Origin: Bacteroidota bacterium | Lineage (GTDB): Bacteria > Bacteroidota > Bacteroidia > Chitinophagales > Saprospiraceae | Reading direction: 5' to 3' | Assembly: GCA_030147525.1 (NCBI GenBank) | Contig: JASBVF010000014.1 | Location: 1 to 64,000, forward strand | Length of the DNA stretch: 64,000 nucleotides | Notes under the pieces: generated by a model | The model's input: the letters and a program-made list of their open reading frames with translations, nothing else | What the model was told of the DNA's origin: nothing | Databases searched by the model: none | Translations under genes and position numbers: made by a program | Shown here: positions 1 through 64,000 of the stretch, piece by piece | Layout: the number at the start of each line of letters is the position of its first letter | Position numbering within the stretch: the first letter of the stretch is position 1

Positions 1-35
1 CTTTTTCAGAAATAGCCAGGACAATTGTCCGGGTT

Positions 36-105
36 TGCTTATCTTTAAGTGCCATTGGGTGCTTAGATTTTGGTTCGCACTTAAAAGATAAGCATTTCCA
101 ATGGC
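36..105. repeat. Interleaved inverted repeats (potential pseudoknot)
   Basis: Two inverted repeats cross each other. Bases 36-52 are complementary to 77-94 with one bulged base, and bases 51-58 (GCCATTGG) are complementary to 98-105 (CCAATGGC). Because the arms alternate, an RNA from either strand could fold as an H-type pseudoknot rather than two separate hairpins. A perfect 12-bp palindrome, GGACAATTGTCC, lies just before at 19-30. On the minus strand the structure follows the stop codon of the small lipoprotein gene, so it may act as its 3' end. The function is unknown and the RNA fold is an inference. Confidence 0.45.
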
Positions 106-109
106 TTTT

Positions 110-271
110 TTATTCAGCTACGCAATCCGTTACAATCAGGAATTTTGATACATCATACTTTTCTTGCAAGTTATTCGATACAATAAGTTTAGGATATTGA
201 CTTAAAGTTGAATCCCATTCGGCACAAGAAAGCCCAATGAAACTTATAATAAGCAATAAAGTGAATTTCAT
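110..271 (-). CDS. Small putative lipoprotein (53 aa)
   Basis: A 53-codon reading frame starts with ATG and a hydrophobic stretch, MKFTLLLIISFIGLSC, that looks like a lipoprotein signal with the cysteine at residue 16. The mature part is only about 38 residues and has no recognisable domain. Its ATG overlaps the TGA stop of the decayed OmpA-like fragment upstream (268-270). It could be a genuine small lipoprotein or the surviving front end of a truncated longer gene. The sequence does not decide between these. Confidence 0.4.
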   Translation of the reverse strand: MKFTLLLIISFIGLSCAEWDSTLSQYPKLIVSNNLQEKYDVSKFLIVTDCVAE

Positions 272-375
272 GATTTGACTTTTTCTTTGGGTACTGTTAT
301 AGTTTCATGCTGCGCTTTGGCGTCGGCGAGTTGATCCTTCAGGTCCTACATTCGCCCCGTTTGCGCCCGGGCTGC
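268..375 (-). pseudogene. Decayed fragment of an OmpA-family coiled-coil region
   Basis: Read on the minus strand this stretch encodes RM, an in-frame TAG stop, then DLKDQLADAKAQ before running into a TGA. The intact OmpA-family gene at 1410-2333 contains the near-identical peptide DLRDQLADAKAQRDKQ in its coiled coil (around 2040-2090), and the DNA of the two stretches also matches closely over about 40 bases. This therefore looks like a leftover of a second copy of that gene. No OmpA domain remains. The boundaries are approximate. Confidence 0.45.
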
Positions 376-589
376 GCCCCCTTCAAAAGGACTCTGTCCT
401 GTACAAGTCAACCGCATAAGTTTAGATTTTTAAACCTGCCAGCAACCCGGCAAAGGAATGAACAAAAATCCCGCCTTTAAAACTTCAGGAAAATCAAAAT
501 ACAGGAAGAAACAGGTCGTCTCGGGTCGTCGTCAGGTTCATCAGGTGGTCGTTAAGTTCGTGTGTATGAGGCATAGCCCATACTTCACA

Positions 590-928
590 TCAGTTTTCTT
601 TTTTTATTTCTTTTATTTCATTAGCGAGGGTTGGAAGGTATCGGACAACTATGAGCCAAATCACTTCGTCTGAAACTGAATCATATCCATGTATAATCCG
701 GTTTCGGGTATCTACGATTTTCCTGGAATCACTAATTTTAATATCGGGTGCAATTTTTAAAATCCGGCTCATCGCCTCGCCGATTATTTCAACGTTTCGT
801 TCAACTGCTCGCTTGGTTTTGATATCTTTCTCAAATTCGAGGAAATTTCTTGGTTCAGGCAGGAAGTCGTTGATTTCGTCGATGGCTTTTTCAATATCTT
901 CAAGCCATACTTTGATTTCGTCTTGCAT
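590..928 (-). CDS. hepT: HepT-like ribonuclease toxin (DUF86), type VII TA
   Basis: This 112-aa helical protein carries RNRIIHGY near residues 80-87, which matches the R-x4-H-x-Y active-site motif of HepT/HEPN toxins. These are RNases whose activity is blocked when the partner antitoxin AMPylates the motif tyrosine. The frame is open further upstream, but the ATG at 928 (MQDEIKVWLEDIEKAI) begins the conserved HepT helix. It overlaps the end of the mntA reading frame by 29 bp, the normal arrangement for this pair. The function is assigned from motif, size and partner. Confidence 0.85.
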   Translation of the reverse strand: MQDEIKVWLEDIEKAIDEINDFLPEPRNFLEFEKDIKTKRAVERNVEIIGEAMSRILKIAPDIKISDSRKIVDTRNRIIHGYDSVSDEVIWLIVVRYLPTLANEIKEIKKEN

Positions 929-1220
929 AAACGAGCATTTTTTGCTGATTGACCAATTTCTCAAATGTTTTGTTTCTGATCGCTTTTTGTTCAAGCAAAT
1001 CAATCTTCCGCTTGAATATCCTCTCCAGTTCAAATTTCAAATCAAAATAATTTTCTGCATATTCAATGGGGTCGTTTGACAGGATCGAAACAATGAAGTC
1101 GATGTCGCTATCGTCGTTAAACTTATCTGTGAGCACAGAGCCAAATGCGTAAAGTTCATCTACTTTATAAGTAGAACACGCCTTTTCCAGCTCTTTTCTA
1201 TGTCTGTTTAATAATTTCAT
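900..1220 (-). CDS. mntA: MntA-like minimal nucleotidyltransferase antitoxin
   Basis: This 106-aa protein contains AFGSVLTDKFNDDSDIDF, the GS-x10-D-x-D signature of minimal nucleotidyltransferases, at about residues 26-43. In type VII systems MntA transfers AMP to the catalytic tyrosine of HepT and so neutralises it. The gene is first in a two-gene operon, and hepT starts 29 bp before its stop codon. No insertion sequence or phage gene flanks the pair, although a decayed gene fragment lies downstream. The alternative is a different member of the nucleotidyltransferase/HEPN pairs. Confidence 0.85.
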   Translation of the reverse strand: MKLLNRHRKELEKACSTYKVDELYAFGSVLTDKFNDDSDIDFIVSILSNDPIEYAENYFDLKFELERIFKRKIDLLEQKAIRNKTFEKLVNQQKMLVYARRNQSMA

Positions 1221-1409
1221 TTCCTATCAATTTGAAACCAAAATAACGGTTTTTTCCTGCTATTTGGTTGCATTGACTGGTTTTCTTTCCAGTTACCGGG
1301 AACGGTCACGTTTCCGTGTCGTTTTTTCATGTAACCCGAAAAACAAAGCGCCATGCAGACAAACATCCCGCATGGCGCTTCATTTCTTTTGTCGCCTTAC
1401 GCGTCCCCA

Positions 1410-2333
1410 TTACTTCGGCGCATTGTTCGGATTCAACAGATCGTAGAACTGGTCGAGTTTAGGCATGATGATGATGCGGGTACGGCGGTTAGTGGCACGG
1501 CCGTCGGCAGTGTCGTTGCTGGCGAGGGCATTGTATTGGCCACGGCCTGCAGCGATGAGTTTGTTCGGGTCCACGTTGTGCGTTTTCTGCAAGGCCCGCA
1601 CGACGGAGGTGGCCCGCTTCACGCTGAGGTCCCAGTTGTCTTCCATGCAGGAGTTTTTGATCGGCACGTTGTCGGTGTAGCCTTCCACCATCACTTCCAG
1701 TTCGGGGCGTGATTTGATGATCTGGGCAATTTTACCCAGCACTTCGTTTGCCCTGGAGGTGATTTTAGCACTGCCGCTTTCGTACAGCATCTTGTCGGAA
1801 AGGTTAACGAAAACGACGGTCTTGTCCACCTTCACTTCCACGTCTTCATCTTCGATGCCGTCTTTGAGCACACCTTTCAGGTTGACGGCCAGCGCAAGGT
1901 TGATAGAGTCAGCCCTGTTTTTGGCAGCCTGTAACATTTGAATGTATTTATCTTTTGTTTGCAGTTGTGAAAGCGTTTCCTTGATGTTTTCGCTGGCAGA
2001 CTGTGACAGGGTTGTCAGGTCTCCCACGGTGGAAAGTTGCTTGTCACGCTGTGCTTTGGCGTCGGCAAGCTGGTCCCGGAGGTCCTGCATTTGCTCCTGA
2101 CGGAGTTCGAGTGCATTCTGGGAGTTTTTCAGCTCGGACTGAAGCCTGATTTTGTCCTGCTCGCAGGCAGACAGGCGGGACATGTAAATATTCAGGTCTT
2201 CTCCGCATTTACCGAGGTCTTTGTTGGCGGCGTCCAGTTCAGTTTGGAGGGAAATAAATTTCTTTTTACTAACGCAGGAAGTCATCATCAGCCCTGCAAA
2301 AAGAACGAGAAACAATTGAATCGTAATTTTCAT
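1410..2333 (-). CDS. OmpA-family lipoprotein with coiled-coil linker
   Basis: The 307-aa protein begins with a lipoprotein signal (LFAGLMMTSC, cysteine near residue 20), followed by a heptad-rich coiled coil at about residues 27-130. A C-terminal OmpA-like peptidoglycan-binding domain (about 175-300) contains VEGYTDNVPI and NWDLSVKRATSVVRAL, the usual binding-site elements. It should sit lipid-anchored in the outer membrane and clamp it to peptidoglycan across the periplasm. No neighbour is clearly linked to it. A decayed piece of a close paralogue lies at 268-375. Confidence 0.9.
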   Translation of the reverse strand: MKITIQLFLVLFAGLMMTSCVSKKKFISLQTELDAANKDLGKCGEDLNIYMSRLSACEQDKIRLQSELKNSQNALELRQEQMQDLRDQLADAKAQRDKQLSTVGDLTTLSQSASENIKETLSQLQTKDKYIQMLQAAKNRADSINLALAVNLKGVLKDGIEDEDVEVKVDKTVVFVNLSDKMLYESGSAKITSRANEVLGKIAQIIKSRPELEVMVEGYTDNVPIKNSCMEDNWDLSVKRATSVVRALQKTHNVDPNKLIAAGRGQYNALASNDTADGRATNRRTRIIIMPKLDQFYDLLNPNNAPK

Positions 2334-2556
2334 AATTCACTAATTTTATTTGTTGAAAAAGATGGTCATCCGTTGTGTCTGTTTGTCAAAAAATGATGGC
2401 ATTCAGACCGGGATTAATTTCACCGATTAAACGCCTTACCCGCCTCAGTGTTCCCTTTAACCGTTTAAAATGTGATTAAAAATTTGATGTAAACGGGCCA
2501 GGTTTTAATAGGAGTTTAATTTTTGGCTCCTGTGGGGTTTAAGTGAGTTGGAAGAT

Positions 2557-2668
2557 GAAACACGCCCTTTTTTCATCCTGTGAGCAACTGTTCCGTCACG
2601 AGGGAAGTCAAGCACGGCAGCCCTCGTGACGGAACAGTTCCTTACAGGATGAAAAAGGGGTGTGTTTC
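2557..2668. repeat. Large imperfect inverted repeat, 48-bp arms
   Basis: Arms 2557-2604 and 2621-2668 are complementary over 48 bp with only a few mismatches, around a 16-base loop. The core ACTGTTCCGTCACGAGGG is perfectly matched. It lies between the 5' end of the ompA-like gene and the 3' end of mgtE. No T-rich tail follows, so it is not a classical terminator. It resembles an extragenic palindromic element. Confidence 0.75.
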
Positions 2669-2714
2669 AAAGCAAGTGTAAACGCTATTGCTCACGCAAC
2701 TACCGGCCTGCTTT

Positions 2715-2762
2715 CCTACTCGCCTACTCGCCTACTCGCCTACTCGCCTACCGGCCTACTCC
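2715..2762. repeat. 8-bp tandem repeat directly after mgtE stop
   Basis: Six 8-bp units abut each other: four exact CCTACTCG copies, then CCTACCGG and CCTACTCC. The array ends exactly where the mgtE stop codon begins. Such an array can change copy number by slippage, but here it lies outside the coding frame, so any effect would be on the mgtE 3' end. Confidence 0.85.
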
Positions 2763-4133
2763 TCACAGTCCTCCCAAATGCGCCATCATCAGCGAGGCAA
2801 AGGTCAACGCCAGAAAAAAACCGAACATATCGGTGATGGTGGTCAAAATGGGACCCGAGGCAAGCGCCGGATCAATATCGAATCCTTTCAAAATCAGTGG
2901 CACCGTACCACCGATAGAAACAGCAACCAGTGTGTTGATCGTCAGGGCGCCGCCTGCCACCAAACCCAGGTAAATATTTCCCTTCCAAAGCCATGCAGCC
3001 ACACCAATCAGAATGCCCAGCACCACGCCGTTAATCAATCCAACGCTTATTTCCTGCCACCAAACCCGCAAAACTTCCGAAGGATTCACCACCCCCAGCG
3101 ACAACTCCCGCATACTCACCGCCACCGCCTGGTTGCCGGAACAACCGCTCATGTCGGAAATGATCGGCAGGAACACGGCCAGCGCAATGACGGAGCTCAG
3201 CACATCCTGGTGGTAGGCGATGACGCTGGCAGCGACGATGTTGAGTAAAATATTGACCGAGAGCCACGATAACCGGCGACGGGCACGCAACGACACCGGC
3301 ATGGTGCGGAGCTCATCCCCGCCGATGATACCCTGTGTTTCCAGGTGCTCCTGCGTCACACGTTCCGTTTCCGCTTCCAGAATATCCCGGCGCAGCACAA
3401 CACCGATGAGATGCTGCTCGTCGTCGGTCACCGGCACGCCGAAGAGGTCATGGGCGTCAAAGAAGTTGATGAGTTCTTCGAGCGTGGCATGGTGGTCAAC
3501 AGCAAAAACGTTGGGGATGGCAATGGTTGAAAGTTTCGTGGAGGGCCGGGCAAAGAGCAAATCCTGCATTTGCAGCACGCCGGTGAGTTTGCCTTCGGGC
3601 GTGGTGACGAAAAAATACTTCAACAGATAGTAACTGTACTCCTCGTTGTTGGCCCGCAGATCGTCGGTAACTTGTTTTACGGTAAAATTTTCAGGGTAAG
3701 CGAAATATTCGGTACGCATCAGACCGCCCGCCTCGTCGTATTCGTAAGAGATGAGCAGGCGGGCTTCCTCAGCTTCTTCGGGGTCCATGCGGGCGAGGAT
3801 GGCCTGCTGATCCTCATCGTCGAGTTCCATGAGCAGGTCAGCCTGCTCGTCGCTCTCCATTTCGCTCAGGATGGCGGCAGCCTGGTCCGCCTCCATTTCT
3901 TCGATGAGATCCACCGCCTGCACTTCAGGGATTTCCTCCATCACTTCGGCAGCATCTTCGGGGGAAAGCAGGGAGAGGAGTTTCATTTTGTGCTCCAGGC
4001 TAAGGTGGCCCATGAGGTGAACGATTTCACGGGAATTCAGGGAGTCGATAAGCCTTGTCAATTCATCGCTGCTGTCCTTTCGGAGTAATTGAACAATCTT
4101 GACTTGCAAACTGGTAACGAGCGTTTCCGGCAT
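2763..4133 (-). CDS. mgtE: Magnesium channel/transporter MgtE
   Basis: This 456-aa protein has the complete MgtE layout. An acidic N-terminal helical domain (about residues 10-130) is followed by two CBS domains (about 135-255) and a C-terminal membrane domain of five helices from about residue 285. The pore region includes ISDMSGCSGNQAVAVSMREL, the conserved family segment. MgtE imports Mg2+, with the cytoplasmic N and CBS domains acting as the Mg2+ sensor gate. Length and domain order are normal. It appears to be transcribed alone. Confidence 0.95.
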   Translation of the reverse strand: MPETLVTSLQVKIVQLLRKDSSDELTRLIDSLNSREIVHLMGHLSLEHKMKLLSLLSPEDAAEVMEEIPEVQAVDLIEEMEADQAAAILSEMESDEQADLLMELDDEDQQAILARMDPEEAEEARLLISYEYDEAGGLMRTEYFAYPENFTVKQVTDDLRANNEEYSYYLLKYFFVTTPEGKLTGVLQMQDLLFARPSTKLSTIAIPNVFAVDHHATLEELINFFDAHDLFGVPVTDDEQHLIGVVLRRDILEAETERVTQEHLETQGIIGGDELRTMPVSLRARRRLSWLSVNILLNIVAASVIAYHQDVLSSVIALAVFLPIISDMSGCSGNQAVAVSMRELSLGVVNPSEVLRVWWQEISVGLINGVVLGILIGVAAWLWKGNIYLGLVAGGALTINTLVAVSIGGTVPLILKGFDIDPALASGPILTTITDMFGFFLALTFASLMMAHLGGL

Positions 4134-4404
4134 ATTTCAGGTTTTGTTGTTAATCAAAAAAGCTCTGCGGGCGAGAAGGTAAAGATTTTTGAAAAATAGC
4201 AGCCTGTTTTAAAAAGGATGTATTGAAAAATTGACATGGATATTGGCAGGGAAAACCGGAAAATGGACAAACTTGACCGGCATTTGCAGGCGGAGACTTA
4301 CCGTCCTCTGTAGTGCCTGTAAAACATTTTTCTGCCGTTTCGATGATTTTCGTCACCGTGTCATTATGAAACAATGCAATATTTTTTTCCACAGAACTGT
4401 TCAT

Positions 4405-4438
4405 TTTGCGCAGGTTTAAAAGCCTACTTTTACCTTTG
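4405..4438 (+). promoter_or_regulatory. Bacteroidota-type promoter for ccsBA
   Basis: TACCTTTG at 4431-4438 fits the TAnnTTTG -7 element of Bacteroidota. TTTG at 4405-4408 lies 22 bases upstream at the place of the -33 element. Transcription would start near 4445 and leave a leader of about 130 bases. The remainder of the 4134-4578 gap shows no convincing gene. Confidence 0.45.
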
Positions 4439-4578
4439 AAAAAGCAGCATGTAAAAATGCCCGTTTTTAAGCTAAAGAAAAATCCTGCGGGCCATTCCAA
4501 AGTAAGTCCGGAACCCATAACTCACGAACTGACCATCTTTCATTCATCACAGACCACTTTAAAAGAAAACTTCCTGTC

Positions 4579-7500
4579 ATGCCACAATTAAAAAAGCTAT
4601 TCTTTGGCCTGTTTTCCACCTCAGCAGCCGGCCTCTATATCATTCTGTTCGCTGTGGCCATCGCTGCCGCTACTTTCATCGAAAACGACTTCGGTACCAG
4701 TGCCGCCCAGAAAGTGATCTTCACCGCAAAATGGTTCGAGTTGCTGCTCGTCCTGTTTGGCATTTCACTGATTGTCAACATCTTCCGCTTCCGCATGGTA
4801 CAGCAGAAAAAGTGGGCCTTGCTCATTTTTCACGCTTCGATGGTCATCATTATCATTGGAGCGGGCGTCACCCGCTACCACGGCAGCGAAGGTATGATGG
4901 GCATCCGGGAGGGCAGTGCGTCCAATTCGTTCCTCTCCCGTGAAACCTACCTGCTCTTCCAGGTACAGCATGGCGGAAAGAAATACTCTTTCGACGAGCC
5001 GGTGCTGTTCGCATCGCTGGGCGACAACTCCTTGAAGCAATCTTACATGATCGGCAACCAGGAACTGAAGGTGGAAGTGCTGGATTTCATCCCCAACCCC
5101 ACGGAAGTACTGGTCGATGATGAAAACGGCAACCCCATCCTCAAAGTCGTCGTCGCCGGCATGAACGGCCGGGAAGAATTTCTGCTGGAACAGGGCGACA
5201 AATCCAACATCTACGGCACCCTTTTCAACTTCGGTAACGAGCTGAACGAGCGGGCTTTCAATATAAAATACGAAAACGACAGCCTCTGGTTCATCGCCGG
5301 CACGCCCTATACGCAGATGGTGATGACGACGCAAACCCGTGACACGCTGGCGCCCGGCATCTGGCATCCGCTGAATTTGCGCCAGATGTATTCCGACGGC
5401 ATGCGCAGCTTCGTGCTTGGCGCTTTCAGTCCCCACGCCGTGGCGAAGGTCACGTCGCTCGACCGGAAAATGGCGAGCAACAGCCTCGGCGGCGTTTGGA
5501 TGAAAGTCGCCTTCGGCAATGAAGAACAGGAACTGCTCCTCACCGGCAGCCCGGGCATGGAGGGTGCGCCCAGGGTGGCGCAGTTCGGGCCTTCGAGCGT
5601 GGCTGTTTCTTATGGGGCAAAAAATATCAAGCTGCCATTTTCCATCAAACTCAACGACTTCATCATGGAACGCTACCCCGGCACCGACAATGCTTCCAGC
5701 TACGCCAGCGAGGTGACGCTCATCGACCCGAGGGAAAATCTGATACGGGATCAACGGATCTACATGAACAACATCCTGAACTACGATGGTTACCGCTTCT
5801 TTCAGTCATCCTTTGACAAGGACGAACTGGGCACCTACCTCAGCGTGAACCACGATGCGCCGGGCACCCTGATCTCCTACCTCGGCTATGCCTTGCTCAC
5901 CCTCGGCATGATCATGACTTTTTTCAGTAAAAACACCCGGTTTGCGCAGCTGTCGAAAAATCTGAAAAACATGCGGGACAAACCTGAAAAAGTAGCCATG
6001 GCCGCAGTCACCGCCCTGTTGCTGGCCTTCTCTACCCCTGCCCATGCCAACCATGCCAGTCTGCCGGTCGTGAATCAGGACCACGCCGAGGCCTTCGGTC
6101 AAATTCTGATGCAGGACTTTCAGGGCAGGATCAAACCGCTGAACACTTTCACCAACGAGGTGCTTCGCAAACTGTCCAGAAAAGAAACACTTGAAGGCCA
6201 GACCTCCGAACAGGTCATCCTCGGCATGATGGCCGACCCGAAAACCTGGTACCATGTGCCGCTCATCAAGCTGGGGCACCACGAGGAAGTCCGCAACATC
6301 CTCGGCGTTAGCGGCGACTATGCCACTTATGCCGACTTCTTTCATCAAAACGGCGAGTACAAACTGCGGGACGCCGTGCGCAATGCCTACAACACGCCCC
6401 AGCGGGACCGGGGTGTTTTTGAAAAAGAAGTGGTGAAGCTCGACGAGCGGGTGAACATCTGCAGCATGGTATTTTCCGGAAGGTTCATGACCGTTTTCCC
6501 CGTGCCGGGCGACACGAGCCACCACTGGCAGTCTGCCGTGCCCTTCGAGCCGCAGGGGCATGCGGCTTTTACGGGAAGTATTATTGAAAAATTTTACCCG
6601 GCCTACACCCCCGTGTTGCGCAGCGCCATGCAAAGCAATGACTGGAGCCTGGCCAACCGCATGGTCGATGAACTGGACAAATACCAGCAAAAACACGGCG
6701 GCGAAGTGCTGCCCTCTGAAAGCAAGGTGAATGCAGAATTATTTTTGAACGAACTCAATGTCTTCAGCCGCCTCGGCAAGTTGTACGGATTGCTGTCATT
6801 GGCGTTCCTGGGCTTGCTTTTTACTTCCGTTTTTAAACCCGGCCTCAATTTGAAAACGCCGATGAAAATTGCCATCGGCATCCTCGCTTTCGGTTTCCTG
6901 ATGCACACGCTGGGGCTGGGGCTGCGCTGGTACGTGGCAGGGCGTGCGCCGTGGAGCAACGGCTACGAATCCATGATCTACATCGGCTGGACGACCACGC
7001 TGGCGGGGTTGATATTTTCAAGAAAATCCTTCGGCGGACTGGCGGCCACGACGGTGCTGGCGGCGGTCATCCTCATGGTGGCCGGGCTGAGTTGGGCCGA
7101 TCCCGAGATCACGCCGCTGGTGCCGGTACTGAAATCTTACTGGCTGACCATTCACGTGTCGCTGGAGGCAGGCAGTTACGGCTTCCTGGCACTGGGTGCC
7201 ATCATTGGCATCCTGAACCTGGTGTTCATGATTTTTGCGAATCAAAAGAATGGCAAAAACGTCTATCGCATCATCAAAGAACTTAGCTACACCAGCGAGT
7301 TGACACTCATCGCCGGGCTGTTCATGATCAGTATTGGCACCTACCTGGGCGGTGTTTGGGCCAATGAATCCTGGGGACGCTACTGGGGGTGGGACGCTAA
7401 GGAAACCTGGGCGTTGGTGACCATCTTAGTCTATGCCTTCATCCTGCACATGCGCTTCATTCCCGGCTTTCGGGGGCTGTATGCCTTCAATGTGTCCACC

Positions 7501-7692
7501 CTCTTTGGCTGGGCCTCAGTGATGATGACTTACTTCGGCGTGAATTATTATCTCTCCGGCCTGCACTCCTACGCTGCCGGCGATCCGGTACCGATTCCGG
7601 ATTGGGTGTACTGGACGGTGGGTGCTTTGACGGTATTGAGTCTGGTGGCGTGGTGGCGGCACCGGGCGTATAAAAATGCGGTCAAGGCGTGA
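4579..7692 (+). CDS. ccsBA: Fused cytochrome c synthase ResB-CcsA (CcsBA, system II)
   Basis: The 1037-aa membrane protein joins a ResB/Ccs1-like half to a CcsA half. The ResB half has helices near residues 15-35, 48-66, 78-98 and 432-455 around a large periplasmic domain. A further hydrophobic segment at about 474-492 precedes a periplasmic stretch. The CcsA helices start near 735 and carry the tryptophan-rich WWD motif WGRYWGWDAKETW (about 931-943), with candidate heme-ligand histidines near 776, 857 and 996. CcsBA exports heme and attaches it to CXXCH motifs in the periplasm. This suits the multiheme cytochrome genes 7-20 kb away on the other strand. Confidence 0.93.
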   Translation: MPQLKKLFFGLFSTSAAGLYIILFAVAIAAATFIENDFGTSAAQKVIFTAKWFELLLVLFGISLIVNIFRFRMVQQKKWALLIFHASMVIIIIGAGVTRYHGSEGMMGIREGSASNSFLSRETYLLFQVQHGGKKYSFDEPVLFASLGDNSLKQSYMIGNQELKVEVLDFIPNPTEVLVDDENGNPILKVVVAGMNGREEFLLEQGDKSNIYGTLFNFGNELNERAFNIKYENDSLWFIAGTPYTQMVMTTQTRDTLAPGIWHPLNLRQMYSDGMRSFVLGAFSPHAVAKVTSLDRKMASNSLGGVWMKVAFGNEEQELLLTGSPGMEGAPRVAQFGPSSVAVSYGAKNIKLPFSIKLNDFIMERYPGTDNASSYASEVTLIDPRENLIRDQRIYMNNILNYDGYRFFQSSFDKDELGTYLSVNHDAPGTLISYLGYALLTLGMIMTFFSKNTRFAQLSKNLKNMRDKPEKVAMAAVTALLLAFSTPAHANHASLPVVNQDHAEAFGQILMQDFQGRIKPLNTFTNEVLRKLSRKETLEGQTSEQVILGMMADPKTWYHVPLIKLGHHEEVRNILGVSGDYATYADFFHQNGEYKLRDAVRNAYNTPQRDRGVFEKEVVKLDERVNICSMVFSGRFMTVFPVPGDTSHHWQSAVPFEPQGHAAFTGSIIEKFYPAYTPVLRSAMQSNDWSLANRMVDELDKYQQKHGGEVLPSESKVNAELFLNELNVFSRLGKLYGLLSLAFLGLLFTSVFKPGLNLKTPMKIAIGILAFGFLMHTLGLGLRWYVAGRAPWSNGYESMIYIGWTTTLAGLIFSRKSFGGLAATTVLAAVILMVAGLSWADPEITPLVPVLKSYWLTIHVSLEAGSYGFLALGAIIGILNLVFMIFANQKNGKNVYRIIKELSYTSELTLIAGLFMISIGTYLGGVWANESWGRYWGWDAKETWALVTILVYAFILHMRFIPGFRGLYAFNVSTLFGWASVMMTYFGVNYYLSGLHSYAAGDPVPIPDWVYWTVGALTVLSLVAWWRHRAYKNAVKA

Positions 7693-7718
7693 GTTTTGGT
7701 TGTTTGCTGTTGGCCCAA

Positions 7719-7803
7719 GTTCAAGCAAGTGTTAAGCGCAGCGGCACTTGCGACCTTGAAGCAGAACGCCGCAAGTGCCGCTGCGCTTAACACTTGCTTG
7801 AAC
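7719..7803. repeat. Perfect 34-bp inverted repeat after ccsBA
   Basis: Bases 7719-7752 and 7770-7803 are exact reverse complements over 34 bp, with a 17-base loop. The hairpin lies between the ccsBA stop and the ABC exporter start on the same strand. It has no T-tract, so it may be an extragenic palindrome, an mRNA 3' stabiliser or an attenuating structure rather than a simple terminator. Confidence 0.8.
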
Positions 7804-7947
7804 TATGGGTCTTCGTTCTACGAACAAGTCTGGAAAATATTAAAAACTTATTTTCGATAGTATTAGCTAACGGCCAACGGCATGCACCTCTGGAAACTTT
7901 TCCCCCCTCTCAGCCGTTCCTGCAATGTTTCCAATCCACCACCCGTC

Positions 7948-9762
7948 ATGTCCGTGAAAAAATACAATCCGTCGAACCCCTATTTGTCCATGCTCGTCAC
8001 TGCCTGGCGCTACGCCGGGAAAGAGCGGCGGCGCTACGTGCTCATCTACTCCATGTTCATGCTGAGCAACCTGCTGGATGCGAGCATACCCATCATCTGG
8101 GGCCTTTTCATCAACGACATTCAGCAAAACGACTGGCGGGTGTTGCAGTCGGCCTGGCTGTATGCCGGGGCTTATGTTTTGATAAAACTGCTGCAATGGT
8201 GCTTCCACGGTCCGGCCCGGATCATGGAGCGGCAACTGGCCTTCAACATCAGCCGCAACTACCTGCAGCAGACCTACCACAAAGCCCTGCACCTGCCCGT
8301 GCGCTGGCACCAGGGAAACCACAGCGGCGCCACCATTAACCGCATCCGCAAGGCTTACGAGGCCATCATGGGCTTCTTTGAAGGAGGCTTCGAGTACCTG
8401 CACACTTTTTTCAAATTTGCCTTCTCCTTCCTGGCCATGATCTATTTTGCTCCGCTCTTCGGACTGGTGGCCACTGCCCTCGGCACGCTGGTTGTGTTTA
8501 TCATTTTAAAATTTGACAAACCCTACATACGCACCCTGAACGAGGTCAACGAGAAAGAACATATCGTCTCTTCCACGCTGTTCGACAGCCTTTCCAACAT
8601 CATCACCGTCATCACCCTGCGGCTGGAGAAACGCATGGAGTCGGGGCTGATGGGTAAAGTGTCGGACGTGCTGCCGCCTTTCCGCCAGAACGTCACCATC
8701 AATGAATGGAAATGGTTCATCGTGGACACGCTGGTGGCCGTGACTTATGCTGTCATCCTCGTCGGGTACGTCTGGCAGAATTGGGTGCCCGGCGAAGTCT
8801 TCCTCATCGGCGGGCTGGTCACGCTCATGGGTTACGTCGAACGTTTTACCAGCGTATTTCACAATGTAGCCTACCAGTACACCAACATCGTGCGGTACAA
8901 CACCCACGTGATGACCGCCCGCAACATTTACGAAGCCTACGACCAGCACCACATCCCGGACACAACCAACTCCCTGCCAGTCAACTGGAAGACCCTCGAA
9001 ATCGAAAACCTGAACTTCTCCCACCGGCAGGAATGGATGGGAAACGGGCACTCCGGCTCCAAATTCGTGCAGGGGCTGAATGACCTGCACCTCCGCATCG
9101 GGCGGGGCAAACGCATCGCCCTCATCGGCGAGAGTGGCAGCGGGAAAAGTACCCTGCTGGCCTTGTTGCGGGGCCTTTACGATCCTGAGCCGGAGGTAGT
9201 GCTGAAAGCGGACGGTAAAATAGTGGAGGATTTTGGCGCCATTGCCGGGTACGTGACCCTGTTCCCGCAGGAGCCGGAGATCTTTGAAAACACCATCGAG
9301 TACAACATCACGCTCGGTCTGCCTTTCGGACAGCAGGAACTCGATGCGGTTTGTGATATTGCCTGCTTTTCGGAGGTGGTGGAGTTGTTGCCCAATGGCT
9401 TCCAGTCGTCCATCCAGGAGAAAGGTGTGAACCTCAGCGGCGGCCAGAAGCAGCGGCTGGCGCTGGCACGTGGCATCTTTGCCGCCAAAGACAGCGACAT
9501 CCTCCTGCTCGACGAACCGACGAGCAGCGTGGACCCGGTGACGGAATCAAAAATTTACAAACGCCTCTTCGAAACCTATGCGGACAAAGCATTCATTTCC
9601 GCCCTCCACCGCCTGCATCTGCTGCCCCGCTTCGATTACATCTACCTGCTGGAAAACGGCGCCGTGGTGGATGAGGGAACGTTTGAACATTTGTCAAAAA
9701 ACAGCGTCCGGTTCCGGGAAATGTGGGCACATCAGGAAGAGGTAGGGAAGGTGGCGGGGTAA
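7948..9762 (+). CDS. ABC exporter, fused transmembrane and ATPase domains
   Basis: This half-transporter has about six membrane helices (residues 20-330) followed by an ATPase domain. It shows Walker A GESGSGKST at 394-402, a Q-loop FPQEPEIFE, the signature LSGGQKQR at 496-503, Walker B DILLLDEP at about 517-524 and the switch histidine in SALHRLH. It is expected to work as a homodimer exporting lipid, peptide or drug. The substrate cannot be read from the sequence. The frame is open back to an ATG at 7882, but MSVKKYNPSNPY at 7948 looks like the natural start. No partner gene is adjacent. Confidence 0.9.
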   Translation: MSVKKYNPSNPYLSMLVTAWRYAGKERRRYVLIYSMFMLSNLLDASIPIIWGLFINDIQQNDWRVLQSAWLYAGAYVLIKLLQWCFHGPARIMERQLAFNISRNYLQQTYHKALHLPVRWHQGNHSGATINRIRKAYEAIMGFFEGGFEYLHTFFKFAFSFLAMIYFAPLFGLVATALGTLVVFIILKFDKPYIRTLNEVNEKEHIVSSTLFDSLSNIITVITLRLEKRMESGLMGKVSDVLPPFRQNVTINEWKWFIVDTLVAVTYAVILVGYVWQNWVPGEVFLIGGLVTLMGYVERFTSVFHNVAYQYTNIVRYNTHVMTARNIYEAYDQHHIPDTTNSLPVNWKTLEIENLNFSHRQEWMGNGHSGSKFVQGLNDLHLRIGRGKRIALIGESGSGKSTLLALLRGLYDPEPEVVLKADGKIVEDFGAIAGYVTLFPQEPEIFENTIEYNITLGLPFGQQELDAVCDIACFSEVVELLPNGFQSSIQEKGVNLSGGQKQRLALARGIFAAKDSDILLLDEPTSSVDPVTESKIYKRLFETYADKAFISALHRLHLLPRFDYIYLLENGAVVDEGTFEHLSKNSVRFREMWAHQEEVGKVAG

Positions 9763-9945
9763 GGGTATTTAATGAGCTATGATTGTTTTTTGATTGACGA
9801 TATCAGATAGACGATTTGAGATTTTAGATTTAATGGGACACAAGCTCTTTATTAAAATATACGGAAACAGATTTTATTCCTTGGATGGGATGATTTGCAT
9901 TAAGTCAGTTCAAGTCTTAACTATTACGATTTAAGCAAGACTTAC

Positions 9946-10237
9946 ACGCCCCTGACCCCTAAAGGGGAACCATATCTGCACATAACTACGAACTTCCCGA
10001 CTTAGTCCATTTGAGGTCAGCAGTAAACCCTTTAAGTTAATACACCCCCCTAAAGCAACACCATATCTCCAGATACCTACAAACTTCCCGGAATGGTTCC
10101 CCTTCAGGGGTCAGGGGCGTTCTCGCCACGGAAAACCTTCAACTTAATCACATCCCCCTAAAGCAACACCATATCTCCACACACCTACGAACCTCCCACC
10201 GTGGTTCCCCTTCAGGGGCCAGGGGCGTTCTCGCCAC
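9946..10237. repeat. Intergenic repeat: two 105-bp direct copies plus inverted part
   Basis: Two direct copies of about 105 bp, at roughly 10026-10130 and 10133-10237, share CCCCCTAAAGCAACACCATA, then GGTTCCCCTTCAGGGG and GGCGTTCTCGCCACG. Part of the unit also appears in reverse complement at about 9950-9973. The rest of the gap from 9763 to 10332 contains no gene that I can support. It looks like a non-coding repeat family rather than an insertion sequence. Confidence 0.7.
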
Positions 10238-10294
10238 GCCGCAACAAACGCAACGTTTTACCAATCCATGTTTTGCGTTTGCTGAGACGTGGCG
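10232..10294. terminator. Hairpin downstream of the monoheme cytochrome gene
   Basis: CGCCACG (10232-10238) pairs with CGTGGCG (10288-10294), and CAAACGCAA (10245-10253) pairs with TTGCGTTTG (10273-10281), giving a two-part stem about 40 bases past the stop codon of the minus-strand gene. There is no clear T-run, so a transcription-ending role is only possible. Confidence 0.35.
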
Positions 10295-10332
10295 TGAGCA
10301 CAATACTTTCAAGATTCCCGCTACCTGTAGGG

Positions 10333-11691
10333 TTACATATTCCTCCGTGCCAGCGGGAACACCTTTTTCTTCCCGTCTTTTTCAGCAGGAGCAGCTTTTT
10401 GATAGTCTTTATTGAAAAGACCATCCCTCGTCTTCCAGGTATTCAGATTTTGAATGGCTTCGGCCATTTGCAGACAAAAATCAGTGGAATGATGCTCGGC
10501 GGGATTGTCGAAAGGAGTGCCGCATTCCGTGTTCTGAAACCACCGCATCCAGCCGGCACTGCCGGGAGGATTGGCCTTGATGGTATCCGCATCAAAAAGC
10601 GGACTCATCGGAGAACCCTGTGGATATTCGGCCGTCGCATGACAGCTGTAACAGGAACTCTTTGGATTGTCAACCGGTCCGTTCAACCTGCCATTCCATC
10701 CGAGGTGCGTAGCCGGAAGCTCCGTACTGTCGGGATTGATAATCGTTTCCTTCAGCTCATTGTTGATGATGGTCCTCGTTGGCTGTGGATTTGAATGGTC
10801 GGCAGTAACCTCCGGGTCTTGTCCCCACATGATGCCTACGGGCACGAGGTTTTCCCATTTGTTGGCCTGGTTCATTTTCCCGTTGTACTGGAAGTTGCCA
10901 AACACCCATTTCTGGGGTGCTCTTTCATCTTTCACCATGATATCCATCTGGATCAGTGCCACTTTGATGGGCTGGCGGTTATTACAGTTGAATTCATACG
11001 TAGCATAAGCATCCCACCAAAGCCCGTTTTGAAGAAAAGGCACCTGTGCTTCAGCGACATCCTGCGGGATGGATACAAACAAGATCTTAAAGAGCACACT
11101 CCCGTTCTTAAACCCGCCGGCCATTGCCTCCACTCTGGGATTGTTGTGGTCTTTCCATACCTGCCCGATCGTATAACCGGCTACATCATTGAAAAAACCA
11201 ATGGCCCACGCACCACCGGTTGCATAAGTCTGGGTGCTTGCCAGTTGCATGGGACTCACCGGTGCTTCTTTGGTCAGGCCATGAAACCCCTCCCGGCCGT
11301 TGGGACCATAGTGTTGCCAGGGCATGTGATACCAATTGCGCACTTTATTATCCTCCACCCTGAAGTCAACCTCCGTATTTCCTTCAAAACAATAATCACG
11401 CACTTGCAGGAGGTATTTTTTCCAGTCGGTTTTAAAGTCTGTATTAAAGAACTCAGGCAATGGCCCTGACGGCAAAGCATCAGGATAAGATTGGGACAAC
11501 TTAAAAACGTTGACCCCTTCACTTTCCGCCTCTTTCGGAGAGATCATGTATCCAAAGTCAGGGAATGGTTCATCGTTGTCCACCGAAACGGAGGACGCAT
11601 CCTCCTGCTCAGGCAATTGACAGGACACTTCAAAAAGGATCAGGAACAAAGGCAGGATCAGGGTAGCGGCTAACAGGTAATGCTTTTTCAT
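10333..11691 (-). CDS. Single-heme c-type cytochrome lipoprotein
   Basis: This 452-aa protein, started at the ATG giving MKKHYLLAATLILPL, has a hydrophobic signal ending in FEVSC, so it is probably lipidated. One CXXCH heme site, SCYSCHATAEYPQG, lies at about residues 350-363, just after LGWNGRLNGPVDNPKS. The upstream two thirds is tryptophan-rich, with segments such as WYHMPWQHYGPNGREG. I recall similar single-heme proteins from other bacteria without an assigned role. It is on the same strand as the multiheme cluster but separated by 487 bp with a strong palindrome, so it may be a separate unit. Confidence 0.8.
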   Translation of the reverse strand: MKKHYLLAATLILPLFLILFEVSCQLPEQEDASSVSVDNDEPFPDFGYMISPKEAESEGVNVFKLSQSYPDALPSGPLPEFFNTDFKTDWKKYLLQVRDYCFEGNTEVDFRVEDNKVRNWYHMPWQHYGPNGREGFHGLTKEAPVSPMQLASTQTYATGGAWAIGFFNDVAGYTIGQVWKDHNNPRVEAMAGGFKNGSVLFKILFVSIPQDVAEAQVPFLQNGLWWDAYATYEFNCNNRQPIKVALIQMDIMVKDERAPQKWVFGNFQYNGKMNQANKWENLVPVGIMWGQDPEVTADHSNPQPTRTIINNELKETIINPDSTELPATHLGWNGRLNGPVDNPKSSCYSCHATAEYPQGSPMSPLFDADTIKANPPGSAGWMRWFQNTECGTPFDNPAEHHSTDFCLQMAEAIQNLNTWKTRDGLFNKDYQKAAPAEKDGKKKVFPLARRNM

Positions 11692-12109
11692 CGGCAGTAG
11701 ATTTGGAGCAACAATCAAAAGATAAATTCAACGTCGCCCAATCTGCAAGGGCCACTCTCCCGCCGCCAAAAGCAAAAAATAAGGAATGCCTGAAGGTTAC
11801 AGGTTCAGCCCTATTGCAATTGTTTTCAACTGTCGAAATTATTCATTAATCGTTCCCGTGTTTAAAATTGAATCGTGCTGGCGTTTGTAAAATGGGATTG
11901 GAAAATCGGCTGGCTCAAGCAAATGTATTTATAAAAAAGTAAATATTCGCTCATTGAAGCTGTTATTCCTGTTTTGAGAAACAGGAAACTCCTTGTTTGA
12001 ACCCGGTAAAATCAGTTAACGCAAAACCTTATGGAAGACAAAGTTGAATGTATGCTCAAGGCAGGCAAGTTGGCGAGCAGGTGTTGGGTAGAAAAGCATG
12101 TTTATCTAA

Positions 12110-12147
12110 GCACGTTTACTAAACTTTTAAAAGTTTAGTAAACGTGC
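12110..12147 (+). terminator. Perfect 38-bp palindrome followed by T-run
   Basis: Two 19-base arms that meet without a loop read GCACGTTTACTAAACTTTT and its exact complement, followed by GTTTTTTAAAA on the plus strand. On the plus strand this has the form of an intrinsic terminator. No convincing plus-strand gene precedes it, so it probably serves mainly as an insulator or 3' end for the minus-strand lipoprotein gene whose stop lies 32 bases away. No gene was found in the rest of the 11692-12178 gap. Confidence 0.6.
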
Positions 12148-12178
12148 GTTTTTTAAAATACCCTGCGGGAGATGTCTA

Positions 12179-12937
12179 TCATTTCACCACTGCCCCTTCC
12201 ACGATGTAATCATACATGTAACCTGCCCCGAAATCCTTGTTCAGTGCCAGGGTTCCTTCCAGGGTGACAACCGAGCCGGACTGCACCTGTTCGGTAGTGG
12301 TGACGGTCAGTTCGAGCTCTTTGCCGGAGCCGTCCTGCAGGTGAATCCAGTTTCTGCCCATGATCATGGCATTTACTTTCATCACCTTGCCGGTGACTTT
12401 GACGGTCTTGCCTTCATATTTTTTCAAATTGGCCACCAGGTCGGCAATTCTGATCGCACCGGGAGCAATGTTGACATTTTGTGGCGGCTCTACGGTGGCC
12501 CCGGTTTTCACCTGGCCGGTTGCAGCAGTCGCAGGTTTTTCACCCCTGAAATCAGAAACGAGGTAGAGTGTTTCAAACACCCGGTTGAACTCCCGGCTTT
12601 GGAAGTTTTTCTTTAAAAGTCCGCCTCTGAAGTAATAGGTACTGCCGGGTTGGATGTCCTGTTTCATCACGGCGACCCAGAACGCTTCGTCATTTTCTTT
12701 TACCCGGAGGTAGGAGTATTTGTCGGTGTTCAGCACTTCCTCCACGACGACTTTCCGTTCGGCGGTATTCATGTCAGCAGTGGGAGCAGCGCCGTCCTGC
12801 ATGCCGGGCATGTCCTGGAAAAGCGGCGGTGCAGTTTCTCCTGTACCGGCTTCGGCTTCTATGACTTTGGGTTCGGAGCCGCATGCGGCAAAAATGATAA
12901 CGAGTAGCACGCCTGTGAATATCTTGATACTTTGCAT
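12179..12937 (-). CDS. Lipoprotein with OB-fold-like domains
   Basis: The 252-aa protein has a lipoprotein signal (LLVIIFAACG, cysteine at residue 19), a low-complexity linker and two beta-rich regions. The first is at about residues 60-135. The second, at about 155-250, has the OB-fold pattern of small secreted proteins, with KYEGKTVKVTGKVMKVN and NWIHLQDGSGKELELTV. No catalytic residues or heme sites are present. It follows the beta-barrel gene on the same strand after 151 bp, so it may be an accessory of the electron-transfer complex. That role is inferred from position only. Confidence 0.75.
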   Translation of the reverse strand: MQSIKIFTGVLLVIIFAACGSEPKVIEAEAGTGETAPPLFQDMPGMQDGAAPTADMNTAERKVVVEEVLNTDKYSYLRVKENDEAFWVAVMKQDIQPGSTYYFRGGLLKKNFQSREFNRVFETLYLVSDFRGEKPATAATGQVKTGATVEPPQNVNIAPGAIRIADLVANLKKYEGKTVKVTGKVMKVNAMIMGRNWIHLQDGSGKELELTVTTTEQVQSGSVVTLEGTLALNKDFGAGYMYDYIVEGAVVK

Positions 12938-13054
12938 GGTATGGTTTTAATTTTTGCTTATAAAGGAATTTAGTGAAATAAGATCCCGCAAGGTCACGCA
13001 GAAGTCTTGCTAAACCTTCATAAGCTTCAATTTTAAAATACAGAATAATTAAAG

Positions 13055-13062
13055 CAAATGTA
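13055..13062 (-). promoter_or_regulatory. Candidate -7 element before the OB-fold lipoprotein
   Basis: TACATTTG on the minus strand matches TAnnTTTG and lies about 118 bases upstream of the lipoprotein ATG, inside the gap after the beta-barrel gene. No good -33 element was found. It may provide a separate promoter within the cluster. Confidence 0.3.
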
Positions 13063-13088
13063 GGCAAAAAAACAGGGGTGACAGATGA

Positions 13089-14717
13089 CTAAAATCTCTG
13101 AATTATTTTGGTATTAAATCGATGGAAAGTATTATTCTGCTTACCAAAGGTCCCTTCATAATACACATGAAAAGCCAGCTTCCGGGTGATGTTGACCGAG
13201 AGGTCCAGCCCGGCGATTTGCTGTTTGATCTGGTTTTCATAATTCCGGTAATTGTAGTTCACCATTCTGAAATAGGCATCGCTGTTCAGCTTGCCGGGAA
13301 TGATTTCCTTTGACAGGCGCAGACCGAAAATCCGGCTGTCGATGTAGTTGGTTTGCAGGAAGTTAGCCGTCAGCGAGGCGGATGCTTTGATGACCGGGAT
13401 GCGGCTGAAGTTGAGGTAGCTGTTCAGGTTTTTTGAAAGGTTGATGTCGCTTTTTTGAAAACGCCAGCTTACGTTGGCGCCCCAGGTGACGAACTTAAAC
13501 GGGCGGTAACTGACATTGAAGCGCAGCCCCTGTCGGGTTTCATCGTCGATGAGCTGGTCGATGTAGCTCTTGTAACTTTCGTAGTAGATGATGTTTTTGC
13601 GGTTGTCGTAAGAGAGTCCGAGGCTGGCTTTTTTCGATAACCTGTACCGGGCGGAGAGGAAGAGGTTGGTCAGGCTCATGGTGTTCTTTGCCTCATTTTG
13701 GATGTTTTCATAAAGGTCAACCTCTGTGGAAGCAAAAATGCTCAGGTTTTTTACGGGCGTGCTGGAATGCTGAAAATACAAAAACCGCCGGTCGGTGCTG
13801 CTTCCGTTGTGTTGCTCCACAAAGGCGAGGGTGCTTTGCAGCAATTTGCCGTTTTTGTTGGAGGCGTGACCGATGTAAGCGCCTGCCTGAAGGAGGTTTA
13901 AGTCGAGACTGTAATCTGCGAAATTGGGGCGTGACCCGGCGATGCCGCCGATGAGAAAATCCCCGAACCCCTTCTCCACCTGCAAGCCGTCGATGGCCCC
14001 CATGCTTGAAATACGCTGGTTGATCTTCCGGCCGAGGGTGATGCTCGATTTTTTGTCGAGGTCGTATTTCACCGCCAGCGAGAAGACTTTCAGCGCATCG
14101 CTGAGGTTGTCCTGCACCTCGTTCCATTCGCCGGCATTGTGCCGAAAGGTGATGTAGTTATCGGTTGAAAAGCGGGAGTTTTTGATGTTGTTGCCCTGCA
14201 GGGTAAAGGCGTATCGCATGCGGTGCAGGGTTTCATCACCGTAAAAATTGCTGTACGAAGCCGCCGACACCCGCCCTCTGATTTTTTGTTTAAAATCAGC
14301 AGCCTGCTTTTCTTCCGTTTCAGGGGTGATCACCAACGGCGTACCGGCCGGCGGAAGACTGTCAAGGGACACGGCCGGCGATGTTGGCTTTTGCTTTTTT
14401 TCCGATTTTTCCGGTGCGACTTTTTGGGGAATGCGGGCAAAAAATTCATCGCCGGCCTGCACTTTCTCCGTCAGCAGCGAAGTACATACCGCCGAAGTGG
14501 AAGATTTGTCCCGCACCAACAGTCCGGGCAGTAATGCGCCTTCTTTTTTTATGAAAAGCGTATCGCCCTTCTCAATGCCTTCCGTCGATGCGAATTTCAC
14601 ATAAACACTCAGCGAAGAGACATACGATGCCTTGCCAGAAAGCAGTACGGTTTCCTTCTGCCCGAACAGGATGGCGGAGCAGAGAAGGAAGGACATAACG
14701 ATGATGAAGTTTCGCAT
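13089..14717 (-). CDS. Outer-membrane beta-barrel protein with N-terminal SH3-like domain
   Basis: The 542-aa protein has a signal peptide (ends AILFGQ), a soluble beta-domain at about residues 24-95 (EGIEKGDTLFIKKEGALLPG), a proline/lysine-rich linker and then, from about 140 to the end, alternating amphipathic strands such as RYRLSKKASLGLSYDNRKN. The final residue is phenylalanine (IIQRF), as is typical of BAM-assembled barrels. There is no CXXCH motif. It lies directly downstream of the 88-heme gene on the same strand. The position suggests a pore through which a multiheme cytochrome contacts the outside, as the MtrB-type barrels do, but I see no sequence similarity to MtrB. Confidence 0.8.
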   Translation of the reverse strand: MRNFIIVMSFLLCSAILFGQKETVLLSGKASYVSSLSVYVKFASTEGIEKGDTLFIKKEGALLPGLLVRDKSSTSAVCTSLLTEKVQAGDEFFARIPQKVAPEKSEKKQKPTSPAVSLDSLPPAGTPLVITPETEEKQAADFKQKIRGRVSAASYSNFYGDETLHRMRYAFTLQGNNIKNSRFSTDNYITFRHNAGEWNEVQDNLSDALKVFSLAVKYDLDKKSSITLGRKINQRISSMGAIDGLQVEKGFGDFLIGGIAGSRPNFADYSLDLNLLQAGAYIGHASNKNGKLLQSTLAFVEQHNGSSTDRRFLYFQHSSTPVKNLSIFASTEVDLYENIQNEAKNTMSLTNLFLSARYRLSKKASLGLSYDNRKNIIYYESYKSYIDQLIDDETRQGLRFNVSYRPFKFVTWGANVSWRFQKSDINLSKNLNSYLNFSRIPVIKASASLTANFLQTNYIDSRIFGLRLSKEIIPGKLNSDAYFRMVNYNYRNYENQIKQQIAGLDLSVNITRKLAFHVYYEGTFGKQNNTFHRFNTKIIQRF

Positions 14718-14981
14718 TTTAAAGTTATTGTGGGTAATAGGCTGTTCGGGTGATCACGGCCCCTCAAAGGCAGGGCTGTTAAGATCTTGAAAGTGTCGCT
14801 TTTTGATTATGGATTCCTCGATTTGTGATATTTGATTTTTAATTGAAAAGCTGATCTTCAAAGGTCAGCGTCTATTTTTTAAAAAACGGAGGGTGATACG
14901 TTTGAAAACCGGCACCCAAATCAAAAATCAAGTATCGTAGAATCTTACATCAAAACCTTGCCTTAATCTGCACCAGCCCAT

Positions 14982-17900
14982 TTAATCCGTCCCCTCCGGA
15001 TGGCAGGCATAACACGCCGTGCTTTCGTACTGATACCCTCCTACCCCCAGATGAAGCTGTGCAGTCTGCACCGGGTCGTCGTGGAAGTGGCAATCAATGC
15101 AGGAGTATTGGGTGAAATTATTCGGTATGGTATGACATTCAACGCACTGGGTCCACTCATCCTTATGTTTCCCGCTGTAAATCGGGAAATACATGGCATC
15201 ATGGTCGAAAGTCGCAGGCGTCCAGGCATTTTCATTGTGACAGGGCGTGCAGTCCGTCGGGAAGCCCGCAGCAGCGTGATTCGGGTTTGTTGCCGAGTTG
15301 TACGCTGACTGGTGGCATCCGTAGCAGGTATTCGGCGTGTTGTTGTAATTGCCGTTGTGGCAAAGCGCACAATCATTGGCGATGGCCGCATGCGCCCCGT
15401 TCAGCTGGTAATAATTGTTGTGAATCGGGAAGGTCGCCGGTTCCCAGTCCGGGTCAGTCGTATGGCACATGGCACAGTCCGTCGGGATGACCAGCGCCAC
15501 GTGGTTCGGGTTCGTACTGCTGCTGTAATCCGGCATGTGGCAGCCCTCGCAGGTATTCGGCGTATTGTTGTAATTGCCTCCTACGTGGCACAGCGCACAG
15601 TCGTTTGACACAGGAATATGCGCCCCGGTGAAGGGGTAGAACACGCTGTGATCGAAAGTTGACGGTATCCAGGCTGTCTCTGTGTGGCAATCCTCGCAGG
15701 TCGTCGGCAACTGGTTAGCCACGTGGTTCGGATTTGTTGCGGCATTGTAATCGGACATGTGGCAGCCGTTACAGGTGTTCGGCGTGTTGTTGTAATTGCC
15801 GTTGTGGCAGGCGGCACAGTCGTTGGCAATGACGGCGTGCGCTCCGTTCAGCTGGTAATAATTGTTGTGAATCGGGAAGGTCGCCGGCTCCCAATTCGGC
15901 GACGTCGTGTGGCATTGCTCACAATCCGTCGGCAGGCCAAGCGATACGTGATTCGGGTTGGTGCTGGCGTTGTAGTCCGGTGTATGACAACCGGCGCAGG
16001 TATTCGGTGTATTGGAATAATTCCCCCCCACGTGGCACAACGTACAGTCATTTGCAATCGGAATATGCGCTCCCGTGAACGGATAGAATGTGCTGTGGTC
16101 AAAGGTCGAAGGCACCCAGGCTGTTTCCGTGTGGCAATCGTCGCAGGTGGTCGGGAAGTTTGCCGTTGAGTGATTTGGGTTTGTCGTGCCGTTGTAATCG
16201 TCGAGGTGGCAGCCCGCACAGGTGTTTGGTGTGCTGTTGTAATTGCCGTTGTGGCATAGCGCACAATCATTGGCAATCGACGCATGCGCCCCGTTGAGCT
16301 GGTAATAATTATTGTGAATCGGGAACGTAGCCGGCTCCCAGTCGGGCGATGTGGTATGGCATTGCTCACAATCCATCGGCAAACCCAGCGCCACGTGATT
16401 CGGGTTAGTACTGGCATTGTAGTCCGGCGTGTGACAACCGGCACAAGTGTTCGGGGTGTTCGAGTAGTTGCCGCCAACGTGGCACAATGCACAGTCATTC
16501 GCTATCGGAATATGCGCCCCGGTGAACGGATAAAATACACTGTGATCAAAAGTAGAGGGAACCCACGCCGTTTCCGTGTGGCAGTCATCGCAGGTGGTCG
16601 GGAAGTTGGCAGCCTGGTGGTCCGGGTTTGTCGTGCCGTTGTAATCGTCGAGGTGGCAGCCCGCACAGGTATTTGGTGTGTTGTTGTAATCTCCGTTGTG
16701 GCAGGCTGCGCAGTCGTTAGCAATCGCCGCATGCGCCCCGTTCAACACATAAAAATCATCGTGAATCGGGAACGTCGCAGGTTCCCAATCCGGCTCAGTC
16801 GTATGGCACATGTCACAGTCCGTTGGAATGCCGAGTGCCACGTGGTTCGGGTTCGTGCTGGCGTTGTAATTCGGCGTATGGCATCCGGCGCAGGTATTCG
16901 GCGTGTTGTTGTAATCGCCATTATGGCAAACAGCGCAATCATTGGCAACAGCCACGTGAGCCCCGGTCAGGGCATAGTAATCGTCATGGATGGGGAAACT
17001 CGCCGGTGCCCAGCCAGGATCAGTCGTGTGACAGCTTGCGCAATCCATCGGAATGCCGAGTGCCACGTGGTTTGGATTGGTGCTGTTGTTAAAATCAGTC
17101 AGGTGACAGGCATCGCAATTCGTCGGCGTACCCTGGTAACCCGCCGAGTGGCAATCAATACAATCCACATTCAGGTGCGCCCCCGTCAGCGGGAAGGCGG
17201 TGTTGTTGTGGTCAAAACCGGTGCCCTCGCCCGTCGGGTGGCAGGCAAGGCAGGCGCTGCTTTCATAAACATATCCGCCAATTCCAGCGTGCAGGTTGTC
17301 CGTTTCCGGATTCACGTGGCAGGTCGTGCAAGTGAATTCCGCAAAATTATTCGGGTTCGTGTGGCAATCCGTACACTCGCTCCACTCGCCGTTGTGCGTG
17401 CCGCTGTAAATCGGAAAATACTGTCCGTCGTGGTCGAAAGTCGAAGGTACCCACGCCGTTTCCGTATGGCAGGTCGTACAATCCGTCGAGAATTGCGCCG
17501 CAGCGTGATTGGGGTTGGTCGTGTTGTTATACTCGGCGGTATGGCAGCCGTAGCAGGTGTTCGGGGTGTTGTTGTAATCCCCATTGTGGCAAGCTGCGCA
17601 GTCGTTGGCAATCGCCGCATGCGCCCCGTTTAATACATAAAAATCATCGTGAATCGGGAAGCTCGCTGGCTCCCAATCCGGGTCGGTCGTGTGGCACATC
17701 GCACAGTCGTTCGGCAGGTTCAATGCCACGTGATTCGGGTTTTGGCTTTGGTTAAAATTGGGTGTGTGACAGCCTGCACACTCGTTGGGTGTGGTCGAAT
17801 AATTTCCACCCACATGGCACGTCGCACAGTCGTTTGCCACTGGAATATGCGCCCCCGTGAACGGATAAACCGCACTGTGGTCAAAAGTCGAAGGCACCCA

Positions 17901-20900
17901 CGCTGTTTCACTGTGACAATCTTGACAAGTTGTGGGTAATTGGTTCGCCGAATGGTTTGGATCGGCGGCAGCGTTGTAGTCCGCAGTGTGACAGCCGTTG
18001 CAGGTATTCGGGGTGTTGTTGTAATCGCCGTTGTGGCAGGTCGCACAGTCGTTAGCGATGGCGGCATGCGCCCCGTTTAACGCATAAAAATCATCGTGAA
18101 TCGGGAACGCCGCAGGCTCCCAACCGGGGTCAGTGGTGTGGCAGCTTGCGCAATCTGCCGGCAGGTTCAGCGCCACGTGGTTGGGGTTTTGACTTTGGTT
18201 AAAATCCGTCTGGTGACATGCCGAACACTCCGTCGGCGTTCCCTGATACCCCGCAGAGTGACAGTCCAGACAAACCGCCCCCAAGTGCGCCCCCGTCAGC
18301 GGGAATGCTGTGGTGTTGTGATCAAAAATATTCGTTGCATCCCCCGTCGGGTGGCAGGCAAGGCAGGCCGGGCTGTTGTAAGAATAGCCGCCCACACTCA
18401 CGTGCTGGTCGTCCGTTTGCGGGTTGGCGTGGCAGGTGATACAGTTTACATCCGCATAGTTCGCCGGGTTGGAGTGGCAGTCAATGCACTCCGACCACTC
18501 GCCCTCGTGCCCTCCGCTGTAAATCGGGAAAAACTGCGAATCATGGTCGAAAGTCGAAGGCACCCACGCCGTCTCACCGTGGCAATCCGTGCAATTTGTC
18601 GGGAACTGCGCCGCCTGGTGATTCGGGTTCGTCGTCGCATTGTACTCCGCCGAGTGACAGCCGAAGCAGGTATTCGGCGTGTTGTTGTAGTCGCCGTTGT
18701 GGCAGGTGGCGCAGTCGTTGGCGATGGCAGCATGCGCCCCGTTTAATACATAAAAATCATCGTGCAGCGGGAACGCCGCCGGTTGCCAGTCGGGCTGCAT
18801 GGTGTGGCACATGGCGCAATCCGTGGGCAGGTTCAGGGCCACGTGATTCGGGTTTTGACTTTGGTTAAAATCGGGCGTGTGGCAGCCCGCACATTCGTTG
18901 GGTGTGGTCGTGTAATTGCCGTTCACGTGGCACAGCGCACACTCGTTCGCCACCGCCACGTGCGCCCCGGTGAAGGGGTAAACAGCAGCATGGTCGAACG
19001 TCGAAGGCACCCACGAAGTCTCCGAGTGGCAGGTTGTGCAGTCGTTCGGGAACTGGTTCGCCGAGTGGTTCGGGTCGGTCGCCGCATTGAAATCGGCGGT
19101 GTGACAGCCCATGCAGGTGTTCGGTGTGCTGTTGTAGTCGCCGTTGTGGCAGGTGGCGCAGTCGTTTGAAATACTGGCATGCGCCCCGTTTAACACATAA
19201 TAATCATTGTGAATCGGAAACTGCGCAGGCGCCCAGCCGGGGTCGGTCGTGTGGCAGCTTGCACAGTCCATCGGGATGTTCAGCGCCACGTGGTTGGGGT
19301 TTTGACTTTGGTTAAAATCGGTGGTGTGGCAGGCGGCACAGTCCGTCGGCGTATTTTGAAAACCGCCGGCGTGACAGTCCAGACAGACCGCCCCGAGGTG
19401 CGCCCCCGTCAGCGGGAACGCTGTGGTATTGTGGTCAAAAATATTCGTCGCATCACCCGTCGGGTGGCAGGCGAGGCAGGCATCACTTTGGTAAACGTAG
19501 CCCCCGACACCGGCGTGGTCGTTGCTCGTCTGCGGGTCGGCGTGGCATGTGGTGCAGGTAAATTCGGCGTAGTTGCCGGGGTTCGTGTGGCAGTCCGTGC
19601 AGGCGTCCCACTCGCCGTTGTGCGCACCGCTGTAAATCGGGAAATGCTGCGCATCGTGGTCGAAAGTAGCGGGCGACCACGTCGTTTCCGTGTGACAACC
19701 CGTGCAATCCTGCGAGAAATTGAGTGCCACGTGGTTCGGCGTCACGGTGGCGTTGTAGTCGGCCGAGTGGCAGCCGAAACAGGTATTCGGCGTGTTGTTG
19801 TAGTCGCCGTTGTGGCAGGCAGCGCAGTCGTTGGCAATCACTGCATGCGCCCCGTTTAACACATAAAAATCGTCGTGAATCGGGAACTGTGCTGGCGCCC
19901 AATCGGGGTCGGTGGTGTGGCACATGGCGCAGTCGTTCGGCAGGTTCAGCGCCACGTGGTTGGGGTTTTGACTTTGGTTAAAATCGGGCGTATGGCAGCC
20001 CGCACAGGTGTTCGGCGTGGTTGAATAATTGCCGTTCACGTGGCACAGCGCACAGTCGTTGGCCACCGGCACGTGCGCCCCGGTGAAGGGATAAACGGCG
20101 TCGTGGTCGAAGGTCGAAGGCACCCAAGCCGTCTCCGAGTGGCAGGTCGTGCAGTCGTCGGGGAACTGGTTCACCACGTGGTTCGGGTCCGCCGCCGCAT
20201 TGAAATCGGCGGTGTGGCAGCCCATGCAGGTATTCGGCGTGATGTTGTAATCCCCGTTGTGGCAGGCAGCGCAGTCGTGCGAAATGTCTGCATGCGCGCC
20301 GTTTAACGCATAAAAATCATTGTGAACGTCGAAAGTAGCGGGCGCCCAGCCGGGATCGGTCGTATGGCAGCTTGCGCAATCATTCGACAGCGCCAGATTC
20401 ACGTGGTTGGGGTTGGTCGTTTCATTAAAATCCTGCGTGTGGCACGCTGCACATTCGGTGGGCGTACCGGCGTAGCCGTTGGCGTGGCACTCGATGCAAT
20501 CCGTTGTGATGTGCGCTCCCGTCAACGGGAAGTTGCTGGCGTCATGGTCAAAACTGTCGTCCACATCACCCGTCGGGTGGCAGGCAAGGCAGGCAGAATT
20601 TTCATAAACGTACCCCGCCACGGTCGTGTGCCCGTCGTCCGTTTCCGGGTTCAGGTGGCAGACGATGCAGCTGTTCGAGGCGTAGTTATTCGGGTCGGTG
20701 TGGCACTCGGCGCACTGGTTCCAGGCGCCCTGGTGCTTGCCGCTGTAAATGGGAAAATACTGCCCGTCGTGCGCCGTGAACTGCGCCGGCATCCATTCCG
20801 GGTCGGTCGTGTGACATTGGGCGCAGTCGTTGGTGAAACCAGCCGTGACGTGGTTCGGATTGAGCGTATTTTCAAAATCCGGCTGATGGCAGGCGAAGCA

Positions 20901-21644
20901 GTTGTTTGGTGTGTTGGCAAAATCCCCCCCGGCGTGGCAGGCGGCGCAGTCTGTTATTTCATGCCCTTTCGTCAAAGGGAAAAACGAGTGGTCCACCTTG
21001 TCGGTGTTCCAGTCGGCGGTGAATGGGTCGTGACATTCGAGGCAATCGGTGGAGAAGCCCGCTTGCTTGTGATTCGGGTTTGTCGAGGCGTTGAAATCGC
21101 TAAGGTGGCAGCTCACGCAATCGTTGCCGATGCGGTCGAAGCGCAGCTCAGTTTCGGAAGTGTGACAGTCCGTACAGTTCAACGACGTGTGGACGCCCGT
21201 GAGCGGGAAGCCATTGTCAACGTGCAACTGTTGAATATCATCGATTAACCAGTGATTGGTCGTGTGGCAGCGGGCGCAGTCGTTCCCGACGGTCATCTGG
21301 TGGATGTCGGTGTGGCAGGAGATACAGTCGGAGCTGGTATTTTCAAAAACCAGCGTCTCGTGGCAGTCCCGGCAGTCTGTCACGGCGTGACGGCCTTTCA
21401 GTGGAAAATCAGTGGACTTGTTGTGGCTGAAAAATACGGTGTCGGAAGTAATCGGCATGCCCGTTGACTTGGAGACCCGTGGCTTGCGGGGTTCGTGGTC
21501 ACGCCAGAAGTCGCTGGGAATTTCCCACCCGGCAGGGGAGTGGCAGGATGCACAATCGATTTTGAGGGCAGCGCCGTGCGGATTCTGCGAAAGGAGGTTC
21601 GTAGAAAACCAAAAGAGAAGCAAAATGGATGTTGCTTGGCGCAT
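14982..21644 (-). CDS. Giant multiheme c-type cytochrome (~88 CXXCH, 2220 aa)
   Basis: The protein starts with a Sec signal (ILLLFWFSTNLLSQ) and is then filled with CXXCH motifs. I counted 88 by eye, about one per 25 residues. Typical modules are NDCAACHNGDYNNTPNTC and ETAWVPSTFDH followed by YPFTGAH, where the extra histidines could be the second axial heme ligands. The first ten and last three hemes align with the 13-heme neighbour at 21910-22974. The middle (residues about 315-2172) is five units of about 371 residues with 15 hemes each. There is no T9SS sorting domain, membrane helix or lipobox. It should be a periplasmic or extracellular electron conductor or store. The barrel gene follows after 264 bp. 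Confidence 0.93.
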   Translation of the reverse strand: MRQATSILLLFWFSTNLLSQNPHGAALKIDCASCHSPAGWEIPSDFWRDHEPRKPRVSKSTGMPITSDTVFFSHNKSTDFPLKGRHAVTDCRDCHETLVFENTSSDCISCHTDIHQMTVGNDCARCHTTNHWLIDDIQQLHVDNGFPLTGVHTSLNCTDCHTSETELRFDRIGNDCVSCHLSDFNASTNPNHKQAGFSTDCLECHDPFTADWNTDKVDHSFFPLTKGHEITDCAACHAGGDFANTPNNCFACHQPDFENTLNPNHVTAGFTNDCAQCHTTDPEWMPAQFTAHDGQYFPIYSGKHQGAWNQCAECHTDPNNYASNSCIVCHLNPETDDGHTTVAGYVYENSACLACHPTGDVDDSFDHDASNFPLTGAHITTDCIECHANGYAGTPTECAACHTQDFNETTNPNHVNLALSNDCASCHTTDPGWAPATFDVHNDFYALNGAHADISHDCAACHNGDYNITPNTCMGCHTADFNAAADPNHVVNQFPDDCTTCHSETAWVPSTFDHDAVYPFTGAHVPVANDCALCHVNGNYSTTPNTCAGCHTPDFNQSQNPNHVALNLPNDCAMCHTTDPDWAPAQFPIHDDFYVLNGAHAVIANDCAACHNGDYNNTPNTCFGCHSADYNATVTPNHVALNFSQDCTGCHTETTWSPATFDHDAQHFPIYSGAHNGEWDACTDCHTNPGNYAEFTCTTCHADPQTSNDHAGVGGYVYQSDACLACHPTGDATNIFDHNTTAFPLTGAHLGAVCLDCHAGGFQNTPTDCAACHTTDFNQSQNPNHVALNIPMDCASCHTTDPGWAPAQFPIHNDYYVLNGAHASISNDCATCHNGDYNSTPNTCMGCHTADFNAATDPNHSANQFPNDCTTCHSETSWVPSTFDHAAVYPFTGAHVAVANECALCHVNGNYTTTPNECAGCHTPDFNQSQNPNHVALNLPTDCAMCHTMQPDWQPAAFPLHDDFYVLNGAHAAIANDCATCHNGDYNNTPNTCFGCHSAEYNATTNPNHQAAQFPTNCTDCHGETAWVPSTFDHDSQFFPIYSGGHEGEWSECIDCHSNPANYADVNCITCHANPQTDDQHVSVGGYSYNSPACLACHPTGDATNIFDHNTTAFPLTGAHLGAVCLDCHSAGYQGTPTECSACHQTDFNQSQNPNHVALNLPADCASCHTTDPGWEPAAFPIHDDFYALNGAHAAIANDCATCHNGDYNNTPNTCNGCHTADYNAAADPNHSANQLPTTCQDCHSETAWVPSTFDHSAVYPFTGAHIPVANDCATCHVGGNYSTTPNECAGCHTPNFNQSQNPNHVALNLPNDCAMCHTTDPDWEPASFPIHDDFYVLNGAHAAIANDCAACHNGDYNNTPNTCYGCHTAEYNNTTNPNHAAAQFSTDCTTCHTETAWVPSTFDHDGQYFPIYSGTHNGEWSECTDCHTNPNNFAEFTCTTCHVNPETDNLHAGIGGYVYESSACLACHPTGEGTGFDHNNTAFPLTGAHLNVDCIDCHSAGYQGTPTNCDACHLTDFNNSTNPNHVALGIPMDCASCHTTDPGWAPASFPIHDDYYALTGAHVAVANDCAVCHNGDYNNTPNTCAGCHTPNYNASTNPNHVALGIPTDCDMCHTTEPDWEPATFPIHDDFYVLNGAHAAIANDCAACHNGDYNNTPNTCAGCHLDDYNGTTNPDHQAANFPTTCDDCHTETAWVPSTFDHSVFYPFTGAHIPIANDCALCHVGGNYSNTPNTCAGCHTPDYNASTNPNHVALGLPMDCEQCHTTSPDWEPATFPIHNNYYQLNGAHASIANDCALCHNGNYNSTPNTCAGCHLDDYNGTTNPNHSTANFPTTCDDCHTETAWVPSTFDHSTFYPFTGAHIPIANDCTLCHVGGNYSNTPNTCAGCHTPDYNASTNPNHVSLGLPTDCEQCHTTSPNWEPATFPIHNNYYQLNGAHAVIANDCAACHNGNYNNTPNTCNGCHMSDYNAATNPNHVANQLPTTCEDCHTETAWIPSTFDHSVFYPFTGAHIPVSNDCALCHVGGNYNNTPNTCEGCHMPDYSSSTNPNHVALVIPTDCAMCHTTDPDWEPATFPIHNNYYQLNGAHAAIANDCALCHNGNYNNTPNTCYGCHQSAYNSATNPNHAAAGFPTDCTPCHNENAWTPATFDHDAMYFPIYSGKHKDEWTQCVECHTIPNNFTQYSCIDCHFHDDPVQTAQLHLGVGGYQYESTACYACHPEGTD
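15131..20715 (-). repeat. Five tandem ~1113-bp super-repeats inside the giant cytochrome gene
   Basis: The motif opening each unit (CTDCH- or CAECH-type after GEW or similar) recurs near 20700, 19588, 18475 and 17362, spaced about 1113 bp, and again near 15131, two unit lengths further on. Each unit codes about 371 residues with 15 CXXCH sites, arranged as 3 + 2 + 3 + 3 + 3 + 1. The last two units have been partly remodelled into near-identical six-heme blocks (around 15500-16700). The repeats stay in frame throughout. Confidence 0.85.
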
Positions 21645-21795
21645 CCGGCTTACTGTTCGTTTTTTTATCGAGTTGTTCGGTCTTCATTTCATGTCTACCG
21701 CAAGGCTCATCATTGGGCAACAGCATTTAGTTCTGCCGCTGCGGTGGTATCATGAATTTTATGCGACGCTAATTTTGCGCCAACATTCTTTAAGG

Positions 21796-21803
21796 CAAAC
21801 TTA
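21796..21803 (-). promoter_or_regulatory. Candidate -7 element before the giant cytochrome gene
   Basis: TAAGTTTG on the minus strand fits TAnnTTTG and lies about 150 bases upstream of the ATG, within the 265-bp gap after the 13-heme gene. No clear -33 box was seen. The giant gene may therefore be transcribed both from here and by read-through. Confidence 0.3.
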
Positions 21804-21909
21804 ATTTTTTTTATCAAGCCACTATGAGCGCAATCGACTAAATCTTAAACAAGCGGAAAAATTTTATTCCAGCCAAACCTGCTTTGCCGCTTCTTTTCGC
21901 TTCTATTTT

Positions 21910-22974
21910 TCACTCATCCCCTTTCGGATGGCACTCATAACAAGCCTGGCTCACATACTGGTACCCTGAGACATCATCGTGCTCCTTTGCAAGGTCTTGC
22001 GGATCGTTGTGCTCATGGCAATCGATGCAACTGAAAGCCTTGAAATTCCCCGGTGTTGTGTGACACTCGCTACATTCGTTCCATTCTCCGTTGTGTTTTC
22101 CGCTAAAAATGGGGAAGTACTGCTGGTCATGCTGTTTAAAATCGGTCGCCTGCCAACCCGGACCGGTGGTGTGGCAAAGATTACAGTCCGTGGGAAAGCC
22201 TGCTGCCTGGTGGTTGGGGCTGGTAGTTGCTGCGTAATCATCCTGATGGCAGGCAAAGCAATCAGTTGGCGTGTTGGAGAAATTCCCGTTGGTATGACAA
22301 GCTGCGCAATCATTAATCTGATGCCCACCGGTCAAAGGAAAGAATAGATGATTGGCTCCGCCAATTTCCCAAAGCCAACTTAACCCCGTCATATCGTGGC
22401 ACATCACGCAATCTGTAGAAAACCCGGAAGCTGTGTGATCCGGCATGGTCGTCGCCCGATATTCATCCAAATGGCACTCTAAACACTCGTTACCGATGCG
22501 GTCGAAGCGCAGATCTGTTTCCGAAGTATGGCAGTCCCGGCAATCGGCGATAGCGTGATTACCGAGCAGCGGAAATCCGTTATCTACGTGCAGTTGGGTG
22601 ATGTTATCCACCAGCCAGTGCTGCGTACTGTGGCAGCGGGCGCAGTCATCGCCCACAGTCATCTGGTGCAGGTCGGTGTGGCAGGAAATGCAGGCAGGCT
22701 GGGCTTGCTGAAAAACGAGCGTTTCGTGGCAATCCCGGCAATCGATCTGGTTGTGCCTGCCCGTTAGTTCAAAGTTTGTCTGATCATGACTGAAAGGATT
22801 TTCAAGACTGGGGTTGACCATCTCGCCGTTTTCCCAATACTGCGAAGCAATAGCCCAACCCTCCGGAGAATGGCAAGATGCACAGTCGATTTTGAGGGCA
22901 GGGGTATGAGGGTTCTGCGCAAATGAAGTTGCGGAGCAACAAAGGAAAATCAGGATGGATCTTAAATTTTTCAA
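21910..22974 (-). CDS. Multiheme c-type cytochrome (13 CXXCH)
   Basis: The start chosen is TTG at 22974, 14 bases after the previous stop codon. It gives a clean signal peptide (residue 2 onward KNLRSILIFLCCSATSFAQ). The frame is open further back to 23049, but that would overlap the previous gene. The 354-aa product has 13 CXXCH sites. It shares its beginning (ALKIDCASCHS, DCRDCHETLVF, HQMTVG, LHVDNGFPL) and its end (SCIDCH, GYQY, ACYECHPKG) with the giant 88-heme protein and so is its compact paralogue. A periplasmic electron carrier is the likely role. Confidence 0.9.
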   Translation of the reverse strand: MKNLRSILIFLCCSATSFAQNPHTPALKIDCASCHSPEGWAIASQYWENGEMVNPSLENPFSHDQTNFELTGRHNQIDCRDCHETLVFQQAQPACISCHTDLHQMTVGDDCARCHSTQHWLVDNITQLHVDNGFPLLGNHAIADCRDCHTSETDLRFDRIGNECLECHLDEYRATTMPDHTASGFSTDCVMCHDMTGLSWLWEIGGANHLFFPLTGGHQINDCAACHTNGNFSNTPTDCFACHQDDYAATTSPNHQAAGFPTDCNLCHTTGPGWQATDFKQHDQQYFPIFSGKHNGEWNECSECHTTPGNFKAFSCIDCHEHNDPQDLAKEHDDVSGYQYVSQACYECHPKGDE

Positions 22975-22987
22975 AACAAGAAATTTG

Positions 22988-24811
22988 TTACTGATGACAA
23001 TCCACGCATTCAAACCTTTCAATCCGGTACTGTACCACCGCCGCTCCATCCATCAGCACCGGACGGTGGCAGCGATCACAGGCCACTTCGGCATGTTTAC
23101 CCTCTAACTTGAAGCGGGTTTTATTATGGTCAAAATCCGTGAGCGACCAGCCCTCAAAATGGTGGCAGCGGGCGCAGTCCGTAACGCCGGCTTTTTCAAA
23201 CTGATTACCATGTACATTGTCATGGCAGGCGGCACACTCGGTTGAAACCCCGGTAAACTTACCCTGCGGATGGTCCTCATCCCGCACATGACAGGCCCGG
23301 CAGTCAACTTCGGCGTGTTTTCCGAGCAGTTGGAAAGTCGTTTTGGAATGATCAAATTGGTTGACACCGGTCCAGCTTTCGGTCAGGTGGCATTTTTTGC
23401 AGGCTTGATTAGGGTACCATTTAGAGGCAATTTCACCTTTGTGAAAATCGTCATGACAATCCACACAACGCTCCCCGATGTTGCGAAATTGCCATTTCTC
23501 AGCTCCGTCGGGCAAATGACACGCAAAACACGGTGTCGCAACGTGCCCGCCATCCAGCGGAAATTTGGTTTTATTGTGCTGCGCAATGCTGAACGTGCTC
23601 CCTTCAAATCCATCTACCGTGTGGCACTCCGCACAGTCTGGCGACCGGGAATTGGTGACAAACTGCCCTTCGTGATAATCGGAATGGCAGGTGGCACAAG
23701 TGTTGTGTGGTAGCGGCTCGGTCAAGCTCTCGGAGACGTGACATTTGCGGCAATCCACTACCTCGTGTTTTCCCTCGAGGGCAAAGCCAGTCAAGTCATG
23801 GTTGAAACCTTCCATTTTTCCGACCTGCCGGAAGGAGTTTTCATTGTGACAATCAACGCAGTTGTTGCCAAATTTACCTTCATGGACATCTTTGTGACAG
23901 GTAGCACAGTCTTGCGTTTTTACCCCGAGCCGATCCTGAAAAACAGTCAGCGGTGTGGCGGGTAATTGGTGGCATTCTTTGCAATCCACCCGCTGGTGGC
24001 GGCCTTTGAGCGGGAAGCCCGTGCCGTTGTGGTTGAACCTGCCGAGACTTGCAGTGGAGGTGAAAGACTGTTCGTTGTGGCACTGCTTGCAGTTTGGCCC
24101 CAGATTATTGTTGTGAGCATCCTTGTGGCAGTCCGTACAGTTTCCGAAAGGCACACCTGCAAATCGCTGAAACTCTTTGCCGTTGCGGATTTCCGTCTGG
24201 TGACAATCCTTGCAATCCACTGTTTTGTGTTTGCCTTCGAGAGCAAATTTCGTGTTGCCGTGGTTAAATTTGGTGGCAGGACGAAACTCATCCGTCGAGT
24301 GGCATTTGGCACAGTCGTTCGAGAGGGTTTTCTGGTGAAAATCTTCGTGACAATCGAGACATTTTTGCCCGAGCCCGAGAAAAGTTTCTTTCCTTTTTTT
24401 CAAATCCCAATCGCTCACGTTGTCGGGTTTGTGGCAGTCCCGGCAATCAATTTTTTTGTGGGCTCCGGTTAGTTCGTAACCTGTGAGGTTGTGGTTGAAC
24501 GTTTTTTCATCAAAACGCACCATATCGAAATTGCGACCGTGGTGGTCGCTGTGGCAACTGGCACATTCCTTTCCCCGCACCTCTTTCGAACTGTGATAAC
24601 CCTGCCGCCGATCCAGTCGTGACTTGATTTCCTTGTGGCAAGCCAGGCACTTGTCGTTAGACACTTTTTCACCCAACACATGGCACTGGGTGCAATTGGA
24701 AATACCCTCTAGTTCGGCATGTGCGCCGGAGAGATCGCCAGGGGAAAGCTGGGCGAAGGTGCTGCCGGTGAGGAGGCAGATAAAAAGAATATGGAAGATT
24801 TTTGGCTGCAA
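22988..24811 (-). CDS. Multiheme c-type cytochrome (23 CXXCH)
   Basis: This 607-aa protein has a signal peptide (FICLLTGSTFAQ) and 23 CXXCH motifs counted by eye. Between them recurs the module FNHNGTGFPLKGRH followed by VDCKECH, in which the added histidines suit bis-histidine heme ligation as in cytochrome c3/c7-like proteins. It is more lysine-rich than the two downstream cytochromes. The gene precedes the 13-heme gene by 13 bases and follows the iron-sulfur/FAD gene after 190 bp, so it is the likely first periplasmic acceptor. The last CXXCH is almost at the C-terminus (CVDCHQ). Confidence 0.92.
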   Translation of the reverse strand: MQPKIFHILFICLLTGSTFAQLSPGDLSGAHAELEGISNCTQCHVLGEKVSNDKCLACHKEIKSRLDRRQGYHSSKEVRGKECASCHSDHHGRNFDMVRFDEKTFNHNLTGYELTGAHKKIDCRDCHKPDNVSDWDLKKRKETFLGLGQKCLDCHEDFHQKTLSNDCAKCHSTDEFRPATKFNHGNTKFALEGKHKTVDCKDCHQTEIRNGKEFQRFAGVPFGNCTDCHKDAHNNNLGPNCKQCHNEQSFTSTASLGRFNHNGTGFPLKGRHQRVDCKECHQLPATPLTVFQDRLGVKTQDCATCHKDVHEGKFGNNCVDCHNENSFRQVGKMEGFNHDLTGFALEGKHEVVDCRKCHVSESLTEPLPHNTCATCHSDYHEGQFVTNSRSPDCAECHTVDGFEGSTFSIAQHNKTKFPLDGGHVATPCFACHLPDGAEKWQFRNIGERCVDCHDDFHKGEIASKWYPNQACKKCHLTESWTGVNQFDHSKTTFQLLGKHAEVDCRACHVRDEDHPQGKFTGVSTECAACHDNVHGNQFEKAGVTDCARCHHFEGWSLTDFDHNKTRFKLEGKHAEVACDRCHRPVLMDGAAVVQYRIERFECVDCHQ

Positions 24812-24873
24812 GTTGTTTTGAATTAATGGCTTTTTTCAGATCGAATAAGGCTTGCTCTTGATTGATGATTAAT

Positions 24874-24956
24874 GATTACATGATTTTAGATTTTAGATGG
24901 AATGCACTATTCTCATTGTCCAAGGCCAAAAATCAAAAATCATAATTCATGTAATC
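24874..24956. repeat. AT-rich intergenic inverted repeat
   Basis: GATTACATGATTTTAGATTT near 24874 is matched by an imperfect reverse complement ending at 24956, within the gap between the 23-heme gene and the iron-sulfur/FAD gene. Similar GATTTTAGATTT strings occur in other gaps (about 9810 and 62470), so this is probably one member of a dispersed extragenic repeat family. Confidence 0.45.
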
Positions 24957-25001
24957 TGCAATCTTAAATCAAATGCCAGCCATTGACACTGTCACCGTGA
25001 C

Positions 25002-26333
25002 CTACCTGTGCTTCTTCATCGTATATCCAAACCGCTTGTTAATCTCCACGCCCGCTTTCTCCAAAAACTTTGTGGGTAGTTCACCGCCGGCGAAAATGTA
25101 AACCAGATCGTTGGGCAGCGCTTCCTGGCCACCGGTTTCTTTGAGTGCAAGCACAGCGAGTTCTCGTTCTATCTTTACGAGGTTTGAATTTAATTTCACG
25201 TCAAGAATGCCTTTTTCAATGGCCTCATTGAGCTTTTCCCGGTTTTTGGGTTTCACCCGGCTGAAAGCATCCCCACGGTAACTGAGAATAACAGAGTTCT
25301 GCTCTGCCAGCGACAGTGCCGCTTCGATGGCAGAATCGCCGCCGCCCACGACCACCACATTCTTTTCGCTGATCAATTCAGGTTCCAGCAGACGGTAAGC
25401 TACTTTTTCGAGCTCTTCGCCCGGTACGCCCAGCTTGCGGGGAGTACCTCGCCGGCCGATGGCAAGCAATACCCGGCGGGCCAGAATTTCATCGCCCTGG
25501 TTGGTAACGACGCTGAAATGATTGTTCTCCGAAAGAATGCTTTCCACCTTTGTTCGTTCCCGGATACTGATACCATTTTTTGATAAAGCCTCCTGCCAGA
25601 GTGTTAAAAGTTCTGCTTTGCTGGTGTCGAAAAGTTTGACTTTTCCGTAAAGCGGCAGGTCCATTGGTGCGGTCATGACCACTTTCGAGCGGGGGAAATT
25701 ATACACCGTGCCGCCGAGGGAGTCCTGGTCCAGCGTCTGGAAACTGAGCCCGTGTTTTTTGGCAGTCAGTGATGCGGAAATGCCTGCAGGGCCTGCACCA
25801 ACGATGACCAGATCGAGGATGCCGTTGCTTTCTTTTTTAGCTAATGATTTGGCAATGTAATCGACTGCCTGCTGACCTTGTTCTACGCTGTTTTTGATCA
25901 AACCCATACCGCCTAACTCACCGGCGATAAAAATCCCGGGCACGTTGGTCTCAAAATTTTCACTGACATGCGGCAGGTCCACGCCCCGTTTTTCCGTACC
26001 GATTACCAGGGTAATCGCCTCAACCGGACAGGCATGAAAACATGCACCATGGCCCACGCATTCTGCTGCATTGATCAGGGTCGCTCTTCCATTCACGATG
26101 CCGATGATATCTTTTTCCGGACAGGCTTCCATACAGGCGCCGCTTTTGATACAAGTCCCCATGTCAATGACCGGGTGAAGGGAGACCGGCTCGTGCATGC
26201 CTTCCTCTTTCGCTTTTTCTATTTTGGCTTGTGTGGCTTCCGAAGTCTTTTTTTGTTTTTTCAGATAAACCCAAACCACTGCGAAGCAAAGCAGGAAAAC
26301 TGAACCGTAAATGATGATTTGCTCTAGTAACAT
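25002..26333 (-). CDS. Membrane-anchored iron-sulfur/FAD NAD(P)-type oxidoreductase
   Basis: The 443-aa protein has one N-terminal membrane helix (residues 5-24) followed by lysines, placing the rest in the cytoplasm. Two ferredoxin-like motifs follow (C61, C67, C71 and C92, C98, C102, each ending CP). The usual second cysteine is Ser64 and His95 respectively. A thioredoxin-reductase-like fold then has GAGPAG at 179-184 for FAD and GGGDSA near 330 for NAD(P). The redox CXXC of true thioredoxin reductases is absent. The gene starts 21 bp after the cytochrome b-like gene. Its likely role is to pass electrons from NAD(P)H or ferredoxin into the membrane, or the reverse. Confidence 0.85.
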   Translation of the reverse strand: MLLEQIIIYGSVFLLCFAVVWVYLKKQKKTSEATQAKIEKAKEEGMHEPVSLHPVIDMGTCIKSGACMEACPEKDIIGIVNGRATLINAAECVGHGACFHACPVEAITLVIGTEKRGVDLPHVSENFETNVPGIFIAGELGGMGLIKNSVEQGQQAVDYIAKSLAKKESNGILDLVIVGAGPAGISASLTAKKHGLSFQTLDQDSLGGTVYNFPRSKVVMTAPMDLPLYGKVKLFDTSKAELLTLWQEALSKNGISIRERTKVESILSENNHFSVVTNQGDEILARRVLLAIGRRGTPRKLGVPGEELEKVAYRLLEPELISEKNVVVVGGGDSAIEAALSLAEQNSVILSYRGDAFSRVKPKNREKLNEAIEKGILDVKLNSNLVKIERELAVLALKETGGQEALPNDLVYIFAGGELPTKFLEKAGVEINKRFGYTMKKHR

Positions 26334-26354
26334 TTGCCCTAAAATAAATTGAGA

Positions 26355-27227
26355 TCAAAAAATCCAACGGTACCCGAACACCAGCGTCACTGCAACATGT
26401 ATGACCATGATGATCAGCATGATGAGTGCAAAAGGCAGGTGTGCGACGTGCCAGTACTTGAAAAGTCTCTGCATGGTTTCCAGTCGTTCAATCCGGTTGT
26501 TCAGAGATAGCTCATGTTTGACCATCTTAGCGACCTTATGCACATCAGGTCTTGAAAAATTGTTCTGACGGAGCGTTTGTTTCACCTGCCGGATGGTGCT
26601 TTTATCCTGAAAATATTTTTGCACCATTCGGGTGAAAAAATTACCTCCGGTCCGTTCTCCGCTGACGTTTGCTGCCGATAAAACAGCCTGATAGCTTGCA
26701 TCGTCCAGTTGGTAGGAACCTTTCAGCAACTCGCCCAGGTCGGCCTTCATTCCTTTTACTTCACCCAGGCTCAACTCCCGCCCTTCGATGGTACGGGGGA
26801 TCTGGATATAAATAAACCGGCCGATTACCCCGCTCGCCACCACCGCCACCATGCTCCAAAAACTTACGGAAACGATGCCGCCGAACTTGAACGCTGTGTG
26901 AAACAGAATCATTGTCGGCCCAAGTGTGCATAAGAAAATATGAAACTCCAGCCAGTATTTGAGGCGTCCAAAACGAGTGGCAAGCCAGCGGTTTTTCTTC
27001 TTGGCCTGGTAGCCGAACACCCCAACCAGGATCAGCAGCGTTCCGACAATCCCCAGTCCGTGGCCAAAAGCCCCACTGGGTTTAAACCAGTCATGGTCAG
27101 CATGATAAAACCGCTCTTCAATGGGTGTGCTGTAGTAAGGAATGCCTTTAATCAAAAGGAATAAAAATGTAAACACAACGATACTGGTAAGCGTAAAGAT
27201 ATAAATGCGATGAGCCAGTGGAGACAT
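26355..27227 (-). CDS. Diheme cytochrome b-like membrane protein
   Basis: This is a 290-aa protein with about five hydrophobic segments. His96 and His110 lie on one helix and His263 and His277 on the last helix. Each pair is 14 residues apart, the spacing by which diheme cytochromes b hold one heme near each membrane face. His56 and His260 are further candidates. A charged cytoplasmic loop spans about 145-250. The frame extends to a GTG at 27263, but the ATG at 27227 lies better, downstream of a promoter-like sequence. It is first in the cluster, and the iron-sulfur/FAD gene follows at once. It probably moves electrons across the inner membrane. Confidence 0.8.
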   Translation of the reverse strand: MSPLAHRIYIFTLTSIVVFTFLFLLIKGIPYYSTPIEERFYHADHDWFKPSGAFGHGLGIVGTLLILVGVFGYQAKKKNRWLATRFGRLKYWLEFHIFLCTLGPTMILFHTAFKFGGIVSVSFWSMVAVVASGVIGRFIYIQIPRTIEGRELSLGEVKGMKADLGELLKGSYQLDDASYQAVLSAANVSGERTGGNFFTRMVQKYFQDKSTIRQVKQTLRQNNFSRPDVHKVAKMVKHELSLNNRIERLETMQRLFKYWHVAHLPFALIMLIIMVIHVAVTLVFGYRWIF

Positions 27228-27261
27228 GATTTCTGTTTCAAGATATTTTATGAAAACCGGC

Positions 27262-27293
27262 ACAATATAAACATTCTGCCTGTTTATGCAAAA
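27262..27293 (-). promoter_or_regulatory. Promoter candidate for the electron-transfer cluster
   Basis: On the minus strand TTTTG (27293-27289) and TATATTGT (27269-27262) are 19 bases apart, close to the TTTG/TAnnTTTG arrangement of Bacteroidota. Transcription would begin near 27255 and leave a short leader before the ATG at 27227. The -7 box is not a perfect match. Confidence 0.4.
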
Positions 27294-27531
27294 TCAGATT
27301 TTAGCCGCATGCTAAAAGTCACTAAAAAGCAGGTTTTTGCCGTTCAAATCGCTGGCAACCGGGGAGAAAAAAGAGGATAGGCGGCTTCGCTGCGTGCCAA
27401 CAAAACGCCTCCCGTTTCCAATGAAGTATAAATCATCAAATTAAAAATGGAATAAATACAACACTTAAAGACTTTAAACGCCTGGCAAAAAGCTCCCACT
27501 CCCCTACCCTCACCTTTTGTATCAGTCCCCT

Positions 27532-27567
27532 AAACAAAAAAGCCCTCACCCATTGAGGGTGAAGGCT
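27532..27567 (-). terminator. Intrinsic terminator for the decayed minus-strand gene
   Basis: Read on the minus strand, AGCCTTCACCC and GGGTGAGGGCT form a stem around a short loop, followed by TTTTTGTTT. It lies 50 bases past the stop of the pseudogene at 27617-28023 and about 240 bases upstream of the electron-transfer promoter, so it would also insulate that cluster. Confidence 0.75.
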
Positions 27568-27616
27568 CCAAATTGGACAGGATATAAGTCAAACAAAAAA
27601 GATTAACAGGATTCTA

Positions 27617-28023
27617 TTATTTCAGTTTTTGAGCGAAACAGGAAGCTGCCAGCGTCAGCAGTAATACAAAAGTGAGACCGGCTCCCAACCCGGCCAACTC
27701 ACCCAACATTCCAATCAGCAATGGTTAAGCCGGCAGCCCTCGTAAGGCTACCGACAAAACCAGTTTTTTAGGCCTAAATTGATGACGAATACTATCGCCG
27801 TAATATCTTTCTCCTACCATTGCAGAAGAGAAAGCTGCGTAACCCAAACCAGCAGCAGACACACTGCCTGGCAGGTAATTTTTCAGATAATTGACACTGT
27901 CAGTCAACCCTAACGCTTTCTGCCATCATCATGCAAAAACCAATGGCACACAAACCCAGCCGGGCCCAATCCTACCAACACACTGGCATGATGCAGCGTG
28001 AAAGCTTTCAAAGTTCTGATCAT
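27617..28023 (-). pseudogene. Decayed gene for a small membrane-like protein
   Basis: Three consecutive pieces read as one plausible protein. An ATG frame from 28023 gives MIRTLKAFTLHHASVLVGLG and continues to about 27912. A shifted frame continues with LTDSVNYLKNYLPGSVSAAG to a TAA at 27725. The same frame after that stop gives LLIGMLGELAGLGAGLTF and ends at 27617. So one frameshift and one in-frame stop interrupt it. A TAACTTTG promoter box upstream and a good terminator downstream support a once-active gene. I do not recognise the family. A sequencing error is possible for the frameshift but less likely for both lesions. Confidence 0.5.
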
Positions 28024-28179
28024 AAAAACAGTCGGGTGATTTCAGTCAAAGGGTAATTTCAGGATAACAGTGATTTCCTAACGAATATGACTTTGGGTGG
28101 AAAAAGAGGTGACATCCCTCCTCGGGATGTCACTCACAGAATAAAACTAAATGGTAATACATGAAACTTAAATTCGAGG

Positions 28180-28187
28180 CAAAGTTA
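28180..28187 (-). promoter_or_regulatory. Promoter -7 element of the decayed gene
   Basis: TAACTTTG on the minus strand is a perfect TAnnTTTG match about 157 bases upstream of the pseudogene ATG. A -33 element is not evident. It is the only promoter-like signal seen in the 28024-28308 gap. Confidence 0.35.
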
Positions 28188-28308
28188 CGGTCGGAAAAAT
28201 CCATGTTACTACGCTAATTTTGACCGGTTTAGATGCTATTTTAACCAAAATGGTTTTTAATTGTAATTATGTAGTTAATTTAACCTGCAAACAGTAAAAA
28301 ATCGCAGC

Positions 28309-29220
28309 ATGAGCCAATCAGACAAAATCAATAAGAAACCTCTTTTTGAAAATATCCGGCCCACTTTCGGCAATTCATTTACCGTCCGTCGTTTCACGGA
28401 AGCAGATGCCGAATCGAGCATGCCCTACTGGCACTGCCACCCTGAATACGAAATCGTTTTCATTTCGAACGGCCGGGGCAAACGCCACATCGCCGACCAT
28501 GTCAGCCACTACTTCGAAGGCGACCTCGTGCTGCTGGGTCCCAACCTCCCTCACCTCGGCTTTGCGCAGGAGCTGAAGGAAAAGCACGTACAGATTGTCG
28601 TTCAGATGCGAGAGGATTTTCTGGGAAAAGATTTTTTTGAACTTGCCGAAATGGCCGATATCCGGCAGCTGTTTCAGCGGGCCCGTTCGGGTCTGTCTTT
28701 TCACGGGCACACGCGGTGGGAAGTTGGTCAGATCCTGCAAAACATGGTGGATCTGGATAAATTCTGGCGCATGGTCGAGCTGCTGCGGGCGCTTCAGATC
28801 ATGGCTGATTCGCAGGAAGTCTGGCCGCTGAAAATCAATTATCTGTCCCTGGAAGTAAAACCGCAGGACCACCAGCGCATGCAGTCCGTGTACAATTTTG
28901 TTGAAAAAAACTTCCACCGGCAGGTCACCCTCGACGAAGCCGCCGGCGTCATCAACATGACGACACCTGCTTTTTGCCGTTTTTTCAAAAAAATCAACCA
29001 CAAAACCTTCATCGAATTTCTCAATGAGTTTCGGGTAGCGCACGCCTGCAGCCTTCTCGCCGAGGAGCACCTGAGCATCGCCGCCGTCAGCTACGAAAGC
29101 GGATTCAACAACCTCTCCCATTTCAATAAACAGTTCAAATCCGTCACGGGCGTCACCCCGACGCAATACAGGCAGGACCTGCGGCAATTCGTGGTTTCTT
29201 CGGTGAAACAAGAGGGCTGA
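28309..29220 (+). CDS. AraC-family transcriptional regulator with cupin domain
   Basis: The 303-aa protein has an N-terminal cupin-like sensor (about residues 20-160, with YWHCHPEYEIVFISNGRG and GDLVLLGPNLPH) and a C-terminal AraC double helix-turn-helix DNA-binding domain (about 195-300). The second HTH carries the family signature SIAAVSYESGFNNLSHFNKQ. In Bacteroidota such regulators commonly respond to sugars or related small molecules. The gene is flanked by non-coding DNA on both sides, so no operon partner indicates the target. Confidence 0.93.
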   Translation: MSQSDKINKKPLFENIRPTFGNSFTVRRFTEADAESSMPYWHCHPEYEIVFISNGRGKRHIADHVSHYFEGDLVLLGPNLPHLGFAQELKEKHVQIVVQMREDFLGKDFFELAEMADIRQLFQRARSGLSFHGHTRWEVGQILQNMVDLDKFWRMVELLRALQIMADSQEVWPLKINYLSLEVKPQDHQRMQSVYNFVEKNFHRQVTLDEAAGVINMTTPAFCRFFKKINHKTFIEFLNEFRVAHACSLLAEEHLSIAAVSYESGFNNLSHFNKQFKSVTGVTPTQYRQDLRQFVVSSVKQEG

Positions 29221-29603
29221 TGGCTGCCAGATTCGCTTTCGAACTGAATAGTTTAACGAAATTACGGCTACACACCTTCCTGATTATCAGCCAATTCCAC
29301 TTTTCTCAGCCGATCATATTGTCGGTTTGAGCAATATTGTCACAATTTTTGCCACAGTTGATAAAAAAATTGATTTGACGCCTCTTTTCCTGGCAGGAAT
29401 TACTGCCGACTCCAGATATATTAAAAAGAATTTTTGATGAAATGACGATGTGATTTTTTTTTAAAACACCGTCACGGGGTGGTAAAACTGTGAATTCGGC
29501 TCGATGAACTCTGCTCCGGCAAGACTTTTACTTCACTCACCTAAAAGTTTGTAATTCAAATTCCATGGACTGCTTCGAATACTTCGAAGTCAAAAAACTG
29601 ATT
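29221..29603. other. Intergenic region without recognised gene
   Basis: This 383-bp stretch between the AraC regulator and the first T9SS protein contains no supported reading frame, hairpin with T-run or perfect TAnnTTTG box. It is AT-rich in its middle (about 29330-29470), so a promoter for the downstream gene is expected here but was not pinpointed. Confidence 0.5.
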
Positions 29604-32600
29604 ATGCGAGAAAGCTTACTCCCCGGGCGGTCAGTCTCTAAATTGACAGGCCCGCTTATTTTACTGACATTCCTCCTTTTCTCCACCGCTGCCGCTGCCC
29701 AAAATTGCAGTCCTGACACGGAACCTCCTTCGCTGACCCTTACGCATCCGCTGCTGCAGGGTCTCAGTCATGGCGATACGCTGACGTTTGAATGCGGGCA
29801 GCAGGTCATTTTTTCGGCTAACCATGCCACGGCAACGGACAACTGCGATCCCAACCCCTACGTTCATTTCACTGAAACAATAGTGGAAGGTACCTGCCTG
29901 ACCGATGGCTTCATTCTAAGCATGAATTGCTGCTGGATTGCCTACGACTTGTCAGGAAACAACAGCCAGATTTGCATTCAAATGATGGTCATCGACACCG
30001 AAGCACCCATCATCGGCGGCGTCCCCGGCGACCTGACGGTGGATGAAACTGCGGGAGACACTATCCCCGCCGCTGCCAACCCTGCCGCTGTGGATGGCTG
30101 TTTCGGTATTTTTCAGGTTTCATTTGCTGAAGAAAATATTCCGGATGCCGACAGCTGCGGCTACACCTTGCTTCGCACCTGGACCGCCACAGACAGCTGC
30201 GGAAATATTGCCTCTAAGACACAGACCATCACCGTCATTGAGTCTTGCATCAACTGTCCGGCGGATATCGTTACCTCCGTTTCCACGCAGCCGGCAAGCT
30301 GTGCGATGAGTGACGGGGCCGTGACGGCCCAGGTCAGCGGCGATCCTGCTGATTATGATTTCACGTTGCTTCCTGCGAACGGCATGCAAAGCATCAACGG
30401 AAACGAGTTCACAAATCTGCCTCCGGGCGACTACTCGCTGACCGTCAGTTTCCCGGCTGTTCCGGGGTGTGAAGAAACGGTCAATTTCACCATCGGCCAA
30501 AGCTCCTGCGTGGACACCCTGCACGTAACCATTTCACAAACTGAAGAAATCTGCCTCGACACCACGGGCGTGCTGGATTATTCCGGAGCGCTCACCTCCT
30601 GGGCGTTTTGCGACAGCGGCGACCCGGCAACGGTGGAAGCAGGCATGCTCGACAGCACCTGCCTGACGCTGGTGCCGGCAGCCGGTTTTTCCGGTGTTTC
30701 ACCGGATGTGATTTGTGTCGTGCATTGTTTTGACAACAACCCGGCCCAGTGTGATACGACGTACCTGGTGGTAACGGTGACACCACCGCCATGTGCGCTC
30801 GAGTTTGCGCAGATTGTTTCGATGAATACGACTTGCGGAAATGAAAACGGCAGCATCAAATTCGGGTTAAACGGTGTGCAGGGCCCCATCGCTTACACTT
30901 GGTCGCCAAATGTTTCATCCAATAACATGGCGCCCGACCTGCCTGCTGGCGACTACTACATCAAGGTCGAAGACCTGTCCACCGGCTGCACGGCGGACAC
31001 GGTGGTGACGATCGCCGCTTCCATCGCCCTCACGGCGCAGGTGACTACCACGCCGGAAACCTGTGACGGTAACGACGGAACCATCACCTTTGACGTCTCA
31101 GGCGCTACCGGGCTACTGACCTACGATTGGGCGCCGAATGTTTCGACCTCCGGCATGGCGACCGGGCTCAGCAATAACCAAACCTACTCCGTAACGGCCA
31201 CCGACGAGGCCGGGTGCGTGGTGAGCGAGGAAAACATAGCCGTCGGTTACGACTGTGATACGACCGGTGTGACGCCGGTGCCGGATATCATTTCTCTGGT
31301 GCTGGAATGCGGGATGGATTCGCTGAAACTTTGCACTTATATGGACGAACTGGCCGGCAACTTTGCCAGCCTGACCGTTTGCGAAGCACCCGCCAACGGC
31401 AGCCTCTTCCCTGCCAATGATACTTGCCTGATTTACGTACCGGATACCGGTTTTGAAGGTGACGATTCCTGCTGCGTACTGCTCTGCGATGATCTGGGCG
31501 TGTGCGATACTTTTTTCTTCGAAATACTCGTGGAAAGCTGCATCGGACAAATTCCGTGCATCGTGCTGGCCGCTGACTTTGCCACCGCAACGGTGGATGA
31601 TTGCGAAGCAAAAGCAAAAATCTGCCTGGAGTATGATTTGGGTGAAATCCTGCTTTACGACTTCTTCGTAGACGGCCAACCTTACCAGGGACTTTTTGAC
31701 ATCTGCGCTTTTGATACGATTGTGAGTTACGGCTTTGCGGCCATCCCCGGCAACGCCATGAACGGACCCTACAACCTGCAATCATGGTCGGTAGGTAGCG
31801 ACAGTTTCACCGGAACGTTCAACGATGTTTTTGAAATGGTGGACCTGATGAACCAGCTGAACCCGGCAGGCAGTTGGTCACTCGACTCAGCTACGCTCAA
31901 CATCATCAGCTACAATGCCTCGGGAGCTTACGGCCTGATGACGATTGTGCAGCCCTCTTCGGGCGATATCACCACGCTGAACCTCAACAGCACGACCGCT
32001 CCCACCGGCTCTTCGCTATACCTGCCGGTCGGAACACACGAAGTTGTGCTCATTCACGAGCAATACGCTTTCTGCACGGATACGCTCACGGCAGAAGTCA
32101 CCTGCGTTCCAGGTAAACTGCCGGTCGCCAGAACAGATTTGGATACTACATCCGTTAACTCCGACCTGAGAATTGACGTGCTCGCCAACGATGACATCAA
32201 CGGCGACCTGACGGAAATAGGTGTCGTCCTGCCTCCACAGCACGGGCTGGTGCAGGTGAACGCAGATCATACTTTTACCTACCGGCCGGACAAAGACTTC
32301 TGCGGAACGGATGAATTTGCTTATAAAATTTGCAATGAAAACGGCTGCGACACGGCGATTGTGGTCGTAGAAATACGCTGCGAGCGGGTCGTTGTTTTCA
32401 ACGGTTTTTCACCCAACGATGATGGAATGAATGACACCTTCAAAATCCTGGGGCTTGAATTTTACCCGGACCACCAACTGCGGATATTCAACCGCTGGGG
32501 CAATGAAGTTTACCGTTCGGAAAATTATAAAAACAACTGGCGGGGCACCTACCGGAGCGCTGAATTGCCCGATGGCACCTACTTCTACCAACTTGACCTG

Positions 32601-32645
32601 GGCAACGGGGATATTTTAACAGGATTTGTGCAGCTGAACCGGTGA
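29604..32645 (+). CDS. T9SS type B sorted cell-surface protein (1013 aa)
   Basis: The ATG at 29604 gives a normal signal peptide (LLTFLLFSTAAAAQ). The body has HYR/Ig-like beta domains with paired cysteines, SprB-like segments (for example TTCGNENGSIKFGLNG and PETCDGNDGTITFDVSG) and, near residues 860-920, a cadherin/Ig-like module (DVLANDDINGDLTE, TYRPDKDFCGTDEFAYKICN). The last 85 residues form the gliding-motility-associated type B sorting domain (VFNGFSPNDDGMNDTFKI, FNRWGNEVY). It should be exported by the type IX system and attached to or released from the surface as an adhesin-like protein. Its binding partner is unknown. Confidence 0.9.
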   Translation: MRESLLPGRSVSKLTGPLILLTFLLFSTAAAAQNCSPDTEPPSLTLTHPLLQGLSHGDTLTFECGQQVIFSANHATATDNCDPNPYVHFTETIVEGTCLTDGFILSMNCCWIAYDLSGNNSQICIQMMVIDTEAPIIGGVPGDLTVDETAGDTIPAAANPAAVDGCFGIFQVSFAEENIPDADSCGYTLLRTWTATDSCGNIASKTQTITVIESCINCPADIVTSVSTQPASCAMSDGAVTAQVSGDPADYDFTLLPANGMQSINGNEFTNLPPGDYSLTVSFPAVPGCEETVNFTIGQSSCVDTLHVTISQTEEICLDTTGVLDYSGALTSWAFCDSGDPATVEAGMLDSTCLTLVPAAGFSGVSPDVICVVHCFDNNPAQCDTTYLVVTVTPPPCALEFAQIVSMNTTCGNENGSIKFGLNGVQGPIAYTWSPNVSSNNMAPDLPAGDYYIKVEDLSTGCTADTVVTIAASIALTAQVTTTPETCDGNDGTITFDVSGATGLLTYDWAPNVSTSGMATGLSNNQTYSVTATDEAGCVVSEENIAVGYDCDTTGVTPVPDIISLVLECGMDSLKLCTYMDELAGNFASLTVCEAPANGSLFPANDTCLIYVPDTGFEGDDSCCVLLCDDLGVCDTFFFEILVESCIGQIPCIVLAADFATATVDDCEAKAKICLEYDLGEILLYDFFVDGQPYQGLFDICAFDTIVSYGFAAIPGNAMNGPYNLQSWSVGSDSFTGTFNDVFEMVDLMNQLNPAGSWSLDSATLNIISYNASGAYGLMTIVQPSSGDITTLNLNSTTAPTGSSLYLPVGTHEVVLIHEQYAFCTDTLTAEVTCVPGKLPVARTDLDTTSVNSDLRIDVLANDDINGDLTEIGVVLPPQHGLVQVNADHTFTYRPDKDFCGTDEFAYKICNENGCDTAIVVVEIRCERVVVFNGFSPNDDGMNDTFKILGLEFYPDHQLRIFNRWGNEVYRSENYKNNWRGTYRSAELPDGTYFYQLDLGNGDILTGFVQLNR

Positions 32646-32756
32646 TTTTGGTAAAATAAACCAGCTCGCTGCGCTGTTTCCGGTTTGCGTTTTAAAAAAG
32701 TAAAACCTGAACCTGAGCGGCTCCTCGCACAGTCATTACGCTTTCTGCATTTTCAC

Positions 32757-32819
32757 AAAAAAAGAGTGACGGCAAAACACAGGGAACTCTGACCCGATGT
32801 TTTGCCGCCACTCTTTTTA
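32757..32819 (+). terminator. Strong intrinsic terminator
   Basis: AAAAAGAGTG-A-CGGCAAAAC pairs with GTTTTGCCG-C-CACTCTTTTT around a loop of about 20 bases, giving a stem of about 19 bp with one mismatch and a T-run on the plus strand. It lies about 110 bases after the stop codon of the 1013-aa T9SS gene. Confidence 0.85.
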
Positions 32820-32916
32820 TTTTAAAACAACCGCCGGCAGAGCAGTACGTCCGATTGTTTTTGTCAAATTTCATCAAACCTTAACACAGCACAGAGAGCC
32901 AACAGCGTCAATATTG

Positions 32917-32924
32917 TACATTTG
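32917..32924 (+). promoter_or_regulatory. Candidate -7 element before the 1945-aa T9SS protein
   Basis: TACATTTG matches TAnnTTTG. It overlaps the longest possible start (TTG at 32922) of the downstream frame, which argues that translation begins later, at the ATG pair near 32949 or beyond. No clear -33 element is visible. Confidence 0.35.
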
Positions 32925-32948
32925 CCAAAACAATTGCCCGAATTGAGT

Positions 32949-35900
32949 ATGATGGCTTTTAAACCTACCTGTATGTCTGCAACCCGGCTTCAAAACCGGA
33001 AGTTGTCTTTTCTCCGCACTTTCCTGCGATTTCTATTTTTGATAAAAAACAAGGCTGAAACAGCGGTACCGGCAGCATCCGGAGCTGGTTTTTTGTTTAT
33101 AAAAATCCTGTTTGCGGCGCTGGCAGTTTGGCTGGTTTCAGCACCGGCTTTTGCCCAAATATGGACCGAAGACTTCAACTCTTACGCCAACGGCACCACC
33201 CAGGCTGCTCCAAAATGGACCACCAACGCAACCGACTGCGACGACGGCGGAAACCTTAACCTGGGGCCCGGCGCCAGTCAGTGGGGCGTTTGGGGCGGAG
33301 TTTTTACCGTCAATGACATCGAAGGCGCACCCTGCTGCCCGGCCGGTGGCGGTGGCAACGACAACTCCTGGCTTTCGCAAATCATCGATATTTCCAATGC
33401 CTGCGACGTCAGTATTTCCATGTTTACCTATGCCGATGGCAGCCTCGAATGCGACAACCCCGGCAGTCCGCTGTTCGGATGCACCGGCAACAGCCCGCCC
33501 GACAACAGCCATGATCAGATTGTCGCCGAGTACAGCCTGGACGGGGGCCCTTTTCAGCAGTTCGGTTACGTTTGCGCAAACAACGGTCTGGGATTCCTGA
33601 CCGTTAACGGCCTGACCGGCAACACGCTGCAAATCCGTTTTTTCGCCGCCAATAAAGCCAATGCCGAATTTTACTACATCGACGATATCGTGGTGAGCGG
33701 ATCGGCGGGCATTACGCCGACCTTTTCACCCATTGGCCCACTTTGTGAAAATGCCGGACCGGTCAGCCTGCCAACAACTTCCACCAACGGCATCACCGGT
33801 GCGTGGTCAGGGCAGGGCGTTTCCGGCAACAGTTTCAACCCCGCCGGGCTGGGAGGGTCGACCGCTACCATCACTTTCACCCCCAACCCCGGCCAGTGTG
33901 CATCTCCGTCGACGATAAACATCACCGTTAACCAGGTGACGACACCAACCCTGACGCCCATCGGCCCGTTTTGCACCACCGATCCGGCGGTCACCCTGCA
34001 AACGAATCAGAACGGGATCAACGGAACCTGGTCAGGGCAGGGCGTTTCCGGCAACAATTTCAATCCCGCAGCCGCTGGCGGCAATGTGACGATCACTTTC
34101 ACCCCCACTGCCGGCCAGTGCGCAGCCCCCGCCAACCTGAGTGTGACGGTGGGCCAAACTCCAACCGCCAATTCGACCACCCTCACGGAATGTGGCGCCG
34201 GTGGCGTTGCAACTTTTAACCTCACTGCCAACAACAACCTCATCAACAATATCCCCGGCAATACCGTCGGCTGGTTCCTCGACGCTGGCGGAAATTTCCC
34301 CATCCCGACCCCGTCCAGCTACACCGCTTCGAACGGGGCGATCGTTTACGCCATCGTGGTCAGCAGCGGTAACTGCGTTTCCACGCCTGCTGCTGTACTA
34401 ATCAATGTGACGCCGCCAACGGCTCCGGTCATCACCGGTATCCCTGCTAATTTGTGTCAAAATGCGGCAGCCATCAACCTGCCCACCACGCAAAGCGGCA
34501 TCAACGGACTTTGGTCAGGGCCGGGCGTCAGCAACAACATGTTCAACCCGAGCGGTCAAAGCGGGAATACAACCCTGACCTTTACGCCCGTACCCGGACA
34601 GTGTGCTGCCACCGCCACTTTTGATATTTTGGTAAATGTGCCGTCGCCACCGGCCATCAGCGGCGTTCCGTCTCAAATTTGCCAATCCGCAGCGCCGGTT
34701 GCATTGCCCACCACGCAGGGGGGCGTGACAGGAACCTGGAGCGGACCGGGCGTCATCAACAATAATTTTGACCCGACCGGGCAGTCGGGTCTGGCAGCGC
34801 TGACTTTCACCCCTTCGCCCGGTCAATGCGCAACTAACGCCACTTTTCAAGTCAACGTGAATGAAGTGGTCACACCGAATATCACCGGCATTCCTGCTGC
34901 TTTTTGTGAAACAAGCCAGCCCTTCGCACTACCCACGACCCAAAACGGATACGCCGGCAACTGGTCAGGACCGGGCGTCAGCAGCAATAGTTTCGACCCG
35001 GCCGGGCAGAGCGGGAGCGTTGCGCTGGTTTTTACCCCAAATAATACGAACTGCGTTAATTCGGCATCTATCACCGTAACCGTCAATACGCCGGCCACGC
35101 CGCAACTTGGGACGGTAACCCTCTGCCAGACAGCTTCCCCGTACAACCTCTCCAACCTGGCCGACCCGAACTACCCGGCAGGAACCTGGACGGGGCCCGG
35201 CGTGAGCGGCGGAAATTTCAACCCGGCCGGACAGAGCGGCGCCGTAACGCTGACGTTCACGCCAACCGCAGCCTGCACCAATGCGACCACTACCACCATC
35301 ACCGTGAATGCACCCGCTGCACCGCAGCTCTCGCAGGCGGACATTTGTCAAAATGCATCCCCGCTTGACCTGACGACGCTGGCAGATCCGAACTATCCCA
35401 ACGGAACCTGGACCGGCGCCGGCGTAAGTGGGAATAACTTCAATCCGGCCAACCAGTCCGGTACGGTCACGCTGACGTTTACCCCATCGGCTGCCTGCAC
35501 GCAGGCAGCTACTACGCCCGTGACCGTGAACACAGCGCCCGGCTTCTCCAATCTTCAGGAGGATTGCGACCCGGCAACGCAGACTTTCACCGTCTCTTTC
35601 ACCATCACCGGCGGCGACCCGGCGAGCTACACGGTGAATGGAAACCCGGTGAGCGGCAACACGTTCACTTCGGGACCGCTGCCGAGTGGCACAAATTATT
35701 CTTTTGAAATTGATGACGCCAACGGCTGCGGACCCGTCGTGGTTTCGGGCTCAGCCAACTGTGCCTGTACGACAAATGCAGGCACGATGAATTTCAGTGG
35801 AGCGCCCTACGTTTTTTGCAGCAGCTTCACCAATTTTTCTGTACCGTTTTCCGGTGGTGAAATACTGGACGGCGATGATATCCTGCAATTTGTTTTACAT

Positions 35901-38786
35901 GACAACCCCGGAGCAACGCTGGGCAACATCATTGACGTCAGTAATATGCCCGGGTTTCCAACGCCGGCTGGTGTTGCTCTTGGGCAGACTGTCTACGTTT
36001 CGGCGGTAGCAGGAAATGACGATGGTAACGGAAATGTGGACCTGAACGACCCGTGCCTTTCCGTATCCCAGGGAGTGCCGGTATCATTTTACAGGCCAAC
36101 GCTGGATATCGGCAATGGCGGGACGATCTGTGAGAATGATTGTTTTGACATCCCGTTACAATTCACCGGAACTCCTACGTATTACATTGATTATCAAATT
36201 ACTGCAAACGGAACCACCAACTTGTTCGCCGACAACCTGAGCAATGGCTCAATGCTGACGGTTTGCCCGGCTGATTATAATTTTTCAAGTGGGACTATCG
36301 TGGTGGAGATTTTAGATATGTTCGATGGAAATTCCTGTTTCACTCTTCCTGGTACGCTTCCTTCTCTCGATATTAATGTTTCACCTGAGCCTGCCGTCAC
36401 CCTCTCCCCCACCCTCTGTCCCGGCGAGTCCATCGTCGTGAACGGAACGCAGTATGACCAGGCAAACCCTTCCGGATCGGAGGTTTTCATCAGTGGCAGC
36501 TCACTGGGCTGTGACTCAACGGTAAACGTCAATCTTTCGTTTTACCCCGATGCAACGTTTAACCTGAACCAAACCCTCTGCACCGGCAGCAGCATCACTG
36601 TGAACGGAACGGTGTACAACGCCAATAATCCGACAGGTACGGAAATTTTACAAAACGCCAGCGCAAACGGCTGTGATTCAACGGTTTTTATCAACCTGAC
36701 CTTCAACTCGGCTGTGACGAACAACATCGTTCAGACGCTTTGCCCCAGCGGCAGCATCACCGTCAACGGCACCGTGTACAATCAGTCTAACCCGACCGGA
36801 ATGCAGACCTTCCCCGGCGGAAGTTACCTCGGTTGTGATTCGATCGTCAACGTGAATTTGAGTTTTTGGCCTGCGGCCAATTTCAACCTGATGCAAACGC
36901 TCTGCACCGGCAGCAGCATCACCGTCAATGGAACCGTGTACAACCAATCGAACCCGACGGGCACGGAAGTGCTGCCAGGCGCCAGCGTGAACGGCTGCGA
37001 CTCGACCATTTTTGTGAACCTGACCTTCAACTCGGCGGTGACGAACAACATCGTCCAAACGCTTTGCCCCGGCGGCAGCATCACGGTCAACGGAACGGTG
37101 TACAACCAATCCAATCCAACCGGATCGCAGACCTTCCCCGGCGGCAGCTACCTCGGTTGTGATTCGATCGTCAACGTGAATTTGAGTTTTTGGCCTGCGG
37201 CCAATTTCAACCTGACGCAAACGCTCTGCACCGGCAGCAGCATCACCGTCAACGGAACCGTGTACAACCAATCGAACCCGACGGGTACGGAAGTGCTGCC
37301 GGGCGCCAGCGTGAACAGCTGCGATTCAACCATTTTTGTGAACCTGACCTTCAACTCGGCAGTGACCAATAATTTGACCCAAACCCTCTGTCCCGGCGGA
37401 TCCGTGACCGTGAACGGAACGGTTTTCAACCAAAGCAACCCGGTTGGCTCGGTGACGATTCCGAACGGCAGCTACCTTGGCTGCGATTCCATCGTGAATG
37501 TGAACCTGAGTTTTTGGCCTGCGGCAACATTTAACCTGAATCAAACTTTCTGCACCGGAGGCAGCGTCACCGTGAACGGGACGGTGTACGACGAAACCAA
37601 CCCAAGCGGCACGGAAATTTTACCCAATGCCAGCGTAAACGGTTGTGATTCAACGGTTTTTGTCAATCTGACTTTCGGGACTGTGGTGGTGGATCTCACG
37701 CCTGTGCTTTGCCCCGGAGAGTCAATTTTCATCAACGGAACGCTTTATTTTCTGGGCAACCCGACAGGTACGGAGGTTTTTACGAACGGAAGCTACCTCG
37801 GCTGCGACTCGACGGTGAATGTCAGTTTGTCTTACTTCCCGGAGGCGGTAGGGTATTTTGAAACGACCTTGCAGCCCGGCGAATCCATCACGGTGAACGG
37901 CACCGTGTACGACCAGTCGAATCCAGCGGGAGTGGAAATCATTGCCAACGGCAGTTACACCGGCTGCGACTCGACCATTTTCGTCACGCTGACTTTCGAA
38001 GGTACGCTAACAGCGAGCGCTGATCTCGTGGCGCCCACCTGCAAAAACGACAGTGATGGCTCGGCAGCAATCAACAGCATCTCCGGTGGCACGCCACCAT
38101 ACGCTCTGTCACTCGACGGGGGTAACTCCATGCAGGTGACGGTTTTCCCATTTATTTTTGAAAACCTTGAGGCCGGTTTTCACCAGCTGACTATTCAGGA
38201 TGCGGATGGTAACGTTACGGTTCAGCAATTGCTCATCCCGGAGCCGCCGGAATTACTGCTTGACCTGGGCGAAGACCTGACGATTTCGCTGGGTGAAAGC
38301 ACGCTGGTATCGGCCAATGCCTCGTTTCCGGTGGCTGCCTGGCTATGGTCGCCGGCTGATTACCTCGATTGCACGGATTGTGGAAGCCCTACCGTCGTGG
38401 CTCCGGCGGGAGATATTACTTACACCCTGACGGCCACCAGTGCGCAGGGTTGCTCCGTAACTGACGAGGTGACAGTTTTTGTAAAAAAGTCACGGAAAAT
38501 ATTCGTCCCGAATGCCTTCAGCCCCAACGGCGACGGCTTCAACGACTACCTGACGGTGTTCGCCGGGCCGCAAGTTTTAACCATAAAATCCTTCCTGCTT
38601 TTTGACCGGTGGGGCAATAATCTTTTCGAATATTACAACCTGCCGCCAAACGATGTTGCCCGTGGATGGGACGGGAATTACAGAGGCAAAAAAATGGATG
38701 TGGGCGTTTACGTCTGGTTCGCTGAAGTGGAATTTTTGGATGGCAAGGTAATTATTTTCAAAGGCGACGTGACGTTGGTGCGGTAG
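32949..38786 (+). CDS. Giant T9SS type B surface protein with two repeat arrays
   Basis: This is a 1945-aa secreted protein. The signal helix (ILFAALAVWLVSAPAFAQ) follows an unusually long N-terminal stretch of about 45 residues, so the true start may be internal. A jelly-roll-like domain (about 70-260) precedes seven Ig-like repeats of about 75 residues (GTWSGQGVSGNNFNP type). Ten Cys-paired repeats of about 54 residues follow (LCTGSSITVNGTVYNQ to GCDST). The last 90 residues are the type B sorting domain (VPNAFSPNGDGFNDYLTVF, FDRWGNNLFE). It is expected to form a long surface stalk or adhesin. There is no catalytic signature. Confidence 0.9.
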   Translation: MMAFKPTCMSATRLQNRKLSFLRTFLRFLFLIKNKAETAVPAASGAGFLFIKILFAALAVWLVSAPAFAQIWTEDFNSYANGTTQAAPKWTTNATDCDDGGNLNLGPGASQWGVWGGVFTVNDIEGAPCCPAGGGGNDNSWLSQIIDISNACDVSISMFTYADGSLECDNPGSPLFGCTGNSPPDNSHDQIVAEYSLDGGPFQQFGYVCANNGLGFLTVNGLTGNTLQIRFFAANKANAEFYYIDDIVVSGSAGITPTFSPIGPLCENAGPVSLPTTSTNGITGAWSGQGVSGNSFNPAGLGGSTATITFTPNPGQCASPSTINITVNQVTTPTLTPIGPFCTTDPAVTLQTNQNGINGTWSGQGVSGNNFNPAAAGGNVTITFTPTAGQCAAPANLSVTVGQTPTANSTTLTECGAGGVATFNLTANNNLINNIPGNTVGWFLDAGGNFPIPTPSSYTASNGAIVYAIVVSSGNCVSTPAAVLINVTPPTAPVITGIPANLCQNAAAINLPTTQSGINGLWSGPGVSNNMFNPSGQSGNTTLTFTPVPGQCAATATFDILVNVPSPPAISGVPSQICQSAAPVALPTTQGGVTGTWSGPGVINNNFDPTGQSGLAALTFTPSPGQCATNATFQVNVNEVVTPNITGIPAAFCETSQPFALPTTQNGYAGNWSGPGVSSNSFDPAGQSGSVALVFTPNNTNCVNSASITVTVNTPATPQLGTVTLCQTASPYNLSNLADPNYPAGTWTGPGVSGGNFNPAGQSGAVTLTFTPTAACTNATTTTITVNAPAAPQLSQADICQNASPLDLTTLADPNYPNGTWTGAGVSGNNFNPANQSGTVTLTFTPSAACTQAATTPVTVNTAPGFSNLQEDCDPATQTFTVSFTITGGDPASYTVNGNPVSGNTFTSGPLPSGTNYSFEIDDANGCGPVVVSGSANCACTTNAGTMNFSGAPYVFCSSFTNFSVPFSGGEILDGDDILQFVLHDNPGATLGNIIDVSNMPGFPTPAGVALGQTVYVSAVAGNDDGNGNVDLNDPCLSVSQGVPVSFYRPTLDIGNGGTICENDCFDIPLQFTGTPTYYIDYQITANGTTNLFADNLSNGSMLTVCPADYNFSSGTIVVEILDMFDGNSCFTLPGTLPSLDINVSPEPAVTLSPTLCPGESIVVNGTQYDQANPSGSEVFISGSSLGCDSTVNVNLSFYPDATFNLNQTLCTGSSITVNGTVYNANNPTGTEILQNASANGCDSTVFINLTFNSAVTNNIVQTLCPSGSITVNGTVYNQSNPTGMQTFPGGSYLGCDSIVNVNLSFWPAANFNLMQTLCTGSSITVNGTVYNQSNPTGTEVLPGASVNGCDSTIFVNLTFNSAVTNNIVQTLCPGGSITVNGTVYNQSNPTGSQTFPGGSYLGCDSIVNVNLSFWPAANFNLTQTLCTGSSITVNGTVYNQSNPTGTEVLPGASVNSCDSTIFVNLTFNSAVTNNLTQTLCPGGSVTVNGTVFNQSNPVGSVTIPNGSYLGCDSIVNVNLSFWPAATFNLNQTFCTGGSVTVNGTVYDETNPSGTEILPNASVNGCDSTVFVNLTFGTVVVDLTPVLCPGESIFINGTLYFLGNPTGTEVFTNGSYLGCDSTVNVSLSYFPEAVGYFETTLQPGESITVNGTVYDQSNPAGVEIIANGSYTGCDSTIFVTLTFEGTLTASADLVAPTCKNDSDGSAAINSISGGTPPYALSLDGGNSMQVTVFPFIFENLEAGFHQLTIQDADGNVTVQQLLIPEPPELLLDLGEDLTISLGESTLVSANASFPVAAWLWSPADYLDCTDCGSPTVVAPAGDITYTLTATSAQGCSVTDEVTVFVKKSRKIFVPNAFSPNGDGFNDYLTVFAGPQVLTIKSFLLFDRWGNNLFEYYNLPPNDVARGWDGNYRGKKMDVGVYVWFAEVEFLDGKVIIFKGDVTLVR
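33720..35545 (+). repeat. Seven ~75-residue Ig-like repeats
   Basis: Within the 1945-aa protein, units share an opening cysteine, a PTTQxG segment, the core W(S/T)GPGVS..NFxP and TLTFTP, and a second cysteine. Seven are clear and one divergent unit interrupts them at about 34170-34410. Two later copies replace PTTQ by LADPNYP. The unit length is about 222-230 bp. Confidence 0.8.
36405..38005 (+). repeat. Ten ~54-residue Cys-paired repeats in alternating A/B order
   Basis: Units of about 162 bp each encode LC(P/T)G..ITVNGTVY.QSNP and end GCDST.FVNLTF or GCDSIVNVNLSF. They alternate between two types and so form a higher-order 108-residue dimer. The dimers starting near 36850 and 37174 are almost identical in DNA, 324 bp apart. 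The tenth unit has lost the first cysteine (TLQPGES). Confidence 0.85.
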
Positions 38787-38867
38787 GCAGTGGACGACTT
38801 ACGGTGGATGGTGGACGAGGCACGCTCTATCATCCGCTGTAAACCTTGTGCCGTAAACCGTCACCGT

Positions 38868-39287
38868 CTACCGCGAGCTGTCCACCGTTTTAATTATGAC
38901 CACCCCGTTGTTGCCCCGCATGCCAAACTGAGCGCTGCCTTCGTTGGCATTGAGTACCCGCACAGATTTTACGTTTTCAACCTGCACCAACCGGGATGCT
39001 TCTGCGTAGCTGCTGGCGTAGGTGTTTCTGTCAATCACAAAAAGCGGCTCGAAATTGCCGGAGATGGTATCGGCGCTGCGGATGTACACCACCAGATTGT
39101 CGCCGCTGCCTGTAACCCTGATTTTGGGATCACGACGGAGATAGTCAGCGAGGGTTTGGTAAGCGTAGGCGGTGTTGCCTTTGGCTGTTTTGACGCCGGT
39201 TTCGCCTCCTGCTTTTTTGGACTGATTGCAACTGCCGAGGGAAAAGAGCATGAAAAAGCTGAAAAAAAGTACGTGCGAAAGTTTCAT
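38868..39287 (-). CDS. Stand-alone TonB-plug-like lipoprotein
   Basis: The 139-aa product, started at MKLSHVLFFSFFMLFSLGSC, is a lipoprotein. Its mature part (about residues 45-138) resembles the plug domain of TonB-dependent receptors, including LFVIDRNTY and the closing FGMRGNNGVVIIKT. There is no barrel domain. Such short plug-only lipoproteins occur in Bacteroidota without an established function. It ends 82 bases past the convergent giant T9SS gene, with no recognisable terminator between. Confidence 0.75.
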   Translation of the reverse strand: MKLSHVLFFSFFMLFSLGSCNQSKKAGGETGVKTAKGNTAYAYQTLADYLRRDPKIRVTGSGDNLVVYIRSADTISGNFEPLFVIDRNTYASSYAEASRLVQVENVKSVRVLNANEGSAQFGMRGNNGVVIIKTVDSSR

Positions 39288-39377
39288 GATGATCGGATTA
39301 AAGTTGAGTGATTTCCTGAAATGGAAAGTTAGAAAAATCATGCTGCGATCACGCTGACTTTCGACAACCGGCCAGTT

Positions 39378-40601
39378 TCAGCCTCGAAACACCGGTTTTG
39401 TGACGACGCCATTTTCGGTACGGATGGTCAGGTGATACACGCCGGACGGCAAATCGGGTAACTCCAACCGAAGGGAGCCGAAAACTGGCGAGTGATCGAA
39501 CGACCAACTTTTCAACGTTTTCCCGGTCAAATCTGACAGGTTGAGCTCCATTTTATTATTCACCATTTTCTGAAAATCGAGCAGCAGATAATCCTGAAAC
39601 GGGTTGGGTGAAACCTTCAGCAGGTCATCCGGCAGAACCTCGGTCGCTGCATTCGGGTTTTGCATCCACTGCCCGATGCTGAAGGAGAGCAATTTTTGCG
39701 GAAGCGAAGAAAACCGCTCGGAACAAATGTAGCCGTAGCGGTCATTCCGGAAAACAATGCCTTCCGGCTGGCTCACGAAAAGTGCGCTGCCCATCGAGAT
39801 TTTACGTTTGTTTCCACCAAAAAAATCACTGCCGGCAAAATCAAACAGCAGCCAGAGGAAGGTTTCGCTCGTACTGACATTGTAGCCGAGCAGCACGGCA
39901 GTACCATCGTCCGAAATATCAGCGGCGGTGATTTGACCCTGCACGGCCAGGCTGTCACGGAGCTGGGCAACATGCGTGCCGGGTGTGGCAGGCAAAACGT
40001 AGTGCCGGGTTTTGAAATCGAGCCAGTTTTTTGAAAAAAGATGGAGCGAATCGTTCCAGAAGAAAAAAGCTTCGCAATCGAAGTTGTTGGCGTTGGGAGC
40101 CGGGGTGAAATTCGTCTGGTCGCTGAACGAAAAATAGATGAGTTCAGGCGAAGAAGCACCGGCGAGGAGATTGGATTTTTTCAGGCGGATGATTTTCAGG
40201 TCAGTGCGGTTACCGGAGTTATTTCCGAAATCACCAACGTAAAGGTATTCGTCGTTTTCAGCGAGATCCTCCCAGTCTACGTTGTTCGTACCGGGCAAGG
40301 TTAAGGTTTGCTGCAGTGCTCCGGTGAGCGTATCGATCACGTAGAGCTGATCCATGCCGCCGCCGTCCTCATGCGTCCAAAGGCGGCCTCCGAAAAAAGC
40401 GAGACCGGAGCATTCGTCCAGTGCAGGCGGCAATTCGGCAATTTGCTGGGGAGTGAAGGAGGTTGACGGATAGGTGCAGGAACCGTCATTCTCCGTGGCC
40501 ATGGCATTAAAATTGAGAGCCTGGGGATCCGTGCAGCCGGACTGAGCCGAAAGTTTGGCCACAGCAAAACAGCTCAGCAAAAAAAAGAGAAGAATACGCA
40601 T
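39378..40601 (-). CDS. Secreted beta-propeller-like protein with T9SS type A domain
   Basis: This 407-aa protein begins with a signal peptide (ILLFFLLSCFAVAKLSAQ) and a short calcium-binding-like segment, DPQALNFNAMATENDGSC, as found in TSP3-type repeats. Repeated beta strands follow (WTHEDGGGMDQLYVIDTLTG, YLYVGDFGNNSGNRTD), suggesting a propeller. The C-terminal 80 residues are a type A sorting domain (VSPNPFQDYLLLDF, SGVYHLTIRTENG). It is predicted to be secreted by the type IX system. No catalytic motif is visible. The upstream ATG at 40667 is rejected because it would bury the signal peptide. Confidence 0.85.
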   Translation of the reverse strand: MRILLFFLLSCFAVAKLSAQSGCTDPQALNFNAMATENDGSCTYPSTSFTPQQIAELPPALDECSGLAFFGGRLWTHEDGGGMDQLYVIDTLTGALQQTLTLPGTNNVDWEDLAENDEYLYVGDFGNNSGNRTDLKIIRLKKSNLLAGASSPELIYFSFSDQTNFTPAPNANNFDCEAFFFWNDSLHLFSKNWLDFKTRHYVLPATPGTHVAQLRDSLAVQGQITAADISDDGTAVLLGYNVSTSETFLWLLFDFAGSDFFGGNKRKISMGSALFVSQPEGIVFRNDRYGYICSERFSSLPQKLLSFSIGQWMQNPNAATEVLPDDLLKVSPNPFQDYLLLDFQKMVNNKMELNLSDLTGKTLKSWSFDHSPVFGSLRLELPDLPSGVYHLTIRTENGVVTKPVFRG

Positions 40602-40896
40602 TTGTAGGATTTTGGATGAAAATTTAACGCAAATCCATCCGGCAAAAGGCGGCCGAACCGGATTCAAATAAAATCAGAGATGATTTTTGGCAAGAATCAG
40701 GCAAATTTTATCGTAACAAAAATCAAAAGTGGCAATTTTCCTAATTTCGCCGCCTTTGGGTATTTTTTTTTGACCATAAAGCAACCCATTCGACGACAGG
40801 GAACCCTTTCAGGCAAACTATTTGATCAAAGTAAATTTTGAATAACCAAAGTACCTGATTTTACCCTTCCGAATCAACTAAGTACAGCGACACAAA

Positions 40897-41922
40897 TTGA
40901 AGCAATTTTCAAGTCTGATCATAGTCCTTCTACTTGCAGCGGTCGTTTTCGCTCCCGTTGACGTGCCTTTCACCATCGAAAGCGTAGCGAAAGCCATGCC
41001 TGTGCGACAGTGGATTTTAATAAAAAACACCGACGGATCGTTGACGGCCTCCCTCCACGACCACCTGTCCGGGGCGTTTAACCATGCAGAAGCATTCCAA
41101 TTCGACCGGGGCGACCTGGTAGAAATGTCTTTCAGTAATGGCCTGGTAAAGGAAGGTGAGCCCGTAGTAACGATCACTTCCAACCGGCTGGACGAGCAAC
41201 TGGTTCGTTTAAAAAATCAACTCGCCATTGAGCAAGCCAACTTCAATGTGGTTTCGACGGGTGAAAAACCGGAGTTGCGCAGCAGGCTTTTGGAAGAAAT
41301 CAACCTTGCAAAAGCCGACCTGAAGCTGCGAAAAAAACTGTACGACCGGGCAAAACTTTCGTACGATGAGGGGCTGGTAGCTTTGCAGGATCTGGAAATT
41401 GCGGAAAATGCCCTCAACGAATCCCTCGCACGGGTCCGGGTCGCTGAGGAAGCCCTCGAAGTGGGCGTTACCGGTGAAAAACCGGAAACCCGAACCCTGA
41501 TCGCCTCCCGCATCGAGTCCCTGAAAAGGGAAATCAGCTTTTTTGAAAACAAGCAAAATCAGTACATTATCTCCGCTCCGTTCGAGGGCCTGCTGCGGTC
41601 CGAAATGACCGTCGACGGCGACCGGCTGCTGCTTGAAGATACCAGCGCCACGGTGCTTTTTATTCCCGTCAGGCTGAAAGACAGCCCCTACATTCTGCCC
41701 GGCCAAACCATCGAACTGGCCTGGACGGAGCGGGAAAAGGCGTTTAGCTGCGAGGTGCTGGAGGTAGGGAGCAGGGTGGAGTTTCTGGACCGGGATCAGG
41801 TGGTGACCCTAAAGGCCATAACACAGGAGAAAAATCTGCCTTCGGGAATGCCCATCCGCTGTCGTATCCACTGTGACGACGTGCGGATAAAAAAATTTTT
41901 GGAAAGATCAATCCGTTGGTAA
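40897..41922 (+). CDS. HlyD-like periplasmic adaptor protein
   Basis: This 341-aa protein uses a TTG start that gives MKQFSSLIIVLLLAAVVFAPV, a membrane anchor or signal. A broken lipoyl-like half-motif (about 65-105), a long coiled-coil hairpin (about 110-205, with STGEKPELRSR and VTGEKPETRT) and a beta-barrel region after about 220 (IISAPFEGLLRSEMTVDGD) give the order of membrane-fusion proteins. No ABC or RND pump is nearby. Instead it heads an operon with the VTC-domain and DUF4956 genes, with 3 bases between this stop and the next start. It may link that complex to the envelope. Confidence 0.8.
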   Translation: MKQFSSLIIVLLLAAVVFAPVDVPFTIESVAKAMPVRQWILIKNTDGSLTASLHDHLSGAFNHAEAFQFDRGDLVEMSFSNGLVKEGEPVVTITSNRLDEQLVRLKNQLAIEQANFNVVSTGEKPELRSRLLEEINLAKADLKLRKKLYDRAKLSYDEGLVALQDLEIAENALNESLARVRVAEEALEVGVTGEKPETRTLIASRIESLKREISFFENKQNQYIISAPFEGLLRSEMTVDGDRLLLEDTSATVLFIPVRLKDSPYILPGQTIELAWTEREKAFSCEVLEVGSRVEFLDRDQVVTLKAITQEKNLPSGMPIRCRIHCDDVRIKKFLERSIRW

Positions 41923-41925
41923 TGT

Positions 41926-42846
41926 TTGAATAATATGCTCCGTTTCGAATACAAATATTTCGTACCGACCGGGCAACTGGATAAGCTCCGGGCCATGATA
42001 CAGCCGTTCATGGAGATGGACAAGCATGCCGAATCGAACGGAGGCGAGTACACGGTGCGGAGCATTTATTTCGACACGAAAGACCTGGAATGTTACTACC
42101 AGAAACTGGCTGGTGTAAAACGCCGGAACAAAGTCAGACTGCGGGGCTACAACAACGAAGAGGACGGAAACCTGGTTTTTTTTGAAATAAAAAAGAAGGT
42201 GGATGAGCCGCTCTTCAAAAACCGGGCGCCGCTTCAGTTCGAAGATGCAAAAAAAATACTGGCAGGAGAGGAACTGGACGGAGCAGTAGGCAGCACTAAA
42301 AAAATGACCAGAGAAGAAGCTGTCAACAACGCACGGCGGTTTTTATACCATATACACGCTCGCCAGATGCAACCGGTGGTAACCGTTATTTACGAGCGGG
42401 AGCCCTACCAGTCCATTCTGAAAGACCGGGCCAACGACTTCCGCATCACATTTGACAAAAACCTGCGGGCTGTGCCCTACCCTTCACTGGATGAGCTTTT
42501 TGAAGAAAAAATATCCTACGAAGTCGATCACCGGTATTTTATTCTTGAAATAAAATTCAACCGCTACATGCCAGCCTGGGCAAAGGCCATTGTCATGACG
42601 CTGGGGCTGAAAAAAGGCCCGGCTTCGAAATACGTCATGGCCCTGGAAGCCTGCCCGGAAATTTCGCCGGGCGTCAGGCACCAGATTTTAAGCAGCGGAC
42701 AGTTACCTTTGCCCAACTTTAAACTGGCAAAAATCCAAAATGGCCACCCTGCAAGTGATAAAAACCGCAGGGCGGTCAAAGGTAAAATTTCATCCGCTCA
42801 CGGCGGAAAACCCAATCAAACATGCTCGAAGAGTTCCAGCAAATAG
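41926..42846 (+). CDS. VTC-domain protein, putative polyphosphate polymerase
   Basis: The 306-aa product has the VTC/CYTH-type tunnel fold signature: RFEYKYFV at the start, TVRSIYFDT, RRNKVRLRGYN, FFEIKKKVD, VVTVIYERE and a late FILEIKF. These basic and acidic residues line the active site of VTC4-like enzymes, which make polyphosphate from nucleotide triphosphates. The TTG start at 41926 or the ATG at 41935 are both possible. The basic tail (after about 265) overlaps the next gene by 25 bp. Polyphosphate synthesis is inferred from the family. It has not been shown for this branch. Confidence 0.85.
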   Translation: MNNMLRFEYKYFVPTGQLDKLRAMIQPFMEMDKHAESNGGEYTVRSIYFDTKDLECYYQKLAGVKRRNKVRLRGYNNEEDGNLVFFEIKKKVDEPLFKNRAPLQFEDAKKILAGEELDGAVGSTKKMTREEAVNNARRFLYHIHARQMQPVVTVIYEREPYQSILKDRANDFRITFDKNLRAVPYPSLDELFEEKISYEVDHRYFILEIKFNRYMPAWAKAIVMTLGLKKGPASKYVMALEACPEISPGVRHQILSSGQLPLPNFKLAKIQNGHPASDKNRRAVKGKISSAHGGKPNQTCSKSSSK

Positions 42847-43511
42847 ACATATTCCGACCAACGATTTTCGACTTTGCAGCGAACCTGTTCGTAGCGCTGG
42901 GCTGCGGAATCATCATTGCGCTCGTCTACCGGTTTACCTACCGTGGCGCCAGTTATTCCACTTCATTTGTCAACTCCCTCGTGCTGCTCAGCCTCATCAC
43001 CGCCGTAGTCATTCTCGTGATCGGGAACAACCTGGCCCGTGCTTTTGGCCTGGTGGGCGCCATGTCGATCATTCGATTCCGGACGGCAGTGCGGGATGTG
43101 CAGGATATCGTTTTCATCTTTTTTGCACTTTCCATCGGAATGGCTGCGGGCGTGGGTCTCAACTCCGTTGCCATCATCGGCACTATTTTTATCTGCCTGA
43201 TTATCATTTTGTTAGACACGACCGGCTTCGGGCGACCCGCCCGGCTGAAACACCTGCTTCAGGTCTCCTACGACGGTTCGCCGGAGGCTGAGGCTGAGAT
43301 TTTAGTTATTTTGAAAAAATACTGCCGCCGTATCCGGCTGATGAACCTGAGACAACTCGCCGGTAGCAATGACGTCGAAGTATTTTACCATCTTGCCATC
43401 CGCAACAAGAAGAAACAGGAAGAATTCATCCGGACGCTCCGCACGATGGACGCAGTTTCTCAAGTCAATCTTTTCTTCGAGGAAGAAGACAATGGAATGC
43501 CTGCCAGCTAA
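42822..43511 (+). CDS. DUF4956 membrane protein
   Basis: The 229-aa protein has about four membrane helices (residues 18-140) with the family core FGLVGAMSIIRFRTAVRD, then a cytoplasmic C-terminal domain of about 80 residues. DUF4956 proteins are regularly encoded next to VTC-domain proteins, which is also the case here (25-bp overlap), so it is probably the membrane partner of the polymerase. Its exact biochemical function is unknown. Confidence 0.9.
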   Translation: MLEEFQQIDIFRPTIFDFAANLFVALGCGIIIALVYRFTYRGASYSTSFVNSLVLLSLITAVVILVIGNNLARAFGLVGAMSIIRFRTAVRDVQDIVFIFFALSIGMAAGVGLNSVAIIGTIFICLIIILLDTTGFGRPARLKHLLQVSYDGSPEAEAEILVILKKYCRRIRLMNLRQLAGSNDVEVFYHLAIRNKKKQEEFIRTLRTMDAVSQVNLFFEEEDNGMPAS

Positions 43512-43668
43512 CATTCACGGAGTTTTAGAAAAAATACCGGGAAAATCATTCAGCACAGTGCCTGTTCTCAAACGATGATGACAGACACACGACGATTTTT
43601 TCCTGCGCAAAACTTTCCTGATCTGCTAATTTTACGATCTGCTTTTCATCCTTAAATTTCTAACCATT

Positions 43669-45213
43669 ATGAAAAACATCATTGCCTGCTTATTGCTGGG
43701 CCTTTCTCTGCAGGTTTTTTGTCAAAATCTGCCTCCTGCCCTCACCAACGTTCAAACTGAATTGAACGGAGTCATTCTCACCATCAACTATGACCTGGAA
43801 GACGCCGAGGGCGACCTTGTTACCGTCACTTTCAGAGCCGGGCCAAGCGGATCGAGCTTTGGTTTTGATACGGGAAATGCCACGGGCGATTTGGGCGCCG
43901 GCATCACGCCCGGAATCGGCAAGCAAATACAATGGGATTTGAGCGCCAACATTGCTTCGCTGCCCAATGTTCAGCTGATGCTGGTAGCCAACGACCTCCA
44001 ACCTGTTGACATTCAGGCTATTGTCAATCAAGTGGACAGCACAATGCTTTACGGCGATGTAGCTTTTCTGGAAGGCATCCGCCACCGGACGTCCGGCGCT
44101 GCCCACCTGGCGGCCTGTAAGGATTTTATTTTCAATCAATTTCAAAATAAAAATCTTGCCCCCTACCTGCAATCATTCTCCTACGGCACTTACGATGCGG
44201 CCAATATCATCGCGCAGCAAACCGGCACTGAAAACGAAAACAGTGTGTACATTCTCGGCGGACATTTTGACAGCGTGAATAACTCACCGGGCGCCGATGA
44301 CAATGCATCAGCTGTGGCCGGGATGCTGGAAGCTATGCGGGTGCTTTCGGGCTATCATTTCAAAAAAACGATCCGTTACATAGGCTTCGACCTGGAAGAA
44401 GCCGGGTTAGTAGGCAGTACCCGTTACGTGCAGCAGGGAATTGCTCCAACTGAAAGCATTGACGGAATGATGTCTTTTGAAATGATTGGCTACTATACGG
44501 AGGCGCAGAATTCACAAACGCTGCCGGCTGGCTTCAACTTCCTCTACCCGCAGGTCTACAACGAAATTGCCAGTGAGGGTTTCCGTGGAAATTTCATCAC
44601 GAACGTCGGGGAGGAGAACCAATCCGTGCCATTGATGAATGCTTTCAGCAACGCTGCCGCTACTTACGTGCCGGAGCTGAGTGTGAAATCCATTGCCGCT
44701 CCGTCATCCTGGCAAGCACTCACCCCTGACCTCGGCCGAAGCGATCACGCCCCGTTCTGGGTCGCCGGCTATCCTGCTCTGATGCTGACAGACGGGGCCA
44801 ACTTCCGGAACCCAAACTACCACACACCTAACGACACGCTGGGCAGCCTGAATTTTACTTTCATGGCCAACGTGGTCAAAGCTACAGTAGCAACCCTCGC
44901 AGAACTGGCTGACATCCAGCACGCAACAGTCTGGCGGCAGGATGTCGAACTAATCGTTTCCACTTCTGAGCCGTCGGATTGCAACTTCCGTATTTCACCC
45001 AACCCTTCCGGAAATTTGCTGAGACTTGAGTGGGGTAACTGCTTTTCCACCCCAACCGATATTCAACTGACGGACCTGCAAGGCAGGGTGCATTTCACGA
45101 AAAAAATACAGCCGGGTAGCGAAACTTATTTCAAGGTGGACGTTAGTGGGCTGGAGCGGGGCGTCTATTTTTTAAAAATGGGTGGCGTCACTGAAAAGGT
45201 GGTGCTAAACTGA
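43669..45213 (+). CDS. Secreted M28-family metallopeptidase, T9SS type A
   Basis: This 514-aa protein has a signal peptide (LLLGLSLQVFCQ), an N-terminal beta domain (about 20-110), an M28 peptidase domain (about 120-425) and a type A sorting domain (FRISPNPSGNLLRLEW, ERGVYFLKMGG). Predicted zinc ligands and base are His199 (GGHFDS), Asp211 (GADDNAS), Glu243-Glu244 (DLEEAG), Glu271 (SFEMIGY, where many M28 enzymes have Asp) and His385 (NYHTPND). A complete active site predicts a working aminopeptidase released outside the cell. It is transcribed alone and followed by a strong terminator. Confidence 0.93.
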   Translation: MKNIIACLLLGLSLQVFCQNLPPALTNVQTELNGVILTINYDLEDAEGDLVTVTFRAGPSGSSFGFDTGNATGDLGAGITPGIGKQIQWDLSANIASLPNVQLMLVANDLQPVDIQAIVNQVDSTMLYGDVAFLEGIRHRTSGAAHLAACKDFIFNQFQNKNLAPYLQSFSYGTYDAANIIAQQTGTENENSVYILGGHFDSVNNSPGADDNASAVAGMLEAMRVLSGYHFKKTIRYIGFDLEEAGLVGSTRYVQQGIAPTESIDGMMSFEMIGYYTEAQNSQTLPAGFNFLYPQVYNEIASEGFRGNFITNVGEENQSVPLMNAFSNAAATYVPELSVKSIAAPSSWQALTPDLGRSDHAPFWVAGYPALMLTDGANFRNPNYHTPNDTLGSLNFTFMANVVKATVATLAELADIQHATVWRQDVELIVSTSEPSDCNFRISPNPSGNLLRLEWGNCFSTPTDIQLTDLQGRVHFTKKIQPGSETYFKVDVSGLERGVYFLKMGGVTEKVVLN

Positions 45214-45226
45214 GCTGTTTTTAAAC

Positions 45227-45270
45227 AAAAAAAAAGCGCCGGGAGTCGATTCTTCCGGCGCTTTTTTTTT
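45227..45270. terminator. Bidirectional terminator between convergent genes
   Basis: AAAAAAAAAGCGCCGG and CCGGCGCTTTTTTTTT form a GC-rich stem with an A-run before and a T-run after. It can therefore end transcription of both the M28 peptidase gene and the convergent SprB-repeat gene. Confidence 0.92.
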
Positions 45271-45279
45271 ACCCAAACC

Positions 45280-48200
45280 TCATCGAAGCAGGGTCACATC
45301 TCCCCGGTAAAGCAACTTTCTTCCATCCAGGAATTCCACCTCGGCGAGGTACATAAACACGGCCGGGTTCATTTTTTCACCATTGAAAAACCCATCCCAT
45401 CCGGGCGTACCGTCAGGGCTTGGCGGAAGGTCGGTTTCTTCGAAGAGCAACTCGCCCCAGCGATCGTAAAGGCGGACGAAGTTGATACGGGTGACACCGA
45501 TACCGGTAAATATTTTGAACCTGTCGTTGATGCCATCGCCATTGGGTGAGAAAACGTTCGGGATAAAGACATTCCGGTTCCGGTCGACATCCACCAGCAC
45601 CGAAGCAGTGGCAGAGCAGCCGTTCACATCGATGACAGTGAGCGTGTACAGTTGATTTTTGATGGCCGTCACTCTCGGATTTTTGCAGTCGGCACAGGAA
45701 AGTTGATTACCCGGATCCCAAATGAAACTGTCAATTGGCAACGATGAAATAATATTCGGGTCGAGCATGGTGAGCGAATCCCCCAATTCTATCTCGACAA
45801 CAGAAGGCAGTTCGACCACAATTTCCACAGGTTGATTGATTGAGATTGACGTATCCACTTCGCAGCCATTGACCACATCCGTTACCGTGATGGTGTGATT
45901 ACCGGCAACGATGGCCACCGGCTCACCCGGCAATCGGTCGATACCGTTGTTGACCGAGAAAACATAGGCTGCCGTCGGGTTACCGCCGGTTACAGATTCG
46001 ACTGTGACGAACGTATTCAGGCCAAAACACTGAATCGGCAGAATTTCACCCAGGGTGAAATTTATCGGCGGCGGCGAAGTAATCGTGTGCGTCAGGCTGT
46101 CTTCGCAGCCCTTCGGATCTACCACAGTGACCGAGTAAGTACCAGGAGCGAGGCCGGAAGCGGTATTAGAGTTGGTCGGGGCCACACCATTCTCCCAAAA
46201 GAAAACCGATGGTCCGATATTGATATTTCCTCCCTGCTGCGCAACACCAATGGTGCCGTCAGACTCTCCGGCGCAGCTCACGTCACGGGTTTGCGTCGGG
46301 TTGAGGAAGACCTGGAAAGGCTCAGGCTGAATGATCGTCACCGTATGCGTGAATGTACAGTTTTTCGTGTCGGTAATAACAGCGGTGTAATTTCCAGCAG
46401 CGAGGCCGGAAATTGTCGGGCCAGACTGACCACCCTGCCAGGTGATGGTATACGGAGGGGTACCGCCATTCGGCATGAGCGTAATCTGGCCATCAGACAG
46501 GCCGTTGCAGGATACATTTTTAATCTGCTGACCCGGTGTGATCGGCAACGGCGCCGGAATCACGACGGTGGTATCGATAAAACAAATGCCGTCAGAAATG
46601 GTAAGCTGCTGCGAGCCTGCGCAGAGTTGTGATGCGGTGCTGCTGGCAGTGTTGTTGCTGGTTTCACCACTTTGCCAGGTAAAGCTGAAAGTACCGGTGC
46701 TTCCGTCGGTATAGGCTGCCGTTGCGGTTGCTGTTCCATCGCAGGTCATGCCTGTGTTTGCGCAGCTGACAGAATCAATGGCGCTGAAAGCAGCTACGAT
46801 GGAAGGCGGGTCGGACAGCACAATGTCTGATATCAGCGGCTCGCAGTTGTTGGCATCGGTGATGGTGACGGTGTAGGTACCTGCTGTCAGGTTACCATTC
46901 ACGTTGAAGCCAACCCCGGAAATATTGTTTGACCAATCAAAAAAGTAAGGCCCGGTGCCGCCGCTGACAAAAGCAGTGATGGTGCCGCCACCCAATCCGG
47001 GGCATTGCGGGCTTTGCAAATTCACGCTGTCGATTACCAGCGGTAATGGCGTGACGACTTGTCCGGTATCGATGGCCGTGCAATTATTTTGATCCGTTAC
47101 AGTAACGATGTATGAGCCGGCCCCAAGCCCAGTGATGGTTGCCCCGTTGGCAGCATTCGACCAGGCGTAGGTTGTGATGGGCGCACTGCCGGGTGTGGCG
47201 GTGACAGTCAGCGTTCCGTCCATGCTGGTGGCGCAGCTGAGTACGTCATCGGGCAGTGAACTGATCGTTGGAGGGGCCGGTGCTGTGATGGTCGTCATGA
47301 GCGTATCGGCACAGCCGACTGCATCTCCCACGATAACGGTGTAAGAACCTGCGGAAAGGCCGGTGGCAATGGAGTCAGTGGCAGTTGTGTTCCAGTTGTA
47401 GTTGTAAGGGTAAGTTCCGCCGGTGACGGCGATGGTGATGCTGCCATCCATGCCGGGTTGGCAGGTTTCGTTTTGGGCATTCACCAGCGTAGCGTCGAGC
47501 GGGTTGGGGGCGATGATACTGAAAGTGGTATCGATCACACATCCCTGCTGGTCTTCCATGACCAGGGTGTAAGTTCCCACGCAAAGATCACTCAGGGTTG
47601 AGGTGGTGGCGGTGGTGCTGGTTGGCGGTGGCGGTACCGGTGTACCGAACCAGTTAAAGTTGTACGGCAGTGACGGCGCTCCGCCGGTAGCAATGCCTGT
47701 GACAAAGATACCGCCGCTGCAGTCGCTCGAACAATTTACGTTATTGATCACGGCATTTACCGAGATGACTTTTTCAGCCGGTAAAAAGACGTTTTCCTGG
47801 TAAGAACAACCGTTGTTATCGGTAACGATCAGCTGGTAGAAATTCGATTCCAGACCGTTCACGTTGGACATGGTACCCATGATCGTCAGACCGGAGCCAA
47901 TGGTAGGCCATTGAATGACGTAGTCGCCGGCCGGATCCGGTGTTCCTCCAAAAACGGAAACTGACAGCGATCCGTCATTGATACCGGAACAGGTCGCCGT
48001 GTCAAGGGAAACATTTACGATCAGCGGAGGAGGTTGCGGAAGAAAGGTAAATTCTTCAACGGTGCAGCCCGTGGCATTTTCCGTCACCGTCAGCGTATAT
48101 CCGCCGGAAGTAATGTTGGAAATGGTTGGCGTAGTGCCGTTGTTGCTCCAGCTGAATGTATAGTTCTGTGTGGGGTTATTCACAATAACACTATCCAAAA

Positions 48201-49866
48201 CCAGTGTTGCGGCGATGCTGCCAGTTTGGCCGTTGCAGAGGGGCGGCGTTTCATTAAAAAGAATACTCAAAATAGGCGGTGATAGCACCTTAACCTGTTC
48301 GGTTGTGAACAAGGGCGTGCCTTGCGAATCGGTGACGGTTACGGAGTAAGTTCCCGCTGCAAGGTTGTTCACCGTAAACGACCCGCCGGCGAGGTTAATC
48401 GTGCCGGGGCCATTCACCGGGCCGCCTGCGGTATTTTGCCAGGTAATCTGGTAAGGCGCTGTTCCTCCACTCACGGTTACGGTAAAACTGCCGTCCGTGG
48501 CGCCAGGGCAGCTGACACTGTCCTGCGTGAAATTAACCACCAGCGCAGAATTGGAAACGCAGACGCTGCCTGCCACTCCATTGAAGCCGATTTCATTGCC
48601 ATTTTGGTTCACCACTTCAATGATGGGCGCCGGGATGAACGAAATGTCCGTGCAATCGCCATTTCCACCGACAACGTTGAAGCAAATCTGGTAGATCACA
48701 GCGTCGTTGGGCAGGCTCACGCCATTGCCAGATGGTGAAAACCAGGAGTAGATCAGGCTGTCGCCGAGGCTGTTGAAGCTTGTGTTGTAGTTAAAACCCG
48801 GAATCAGGGGAGATAAATTAACTACCGTGTCAAATTCCAGTACTGATTCATCCCATTCCAGTGCGTACTGGATCGCTGCAATTTGGAGCCATCCTCCTTC
48901 ATTGGTAACGTCCAGGCAAATATTGTCGTTGGGCGCTGCGACCACGTTCGGAATGCTTTGCGTCATTGACACACAGGAACTCATGTTTGCCATAAGCGTT
49001 GCTCCGCAACTTTTTCCGTCTTCAATCAAAATATTATAAATACCGGGCGTTGGCACCTGAAACTTTACATTTTCACCGTGGGTGATGGGGCCGTTGATGA
49101 CTGTTCCCGTAACGGATGGATTGCCCAGCAACTGAATGGTAATGGTGTAATCGCTGCCGTCAAACTGCGGCAAGCCGCCGGTAATGTCAAACGACCCCTG
49201 GCAACCGCTTTGGCCGGCGTTATCGTTGAAGTTGGCGGTTTTGATTTCATTCAAATAAACCACTGCGAACGCCTGGTCGACGTTAAGATTGACGCAGGGT
49301 CCGGTTTCGCCGGTAACCGGGTCATTTTCGTAAAGTTTATTCACGAAGTTGTCGATGGTAAGCGGAGCGAACCAGATGAGCACCGGGTTGCCTCCGTTGA
49401 AAGTATTCTGAAGGGTCCCCGTATTGCTGAAGAGAATGTTTCCATTGAAACTACCGCCGGCGGTCACCCAAATATTGTTGAGCGGCGGCGGATTGTCGAG
49501 AATGCAAGGATCCGTGAGAATCGTCGTCAGGTTCGGTCCGGAGATCGTGGGAGGGCATTCAAAAAAGCCGTAGGTGATGCCCGGGGTAGTTCCGGTATTC
49601 GGATCGCCGGTCAGGTTGGCATCGCCGTTGTGAACGATATTGATCTGATCATTTTTGCAGAAATACATCGTATCCAGGTCGATATCGTTGCTTTGGCCGG
49701 CGAAGTTGGTGAAGGAAATCGTTCCTGCATACTGGTCGGAGCAGGCGAGGTCTGCCAGATTGCCTTTTTTGCCGCCGGACTGCAATGAAATGGACTGGGG
49801 CGTTTGGCTCCAGGCGAAGAGTGAGCTAAGCAACAGCAGTGTTAATGGGAAAAAACGGTAGAACAT
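45280..49866 (-). CDS. Giant T9SS type B protein with cohesin-like domain and SprB repeats
   Basis: The start used is the ATG at 49866, which gives a signal peptide (LTLLLLSSLFAWSQ). The frame is open about 345 bases further but without a signal. In the 1528-aa product a cohesin-like beta domain (about 305-445, with IQYALEWDESVLEFDTV and NDAVIYQICFNVVGG) is followed by about eleven SprB-type repeats of roughly 80 residues (SCNGLSDGQITLMPNGGTPP type). The end is the type B sorting domain (IPNVFSPNGDGINDRFKIF, LYDRWGELLFE). SprB-type proteins are moving surface adhesins in gliding relatives. A similar adhesive role is inferred here. Confidence 0.9.
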   Translation of the reverse strand: MFYRFFPLTLLLLSSLFAWSQTPQSISLQSGGKKGNLADLACSDQYAGTISFTNFAGQSNDIDLDTMYFCKNDQINIVHNGDANLTGDPNTGTTPGITYGFFECPPTISGPNLTTILTDPCILDNPPPLNNIWVTAGGSFNGNILFSNTGTLQNTFNGGNPVLIWFAPLTIDNFVNKLYENDPVTGETGPCVNLNVDQAFAVVYLNEIKTANFNDNAGQSGCQGSFDITGGLPQFDGSDYTITIQLLGNPSVTGTVINGPITHGENVKFQVPTPGIYNILIEDGKSCGATLMANMSSCVSMTQSIPNVVAAPNDNICLDVTNEGGWLQIAAIQYALEWDESVLEFDTVVNLSPLIPGFNYNTSFNSLGDSLIYSWFSPSGNGVSLPNDAVIYQICFNVVGGNGDCTDISFIPAPIIEVVNQNGNEIGFNGVAGSVCVSNSALVVNFTQDSVSCPGATDGSFTVTVSGGTAPYQITWQNTAGGPVNGPGTINLAGGSFTVNNLAAGTYSVTVTDSQGTPLFTTEQVKVLSPPILSILFNETPPLCNGQTGSIAATLVLDSVIVNNPTQNYTFSWSNNGTTPTISNITSGGYTLTVTENATGCTVEEFTFLPQPPPLIVNVSLDTATCSGINDGSLSVSVFGGTPDPAGDYVIQWPTIGSGLTIMGTMSNVNGLESNFYQLIVTDNNGCSYQENVFLPAEKVISVNAVINNVNCSSDCSGGIFVTGIATGGAPSLPYNFNWFGTPVPPPPTSTTATTSTLSDLCVGTYTLVMEDQQGCVIDTTFSIIAPNPLDATLVNAQNETCQPGMDGSITIAVTGGTYPYNYNWNTTATDSIATGLSAGSYTVIVGDAVGCADTLMTTITAPAPPTISSLPDDVLSCATSMDGTLTVTATPGSAPITTYAWSNAANGATITGLGAGSYIVTVTDQNNCTAIDTGQVVTPLPLVIDSVNLQSPQCPGLGGGTITAFVSGGTGPYFFDWSNNISGVGFNVNGNLTAGTYTVTITDANNCEPLISDIVLSDPPSIVAAFSAIDSVSCANTGMTCDGTATATAAYTDGSTGTFSFTWQSGETSNNTASSTASQLCAGSQQLTISDGICFIDTTVVIPAPLPITPGQQIKNVSCNGLSDGQITLMPNGGTPPYTITWQGGQSGPTISGLAAGNYTAVITDTKNCTFTHTVTIIQPEPFQVFLNPTQTRDVSCAGESDGTIGVAQQGGNINIGPSVFFWENGVAPTNSNTASGLAPGTYSVTVVDPKGCEDSLTHTITSPPPINFTLGEILPIQCFGLNTFVTVESVTGGNPTAAYVFSVNNGIDRLPGEPVAIVAGNHTITVTDVVNGCEVDTSISINQPVEIVVELPSVVEIELGDSLTMLDPNIISSLPIDSFIWDPGNQLSCADCKNPRVTAIKNQLYTLTVIDVNGCSATASVLVDVDRNRNVFIPNVFSPNGDGINDRFKIFTGIGVTRINFVRLYDRWGELLFEETDLPPSPDGTPGWDGFFNGEKMNPAVFMYLAEVEFLDGRKLLYRGDVTLLR

Positions 49867-50132
49867 TGTGTCGATAATTATGCTTTGTTCGAAAACCGAA
49901 AACTGAAATTGCTGAAAAATTGGACGCACAGGCCTGAAATCTTTCAGTTTTATAATTTCAATTGTTCCGGGTTTGATTTTCTGTTTGAACTTTTTGAATT
50001 GGCCGGCAAATTTAGCAGAATGCTGATCTTTCCGGCAGAATGTTCCATCGTTTGACAGCTGCATGGCAGTTGTTTCAAACAATGGTACGCAAAACGAGGG
50101 TGAGGTGTCTTTTATTGCTAATTCGGACGCTG

Positions 50133-50140
50133 CAAAAGTA
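50133..50140 (-). promoter_or_regulatory. Candidate -7 element for the SprB-repeat gene
   Basis: TACTTTTG on the minus strand fits TAnnTTTG and would give a leader of about 260 bases to the ATG at 49866. No convincing -33 box is present. The rest of the 744-bp divergent gap (49867-50610) contains no supported gene. Confidence 0.3.
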
Positions 50141-50469
50141 GTCTCAAAAAGCGGGATAGCCATCCTATCCATTAACTTTTGTTTCGATTTGTAAAATATC
50201 CGCCATGACAAAAAGGCTTTGTTATGATGATTATTTCAAATATCAAGCCTAAAAATGGCTGATTTTACATTGAAGCTCATTTTAAGCCTGTCACACTTTC
50301 TTTCATTATTTGCTTTCCCGGGCCGTTTTCAGGTGTATTTATTGAAATAAGGCCGGGGAGGTCGCCCGCTTATATGTTATTTCACAAAAATACCACTTGG
50401 TTTTAACAGGAAAATGCCATTTTTTCCATTAAAATTTGATGAAAATTCAAATAAAAACGGGTTTACCGA

Positions 50470-50500
50470 TTGTCTGTCACAGATTGGTGCAGTAACTTTG
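50470..50500 (+). promoter_or_regulatory. Promoter for the beta-helix protein gene
   Basis: TTG at 50470-50472 and TAACTTTG at 50493-50500 are 20 bases apart, a good match to the Bacteroidota -33/-7 pair. The start codon follows 110 bases downstream. Confidence 0.5.
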
Positions 50501-50610
50501 CAGCCGTTAATTGTTTTGAATTCCTCCCTTTTATTCCTCTCATTTCGAATTCCCCCTTTTTCTGTTTGCGATTTTGACAATTCTTACAAAGCACTAAAAC
50601 TTACACACGA

Positions 50611-51624
50611 ATGAAAAGCACTATCTTTTCTCTGGCACTCACCATGCTATGCGCCGTCTCAGCTCATTCCTCCATTATTTTCGTAAAAGCTGGCGCTCAG
50701 GGTAGCGGCACTTCCTGGATTGATGCACTCGGCGACCTCCAGACAGCCCTTACCCTGGCCAATCCTGGCGATGAAATTTGGGTAGCTGAAGGCAAATACT
50801 TTCCTGTTAACTGCTTCCATTGCGACCTATTCCAGCGCTCCATTGCTTTCAGAATCCCCGACAAAGTGAAAATGTACGGCGGCTTCGGCGGTTTTGAAAC
50901 CAGCCTCAATCAGCGGAAATGGTATGCCCACCCAACCACGCTGAGCGGCAACATTGGCACACCGGATGTATCTGATAATTCCTTCTCCGTTGTCATCACC
51001 AAAAACGTCAGCAGCGAAACGGTCATTGATGGTTTCGTTATCTCGGATGGCTACGCCGACGGCATGGAAAAAGAAGGCAGCCCCATGCGCTCAGGCGGCG
51101 GCTGGTACAACGACGGGAGCGGCAAAGGCAACGCTTCCAACCCGTCCATCCGCAACTGTGTTTTCCTGAACAACTACGCCATCGAAGGCGGCGCTCTGTT
51201 CAACCACGGCCCGGAAGGTGAGTGCAGTCCGGAAGTGGTAAATTGTTCCTTTGTGAGCAACAAAGCTGAGCTGGGCGGTGGCGCCTGGTTTAACAATGTG
51301 GAAAAAGGTTTTTCAAAAATAAAAATGAAAAAAGGTAAGTTCGTAAACAACGAGTCGGCTTTCGGTGGCGCCGTTTTCATTGCCGGCCATTTTGGCGACG
51401 GTATCGTTGAATTCTCTTCCACTTATTTTGTAAACAACAAAGCCACAGCTGGCAGCGCCATCTTCTCACTCGGACAGCCGCTCAAAAATCAGCCAGAATT
51501 TTTCCTTTGCGAATTTCTCAACAATGTGAGCAAAGAAGGTGACGAAATTTACGTCGCACCGGGCAATCAGGTTCCAGAACGCCTGATGAATGCCATAGCT
51601 GTTCAGGCTTCCGTCAAACTTTAA
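50611..51624 (+). CDS. Secreted right-handed beta-helix protein
   Basis: This 337-aa protein has a signal peptide (MKSTIFSLALTMLCAVSAHS) and opens with IIFVKAGAQGSGTSWIDALG and LQTALTLANPGDEIWVAEG, the classical entry to parallel beta-helix proteins. Further coils repeat the pattern NCVFLNNYAIEGGALFN and KFVNNESAFGGAVF, similar to polymorphic outer-membrane protein repeats. No lyase catalytic residues and no C-terminal sorting domain were recognised, although relatives often carry one. It is transcribed alone between its own promoter and a terminator. It may be a surface or polysaccharide-binding protein. Confidence 0.8.
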   Translation: MKSTIFSLALTMLCAVSAHSSIIFVKAGAQGSGTSWIDALGDLQTALTLANPGDEIWVAEGKYFPVNCFHCDLFQRSIAFRIPDKVKMYGGFGGFETSLNQRKWYAHPTTLSGNIGTPDVSDNSFSVVITKNVSSETVIDGFVISDGYADGMEKEGSPMRSGGGWYNDGSGKGNASNPSIRNCVFLNNYAIEGGALFNHGPEGECSPEVVNCSFVSNKAELGGGAWFNNVEKGFSKIKMKKGKFVNNESAFGGAVFIAGHFGDGIVEFSSTYFVNNKATAGSAIFSLGQPLKNQPEFFLCEFLNNVSKEGDEIYVAPGNQVPERLMNAIAVQASVKL

Positions 51625-51634
51625 TGGCGAGCCG

Positions 51635-51703
51635 ATTTACTCCCGCTGGTTTTGCTGTCAGCCCCCCTTCAACGACAGCAGGCCGGCGGGAGTAAATTTT
51701 TTC
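51635..51703 (+). terminator. Terminator after the beta-helix gene
   Basis: ATTTACTCCCGC pairs with GCGGGAGTAAAT, and the inner GCTGTC pairs with GACAGC, with TTTTTTC directly after the stem. It begins about 10 bases past the stop codon. Confidence 0.85.
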
Positions 51704-51765
51704 TGCATTTTTCGCCAATCTTCATTCTCTCTGCCTGCCTAACTTTTCCATTTTCCAATAATCTT

Positions 51766-51773
51766 TACCTTTG
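51766..51773 (+). promoter_or_regulatory. Candidate -7 element for the YfhO-like gene
   Basis: TACCTTTG is a perfect TAnnTTTG match 72 bases upstream of the ATG. No TTG was seen at -33, only a TTTTCC stretch. Confidence 0.4.
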
Positions 51774-51844
51774 GCTGCCCAACCAAACGGGCAAAAAGGC
51801 GTACAACGCTTTTTTTCAAAATCTGAATCAAACATTCAACGATA

Positions 51845-54364
51845 ATGAATCCAACTGTAAAGAAATTTGCACCCCACATCATCGCTTACGTCATCCTGCT
51901 GGCGTTGGCGTTTGTTCGCTTTGCCCCGGCCGTTTTCGAGGGCAAGACGCTGCAACAGTCCGATAACTTGCAAGCCTTTGGCATGCAGGGTGAAATGCTG
52001 AAAATTGAAGCTGAAACAGGCGAACTGCCGCTCTGGACCAACTCCATGTTCGCCGGAATGCCGGCTTACCAGATTCTCTACCCGCACAAAGGTTTGATCC
52101 AGTACGTGTCCAAAACCTTCCTCCTGGGCAACGGCATGGCGCCCGCTCACACCGGCATTTTACTCATGATGGCCGGCTTTTACCTGTTGCTCATCGTGCT
52201 CCGGGTCGACTGGCGAATCGGCATCATCGGGGCCATAGGTTTTGGACTGGCGGCCAATCACATGGGGCTGGTGGAGGCCGGTCACTCGACCAAGGTCATC
52301 GCTGCGGCCTACTCGGCGCCGATTCTTGCCGGGTTAATTCTCACGTTTCGGGGAAAATACTGGCTTGGCGGCGGGCTTACCGCACTGTTCACGGCGCTGC
52401 AACTATTCGCCAATCACGTGCAGGTGACTTACCTTTTTTTCCTTTCGCTGGTGATTTTCGGAATCGTTCAGCTGGTCCACGCTATCAAAAGTGGTGAAAT
52501 ACCAAATTTCATCAAAGCTGCCGTCGTATCACTGGTGGCAGTGGGGCTTGGTGTAGCCTGCAACGCCGGCCGCATCATGACGACCCAGGAATACGCCGCC
52601 GAAACGATCCGTGGTACCTCTGAATTGACAAATAAAGGAAACAGCAGCGGCTCCAGCGCACAGGAAGGCGGCGGACTTTCCAAAGATTACGCCTTTGCCT
52701 GGAGCTATGAAAAACTGGAATCTTTCAACCACCTGATCCCCAATTTTAAAGGTGGCAGCAGTACGGAAAATTTCGTCAGCGATCCCAATAGCGCCACGCT
52801 GGCGGCTCTGCGCCAACTGAACAACAATGAGCAGGCGAATCAAATCGCCCAGATGGCGAGCCACTACTGGGGCGACGTGCCTTTCACCGGAGGGCCGGTG
52901 TACATGGGCGCCGTGTTCATTTTCCTGTTTTTCCTGGGAGCTTTCCTGGTGAAAAAACCACTGAAATGGTACATCATCGCATCAGTCATTTTCACCATCA
53001 TGCTTTCATGGGGCAGGAACTTTTCGGCGTTTAATTATTTAATATTCGACACCCTGCCGTTTTTCAATAAATTCAGGGATGCCACCACGGCACTCGGCGT
53101 CACCAACCTCATGGTCGTCCTCCTGGCAGCGCTTGGTCTTCAGGCGTTTTTTGACAAAAATACGGAAGCAAGTGAGCGGAATGCCGCCCTGCTGAAAGCA
53201 GGTGGCGTCACCGGCGGCCTGATTTTGCTGGGCCTGGTCCTGAGTTTTGGTTTTGATTATGTAAAACCCGGCGACGAGCTACCCGCAGCAGTTGCAGCTG
53301 CCCTGGCCGAAGACCGTGCGAGCCTGCTTCAGGCTGACGTGCTGCGCTCGTTCGGTTTCGTACTGGCAGCTTTCGGCGTGCTTTGGTTCTGGCTGAAAAA
53401 CAGCTTTGGCGCAATCTGGGCCGTCATCGGTGTGGGCTTGCTGGCCACGATCGATATTTGGGGCGTGGGCACACGTTTCGTCAGCTCGGAGGATTACGTT
53501 TCGCTGGCTGACAAACAGCGCATAACTGCACCTACTGAGGCCGATGAACTGATCAACAAAGACGTAGATCCGTACTACCGGGTGGCTGACTTCCGTCGCA
53601 ATCCTTTCACCAATGCTTTCACTTCGTACCATCACCTGAGCATGGGCGGCTACCACGCCGCCAAGCTGATGCGCTATCAGGAAATGATCGAGCGCTACCT
53701 CGGCGATCCACAGAAAAATCGCCACATCTACAGCATGTTCAATGCGAAATATTTCATCAACCAGAACGACCAGGTCATCCCTAATACCGATGCCCTGGGC
53801 AATGCCTGGTTCGTACAAAAAATGCTGACCGCCCCGAACGGCGATGCTGAAATCGCAGCACTGGCCAACTTCGACCCTTCCGAAACAGCGATTATTCAGG
53901 AAAAATACCTGGGCGACCTGAAGGACTTCCAGATACAGTACGACAGCAATGCCACCATCGAACTGAAAAGCTACCACCCGGATGAAATGGTGTACACCTA
54001 CTCTGCCGCTACTGACCAACTGGCTGTTTTTTCTGAAATGTATTACCCGCCTTCAAAGGGCTGGAGTATGTACATCGACGGCCAGAAAGCGCCGGATTTC
54101 ACCAAAGCCAATTTCACGCTGCGGGCTGCCAAACTGCCGGCCGGCCAGCACGAACTGAAAATGGTCTTCGAGCCGAAAACCTACGCCAACGGTGAAATGA
54201 TCTCGCTGATCGCCTCCGTTGTCGTACTGGCGCTGACGGCCTGGGGAATCTTCTGGTTCTCAAAAAACTACAACTGGCCCGAACCGGCTAACCTGCCGGA
54301 AGCTGAGACTACCGCTGCAAGGCAGCCGGCGAGGAAAACGGAGTCGAAGCGAAGGAAAAAGTAG
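51845..54364 (+). CDS. YfhO-like multi-pass membrane protein
   Basis: The 839-aa protein has a dozen or more membrane helices spread over residues 8-540 and a final helix near 785. A long extracytoplasmic domain (about 550-770) has strands such as YYRVADFRRNPFTNAFT. Early landmarks of the YfhO family are LWTNSMFAGMPAYQILYP and LVEAGHSTKVIAAAY. YfhO-type proteins look like GT-C glycosyltransferases and are tied to glycosylation of lipid-linked polymers, but this protein's substrate is unknown. The C-terminus is lysine/arginine-rich. It is transcribed alone from the candidate promoter at 51766. Confidence 0.85.
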   Translation: MNPTVKKFAPHIIAYVILLALAFVRFAPAVFEGKTLQQSDNLQAFGMQGEMLKIEAETGELPLWTNSMFAGMPAYQILYPHKGLIQYVSKTFLLGNGMAPAHTGILLMMAGFYLLLIVLRVDWRIGIIGAIGFGLAANHMGLVEAGHSTKVIAAAYSAPILAGLILTFRGKYWLGGGLTALFTALQLFANHVQVTYLFFLSLVIFGIVQLVHAIKSGEIPNFIKAAVVSLVAVGLGVACNAGRIMTTQEYAAETIRGTSELTNKGNSSGSSAQEGGGLSKDYAFAWSYEKLESFNHLIPNFKGGSSTENFVSDPNSATLAALRQLNNNEQANQIAQMASHYWGDVPFTGGPVYMGAVFIFLFFLGAFLVKKPLKWYIIASVIFTIMLSWGRNFSAFNYLIFDTLPFFNKFRDATTALGVTNLMVVLLAALGLQAFFDKNTEASERNAALLKAGGVTGGLILLGLVLSFGFDYVKPGDELPAAVAAALAEDRASLLQADVLRSFGFVLAAFGVLWFWLKNSFGAIWAVIGVGLLATIDIWGVGTRFVSSEDYVSLADKQRITAPTEADELINKDVDPYYRVADFRRNPFTNAFTSYHHLSMGGYHAAKLMRYQEMIERYLGDPQKNRHIYSMFNAKYFINQNDQVIPNTDALGNAWFVQKMLTAPNGDAEIAALANFDPSETAIIQEKYLGDLKDFQIQYDSNATIELKSYHPDEMVYTYSAATDQLAVFSEMYYPPSKGWSMYIDGQKAPDFTKANFTLRAAKLPAGQHELKMVFEPKTYANGEMISLIASVVVLALTAWGIFWFSKNYNWPEPANLPEAETTAARQPARKTESKRRKK

Positions 54365-54380
54365 GGCGAAAAGTGTAATG

Positions 54381-54438
54381 GTTTAAAAGTTGAAGGGTTT
54401 AATGGGCCAAGCGCCATTAAACCCTTCAACTTTTAAAC
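54381..54438. repeat. Perfect 25-bp inverted repeat between convergent genes
   Basis: Bases 54381-54405 and 54414-54438 are exact reverse complements (GTTTAAAAGTTGAAGGGTTT and onward) with an 8-base loop. The hairpin lies between the convergent YfhO-like and epimerase genes, 17 bases from each gene end, and so may end both transcripts although it has no T-run. Confidence 0.8.
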
Positions 54439-54455
54439 CCCTCTCCCCCGCTTCC

Positions 54456-55643
54456 TCATTTCACCGAAAACCGGTACACCGATGTCGTCCGGTACGTCTC
54501 TCCCGGTTTCAACAACACGGAGGGGAACTGCGGCTGGTTCGGCGAGTCGGGAAAATGCTGGGTTTCCAGGCAAAAGCCGGAGCGGAAATTGTACACTACT
54601 CCACCCTTGCCTGTTAAAGTTCCATCCAGAAAATTCCCGGTGTAAAACTGTACGCCCGGCTCCGTCGTCAGCACTTCCATGACCCGGCCGGTTTGCGGTT
54701 CGTACACCGATGCGGCGAGTTGAGGGGCTTCGTTTCCTGCCTCTTTTTTCAGAACCCAGCAATGGTCGTAGCCTCCGGCGATTTTCAGTTGGGCGTTCTC
54801 TGCCCCGATATCCTTCCCGATGGGTTTAGCAGTTTGAAAATCAAACGGACCACCGTTCAGTGGTTCGGGTTTACCGTTGGGGATCAGCGTTTCATCCACC
54901 GGTAAAAATGCATCGGCGTGAAGCGTCAGTTCGTGGCCGTTGACGTTGCCGGAGGGATCACCGGTGAGGTTGAAGTAGGCGTGGTTGGTGAGGTTTATGA
55001 CGGTGTTTTTGTTCGTGCTGGCGTGATAGTCAATCCGGAGCTCATTGTCGTTGGTAAGGGTGTAGTCCACACGGGTTTGGAGGGTGCCGGGATAGCCTTC
55101 CTCTCCGTCCGGGCTGACCCTGGAAAGTTTCAGGGTGACGCCGTTCTCATCTTCGCCGGTTTCCGCCTGCCAGATTTGTTTGTCGAAACCTTTCAGGCCA
55201 CCGTGGAGGTGGTTGGGCCCGTTGTTGGCGGCGAGCTGGTACTCCTTTCCGTCGAGGGTGAATCTTGCTTTCGCAATGCGGTTGCCGAAGCGGCCGATGA
55301 TGGCGCCAAAGTAGGGATGCGTATCGAGGTAAGGCGCCAGCGAATCGAAACCGAGCACGATGTCGGCCATTTTACCCGTGCGGTCCGGCGTTTTTAGTGA
55401 AACAATGATGCCGCCGTAGTTGATGATTTTCACTTCCACCCCGTTTTTGTTGGTCAAAGTGAAAAGATTGACGGGATTGCCGTCCGGCAGTGTTCCGAAG
55501 GGATTTTGTGTGATGGTAGCTTTCATGATAGATGTCGTGTTTGCTGTTTCGTTTGACTGCTGATGCCCCGGCTGACAGGCCGATATCAGGGCGCAAATGT
55601 AACAAGCAGCGAAGAAGTACCGGGAGTGAGGCATTTTTTTCAT
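54456..55643 (-). CDS. galM: Aldose 1-epimerase (mutarotase), lipoprotein form
   Basis: The 395-aa product has a lipoprotein signal (ICALISAC, cysteine near residue 23) followed by a complete mutarotase domain. The family segments NGPNHLHGGLKGFDK, NLTNHAYFNLTG and GFCLETQHFPDSPNQP carry the active-site histidines and the catalytic glutamate. It interconverts alpha and beta anomers of sugars, here presumably in the periplasm or at the outer membrane. The divergent neighbour is a GH127 arabinofuranosidase, which suggests joint use in degrading arabinose-containing glycans. Confidence 0.93.
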   Translation of the reverse strand: MKKMPHSRYFFAACYICALISACQPGHQQSNETANTTSIMKATITQNPFGTLPDGNPVNLFTLTNKNGVEVKIINYGGIIVSLKTPDRTGKMADIVLGFDSLAPYLDTHPYFGAIIGRFGNRIAKARFTLDGKEYQLAANNGPNHLHGGLKGFDKQIWQAETGEDENGVTLKLSRVSPDGEEGYPGTLQTRVDYTLTNDNELRIDYHASTNKNTVINLTNHAYFNLTGDPSGNVNGHELTLHADAFLPVDETLIPNGKPEPLNGGPFDFQTAKPIGKDIGAENAQLKIAGGYDHCWVLKKEAGNEAPQLAASVYEPQTGRVMEVLTTEPGVQFYTGNFLDGTLTGKGGVVYNFRSGFCLETQHFPDSPNQPQFPSVLLKPGETYRTTSVYRFSVK

Positions 55644-55835
55644 TTTTTTGTGAGATATTGGAAAGAGGGGTGGATGGTTTTATAGTTTTATGGTTTTGGG
55701 GTTCTCAGGTTTTCGTAAGGGCGCCAAAGCATTTTTACTATGAAGTTTCAGCCCCCTGGAGCCATTGAACCTAAGAACCATAAAACCCCAAAACCCTCCC
55801 CATTTCAGAAACGATTTTCAAAAAACAAAACTACC

Positions 55836-58274
55836 ATGAAAAATTACCTCCTGATACTTGCCATTTTACCCCTGAGCCAAATTGCCTTGAGCCAATCCGT
55901 CACTTTCCCGGTGAAGCCCGTCCCTTTCACCGAGGTAAAAATCGCTGACAATTTCTGGGCGCCCCGCATCGAAACTGTGCGCAAAGTCACCATCCCCTAC
56001 GCACTGGAACAGTGCGAAGAGACGGGCCGGGTGAAGAACTTTGAAATAGCCGGCGGCTCGGCTACCGGCGCTTTTTGCACAAAATATGCCTTCGACGATT
56101 CCGACGTTTACAAAATCATCGAAGGCGGCGCCTACTCGCTGCAATTTCAGGCTGACACGGCGCTGGAAAACTACGTGGACCGCCTGATCGATAAAATTGC
56201 CGCTGCGCAGGAGCCCGACGGTTACCTCTACACCTGGCGCACGATTTACGACAAAGAAAAAGCGGCAGGCGTGGTGAAGGAAGCCACCAAAGGCCAGTTC
56301 CACCGTGGCAGCGACACTCGCTGGGAGCGGGTCGATCAGCACAGCCATGAGCTTTACAACATGGGCCACCTCTACGAAGCGGCGATAGCCTACTACCAGG
56401 CGACCGGCAAACGAAAACTGCTGGACGTGGCGCTGAAAAATGCCGATCTCGTGGATAAAACTTTTGGCTGGGGAAAGCTGGAAAAAGCCACCGGCCATCA
56501 GGAAATCGAGATCGGGCTGGTGAAACTCTACAACCTCACCAACGAAAAACGCTACCTCGATCTCGCCAAATTCTTCCTAGACGTGCGGGGCTACGGCGAG
56601 GCCTACATGCAAAACCATCAGAAAGTGACCGAACAGCGTGAAATCGCCGGCCACGCCGTGCGGGCCTGTTACATGTACGCCGCCATGGGCGACATCACCG
56701 CCCTCACCGGCAGCGAGGAATACATGCCCGCCCTGAACGCCCTTTGGGAGGATGTGGTGGGTAAAAAAATGTACGTCACCGGCGGCATCGGATCAGCGGG
56801 CAGCAACGAGGGTTTCACCGAGCCTTACGATCTGCCCAACTTCAGTGCCTACTGCGAAACCTGCGCCTCCATTGCTTTCGTGCTTTGGAACCACCGCATG
56901 TTTCAACTCACCGCCGACGGCAAGTATATCGACGTGATGGAACGCACGCTGTACAATGCCCTCAACGCCGGGCTTTCGCAGACGGGCGACCGCTTTTTTT
57001 ACCCAAACCCGCTGGAAAGCCGCAAAAATGTGGAGCGCAGCCCCTGGTTTGCCTGCGCCTGCTGCCCGTCGAATGTGGCGAGGTTCTTCCCGTCGCTGCC
57101 CGGCTACGTGTATGCCAAGCGGGGCAACGAGGTGTACGTGAATCTTTTCACCACCAGCGAAACCACGGTGGAAAACGTGAACAGCCGCCTGCAAATCATC
57201 CCGGTGACCATTTCACAGGAAACCAATTACCCCTGGGACGGCCGGGTCAACATCACGGTGAACCCGCAGAAACCGAATACTTTCACCCTGAAAATCCGCA
57301 TCCCCGGCTGGGCAAGGGGCGACGCCGTTCCGGGTGACCTTTACTCATTTCAAGCAAAAGACAACAGCCAGATCTTCCTGAAAGTGGATGGAAAAGTTAT
57401 GCCGGTCGAAGTCCGCAACGGCTACGCCATCATCGAGCGGAAATGGCGCAAAAACGACGTGGTGGAACTGGCCCTGCCCATGCCCGTGCGCCACGTGACC
57501 GCCAACTCCAAAGTTGAAGCAGATGCCGATCGCCTGACCTTGCAACGGGGCCCGCTGGTGTACTGTCTCGAAGGCAGGGACCAGTCCGACCCACGGGTGC
57601 TGAATGTGTTGGTGGAAAGCGAGGCGGAGGCCACGGCCCAATTTGAAACTAACCTGCTCGGCGGTGTGCAAACGCTGAGCCTCGACGGATTTTTGGTTAA
57701 AAACAAAACCGCACCCGACCAGGGCGAAACAGACAAGCTGAAACTCAAAGCCATCCCCTACTACGCCTGGGCTAACCGGGGCCGTGACAACATGCTCGTC
57801 TGGCTGCCGTACAGCTTCCGGGCTGCCCGGCCAGTAGCGCTACCAACGATTGCCAGCAAGAGCAAGGTCAGTGCATCAGAAGGTGCCAACGGTCCGCTCG
57901 AAAGCGTTGCCGATCAGTACCTGCCGGGAAATTCGGCGGATAAGGAAAATTCGTTTGTGCATTGGTGGCCAAAGTTTGGGACAACAGAATGGCTGCAATA
58001 CGATTTTGAAAAACCGGAACAGGTCGGCACCGTGCGGGTGTACTGGCTCGACGACGAGGCCACCGGCGGCGGCTGCCGGGTGCCAGCTTCCTGGCAGGTG
58101 CTATACCTCGAAGGCGGGGAATGGAAACCAGTTTATCACGAAATTGGCTCGCCGATGAAAAAAGACGGTTGGTGCGAACTGAACTTCGAACCCGTGCGCA
58201 CGTCGGCGCTCCGGCTGGAAATCACCGGCCAGGAAGGCATGTCGGTCGGCGTGCACGAGTGGGAAGTGGATTGA
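55836..58274 (+). CDS. GH127-family beta-L-arabinofuranosidase (DUF1680)
   Basis: The start at 55836 gives a signal peptide (LLILAILPLSQIALSQ). The ATG at 55740 lies in repeat-like DNA and is rejected. In the 812-aa protein an (alpha/alpha)6 barrel spans about residues 25-450. Glu341 and Cys343 (YCETCASIAF) with Cys409 and Cys410 (CACCPSN) match the zinc-binding Glu-Cys3 site and cysteine nucleophile known for GH127. A C-terminal beta domain (about 680-812) resembles a carbohydrate-binding discoidin fold. It should release L-arabinofuranose from plant or algal glycoproteins. The exact linkage cannot be read from the sequence. Confidence 0.93.
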   Translation: MKNYLLILAILPLSQIALSQSVTFPVKPVPFTEVKIADNFWAPRIETVRKVTIPYALEQCEETGRVKNFEIAGGSATGAFCTKYAFDDSDVYKIIEGGAYSLQFQADTALENYVDRLIDKIAAAQEPDGYLYTWRTIYDKEKAAGVVKEATKGQFHRGSDTRWERVDQHSHELYNMGHLYEAAIAYYQATGKRKLLDVALKNADLVDKTFGWGKLEKATGHQEIEIGLVKLYNLTNEKRYLDLAKFFLDVRGYGEAYMQNHQKVTEQREIAGHAVRACYMYAAMGDITALTGSEEYMPALNALWEDVVGKKMYVTGGIGSAGSNEGFTEPYDLPNFSAYCETCASIAFVLWNHRMFQLTADGKYIDVMERTLYNALNAGLSQTGDRFFYPNPLESRKNVERSPWFACACCPSNVARFFPSLPGYVYAKRGNEVYVNLFTTSETTVENVNSRLQIIPVTISQETNYPWDGRVNITVNPQKPNTFTLKIRIPGWARGDAVPGDLYSFQAKDNSQIFLKVDGKVMPVEVRNGYAIIERKWRKNDVVELALPMPVRHVTANSKVEADADRLTLQRGPLVYCLEGRDQSDPRVLNVLVESEAEATAQFETNLLGGVQTLSLDGFLVKNKTAPDQGETDKLKLKAIPYYAWANRGRDNMLVWLPYSFRAARPVALPTIASKSKVSASEGANGPLESVADQYLPGNSADKENSFVHWWPKFGTTEWLQYDFEKPEQVGTVRVYWLDDEATGGGCRVPASWQVLYLEGGEWKPVYHEIGSPMKKDGWCELNFEPVRTSALRLEITGQEGMSVGVHEWEVD

Positions 58275-58290
58275 CTCCGAAACTGATATT

Positions 58291-58381
58291 TTCTCCCGCA
58301 GATTACGTAGTTGAACGCTGATAAACCATTGAATTTCTATCAGTTAAAAATCTGCGACCATCTGCGTGATCTGTGGGAGAA
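58291..58381. repeat. Imperfect inverted repeat after the GH127 gene
   Basis: TTCTCCCGCAGATTACG at 58291-58307 faces CGTGATCTGTGGGAGAA at 58365-58381, its reverse complement with two mismatches. The CGCAGATTACG style is that of extragenic palindromes seen in many genomes. The gap to 58674 contains no supported gene. Confidence 0.6.
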
Positions 58382-58674
58382 TGATCAGAAACCTATTTGC
58401 GGCAGCAAAAAAAAGTACCGTCTGCAGGAAAATTTACCATAAATTACCATATTCGCCTCCTCTGGCAAAAAAATTGGTTATTCCTATTCACTGCAACCTG
58501 TGCTTTAGTTTTTTAGCACGGTCAGAGCGGTTGCAATTTCTCCCCCCGCCACTTCCCCCCGGATTTTAAAAGAAGATGAAAAGAAGGCAAGACCTGCCCG
58601 TCCTCCCGGCAGCATGAACGCAGCGGACTGCTGTTTTCATTTTCTCTTTTTTCATTTCACAGACACACACTATC

Positions 58675-61600
58675 ATGAGAAGAAGAATCTTCCTGCCTGT
58701 TCTGTTTTTTGCTGTTACCTGCTCGCTGGCCAGCGCTCAGTTGAGCATCAGCGTTCAGGTTACCAATGCAACCTGTTCTTCCAATGGTAAAATCAGCGTC
58801 ACCGCAAGCGGCGGTTCGGGGAATTACACCTACCAACTGTCCGGCAGTTGCCTCGCCAACACTTTGCTGCAGCAAATGCCGGTTTTCAACAACCTGAAAC
58901 CCTGTGTATACTCGATACTTGTGACGGACGGCGTGACGGGTGCGTTCGCAGCAGAGGAGGTAACTGTCGGTGGTAATTATCAAAGTCCGCAACTTACGCT
59001 TGACTGCGGGGGCTGCGATATCGAAGCACAGGTGACGGGGGGAAAGTTTCCTTTTACTTATGCCATCTCAACGGCCGGGCTCGACGGACCTTTTCAGAGT
59101 AATTTTCCAATCTGGAATCCTGTTTTTTCAAATGTCCCGTCCGACAGCGTGTACTGGATCAGGGTGACGGATGCCTGCGGCAATATCGCCGTGGAAGCCT
59201 GCCAGTCAGGTAGCAACAACATCAAAGGATTCAGCTACGAAACCAATGCAGACGGCAATATCGAGGTAACCAACGTGAATGGCGGAAGCAGCCCTTTCAC
59301 CTACACCATCGAATCAACGAATGGCACTTTTACGAACAACACCGGCATTTTCCCTCCGGATCAGTGGGGTTGCGATATGAAGGTTTATATCACGGATGGT
59401 TGCACTGAATACTCAAAAGGTGTAACCGTAAAACCGGAACCCGGAACCTCCTGTACGAACTTTGCCGACGGCACGGCAACAATTGACACCGTTTTTAATG
59501 GCGTACCGCCCTACACTTTCGTTTGCCAGACTCCGCAGGGAACTTTTACTTTTGATACGAGTGAAATGACGGGACTGCCAATCAACAGCGAATATTATCA
59601 GTTTCAGATCATTGATGCCTGCGGCAACAAAAGCAATACTTTTTTTAAACAGCAAAAATATCCGATTTTCAAGCAGGAGCCCGCCGATTGCAACAGTACC
59701 AAGCTTGATCTTTTCACCTTCGATGGCGGCTGCGTCGGTGGTTTTGATGCGGATAGCTGGCCGGTTCAGGTGGATTGCATTTCCTGCACGCCGGTGCAGT
59801 CCGGCGTCATCACCGGCACGGGTGATATCCTGACTTTTGAAGGAAAAAAACCGGGCGAATGGGTTATTTCTGTCGAAGACGGCTGCGGCGATCACATGAG
59901 TTGCTACGACACCGTAAAGCTGGAGCTTAAACCAAAGTGCGATTCACTGGAAGCCCGGCTGATCGACCGGTTCATCTGCGATAACTTTACCGTTTCCGAC
60001 CGGCCGATGCAAACCGGCGATGCGTTTTTTGTTTTAAAGGACAAAGTCGGAATCGTGTTGGACTCCAATCAAATTGGTCGCTTCTTTATTCCGGCACAAG
60101 GTGAATATACCGTTTCACTGAACATCCCCGGATGCGGATTTTACACCGCCAAAATTGAGATCGGAGATGCGCCGCCGGTTAACCCGACCATGCATACCTA
60201 CATCTCCAATACGGTTATTGACGGGAGTTGCACAACAGTTTACCAGCTGCTGATCAATCCAAAAGAAGGACCGTACACACTCAGCGGCGGGCCGCAGAAT
60301 ATTTCCATCCTGGTGGATGACGCTTACCTGATCGGCACCTGCCAATGGTATAGTGTTGCGAAGCTGCCGCCCGGTCAGTATCAGCTTTCGCCGCTTTCAA
60401 ATTGTGGCGTGAAAGACATCAACCTGCCTGCCCCGGATTTTAACCTGCAAGCTACGCCGTCGGGCAATTGTCCCGGCAGCGGCGCCATCACTGTCAACGG
60501 CGGCAATGATTTGACCTGGTGGAAAGATTGGGCGCTGGCCAACAATGCCACCATCGACTGGCCCGGCAACCTGCTCGACCGGTACAGCCTCGACGTGGTG
60601 AACAACGGAAGCAACAACAGCATCAGCGGTTCACCCTACACGTTTTGGAACGTGCAGCCCGGCCCTCACACGGTTTACCTTTACACTTTCAATTCCGGTT
60701 GCCCGATCGACACGGTGGAGGTGGTGGTTCCGGTGGCTGAGCCTATGAAAATCGAAGCATCCAGCGGCGTCATTTGCGACGGAAAAGATACGACTTCACT
60801 GGTGCTGGAAATGCTGACGGGCAAACCGCCTTTCATTATCGAACAATTGGATTGCGAGAACCTGAGTAAAGTTATTGCAACCTACACGGCAAATGACTTT
60901 GAATATATCGTGCCGAATGTCACGACGGGGGATTATTGTTACCGGGTCATCGACAGCTGTGTTATCAGCCTCGACCATCAGTTTTCCGTGCAACATTATC
61001 AGGATGAAGTGGATATATTTTATAACTGCGATAATACCGTCACGTTTCATGTGGATAGTTTAAATGCCAGCTATCAATGGCTCATGCCTGACGGGGCTAT
61101 TATTGGCAATTCTCATCAGCTTACTTTGCCCAATGTTTCACCCGGCACGGAATATACTGTTTTGGTGGATATAGGCACTTGTATCATTTCACGAAGTGTA
61201 ATTATGCCGGCTGTTGATATACTGCCAACAGTGACCGTAACAGGCGAGCCCTATTTCTGCGAAGGAGATACCGTTATACTCACTGCCATATCTGATGCAG
61301 GAACTTTTAAATGGAGCACAGGTACTTCGCAAAATGCTGAACTTGCCGTGACACAGCCCGGTAATTATATTGTGACAGTTACCAATGATATTGGATGCAT
61401 TGCGACGGGCTCATTTCATCTCCAACTTGATCAGCCTGAAGCAGTGATTGAAGTTTTAAGCGGAGGAAACGGATATGGTCTCAATTGTTACGGCGATAGC
61501 AACGGCATATTACAGGCTGAGCCGGTGATTGGATTTGCACCTTTTACTTTTGTATGGTCAAATGCAGCAACAACACAACAAATTACGGAACTTCAGGCCG

Positions 61601-62448
61601 GTGAATATTCAGTCACCATTACTGATTCGCTGGGTTGCCGGGGCAGTAAAAATATCATCTTGACAGAGCCTGATATATTGCTACCTAACATTACATCTAC
61701 ACAACCAAAATGTTATGGAGATGAAGATGGGCGTATTGAAATCAGCGGTTGGAGTGGCGGAGCCGGTATGTTAAATGCCAGCTTAAACGGCTCGTACGCT
61801 GTTCTTGCGCCGGTAAAATTTAATTACCTGCCTCCGGGGGAATATCACCTGGAGATATGGGATGGTAACGGCTGCCGGGCTGATACCAGTTTTACGTTTC
61901 CCGTATTAAACGAATTATTGCTCGAACTGGGCGAAGATCTCGATATCGAACTGGGCGACAGCATTCGCCTCGAACCCTTCCTTAACTTTTGGCCGGTGGA
62001 TAGCTTTGTTTGGAACAGTAATGATCCCGCCCCGCTGAACGAACTTTCGGCCCTGCGGGCGCCGGTGGAAAATGCGTACTATCAGCTACAGGTTTGGGAT
62101 GAAAACGGCTGCATGGTGGAGGATAAAATCCTGGTGAAAGTGGATCAAAAACGCCGGGTTTACGTGCCCAACGCCTTCTCGCCCAACGGCGACGGCACCA
62201 ACGACTATTTTACCATGTACGTCCGGTCGAGTGCGGTGCGCAGCATCCGCCATTTTCAGGTGTTCAGCCGGTGGGGGGAGAAGGTTTTCGACCGGACTGA
62301 ATTTCAACCCAACAACGACCAACTCGGCTGGAACGGCACGCTCGACGGGCGTTACGTCATGCCGGGTGTGTATGTCTGGAAAGCAGAAATCGAATTCGTC
62401 GATGGCAAAGTGGAGGTGATGACGGGGGATGTGATGGTGATAAGGTGA
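58675..62448 (+). CDS. T9SS type B cell-surface protein (1257 aa)
   Basis: The ATG at 58675 opens a signal peptide (LPVLFFAVTCSLASAQ). The body is made of cysteine-paired beta domains, including SprB-like units (ATCSSNGKISVTASGGSG near the start, YGDSNGILQAEPVIG and CYGDEDGRIEISGWSGG near the end). The C-terminal 95 residues are the type B sorting domain (VPNAFSPNGDGTNDYFTMY, FSRWGEKVFDR). It is the fourth such protein in this window, and all four end with closely similar sorting domains. A surface adhesin or matrix role is inferred. No enzymatic motif was seen. Confidence 0.9.
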   Translation: MRRRIFLPVLFFAVTCSLASAQLSISVQVTNATCSSNGKISVTASGGSGNYTYQLSGSCLANTLLQQMPVFNNLKPCVYSILVTDGVTGAFAAEEVTVGGNYQSPQLTLDCGGCDIEAQVTGGKFPFTYAISTAGLDGPFQSNFPIWNPVFSNVPSDSVYWIRVTDACGNIAVEACQSGSNNIKGFSYETNADGNIEVTNVNGGSSPFTYTIESTNGTFTNNTGIFPPDQWGCDMKVYITDGCTEYSKGVTVKPEPGTSCTNFADGTATIDTVFNGVPPYTFVCQTPQGTFTFDTSEMTGLPINSEYYQFQIIDACGNKSNTFFKQQKYPIFKQEPADCNSTKLDLFTFDGGCVGGFDADSWPVQVDCISCTPVQSGVITGTGDILTFEGKKPGEWVISVEDGCGDHMSCYDTVKLELKPKCDSLEARLIDRFICDNFTVSDRPMQTGDAFFVLKDKVGIVLDSNQIGRFFIPAQGEYTVSLNIPGCGFYTAKIEIGDAPPVNPTMHTYISNTVIDGSCTTVYQLLINPKEGPYTLSGGPQNISILVDDAYLIGTCQWYSVAKLPPGQYQLSPLSNCGVKDINLPAPDFNLQATPSGNCPGSGAITVNGGNDLTWWKDWALANNATIDWPGNLLDRYSLDVVNNGSNNSISGSPYTFWNVQPGPHTVYLYTFNSGCPIDTVEVVVPVAEPMKIEASSGVICDGKDTTSLVLEMLTGKPPFIIEQLDCENLSKVIATYTANDFEYIVPNVTTGDYCYRVIDSCVISLDHQFSVQHYQDEVDIFYNCDNTVTFHVDSLNASYQWLMPDGAIIGNSHQLTLPNVSPGTEYTVLVDIGTCIISRSVIMPAVDILPTVTVTGEPYFCEGDTVILTAISDAGTFKWSTGTSQNAELAVTQPGNYIVTVTNDIGCIATGSFHLQLDQPEAVIEVLSGGNGYGLNCYGDSNGILQAEPVIGFAPFTFVWSNAATTQQITELQAGEYSVTITDSLGCRGSKNIILTEPDILLPNITSTQPKCYGDEDGRIEISGWSGGAGMLNASLNGSYAVLAPVKFNYLPPGEYHLEIWDGNGCRADTSFTFPVLNELLLELGEDLDIELGDSIRLEPFLNFWPVDSFVWNSNDPAPLNELSALRAPVENAYYQLQVWDENGCMVEDKILVKVDQKRRVYVPNAFSPNGDGTNDYFTMYVRSSAVRSIRHFQVFSRWGEKVFDRTEFQPNNDQLGWNGTLDGRYVMPGVYVWKAEIEFVDGKVEVMTGDVMVIR

Positions 62449-62645
62449 GGGGATTTACGATTTTGGATTTTGGATTTTAGATTTCTGTCGGTAGCAATTG
62501 CCAATGGCCGGTTGAGACAAAAGCAATTTTTTCATTTTAGCCTGCCTGGAAAGCCACAGATGCAAATTGATTTTTCAAAGTGCTTCTGTGAAATCCACAG
62601 AGGCAATATTTTTTTTGGTTCTGTGTGATTTTATGTGGGTAAACA

Positions 62646-62841
62646 TCTATTATCTTGTAACCTCTCGTTTTAACGAGGGGCTTGGCACAATACTGCGACG
62701 TTCATCTAACTTCTTTTTAAAACATCCACATCAAAATGCCTGTAAGTTCAATAAATGTTGATGTTTTGTAAAGAAGATAGATGTGTATTGGAGCCGGTCG
62801 TCAAATCCTGCTATTAAAATGGCAGGTTACAAGATGATAGA
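62646..62841. mobile_element. MITE-like 196-bp element with inverted ends
   Basis: The left end (62646-62673) and the right end (62814-62841) match as inverted repeats over about 28 bp: TCTAT, T or C, ATCTTGTAACCT, four unlike bases, TTTTAA. There is no coding capacity inside, and an obvious target-site duplication was not found. It could be a miniature transposable element or simply a long cruciform. The rest of the 62449-63072 gap has no gene. Confidence 0.35.
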
Positions 62842-62931
62842 AGCTACTCGTAAATTTGCCCACACGAATTCACAAAGAACCAAAATTAAACGGTTGCTTT
62901 GACAAAGTATTTTATATTGTCAAAAGACGGG

Positions 62932-62968
62932 TGGAGCGCTAATGATAAAACATATCATAAGCGCTCCA
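62932..62968. repeat. Hairpin upstream of the last gene
   Basis: TGGAGCGCT-A-ATGATA pairs with TATCAT-A-AGCGCTCCA around a 5-base loop, giving a stem of about 15 bp with one mismatch. There is no T-run immediately after. It may be a terminator remnant or a regulatory hairpin before the gene at 63073. Confidence 0.5.
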
Positions 62969-63028
62969 TTAGTTTTCAGAATACTATGCTTTACAAGCGA
63001 TAATGTTCCTTCGACATTGCCTTTAAAA

Positions 63029-63036
63029 TATGTTTG
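63029..63036 (+). promoter_or_regulatory. Candidate -7 element for the last gene
   Basis: TATGTTTG matches TAnnTTTG, 37 bases before the ATG at 63073. A -33 element is not apparent. Confidence 0.35.
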
Positions 63037-63072
63037 TATGAGGGCATTGGGTTATTAAAAGCCTTGATTATT

Positions 63073-64000
63073 ATGAAAGCTATATACTTCCTGCTATTTC
63101 TTTTGTTGCTGAAATGCAATTTCGTTTCCGCTCAAAATTCACTATTGAGGTTGCGTGTCCTGGTAGGAACCCGGATCGTGGACGACAAATCATTATATGG
63201 ATTTGGCTTTAAATATAGCAGGAAAATGTTTCCTGCAGTGCTAACCGGTGTTGAATTATACCATAAAAAATATCCAATCAGTTTATCTGTTCAAAGAGAT
63301 TACCAGACCAAAATATATGCATTCAATGCGATTGATTCCACGATGGTCAGTTTACCTTCCCTTTTGCAAAATCACAGAAGATTCGATCATTTGATAGGCT
63401 ATTGGAGAATCAAGCCAAAAATAAGTATCGGACTTGGGCATTATTGGGACACAGTAGAAAACCTTGCTCATCACATAAGGTCTGGTGTATACAGGTATCG
63501 AGGTTTTGAAGCCTGTTTTATATACCATATTGACTGGCTGGATTTTGAGTTGAGGCGTCAGGTGAACTATTTCCCTGTTTTTAACATATTGGACCATTCA
63601 AATACTTCTTTCGCTCTACTGTATCGCATCGGAAAAAGGGATGAAGCTGAAAAAGCAGCCACTAAACCTAAGCGGATAGAAGTGAATGCCATCTTTGGAG
63701 GCAGGGTTTTTATTCCAAAAGGAATAAAAACCATCAATGGAGAAAGATTGGACAAAATCGCCCTGGCTCCCCTGCTCGGTCTGGAATTTTTGTGGACAAA
63801 GCAAAGGTTGTCCTTTAATATTGAAAAGGATTTTTGGATAGGCATCAATGCAGGTAGTTTTACCAGAAACCTGAAAGGTTACATTACCAATACTTCTCTT
63901 GGCTTTAAATACCATCAACCATTGGGCGAACGCCGCCATATCAGGTATGGGCTGAATGCGACCTGGATTGACGATTACCAAATTATCAGGGATATCAGGG
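63073..64000 (+). CDS. Outer-membrane beta-barrel-like protein, cut by window end
   Basis: An ATG at 63073 opens a frame that stays open to the end of the window (309 codons, no stop reached). It starts with a signal peptide (KAIYFLLFLLLLKCNFVSAQ) and continues with alternating strands such as LLRLRVLVGTRIVDDKSLYG, GYWRIKPKISIGLGHYWDT, FEACFIYHIDWLDFELRRQV and RIEVNAIFGGRVFIPKG, which suggest a beta-barrel of the outer membrane. I do not recognise the family. Local base use is more AT-rich than in the preceding genes. Minus-strand frames over the same region are shadows. Confidence 0.7.
   Translation, partial: MKAIYFLLFLLLLKCNFVSAQNSLLRLRVLVGTRIVDDKSLYGFGFKYSRKMFPAVLTGVELYHKKYPISLSVQRDYQTKIYAFNAIDSTMVSLPSLLQNHRRFDHLIGYWRIKPKISIGLGHYWDTVENLAHHIRSGVYRYRGFEACFIYHIDWLDFELRRQVNYFPVFNILDHSNTSFALLYRIGKRDEAEKAATKPKRIEVNAIFGGRVFIPKGIKTINGERLDKIALAPLLGLEFLWTKQRLSFNIEKDFWIGINAGSFTRNLKGYITNTSLGFKYHQPLGERRHIRYGLNATWIDDYQIIRDIR

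Follow-up and report, generated by a model that had tools for sequence, protein, structure and literature searches.

Why a bacterium should devote 6.6 kb to a single cytochrome, and what such a protein might do, is the question raised by the window, a stretch of 64,000 nucleotides from a genome of the Bacteroidota family Saprospiraceae. An earlier note on this DNA had described an intact frame of 2220 aa with about 88 CXXCH motifs. The frame indeed opens with ATG and runs to one terminal stop, and the computed count was exactly 88. The other five frames of the same stretch contained none, and 2000 residue-shuffled versions of the protein gave a mean of 1.1 and a maximum of 7. All 176 cysteines lie within the motifs and none outside, and the 93 non-motif histidines provide a potential distal histidine for each of the 88 hemes. 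The match to Pfam Cytochrome_C7 (PF14522) reached E 1.2e-93 and 307.4 bits (cut-off, 24.8); the giant belongs with the cytochrome c7/c3-like proteins, far over the Pfam cut-off. Its N-terminus reads like a signal peptide on inspection, and neither a membrane segment (Kyte-Doolittle scan at 1.6) nor a lipobox or a sorting-domain-like C-terminus (inspection of the sequence) was seen, in agreement with the signal peptide and the lack of a membrane or sorting domain claimed earlier. The chain stops five residues past its last CXXCH. Once an assumed signal peptide of 19 residues is subtracted, the calculated mass is 238 kDa for the apoprotein and 292 kDa with 88 hemes, and the calculated pI is 4.8.

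The giant gene does not stand alone, which the earlier note had overlooked, as it had the 3n+1 rule and the near-fixed partner described below. In 5' to 3' order on the minus strand, the operon consists of the genes for a 302-aa membrane protein, a 443-aa flavoprotein, a 23-heme cytochrome, a 13-heme cytochrome, the giant, a barrel and a lipoprotein. These and two further features are as follows.

26355..27263, minus strand: diheme-b-like membrane protein, 302 aa, assigned from its histidine pairs
25002..26333, minus strand: membrane-anchored FAD/NAD(P)-type oxidoreductase with a two-cluster ferredoxin-like domain, 443 aa, assigned from Pfam and fold matches
22988..24811, minus strand: 23-heme cytochrome, 607 aa, the conserved partner, from motif count, alignment and profile
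21910..23049, minus strand: 13-heme paralogue of the giant, 379 aa, from motif count
14982..21644, minus strand: giant terminal cytochrome, 2220 aa, 88 CXXCH, from motif count and Pfam
15275..16919, minus strand: tandem array in the giant gene, 447-bp (149-aa, six-heme) repeats, 3.7 copies, 79% matches
13089..14717, minus strand: outer-membrane beta-barrel, 542 aa, from the predicted structure
12179..12937, minus strand: lipoprotein, 252 aa, lipobox-like Cys19, from alignment
4579..7692, plus strand: CcsBA-type (ResB + CcsA) cytochrome c maturation protein, 1037 aa, near the operon

It could be argued that the giant gene is an assembly artefact in which repeats were multiplied, a suspicion already raised in the earlier note, or a decaying repeat gene that is no longer selected. 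Its sequence does consist of repeats, the genome assembly is still a draft in 59 contigs, and the contigs of relatives frequently stop inside the gene. However, the longest exact repeat within it is 48 bp, below the usual short-read length, and the differences between its modules are mostly synonymous, which together make an assembly artefact very unlikely. The modules at hemes 68 and 74, for example, are 95% identical as protein, yet 71% of their synonymous sites have changed. The median dN/dS among the modules was 0.14 (of 77 pairs of modules equal in length, the 61 whose dS was finite were used, and these are not independent of one another); the modules are old and maintained by purifying selection. 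Five relatives in single-contig genomes have 22, 43, 28, 34 and 37 hemes, all of which fit the 3n+1 rule described below. We give almost no credence to an artefact or to decay. As read from its sequence, the giant is an intact, selected and very heme-dense cytochrome, its heme count being a count of motifs.

In its sequence anatomy, the giant is built of one lead heme and 29 triheme modules of about 75 aa. The modules are 70-79 aa long, except for the first one at 92 aa, and their usual inter-heme spacings are near 31-37, 15-16 and 25-26. Modules of a YSGxH type comprise hemes 11-13, 26-28, 41-43, 56-58 and 86-88; they recur at intervals of 15 hemes, the last interval being 30, and the final one closes the protein. 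The 15-heme unit of which the earlier note spoke was real as a period, and appears as 371-aa blocks (hemes 14-28, 29-43 and 44-58) that are 75-81% identical. However, it is a higher-order period, and we rejected it as the basic repeat because it equals five triheme modules in the giant and the YSGxH spacing differs among relatives; the basic brick has three hemes. The 447-bp tandem array is located in the last block. Two simpler generalizations about the array hold in part only. A YSGxH end cap is not universal, since the literal pattern was present in the last module of 63 of 76 complete terminal proteins and missing there from 13, although in all proteins having YSGxH, except that of locus L116, its heme numbers keep one triheme register. 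Simple concerted evolution was the other: compared with three relatives, 14, 22 and 19 of the 29 modules of the window protein were nearest to a module of their own protein, and its end modules pair with those of the relatives by position.

Among the relatives, length nearly always varies in steps of this same brick. Among 59 distinct complete terminal cytochromes directly before a barrel, a tally that leaves out the window protein, 58 had 3n+1 hemes, in a range from 13 to 94. A second tally with slightly different filters, which covered all loci and included the window, gave 74 of 76 complete terminal cytochromes beside the barrel, with a range from 10 to 94. Its exceptions were L116, with 42 hemes and spacings consistent with the loss of one motif, and L108, in which the cytochrome adjoining the barrel is the 23-heme partner itself. 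In a later set (L166-L195), all 17 proteins counted were 3n+1. The tally of 59 also leaves out 20 complete cytochromes with no barrel next to them in the fetched stretch, ten of which are 13-heme paralogues; 15 of the 20 were 3n+1 and five were not (12, 15, 39, 18 and 35 hemes), and among the latter the 39/18 pair of L105 and the 12-heme protein of L066 resemble fragments of genes that have been split. Taken nominally, 58 of 59 at 3n+1 has a binomial probability of 8e-27, but because the sequences are related, the number of changes on the tree is a fairer measure. On the operon tree of 59 tips, there were at least 37 changes of heme number. In Arenibacter, loci L153 and L141 have almost no branch between them, yet their proteins have 25 and 16 hemes. 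In contrast with the terminal range of 10 to 94, the partner had 23 or 20 hemes in 71 of 76 cases. We regard this contrast as the most telling clue to how the system may work: the partner seems to be distance-limited, and the terminal cytochrome does not.

The distribution of the operon is patchy. At E 1e-60, 43 of 199 genomes of the same family had the flavoprotein, and at E 1e-100 so did 9 of 395 genomes of the same class and 35 of 395 of the same phylum, the own genome being included each time. From the 42 other genomes of the family with the flavoprotein, 40 stretches were fetched as the family set. A 23-heme-type homologue lay downstream of the flavoprotein in 39 of these 40 loci (in L050 it lies behind a 16-heme gene), the b-type gene was present in 38, and an intact gene with exactly 23 motifs in 35. 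A genome scan with the 23-heme alignment matched at least 586 stretches, of which at least 536 were relatives, and the best 80 loci were kept; the flavoprotein was present in 78 of these 80, an intact 23-motif gene in 77 and the b-type gene in 76. The two sets share genomes, and identical proteins occur in both. Homologues labelled as the 13-heme paralogue were fewer (8/40 family loci and 10/80 best genome-scan loci).

The tallies downstream were framed to avoid selecting on the barrel. At loci with at least 9 kb in hand past an intact 23-heme gene, a gene of at least ten hemes and a barrel both followed in 13 of 13 family loci and 41 of 42 genome-scan loci, the exception being L120. Where a complete terminal gene had at least 2 kb behind it, a barrel lay within 1.5 kb in 17 of 17 cases in the family and 43 of 45 in the genome scan, both exceptions being in L105. 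Most of the missing operon genes coincide with contig ends. L120 has the b-type, flavoprotein and 23-heme genes with no large cytochrome or barrel homologue in the 10 kb downstream, L082 likewise has neither in its downstream stretch, which is shorter than 10 kb, and L111 has the 23-heme gene, but its 10 kb of upstream sequence contain neither the flavoprotein nor the b-type gene. In other classes of the phylum, the partner had 20 hemes in 7 of 10 loci, while the other three had 16, 19 and a split 5+14. Ten loci of a more distant lineage have the flavoprotein after the barrel rather than before the cytochromes, and in 2 of the 10 the barrel was unrecognised by similarity. Among the named hosts are Phaeodactylibacter xiamenensis (82 hemes in strain KD52), Aequorivita antarctica (22 hemes in strain SW49), Ulvibacter antarcticus, Arenibacter, Maribacter, Yeosuana marina and Lacihabitans. 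Judged from these alignments and gene orders, the giant is the length-variable member of a conserved operon with relatives across the phylum Bacteroidota. A survey of 445 unassigned genes in the fetched flanks of the best 80 genome-scan loci gave no extra conserved partner, such as a terminal reductase, and the best other family occurred in 6 of the 80.

The remaining products of the operon suggest what it may be for. In the 302-aa membrane protein, His108/122 and His275/289, each pair 14 residues apart, are kept in 97-98 of 98 sequences, and from these two conserved pairs two b hemes are predicted; no Pfam family scored over its own cut-off. The 443-aa flavoprotein has one N-terminal membrane segment followed by the ferredoxin-like domain and a flavin/NAD(P)-type domain, and a positive stretch after the membrane segment suggests that the catalytic domain is cytoplasmic. 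Its flavin part is similar to YpdA, thioredoxin reductases and ferredoxin-NADP reductases, but there is no cysteine past residue 102, so that it is not a disulfide reductase of this type. In the 23-heme cytochrome, all 23 motifs and 24 non-motif histidines are invariant among 20 aligned sequences. The 13-heme paralogue shares its start and end layout with the giant, of which it looks like a short version. The barrel model (mean pLDDT 81) shows an N-terminal beta domain and 22 predicted strands by manual count from the listed elements. Among the 50 Foldseek matches listed for it were generic porins, exporters and pilus ushers, and none named MtrB; Pfam gave no match at E 0.001 and, when loosened, only DUF4447 at E 0.08. 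Cys19 of the lipoprotein is conserved in at least 97% of 54 sequences, and the protein has weak OB-fold matches.

Multiheme cytochromes and an outer-membrane barrel in one gene set are also found in MtrCAB and other porin-cytochrome conduits. Unlike in these conduits, the barrel here has no Pfam family over the cut-off, the entry is a flavin/FeS and b-type pair, and the length of the terminal cytochrome varies widely. The MtrC/MtrF domain II/IV model PF22113 scored 135.7 bits for the giant and 32.9 for the 23-heme protein (cut-off, 30), which is weak evidence because many heme repeats can sum to such scores. With the DmsE/MtrA-type decaheme model TIGR03508 they scored 44.9 and 43.6 bits, below the cut-off of 192.2, and the giant also remained below the cut-offs of NCBIfam HmcA (50 bits against 400) and of TIGR04257 for triheme-domain nanowires (36.3 bits against 40). 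As a single sequence, the giant had no match in PDB at E 0.001. A profile of its first 28 hemes best matched, among solved structures, the sixteen-heme cytochrome 1z1n (E 2.3e-11), which we take to be HmcA. For the profile of the 23-heme partner, the top solved structure was 3ov0 (E 4.6e-10), which was also a weak match of the giant's profile (E 0.0084).

Structure 3ov0 is the dodecaheme 'nanowire' GSU1996 of Geobacter sulfurreducens, a periplasmic protein that resembles the giant in having tandem triheme domains in one chain. GSU1996 has four such domains, each with one His-Met heme (PMC10138318), whereas the terminal family ranges from 10 to 94 hemes and appears not to share this arrangement. 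The hemes of GSU1996 lie 3-5 Å apart, edge to edge (PMC10138318), well inside the tunnelling limit of about 14 Å. All 963 modules of the 76 terminal proteins have at least three non-motif histidines, and in all 76 the number of such histidines is at least the heme number; methionine is absent altogether from 529 of the 963 modules.

Proteins of this size have been reported before. A report of 2024 (PMC11495043) presents giant multiheme proteins, mainly from Saprospiraceae of activated sludge; the top count there, 112, comes from an Acidobacteriota genome, and some Bacteroidota exceed 100 motifs. They share their family, Saprospiraceae, and their protein class with the giant; we found no gene context, module anatomy, operon or heme-number rule in that report. 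A 113-heme protein from Methanoperedenaceae (PMC7327174) and the large ANME cytochromes (PMC9012536) likewise carry very many hemes per chain. However, these proteins are archaeal, and the large ANME types contain S-layer, peptidase-like or pectin-lyase-like domains (PMC9012536), none of which was found in the giant by Pfam. With published counts of 112 and 113, and relatives of the giant gene that reach 91 and 94 hemes, the giant is not a record, and the suggestion that it would carry more heme iron than almost any known polypeptide is not supported. Another study, a scan of about 60,000 genomes, speaks of neighbourhoods where the motifs exceed one hundred (PMC11475568), and the variation of heme number among homologous cytochromes has been called an unexplored area (PMC7399161). 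In these sources, giant multiheme cytochromes have mostly been catalogued by motif count. Our searches of the texts of published, open-licence articles gave no earlier description of the operon or the 3n+1 rule. The giant itself is a known kind of protein, and what is apparently undescribed is a widespread operon with a modular length rule.

On balance, we lean towards the reading that, in a conserved Bacteroidota conduit for electrons across the cell envelope, the giant is the terminal heme wire and the part whose length varies. We infer an order and direction of flow in which the motifs would be loaded with heme and cytoplasmic NAD(P)H, the presumed donor, would feed the FAD and then the two iron-sulfur sites in the 443-aa flavoprotein. 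The electrons would then pass to the two b hemes of the 302-aa membrane protein and on to the near-fixed 23-heme cytochrome, which may serve as the periplasmic span. From there they would enter the 88-heme cytochrome, probably located at the outer membrane in association with the 22-strand barrel and the lipoprotein, and leave it for an external acceptor, which might be a mineral, humic matter, another cell or a diffusible oxidant. The length of the wire would change through gain or loss of whole triheme cassettes. Counting against this reading are the patchy occurrence of the operon, the deviating loci L082, L108, L111 and L120, the lack of an MtrB among the barrel matches listed, the poor structural model described next and the heme-copper oxidase hits in the own genome. 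The AlphaFold model of the giant's first 28 hemes, made without hemes, was poor (pLDDT 60.5, pTM 0.28), and this poor model had no match in PDB below E 0.001. The 12-heme GSU1996 is about 12 nm long. By this measure, 88 hemes in line would span about 90 nm, more than a periplasm, so that the giant may fold back, lie along the membrane or extend outside.

The earlier note had offered a molecular wire or an electron store, and this class of function seems reasonable and fits the operon. As a store, the giant would be a periplasmic capacitor that buffers fluctuations of oxygen, with the barrel helping to assemble or anchor it. For such proteins, a role in electron transfer or as a capacitor-like store has been put forward speculatively (PMC11495043), and the giant, with 88 one-electron sites per chain and no sorting domain or lipid anchor seen, could fill this role; its free length beside a near-fixed 23-heme partner is also what is expected of a tank. 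However, a store alone would not need the barrel gene that follows complete terminal cytochromes so regularly (17 of 17 and 43 of 45), and whole triheme cassettes between conserved ends suit a continuous wire at least equally. We consider the store rather unlikely. Alternatively, the operon may supply reductant for chemistry at the surface, for instance to reduce ferric complexes during iron uptake or surface proteins that have become oxidised. The operon occurs in aerobic genera, which suits a non-respiratory task, and judging from the fold matches the entry is apparently NAD(P)H rather than quinol. Yet no receptor, siderophore or repair enzyme was conserved in the fetched flanks, and this explanation is less probable still than a store.

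The conduit might also run inward and carry electrons from Fe(II), sulfur compounds or partner cells to NAD(P)H. The parts of the operon are presumably reversible, and no feature of their sequences seems to fix the direction. However, neither an external donor oxidase nor a carbon-fixation gene was conserved in the fetched flanks, and many of the hosts are heterotrophic isolates. Inward flow thus appears decidedly improbable, more so than surface chemistry, and the outward conduit is the reading we prefer. A bolder version of the outward conduit is possible but doubtful: an ancestral locus of the Bacteroidota may have built wires of 10-94 hemes by whole cassettes between conserved ends, with a partner mostly of 20 or 23 hemes, and the long forms may protrude from the outer membrane and allow bacteria that are mostly aerobic and are not known to reduce metals to exchange electrons with their environment.

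One gene in a constant place of the operon, with 10 to 94 hemes beside a near-fixed partner, amounts to a natural length series, in which it could be asked how the rate, reach and capacity of a heme wire scale with heme number, and what limits them. The operon further hints that extracellular electron transfer may occur in cultured, named Bacteroidota such as Aequorivita, Arenibacter, Ulvibacter and Phaeodactylibacter; to our knowledge, these are not standard electroactive organisms. The genome of the window has three heme-copper oxidase hits, so that its host can probably use oxygen and external respiration is not obviously needed. A homologue of the CcsBA-type maturation protein near the operon was present in 10 of the 40 family stretches and in 39 of the best 80 genome-scan stretches.

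The gene order differed in a distant lineage belonging to other classes (loci L186-L195), in which the b-type gene is followed by a 20- or 23-heme cytochrome, the terminal cytochrome and the barrel gene, and the flavoprotein gene is placed at the end of the set. The terminal cytochromes of this lineage contained 10-64 hemes.

In L105, from a Saprospiraceae MAG, the terminal gene encoded 22 hemes, and a second large cytochrome lay beyond the barrel gene. It was read as two frames, one of 39 hemes and one of 18, which are perhaps one split gene. The counterpart of the 23-heme partner was also found in two frames in L139 (12 and 11 hemes) and L184 (5 and 14 hemes), resulting from either a broken gene or a sequencing error. 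L120 and L082 had the b-type, flavoprotein and 23-heme genes, and no homologue of the large cytochrome or the barrel was found in their available downstream stretch; either the system exists here in a shorter form or these genes were lost.

The flavoprotein, a 443-aa oxidoreductase, has two iron-sulfur motifs:

25002-26333 (gene), minus strand: iron-sulfur motif region at residues 61-102

The second cysteine that is usual in such motifs is missing from both. Across the 102 sequences compared, position 64 was serine in 95 and cysteine in two, and position 95 was histidine in all 102. It is possible that the clusters are three-iron or histidine-ligated.

Other genes in the window were as follows:

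10333-11718, minus strand: 461-aa protein containing a single CXXCH and weakly matching cytochrome P460
32922-38786, plus strand: very large secreted-looking protein with a C-terminal PNxFSPNGDGxND stretch
45280-50211, minus strand: very large secreted-looking protein, same C-terminal stretch
58675-62448, plus strand: very large secreted-looking protein, same C-terminal stretch

The P460 match (E 0.0012) was below the cut-off, and no homologue of the 461-aa protein was flagged in the 40 same-family loci on both strands or, on the same strand only, in the best 80 genome-scan loci. The stretch common to the three very large proteins is typical of gliding or type IX-secreted proteins of Bacteroidota.
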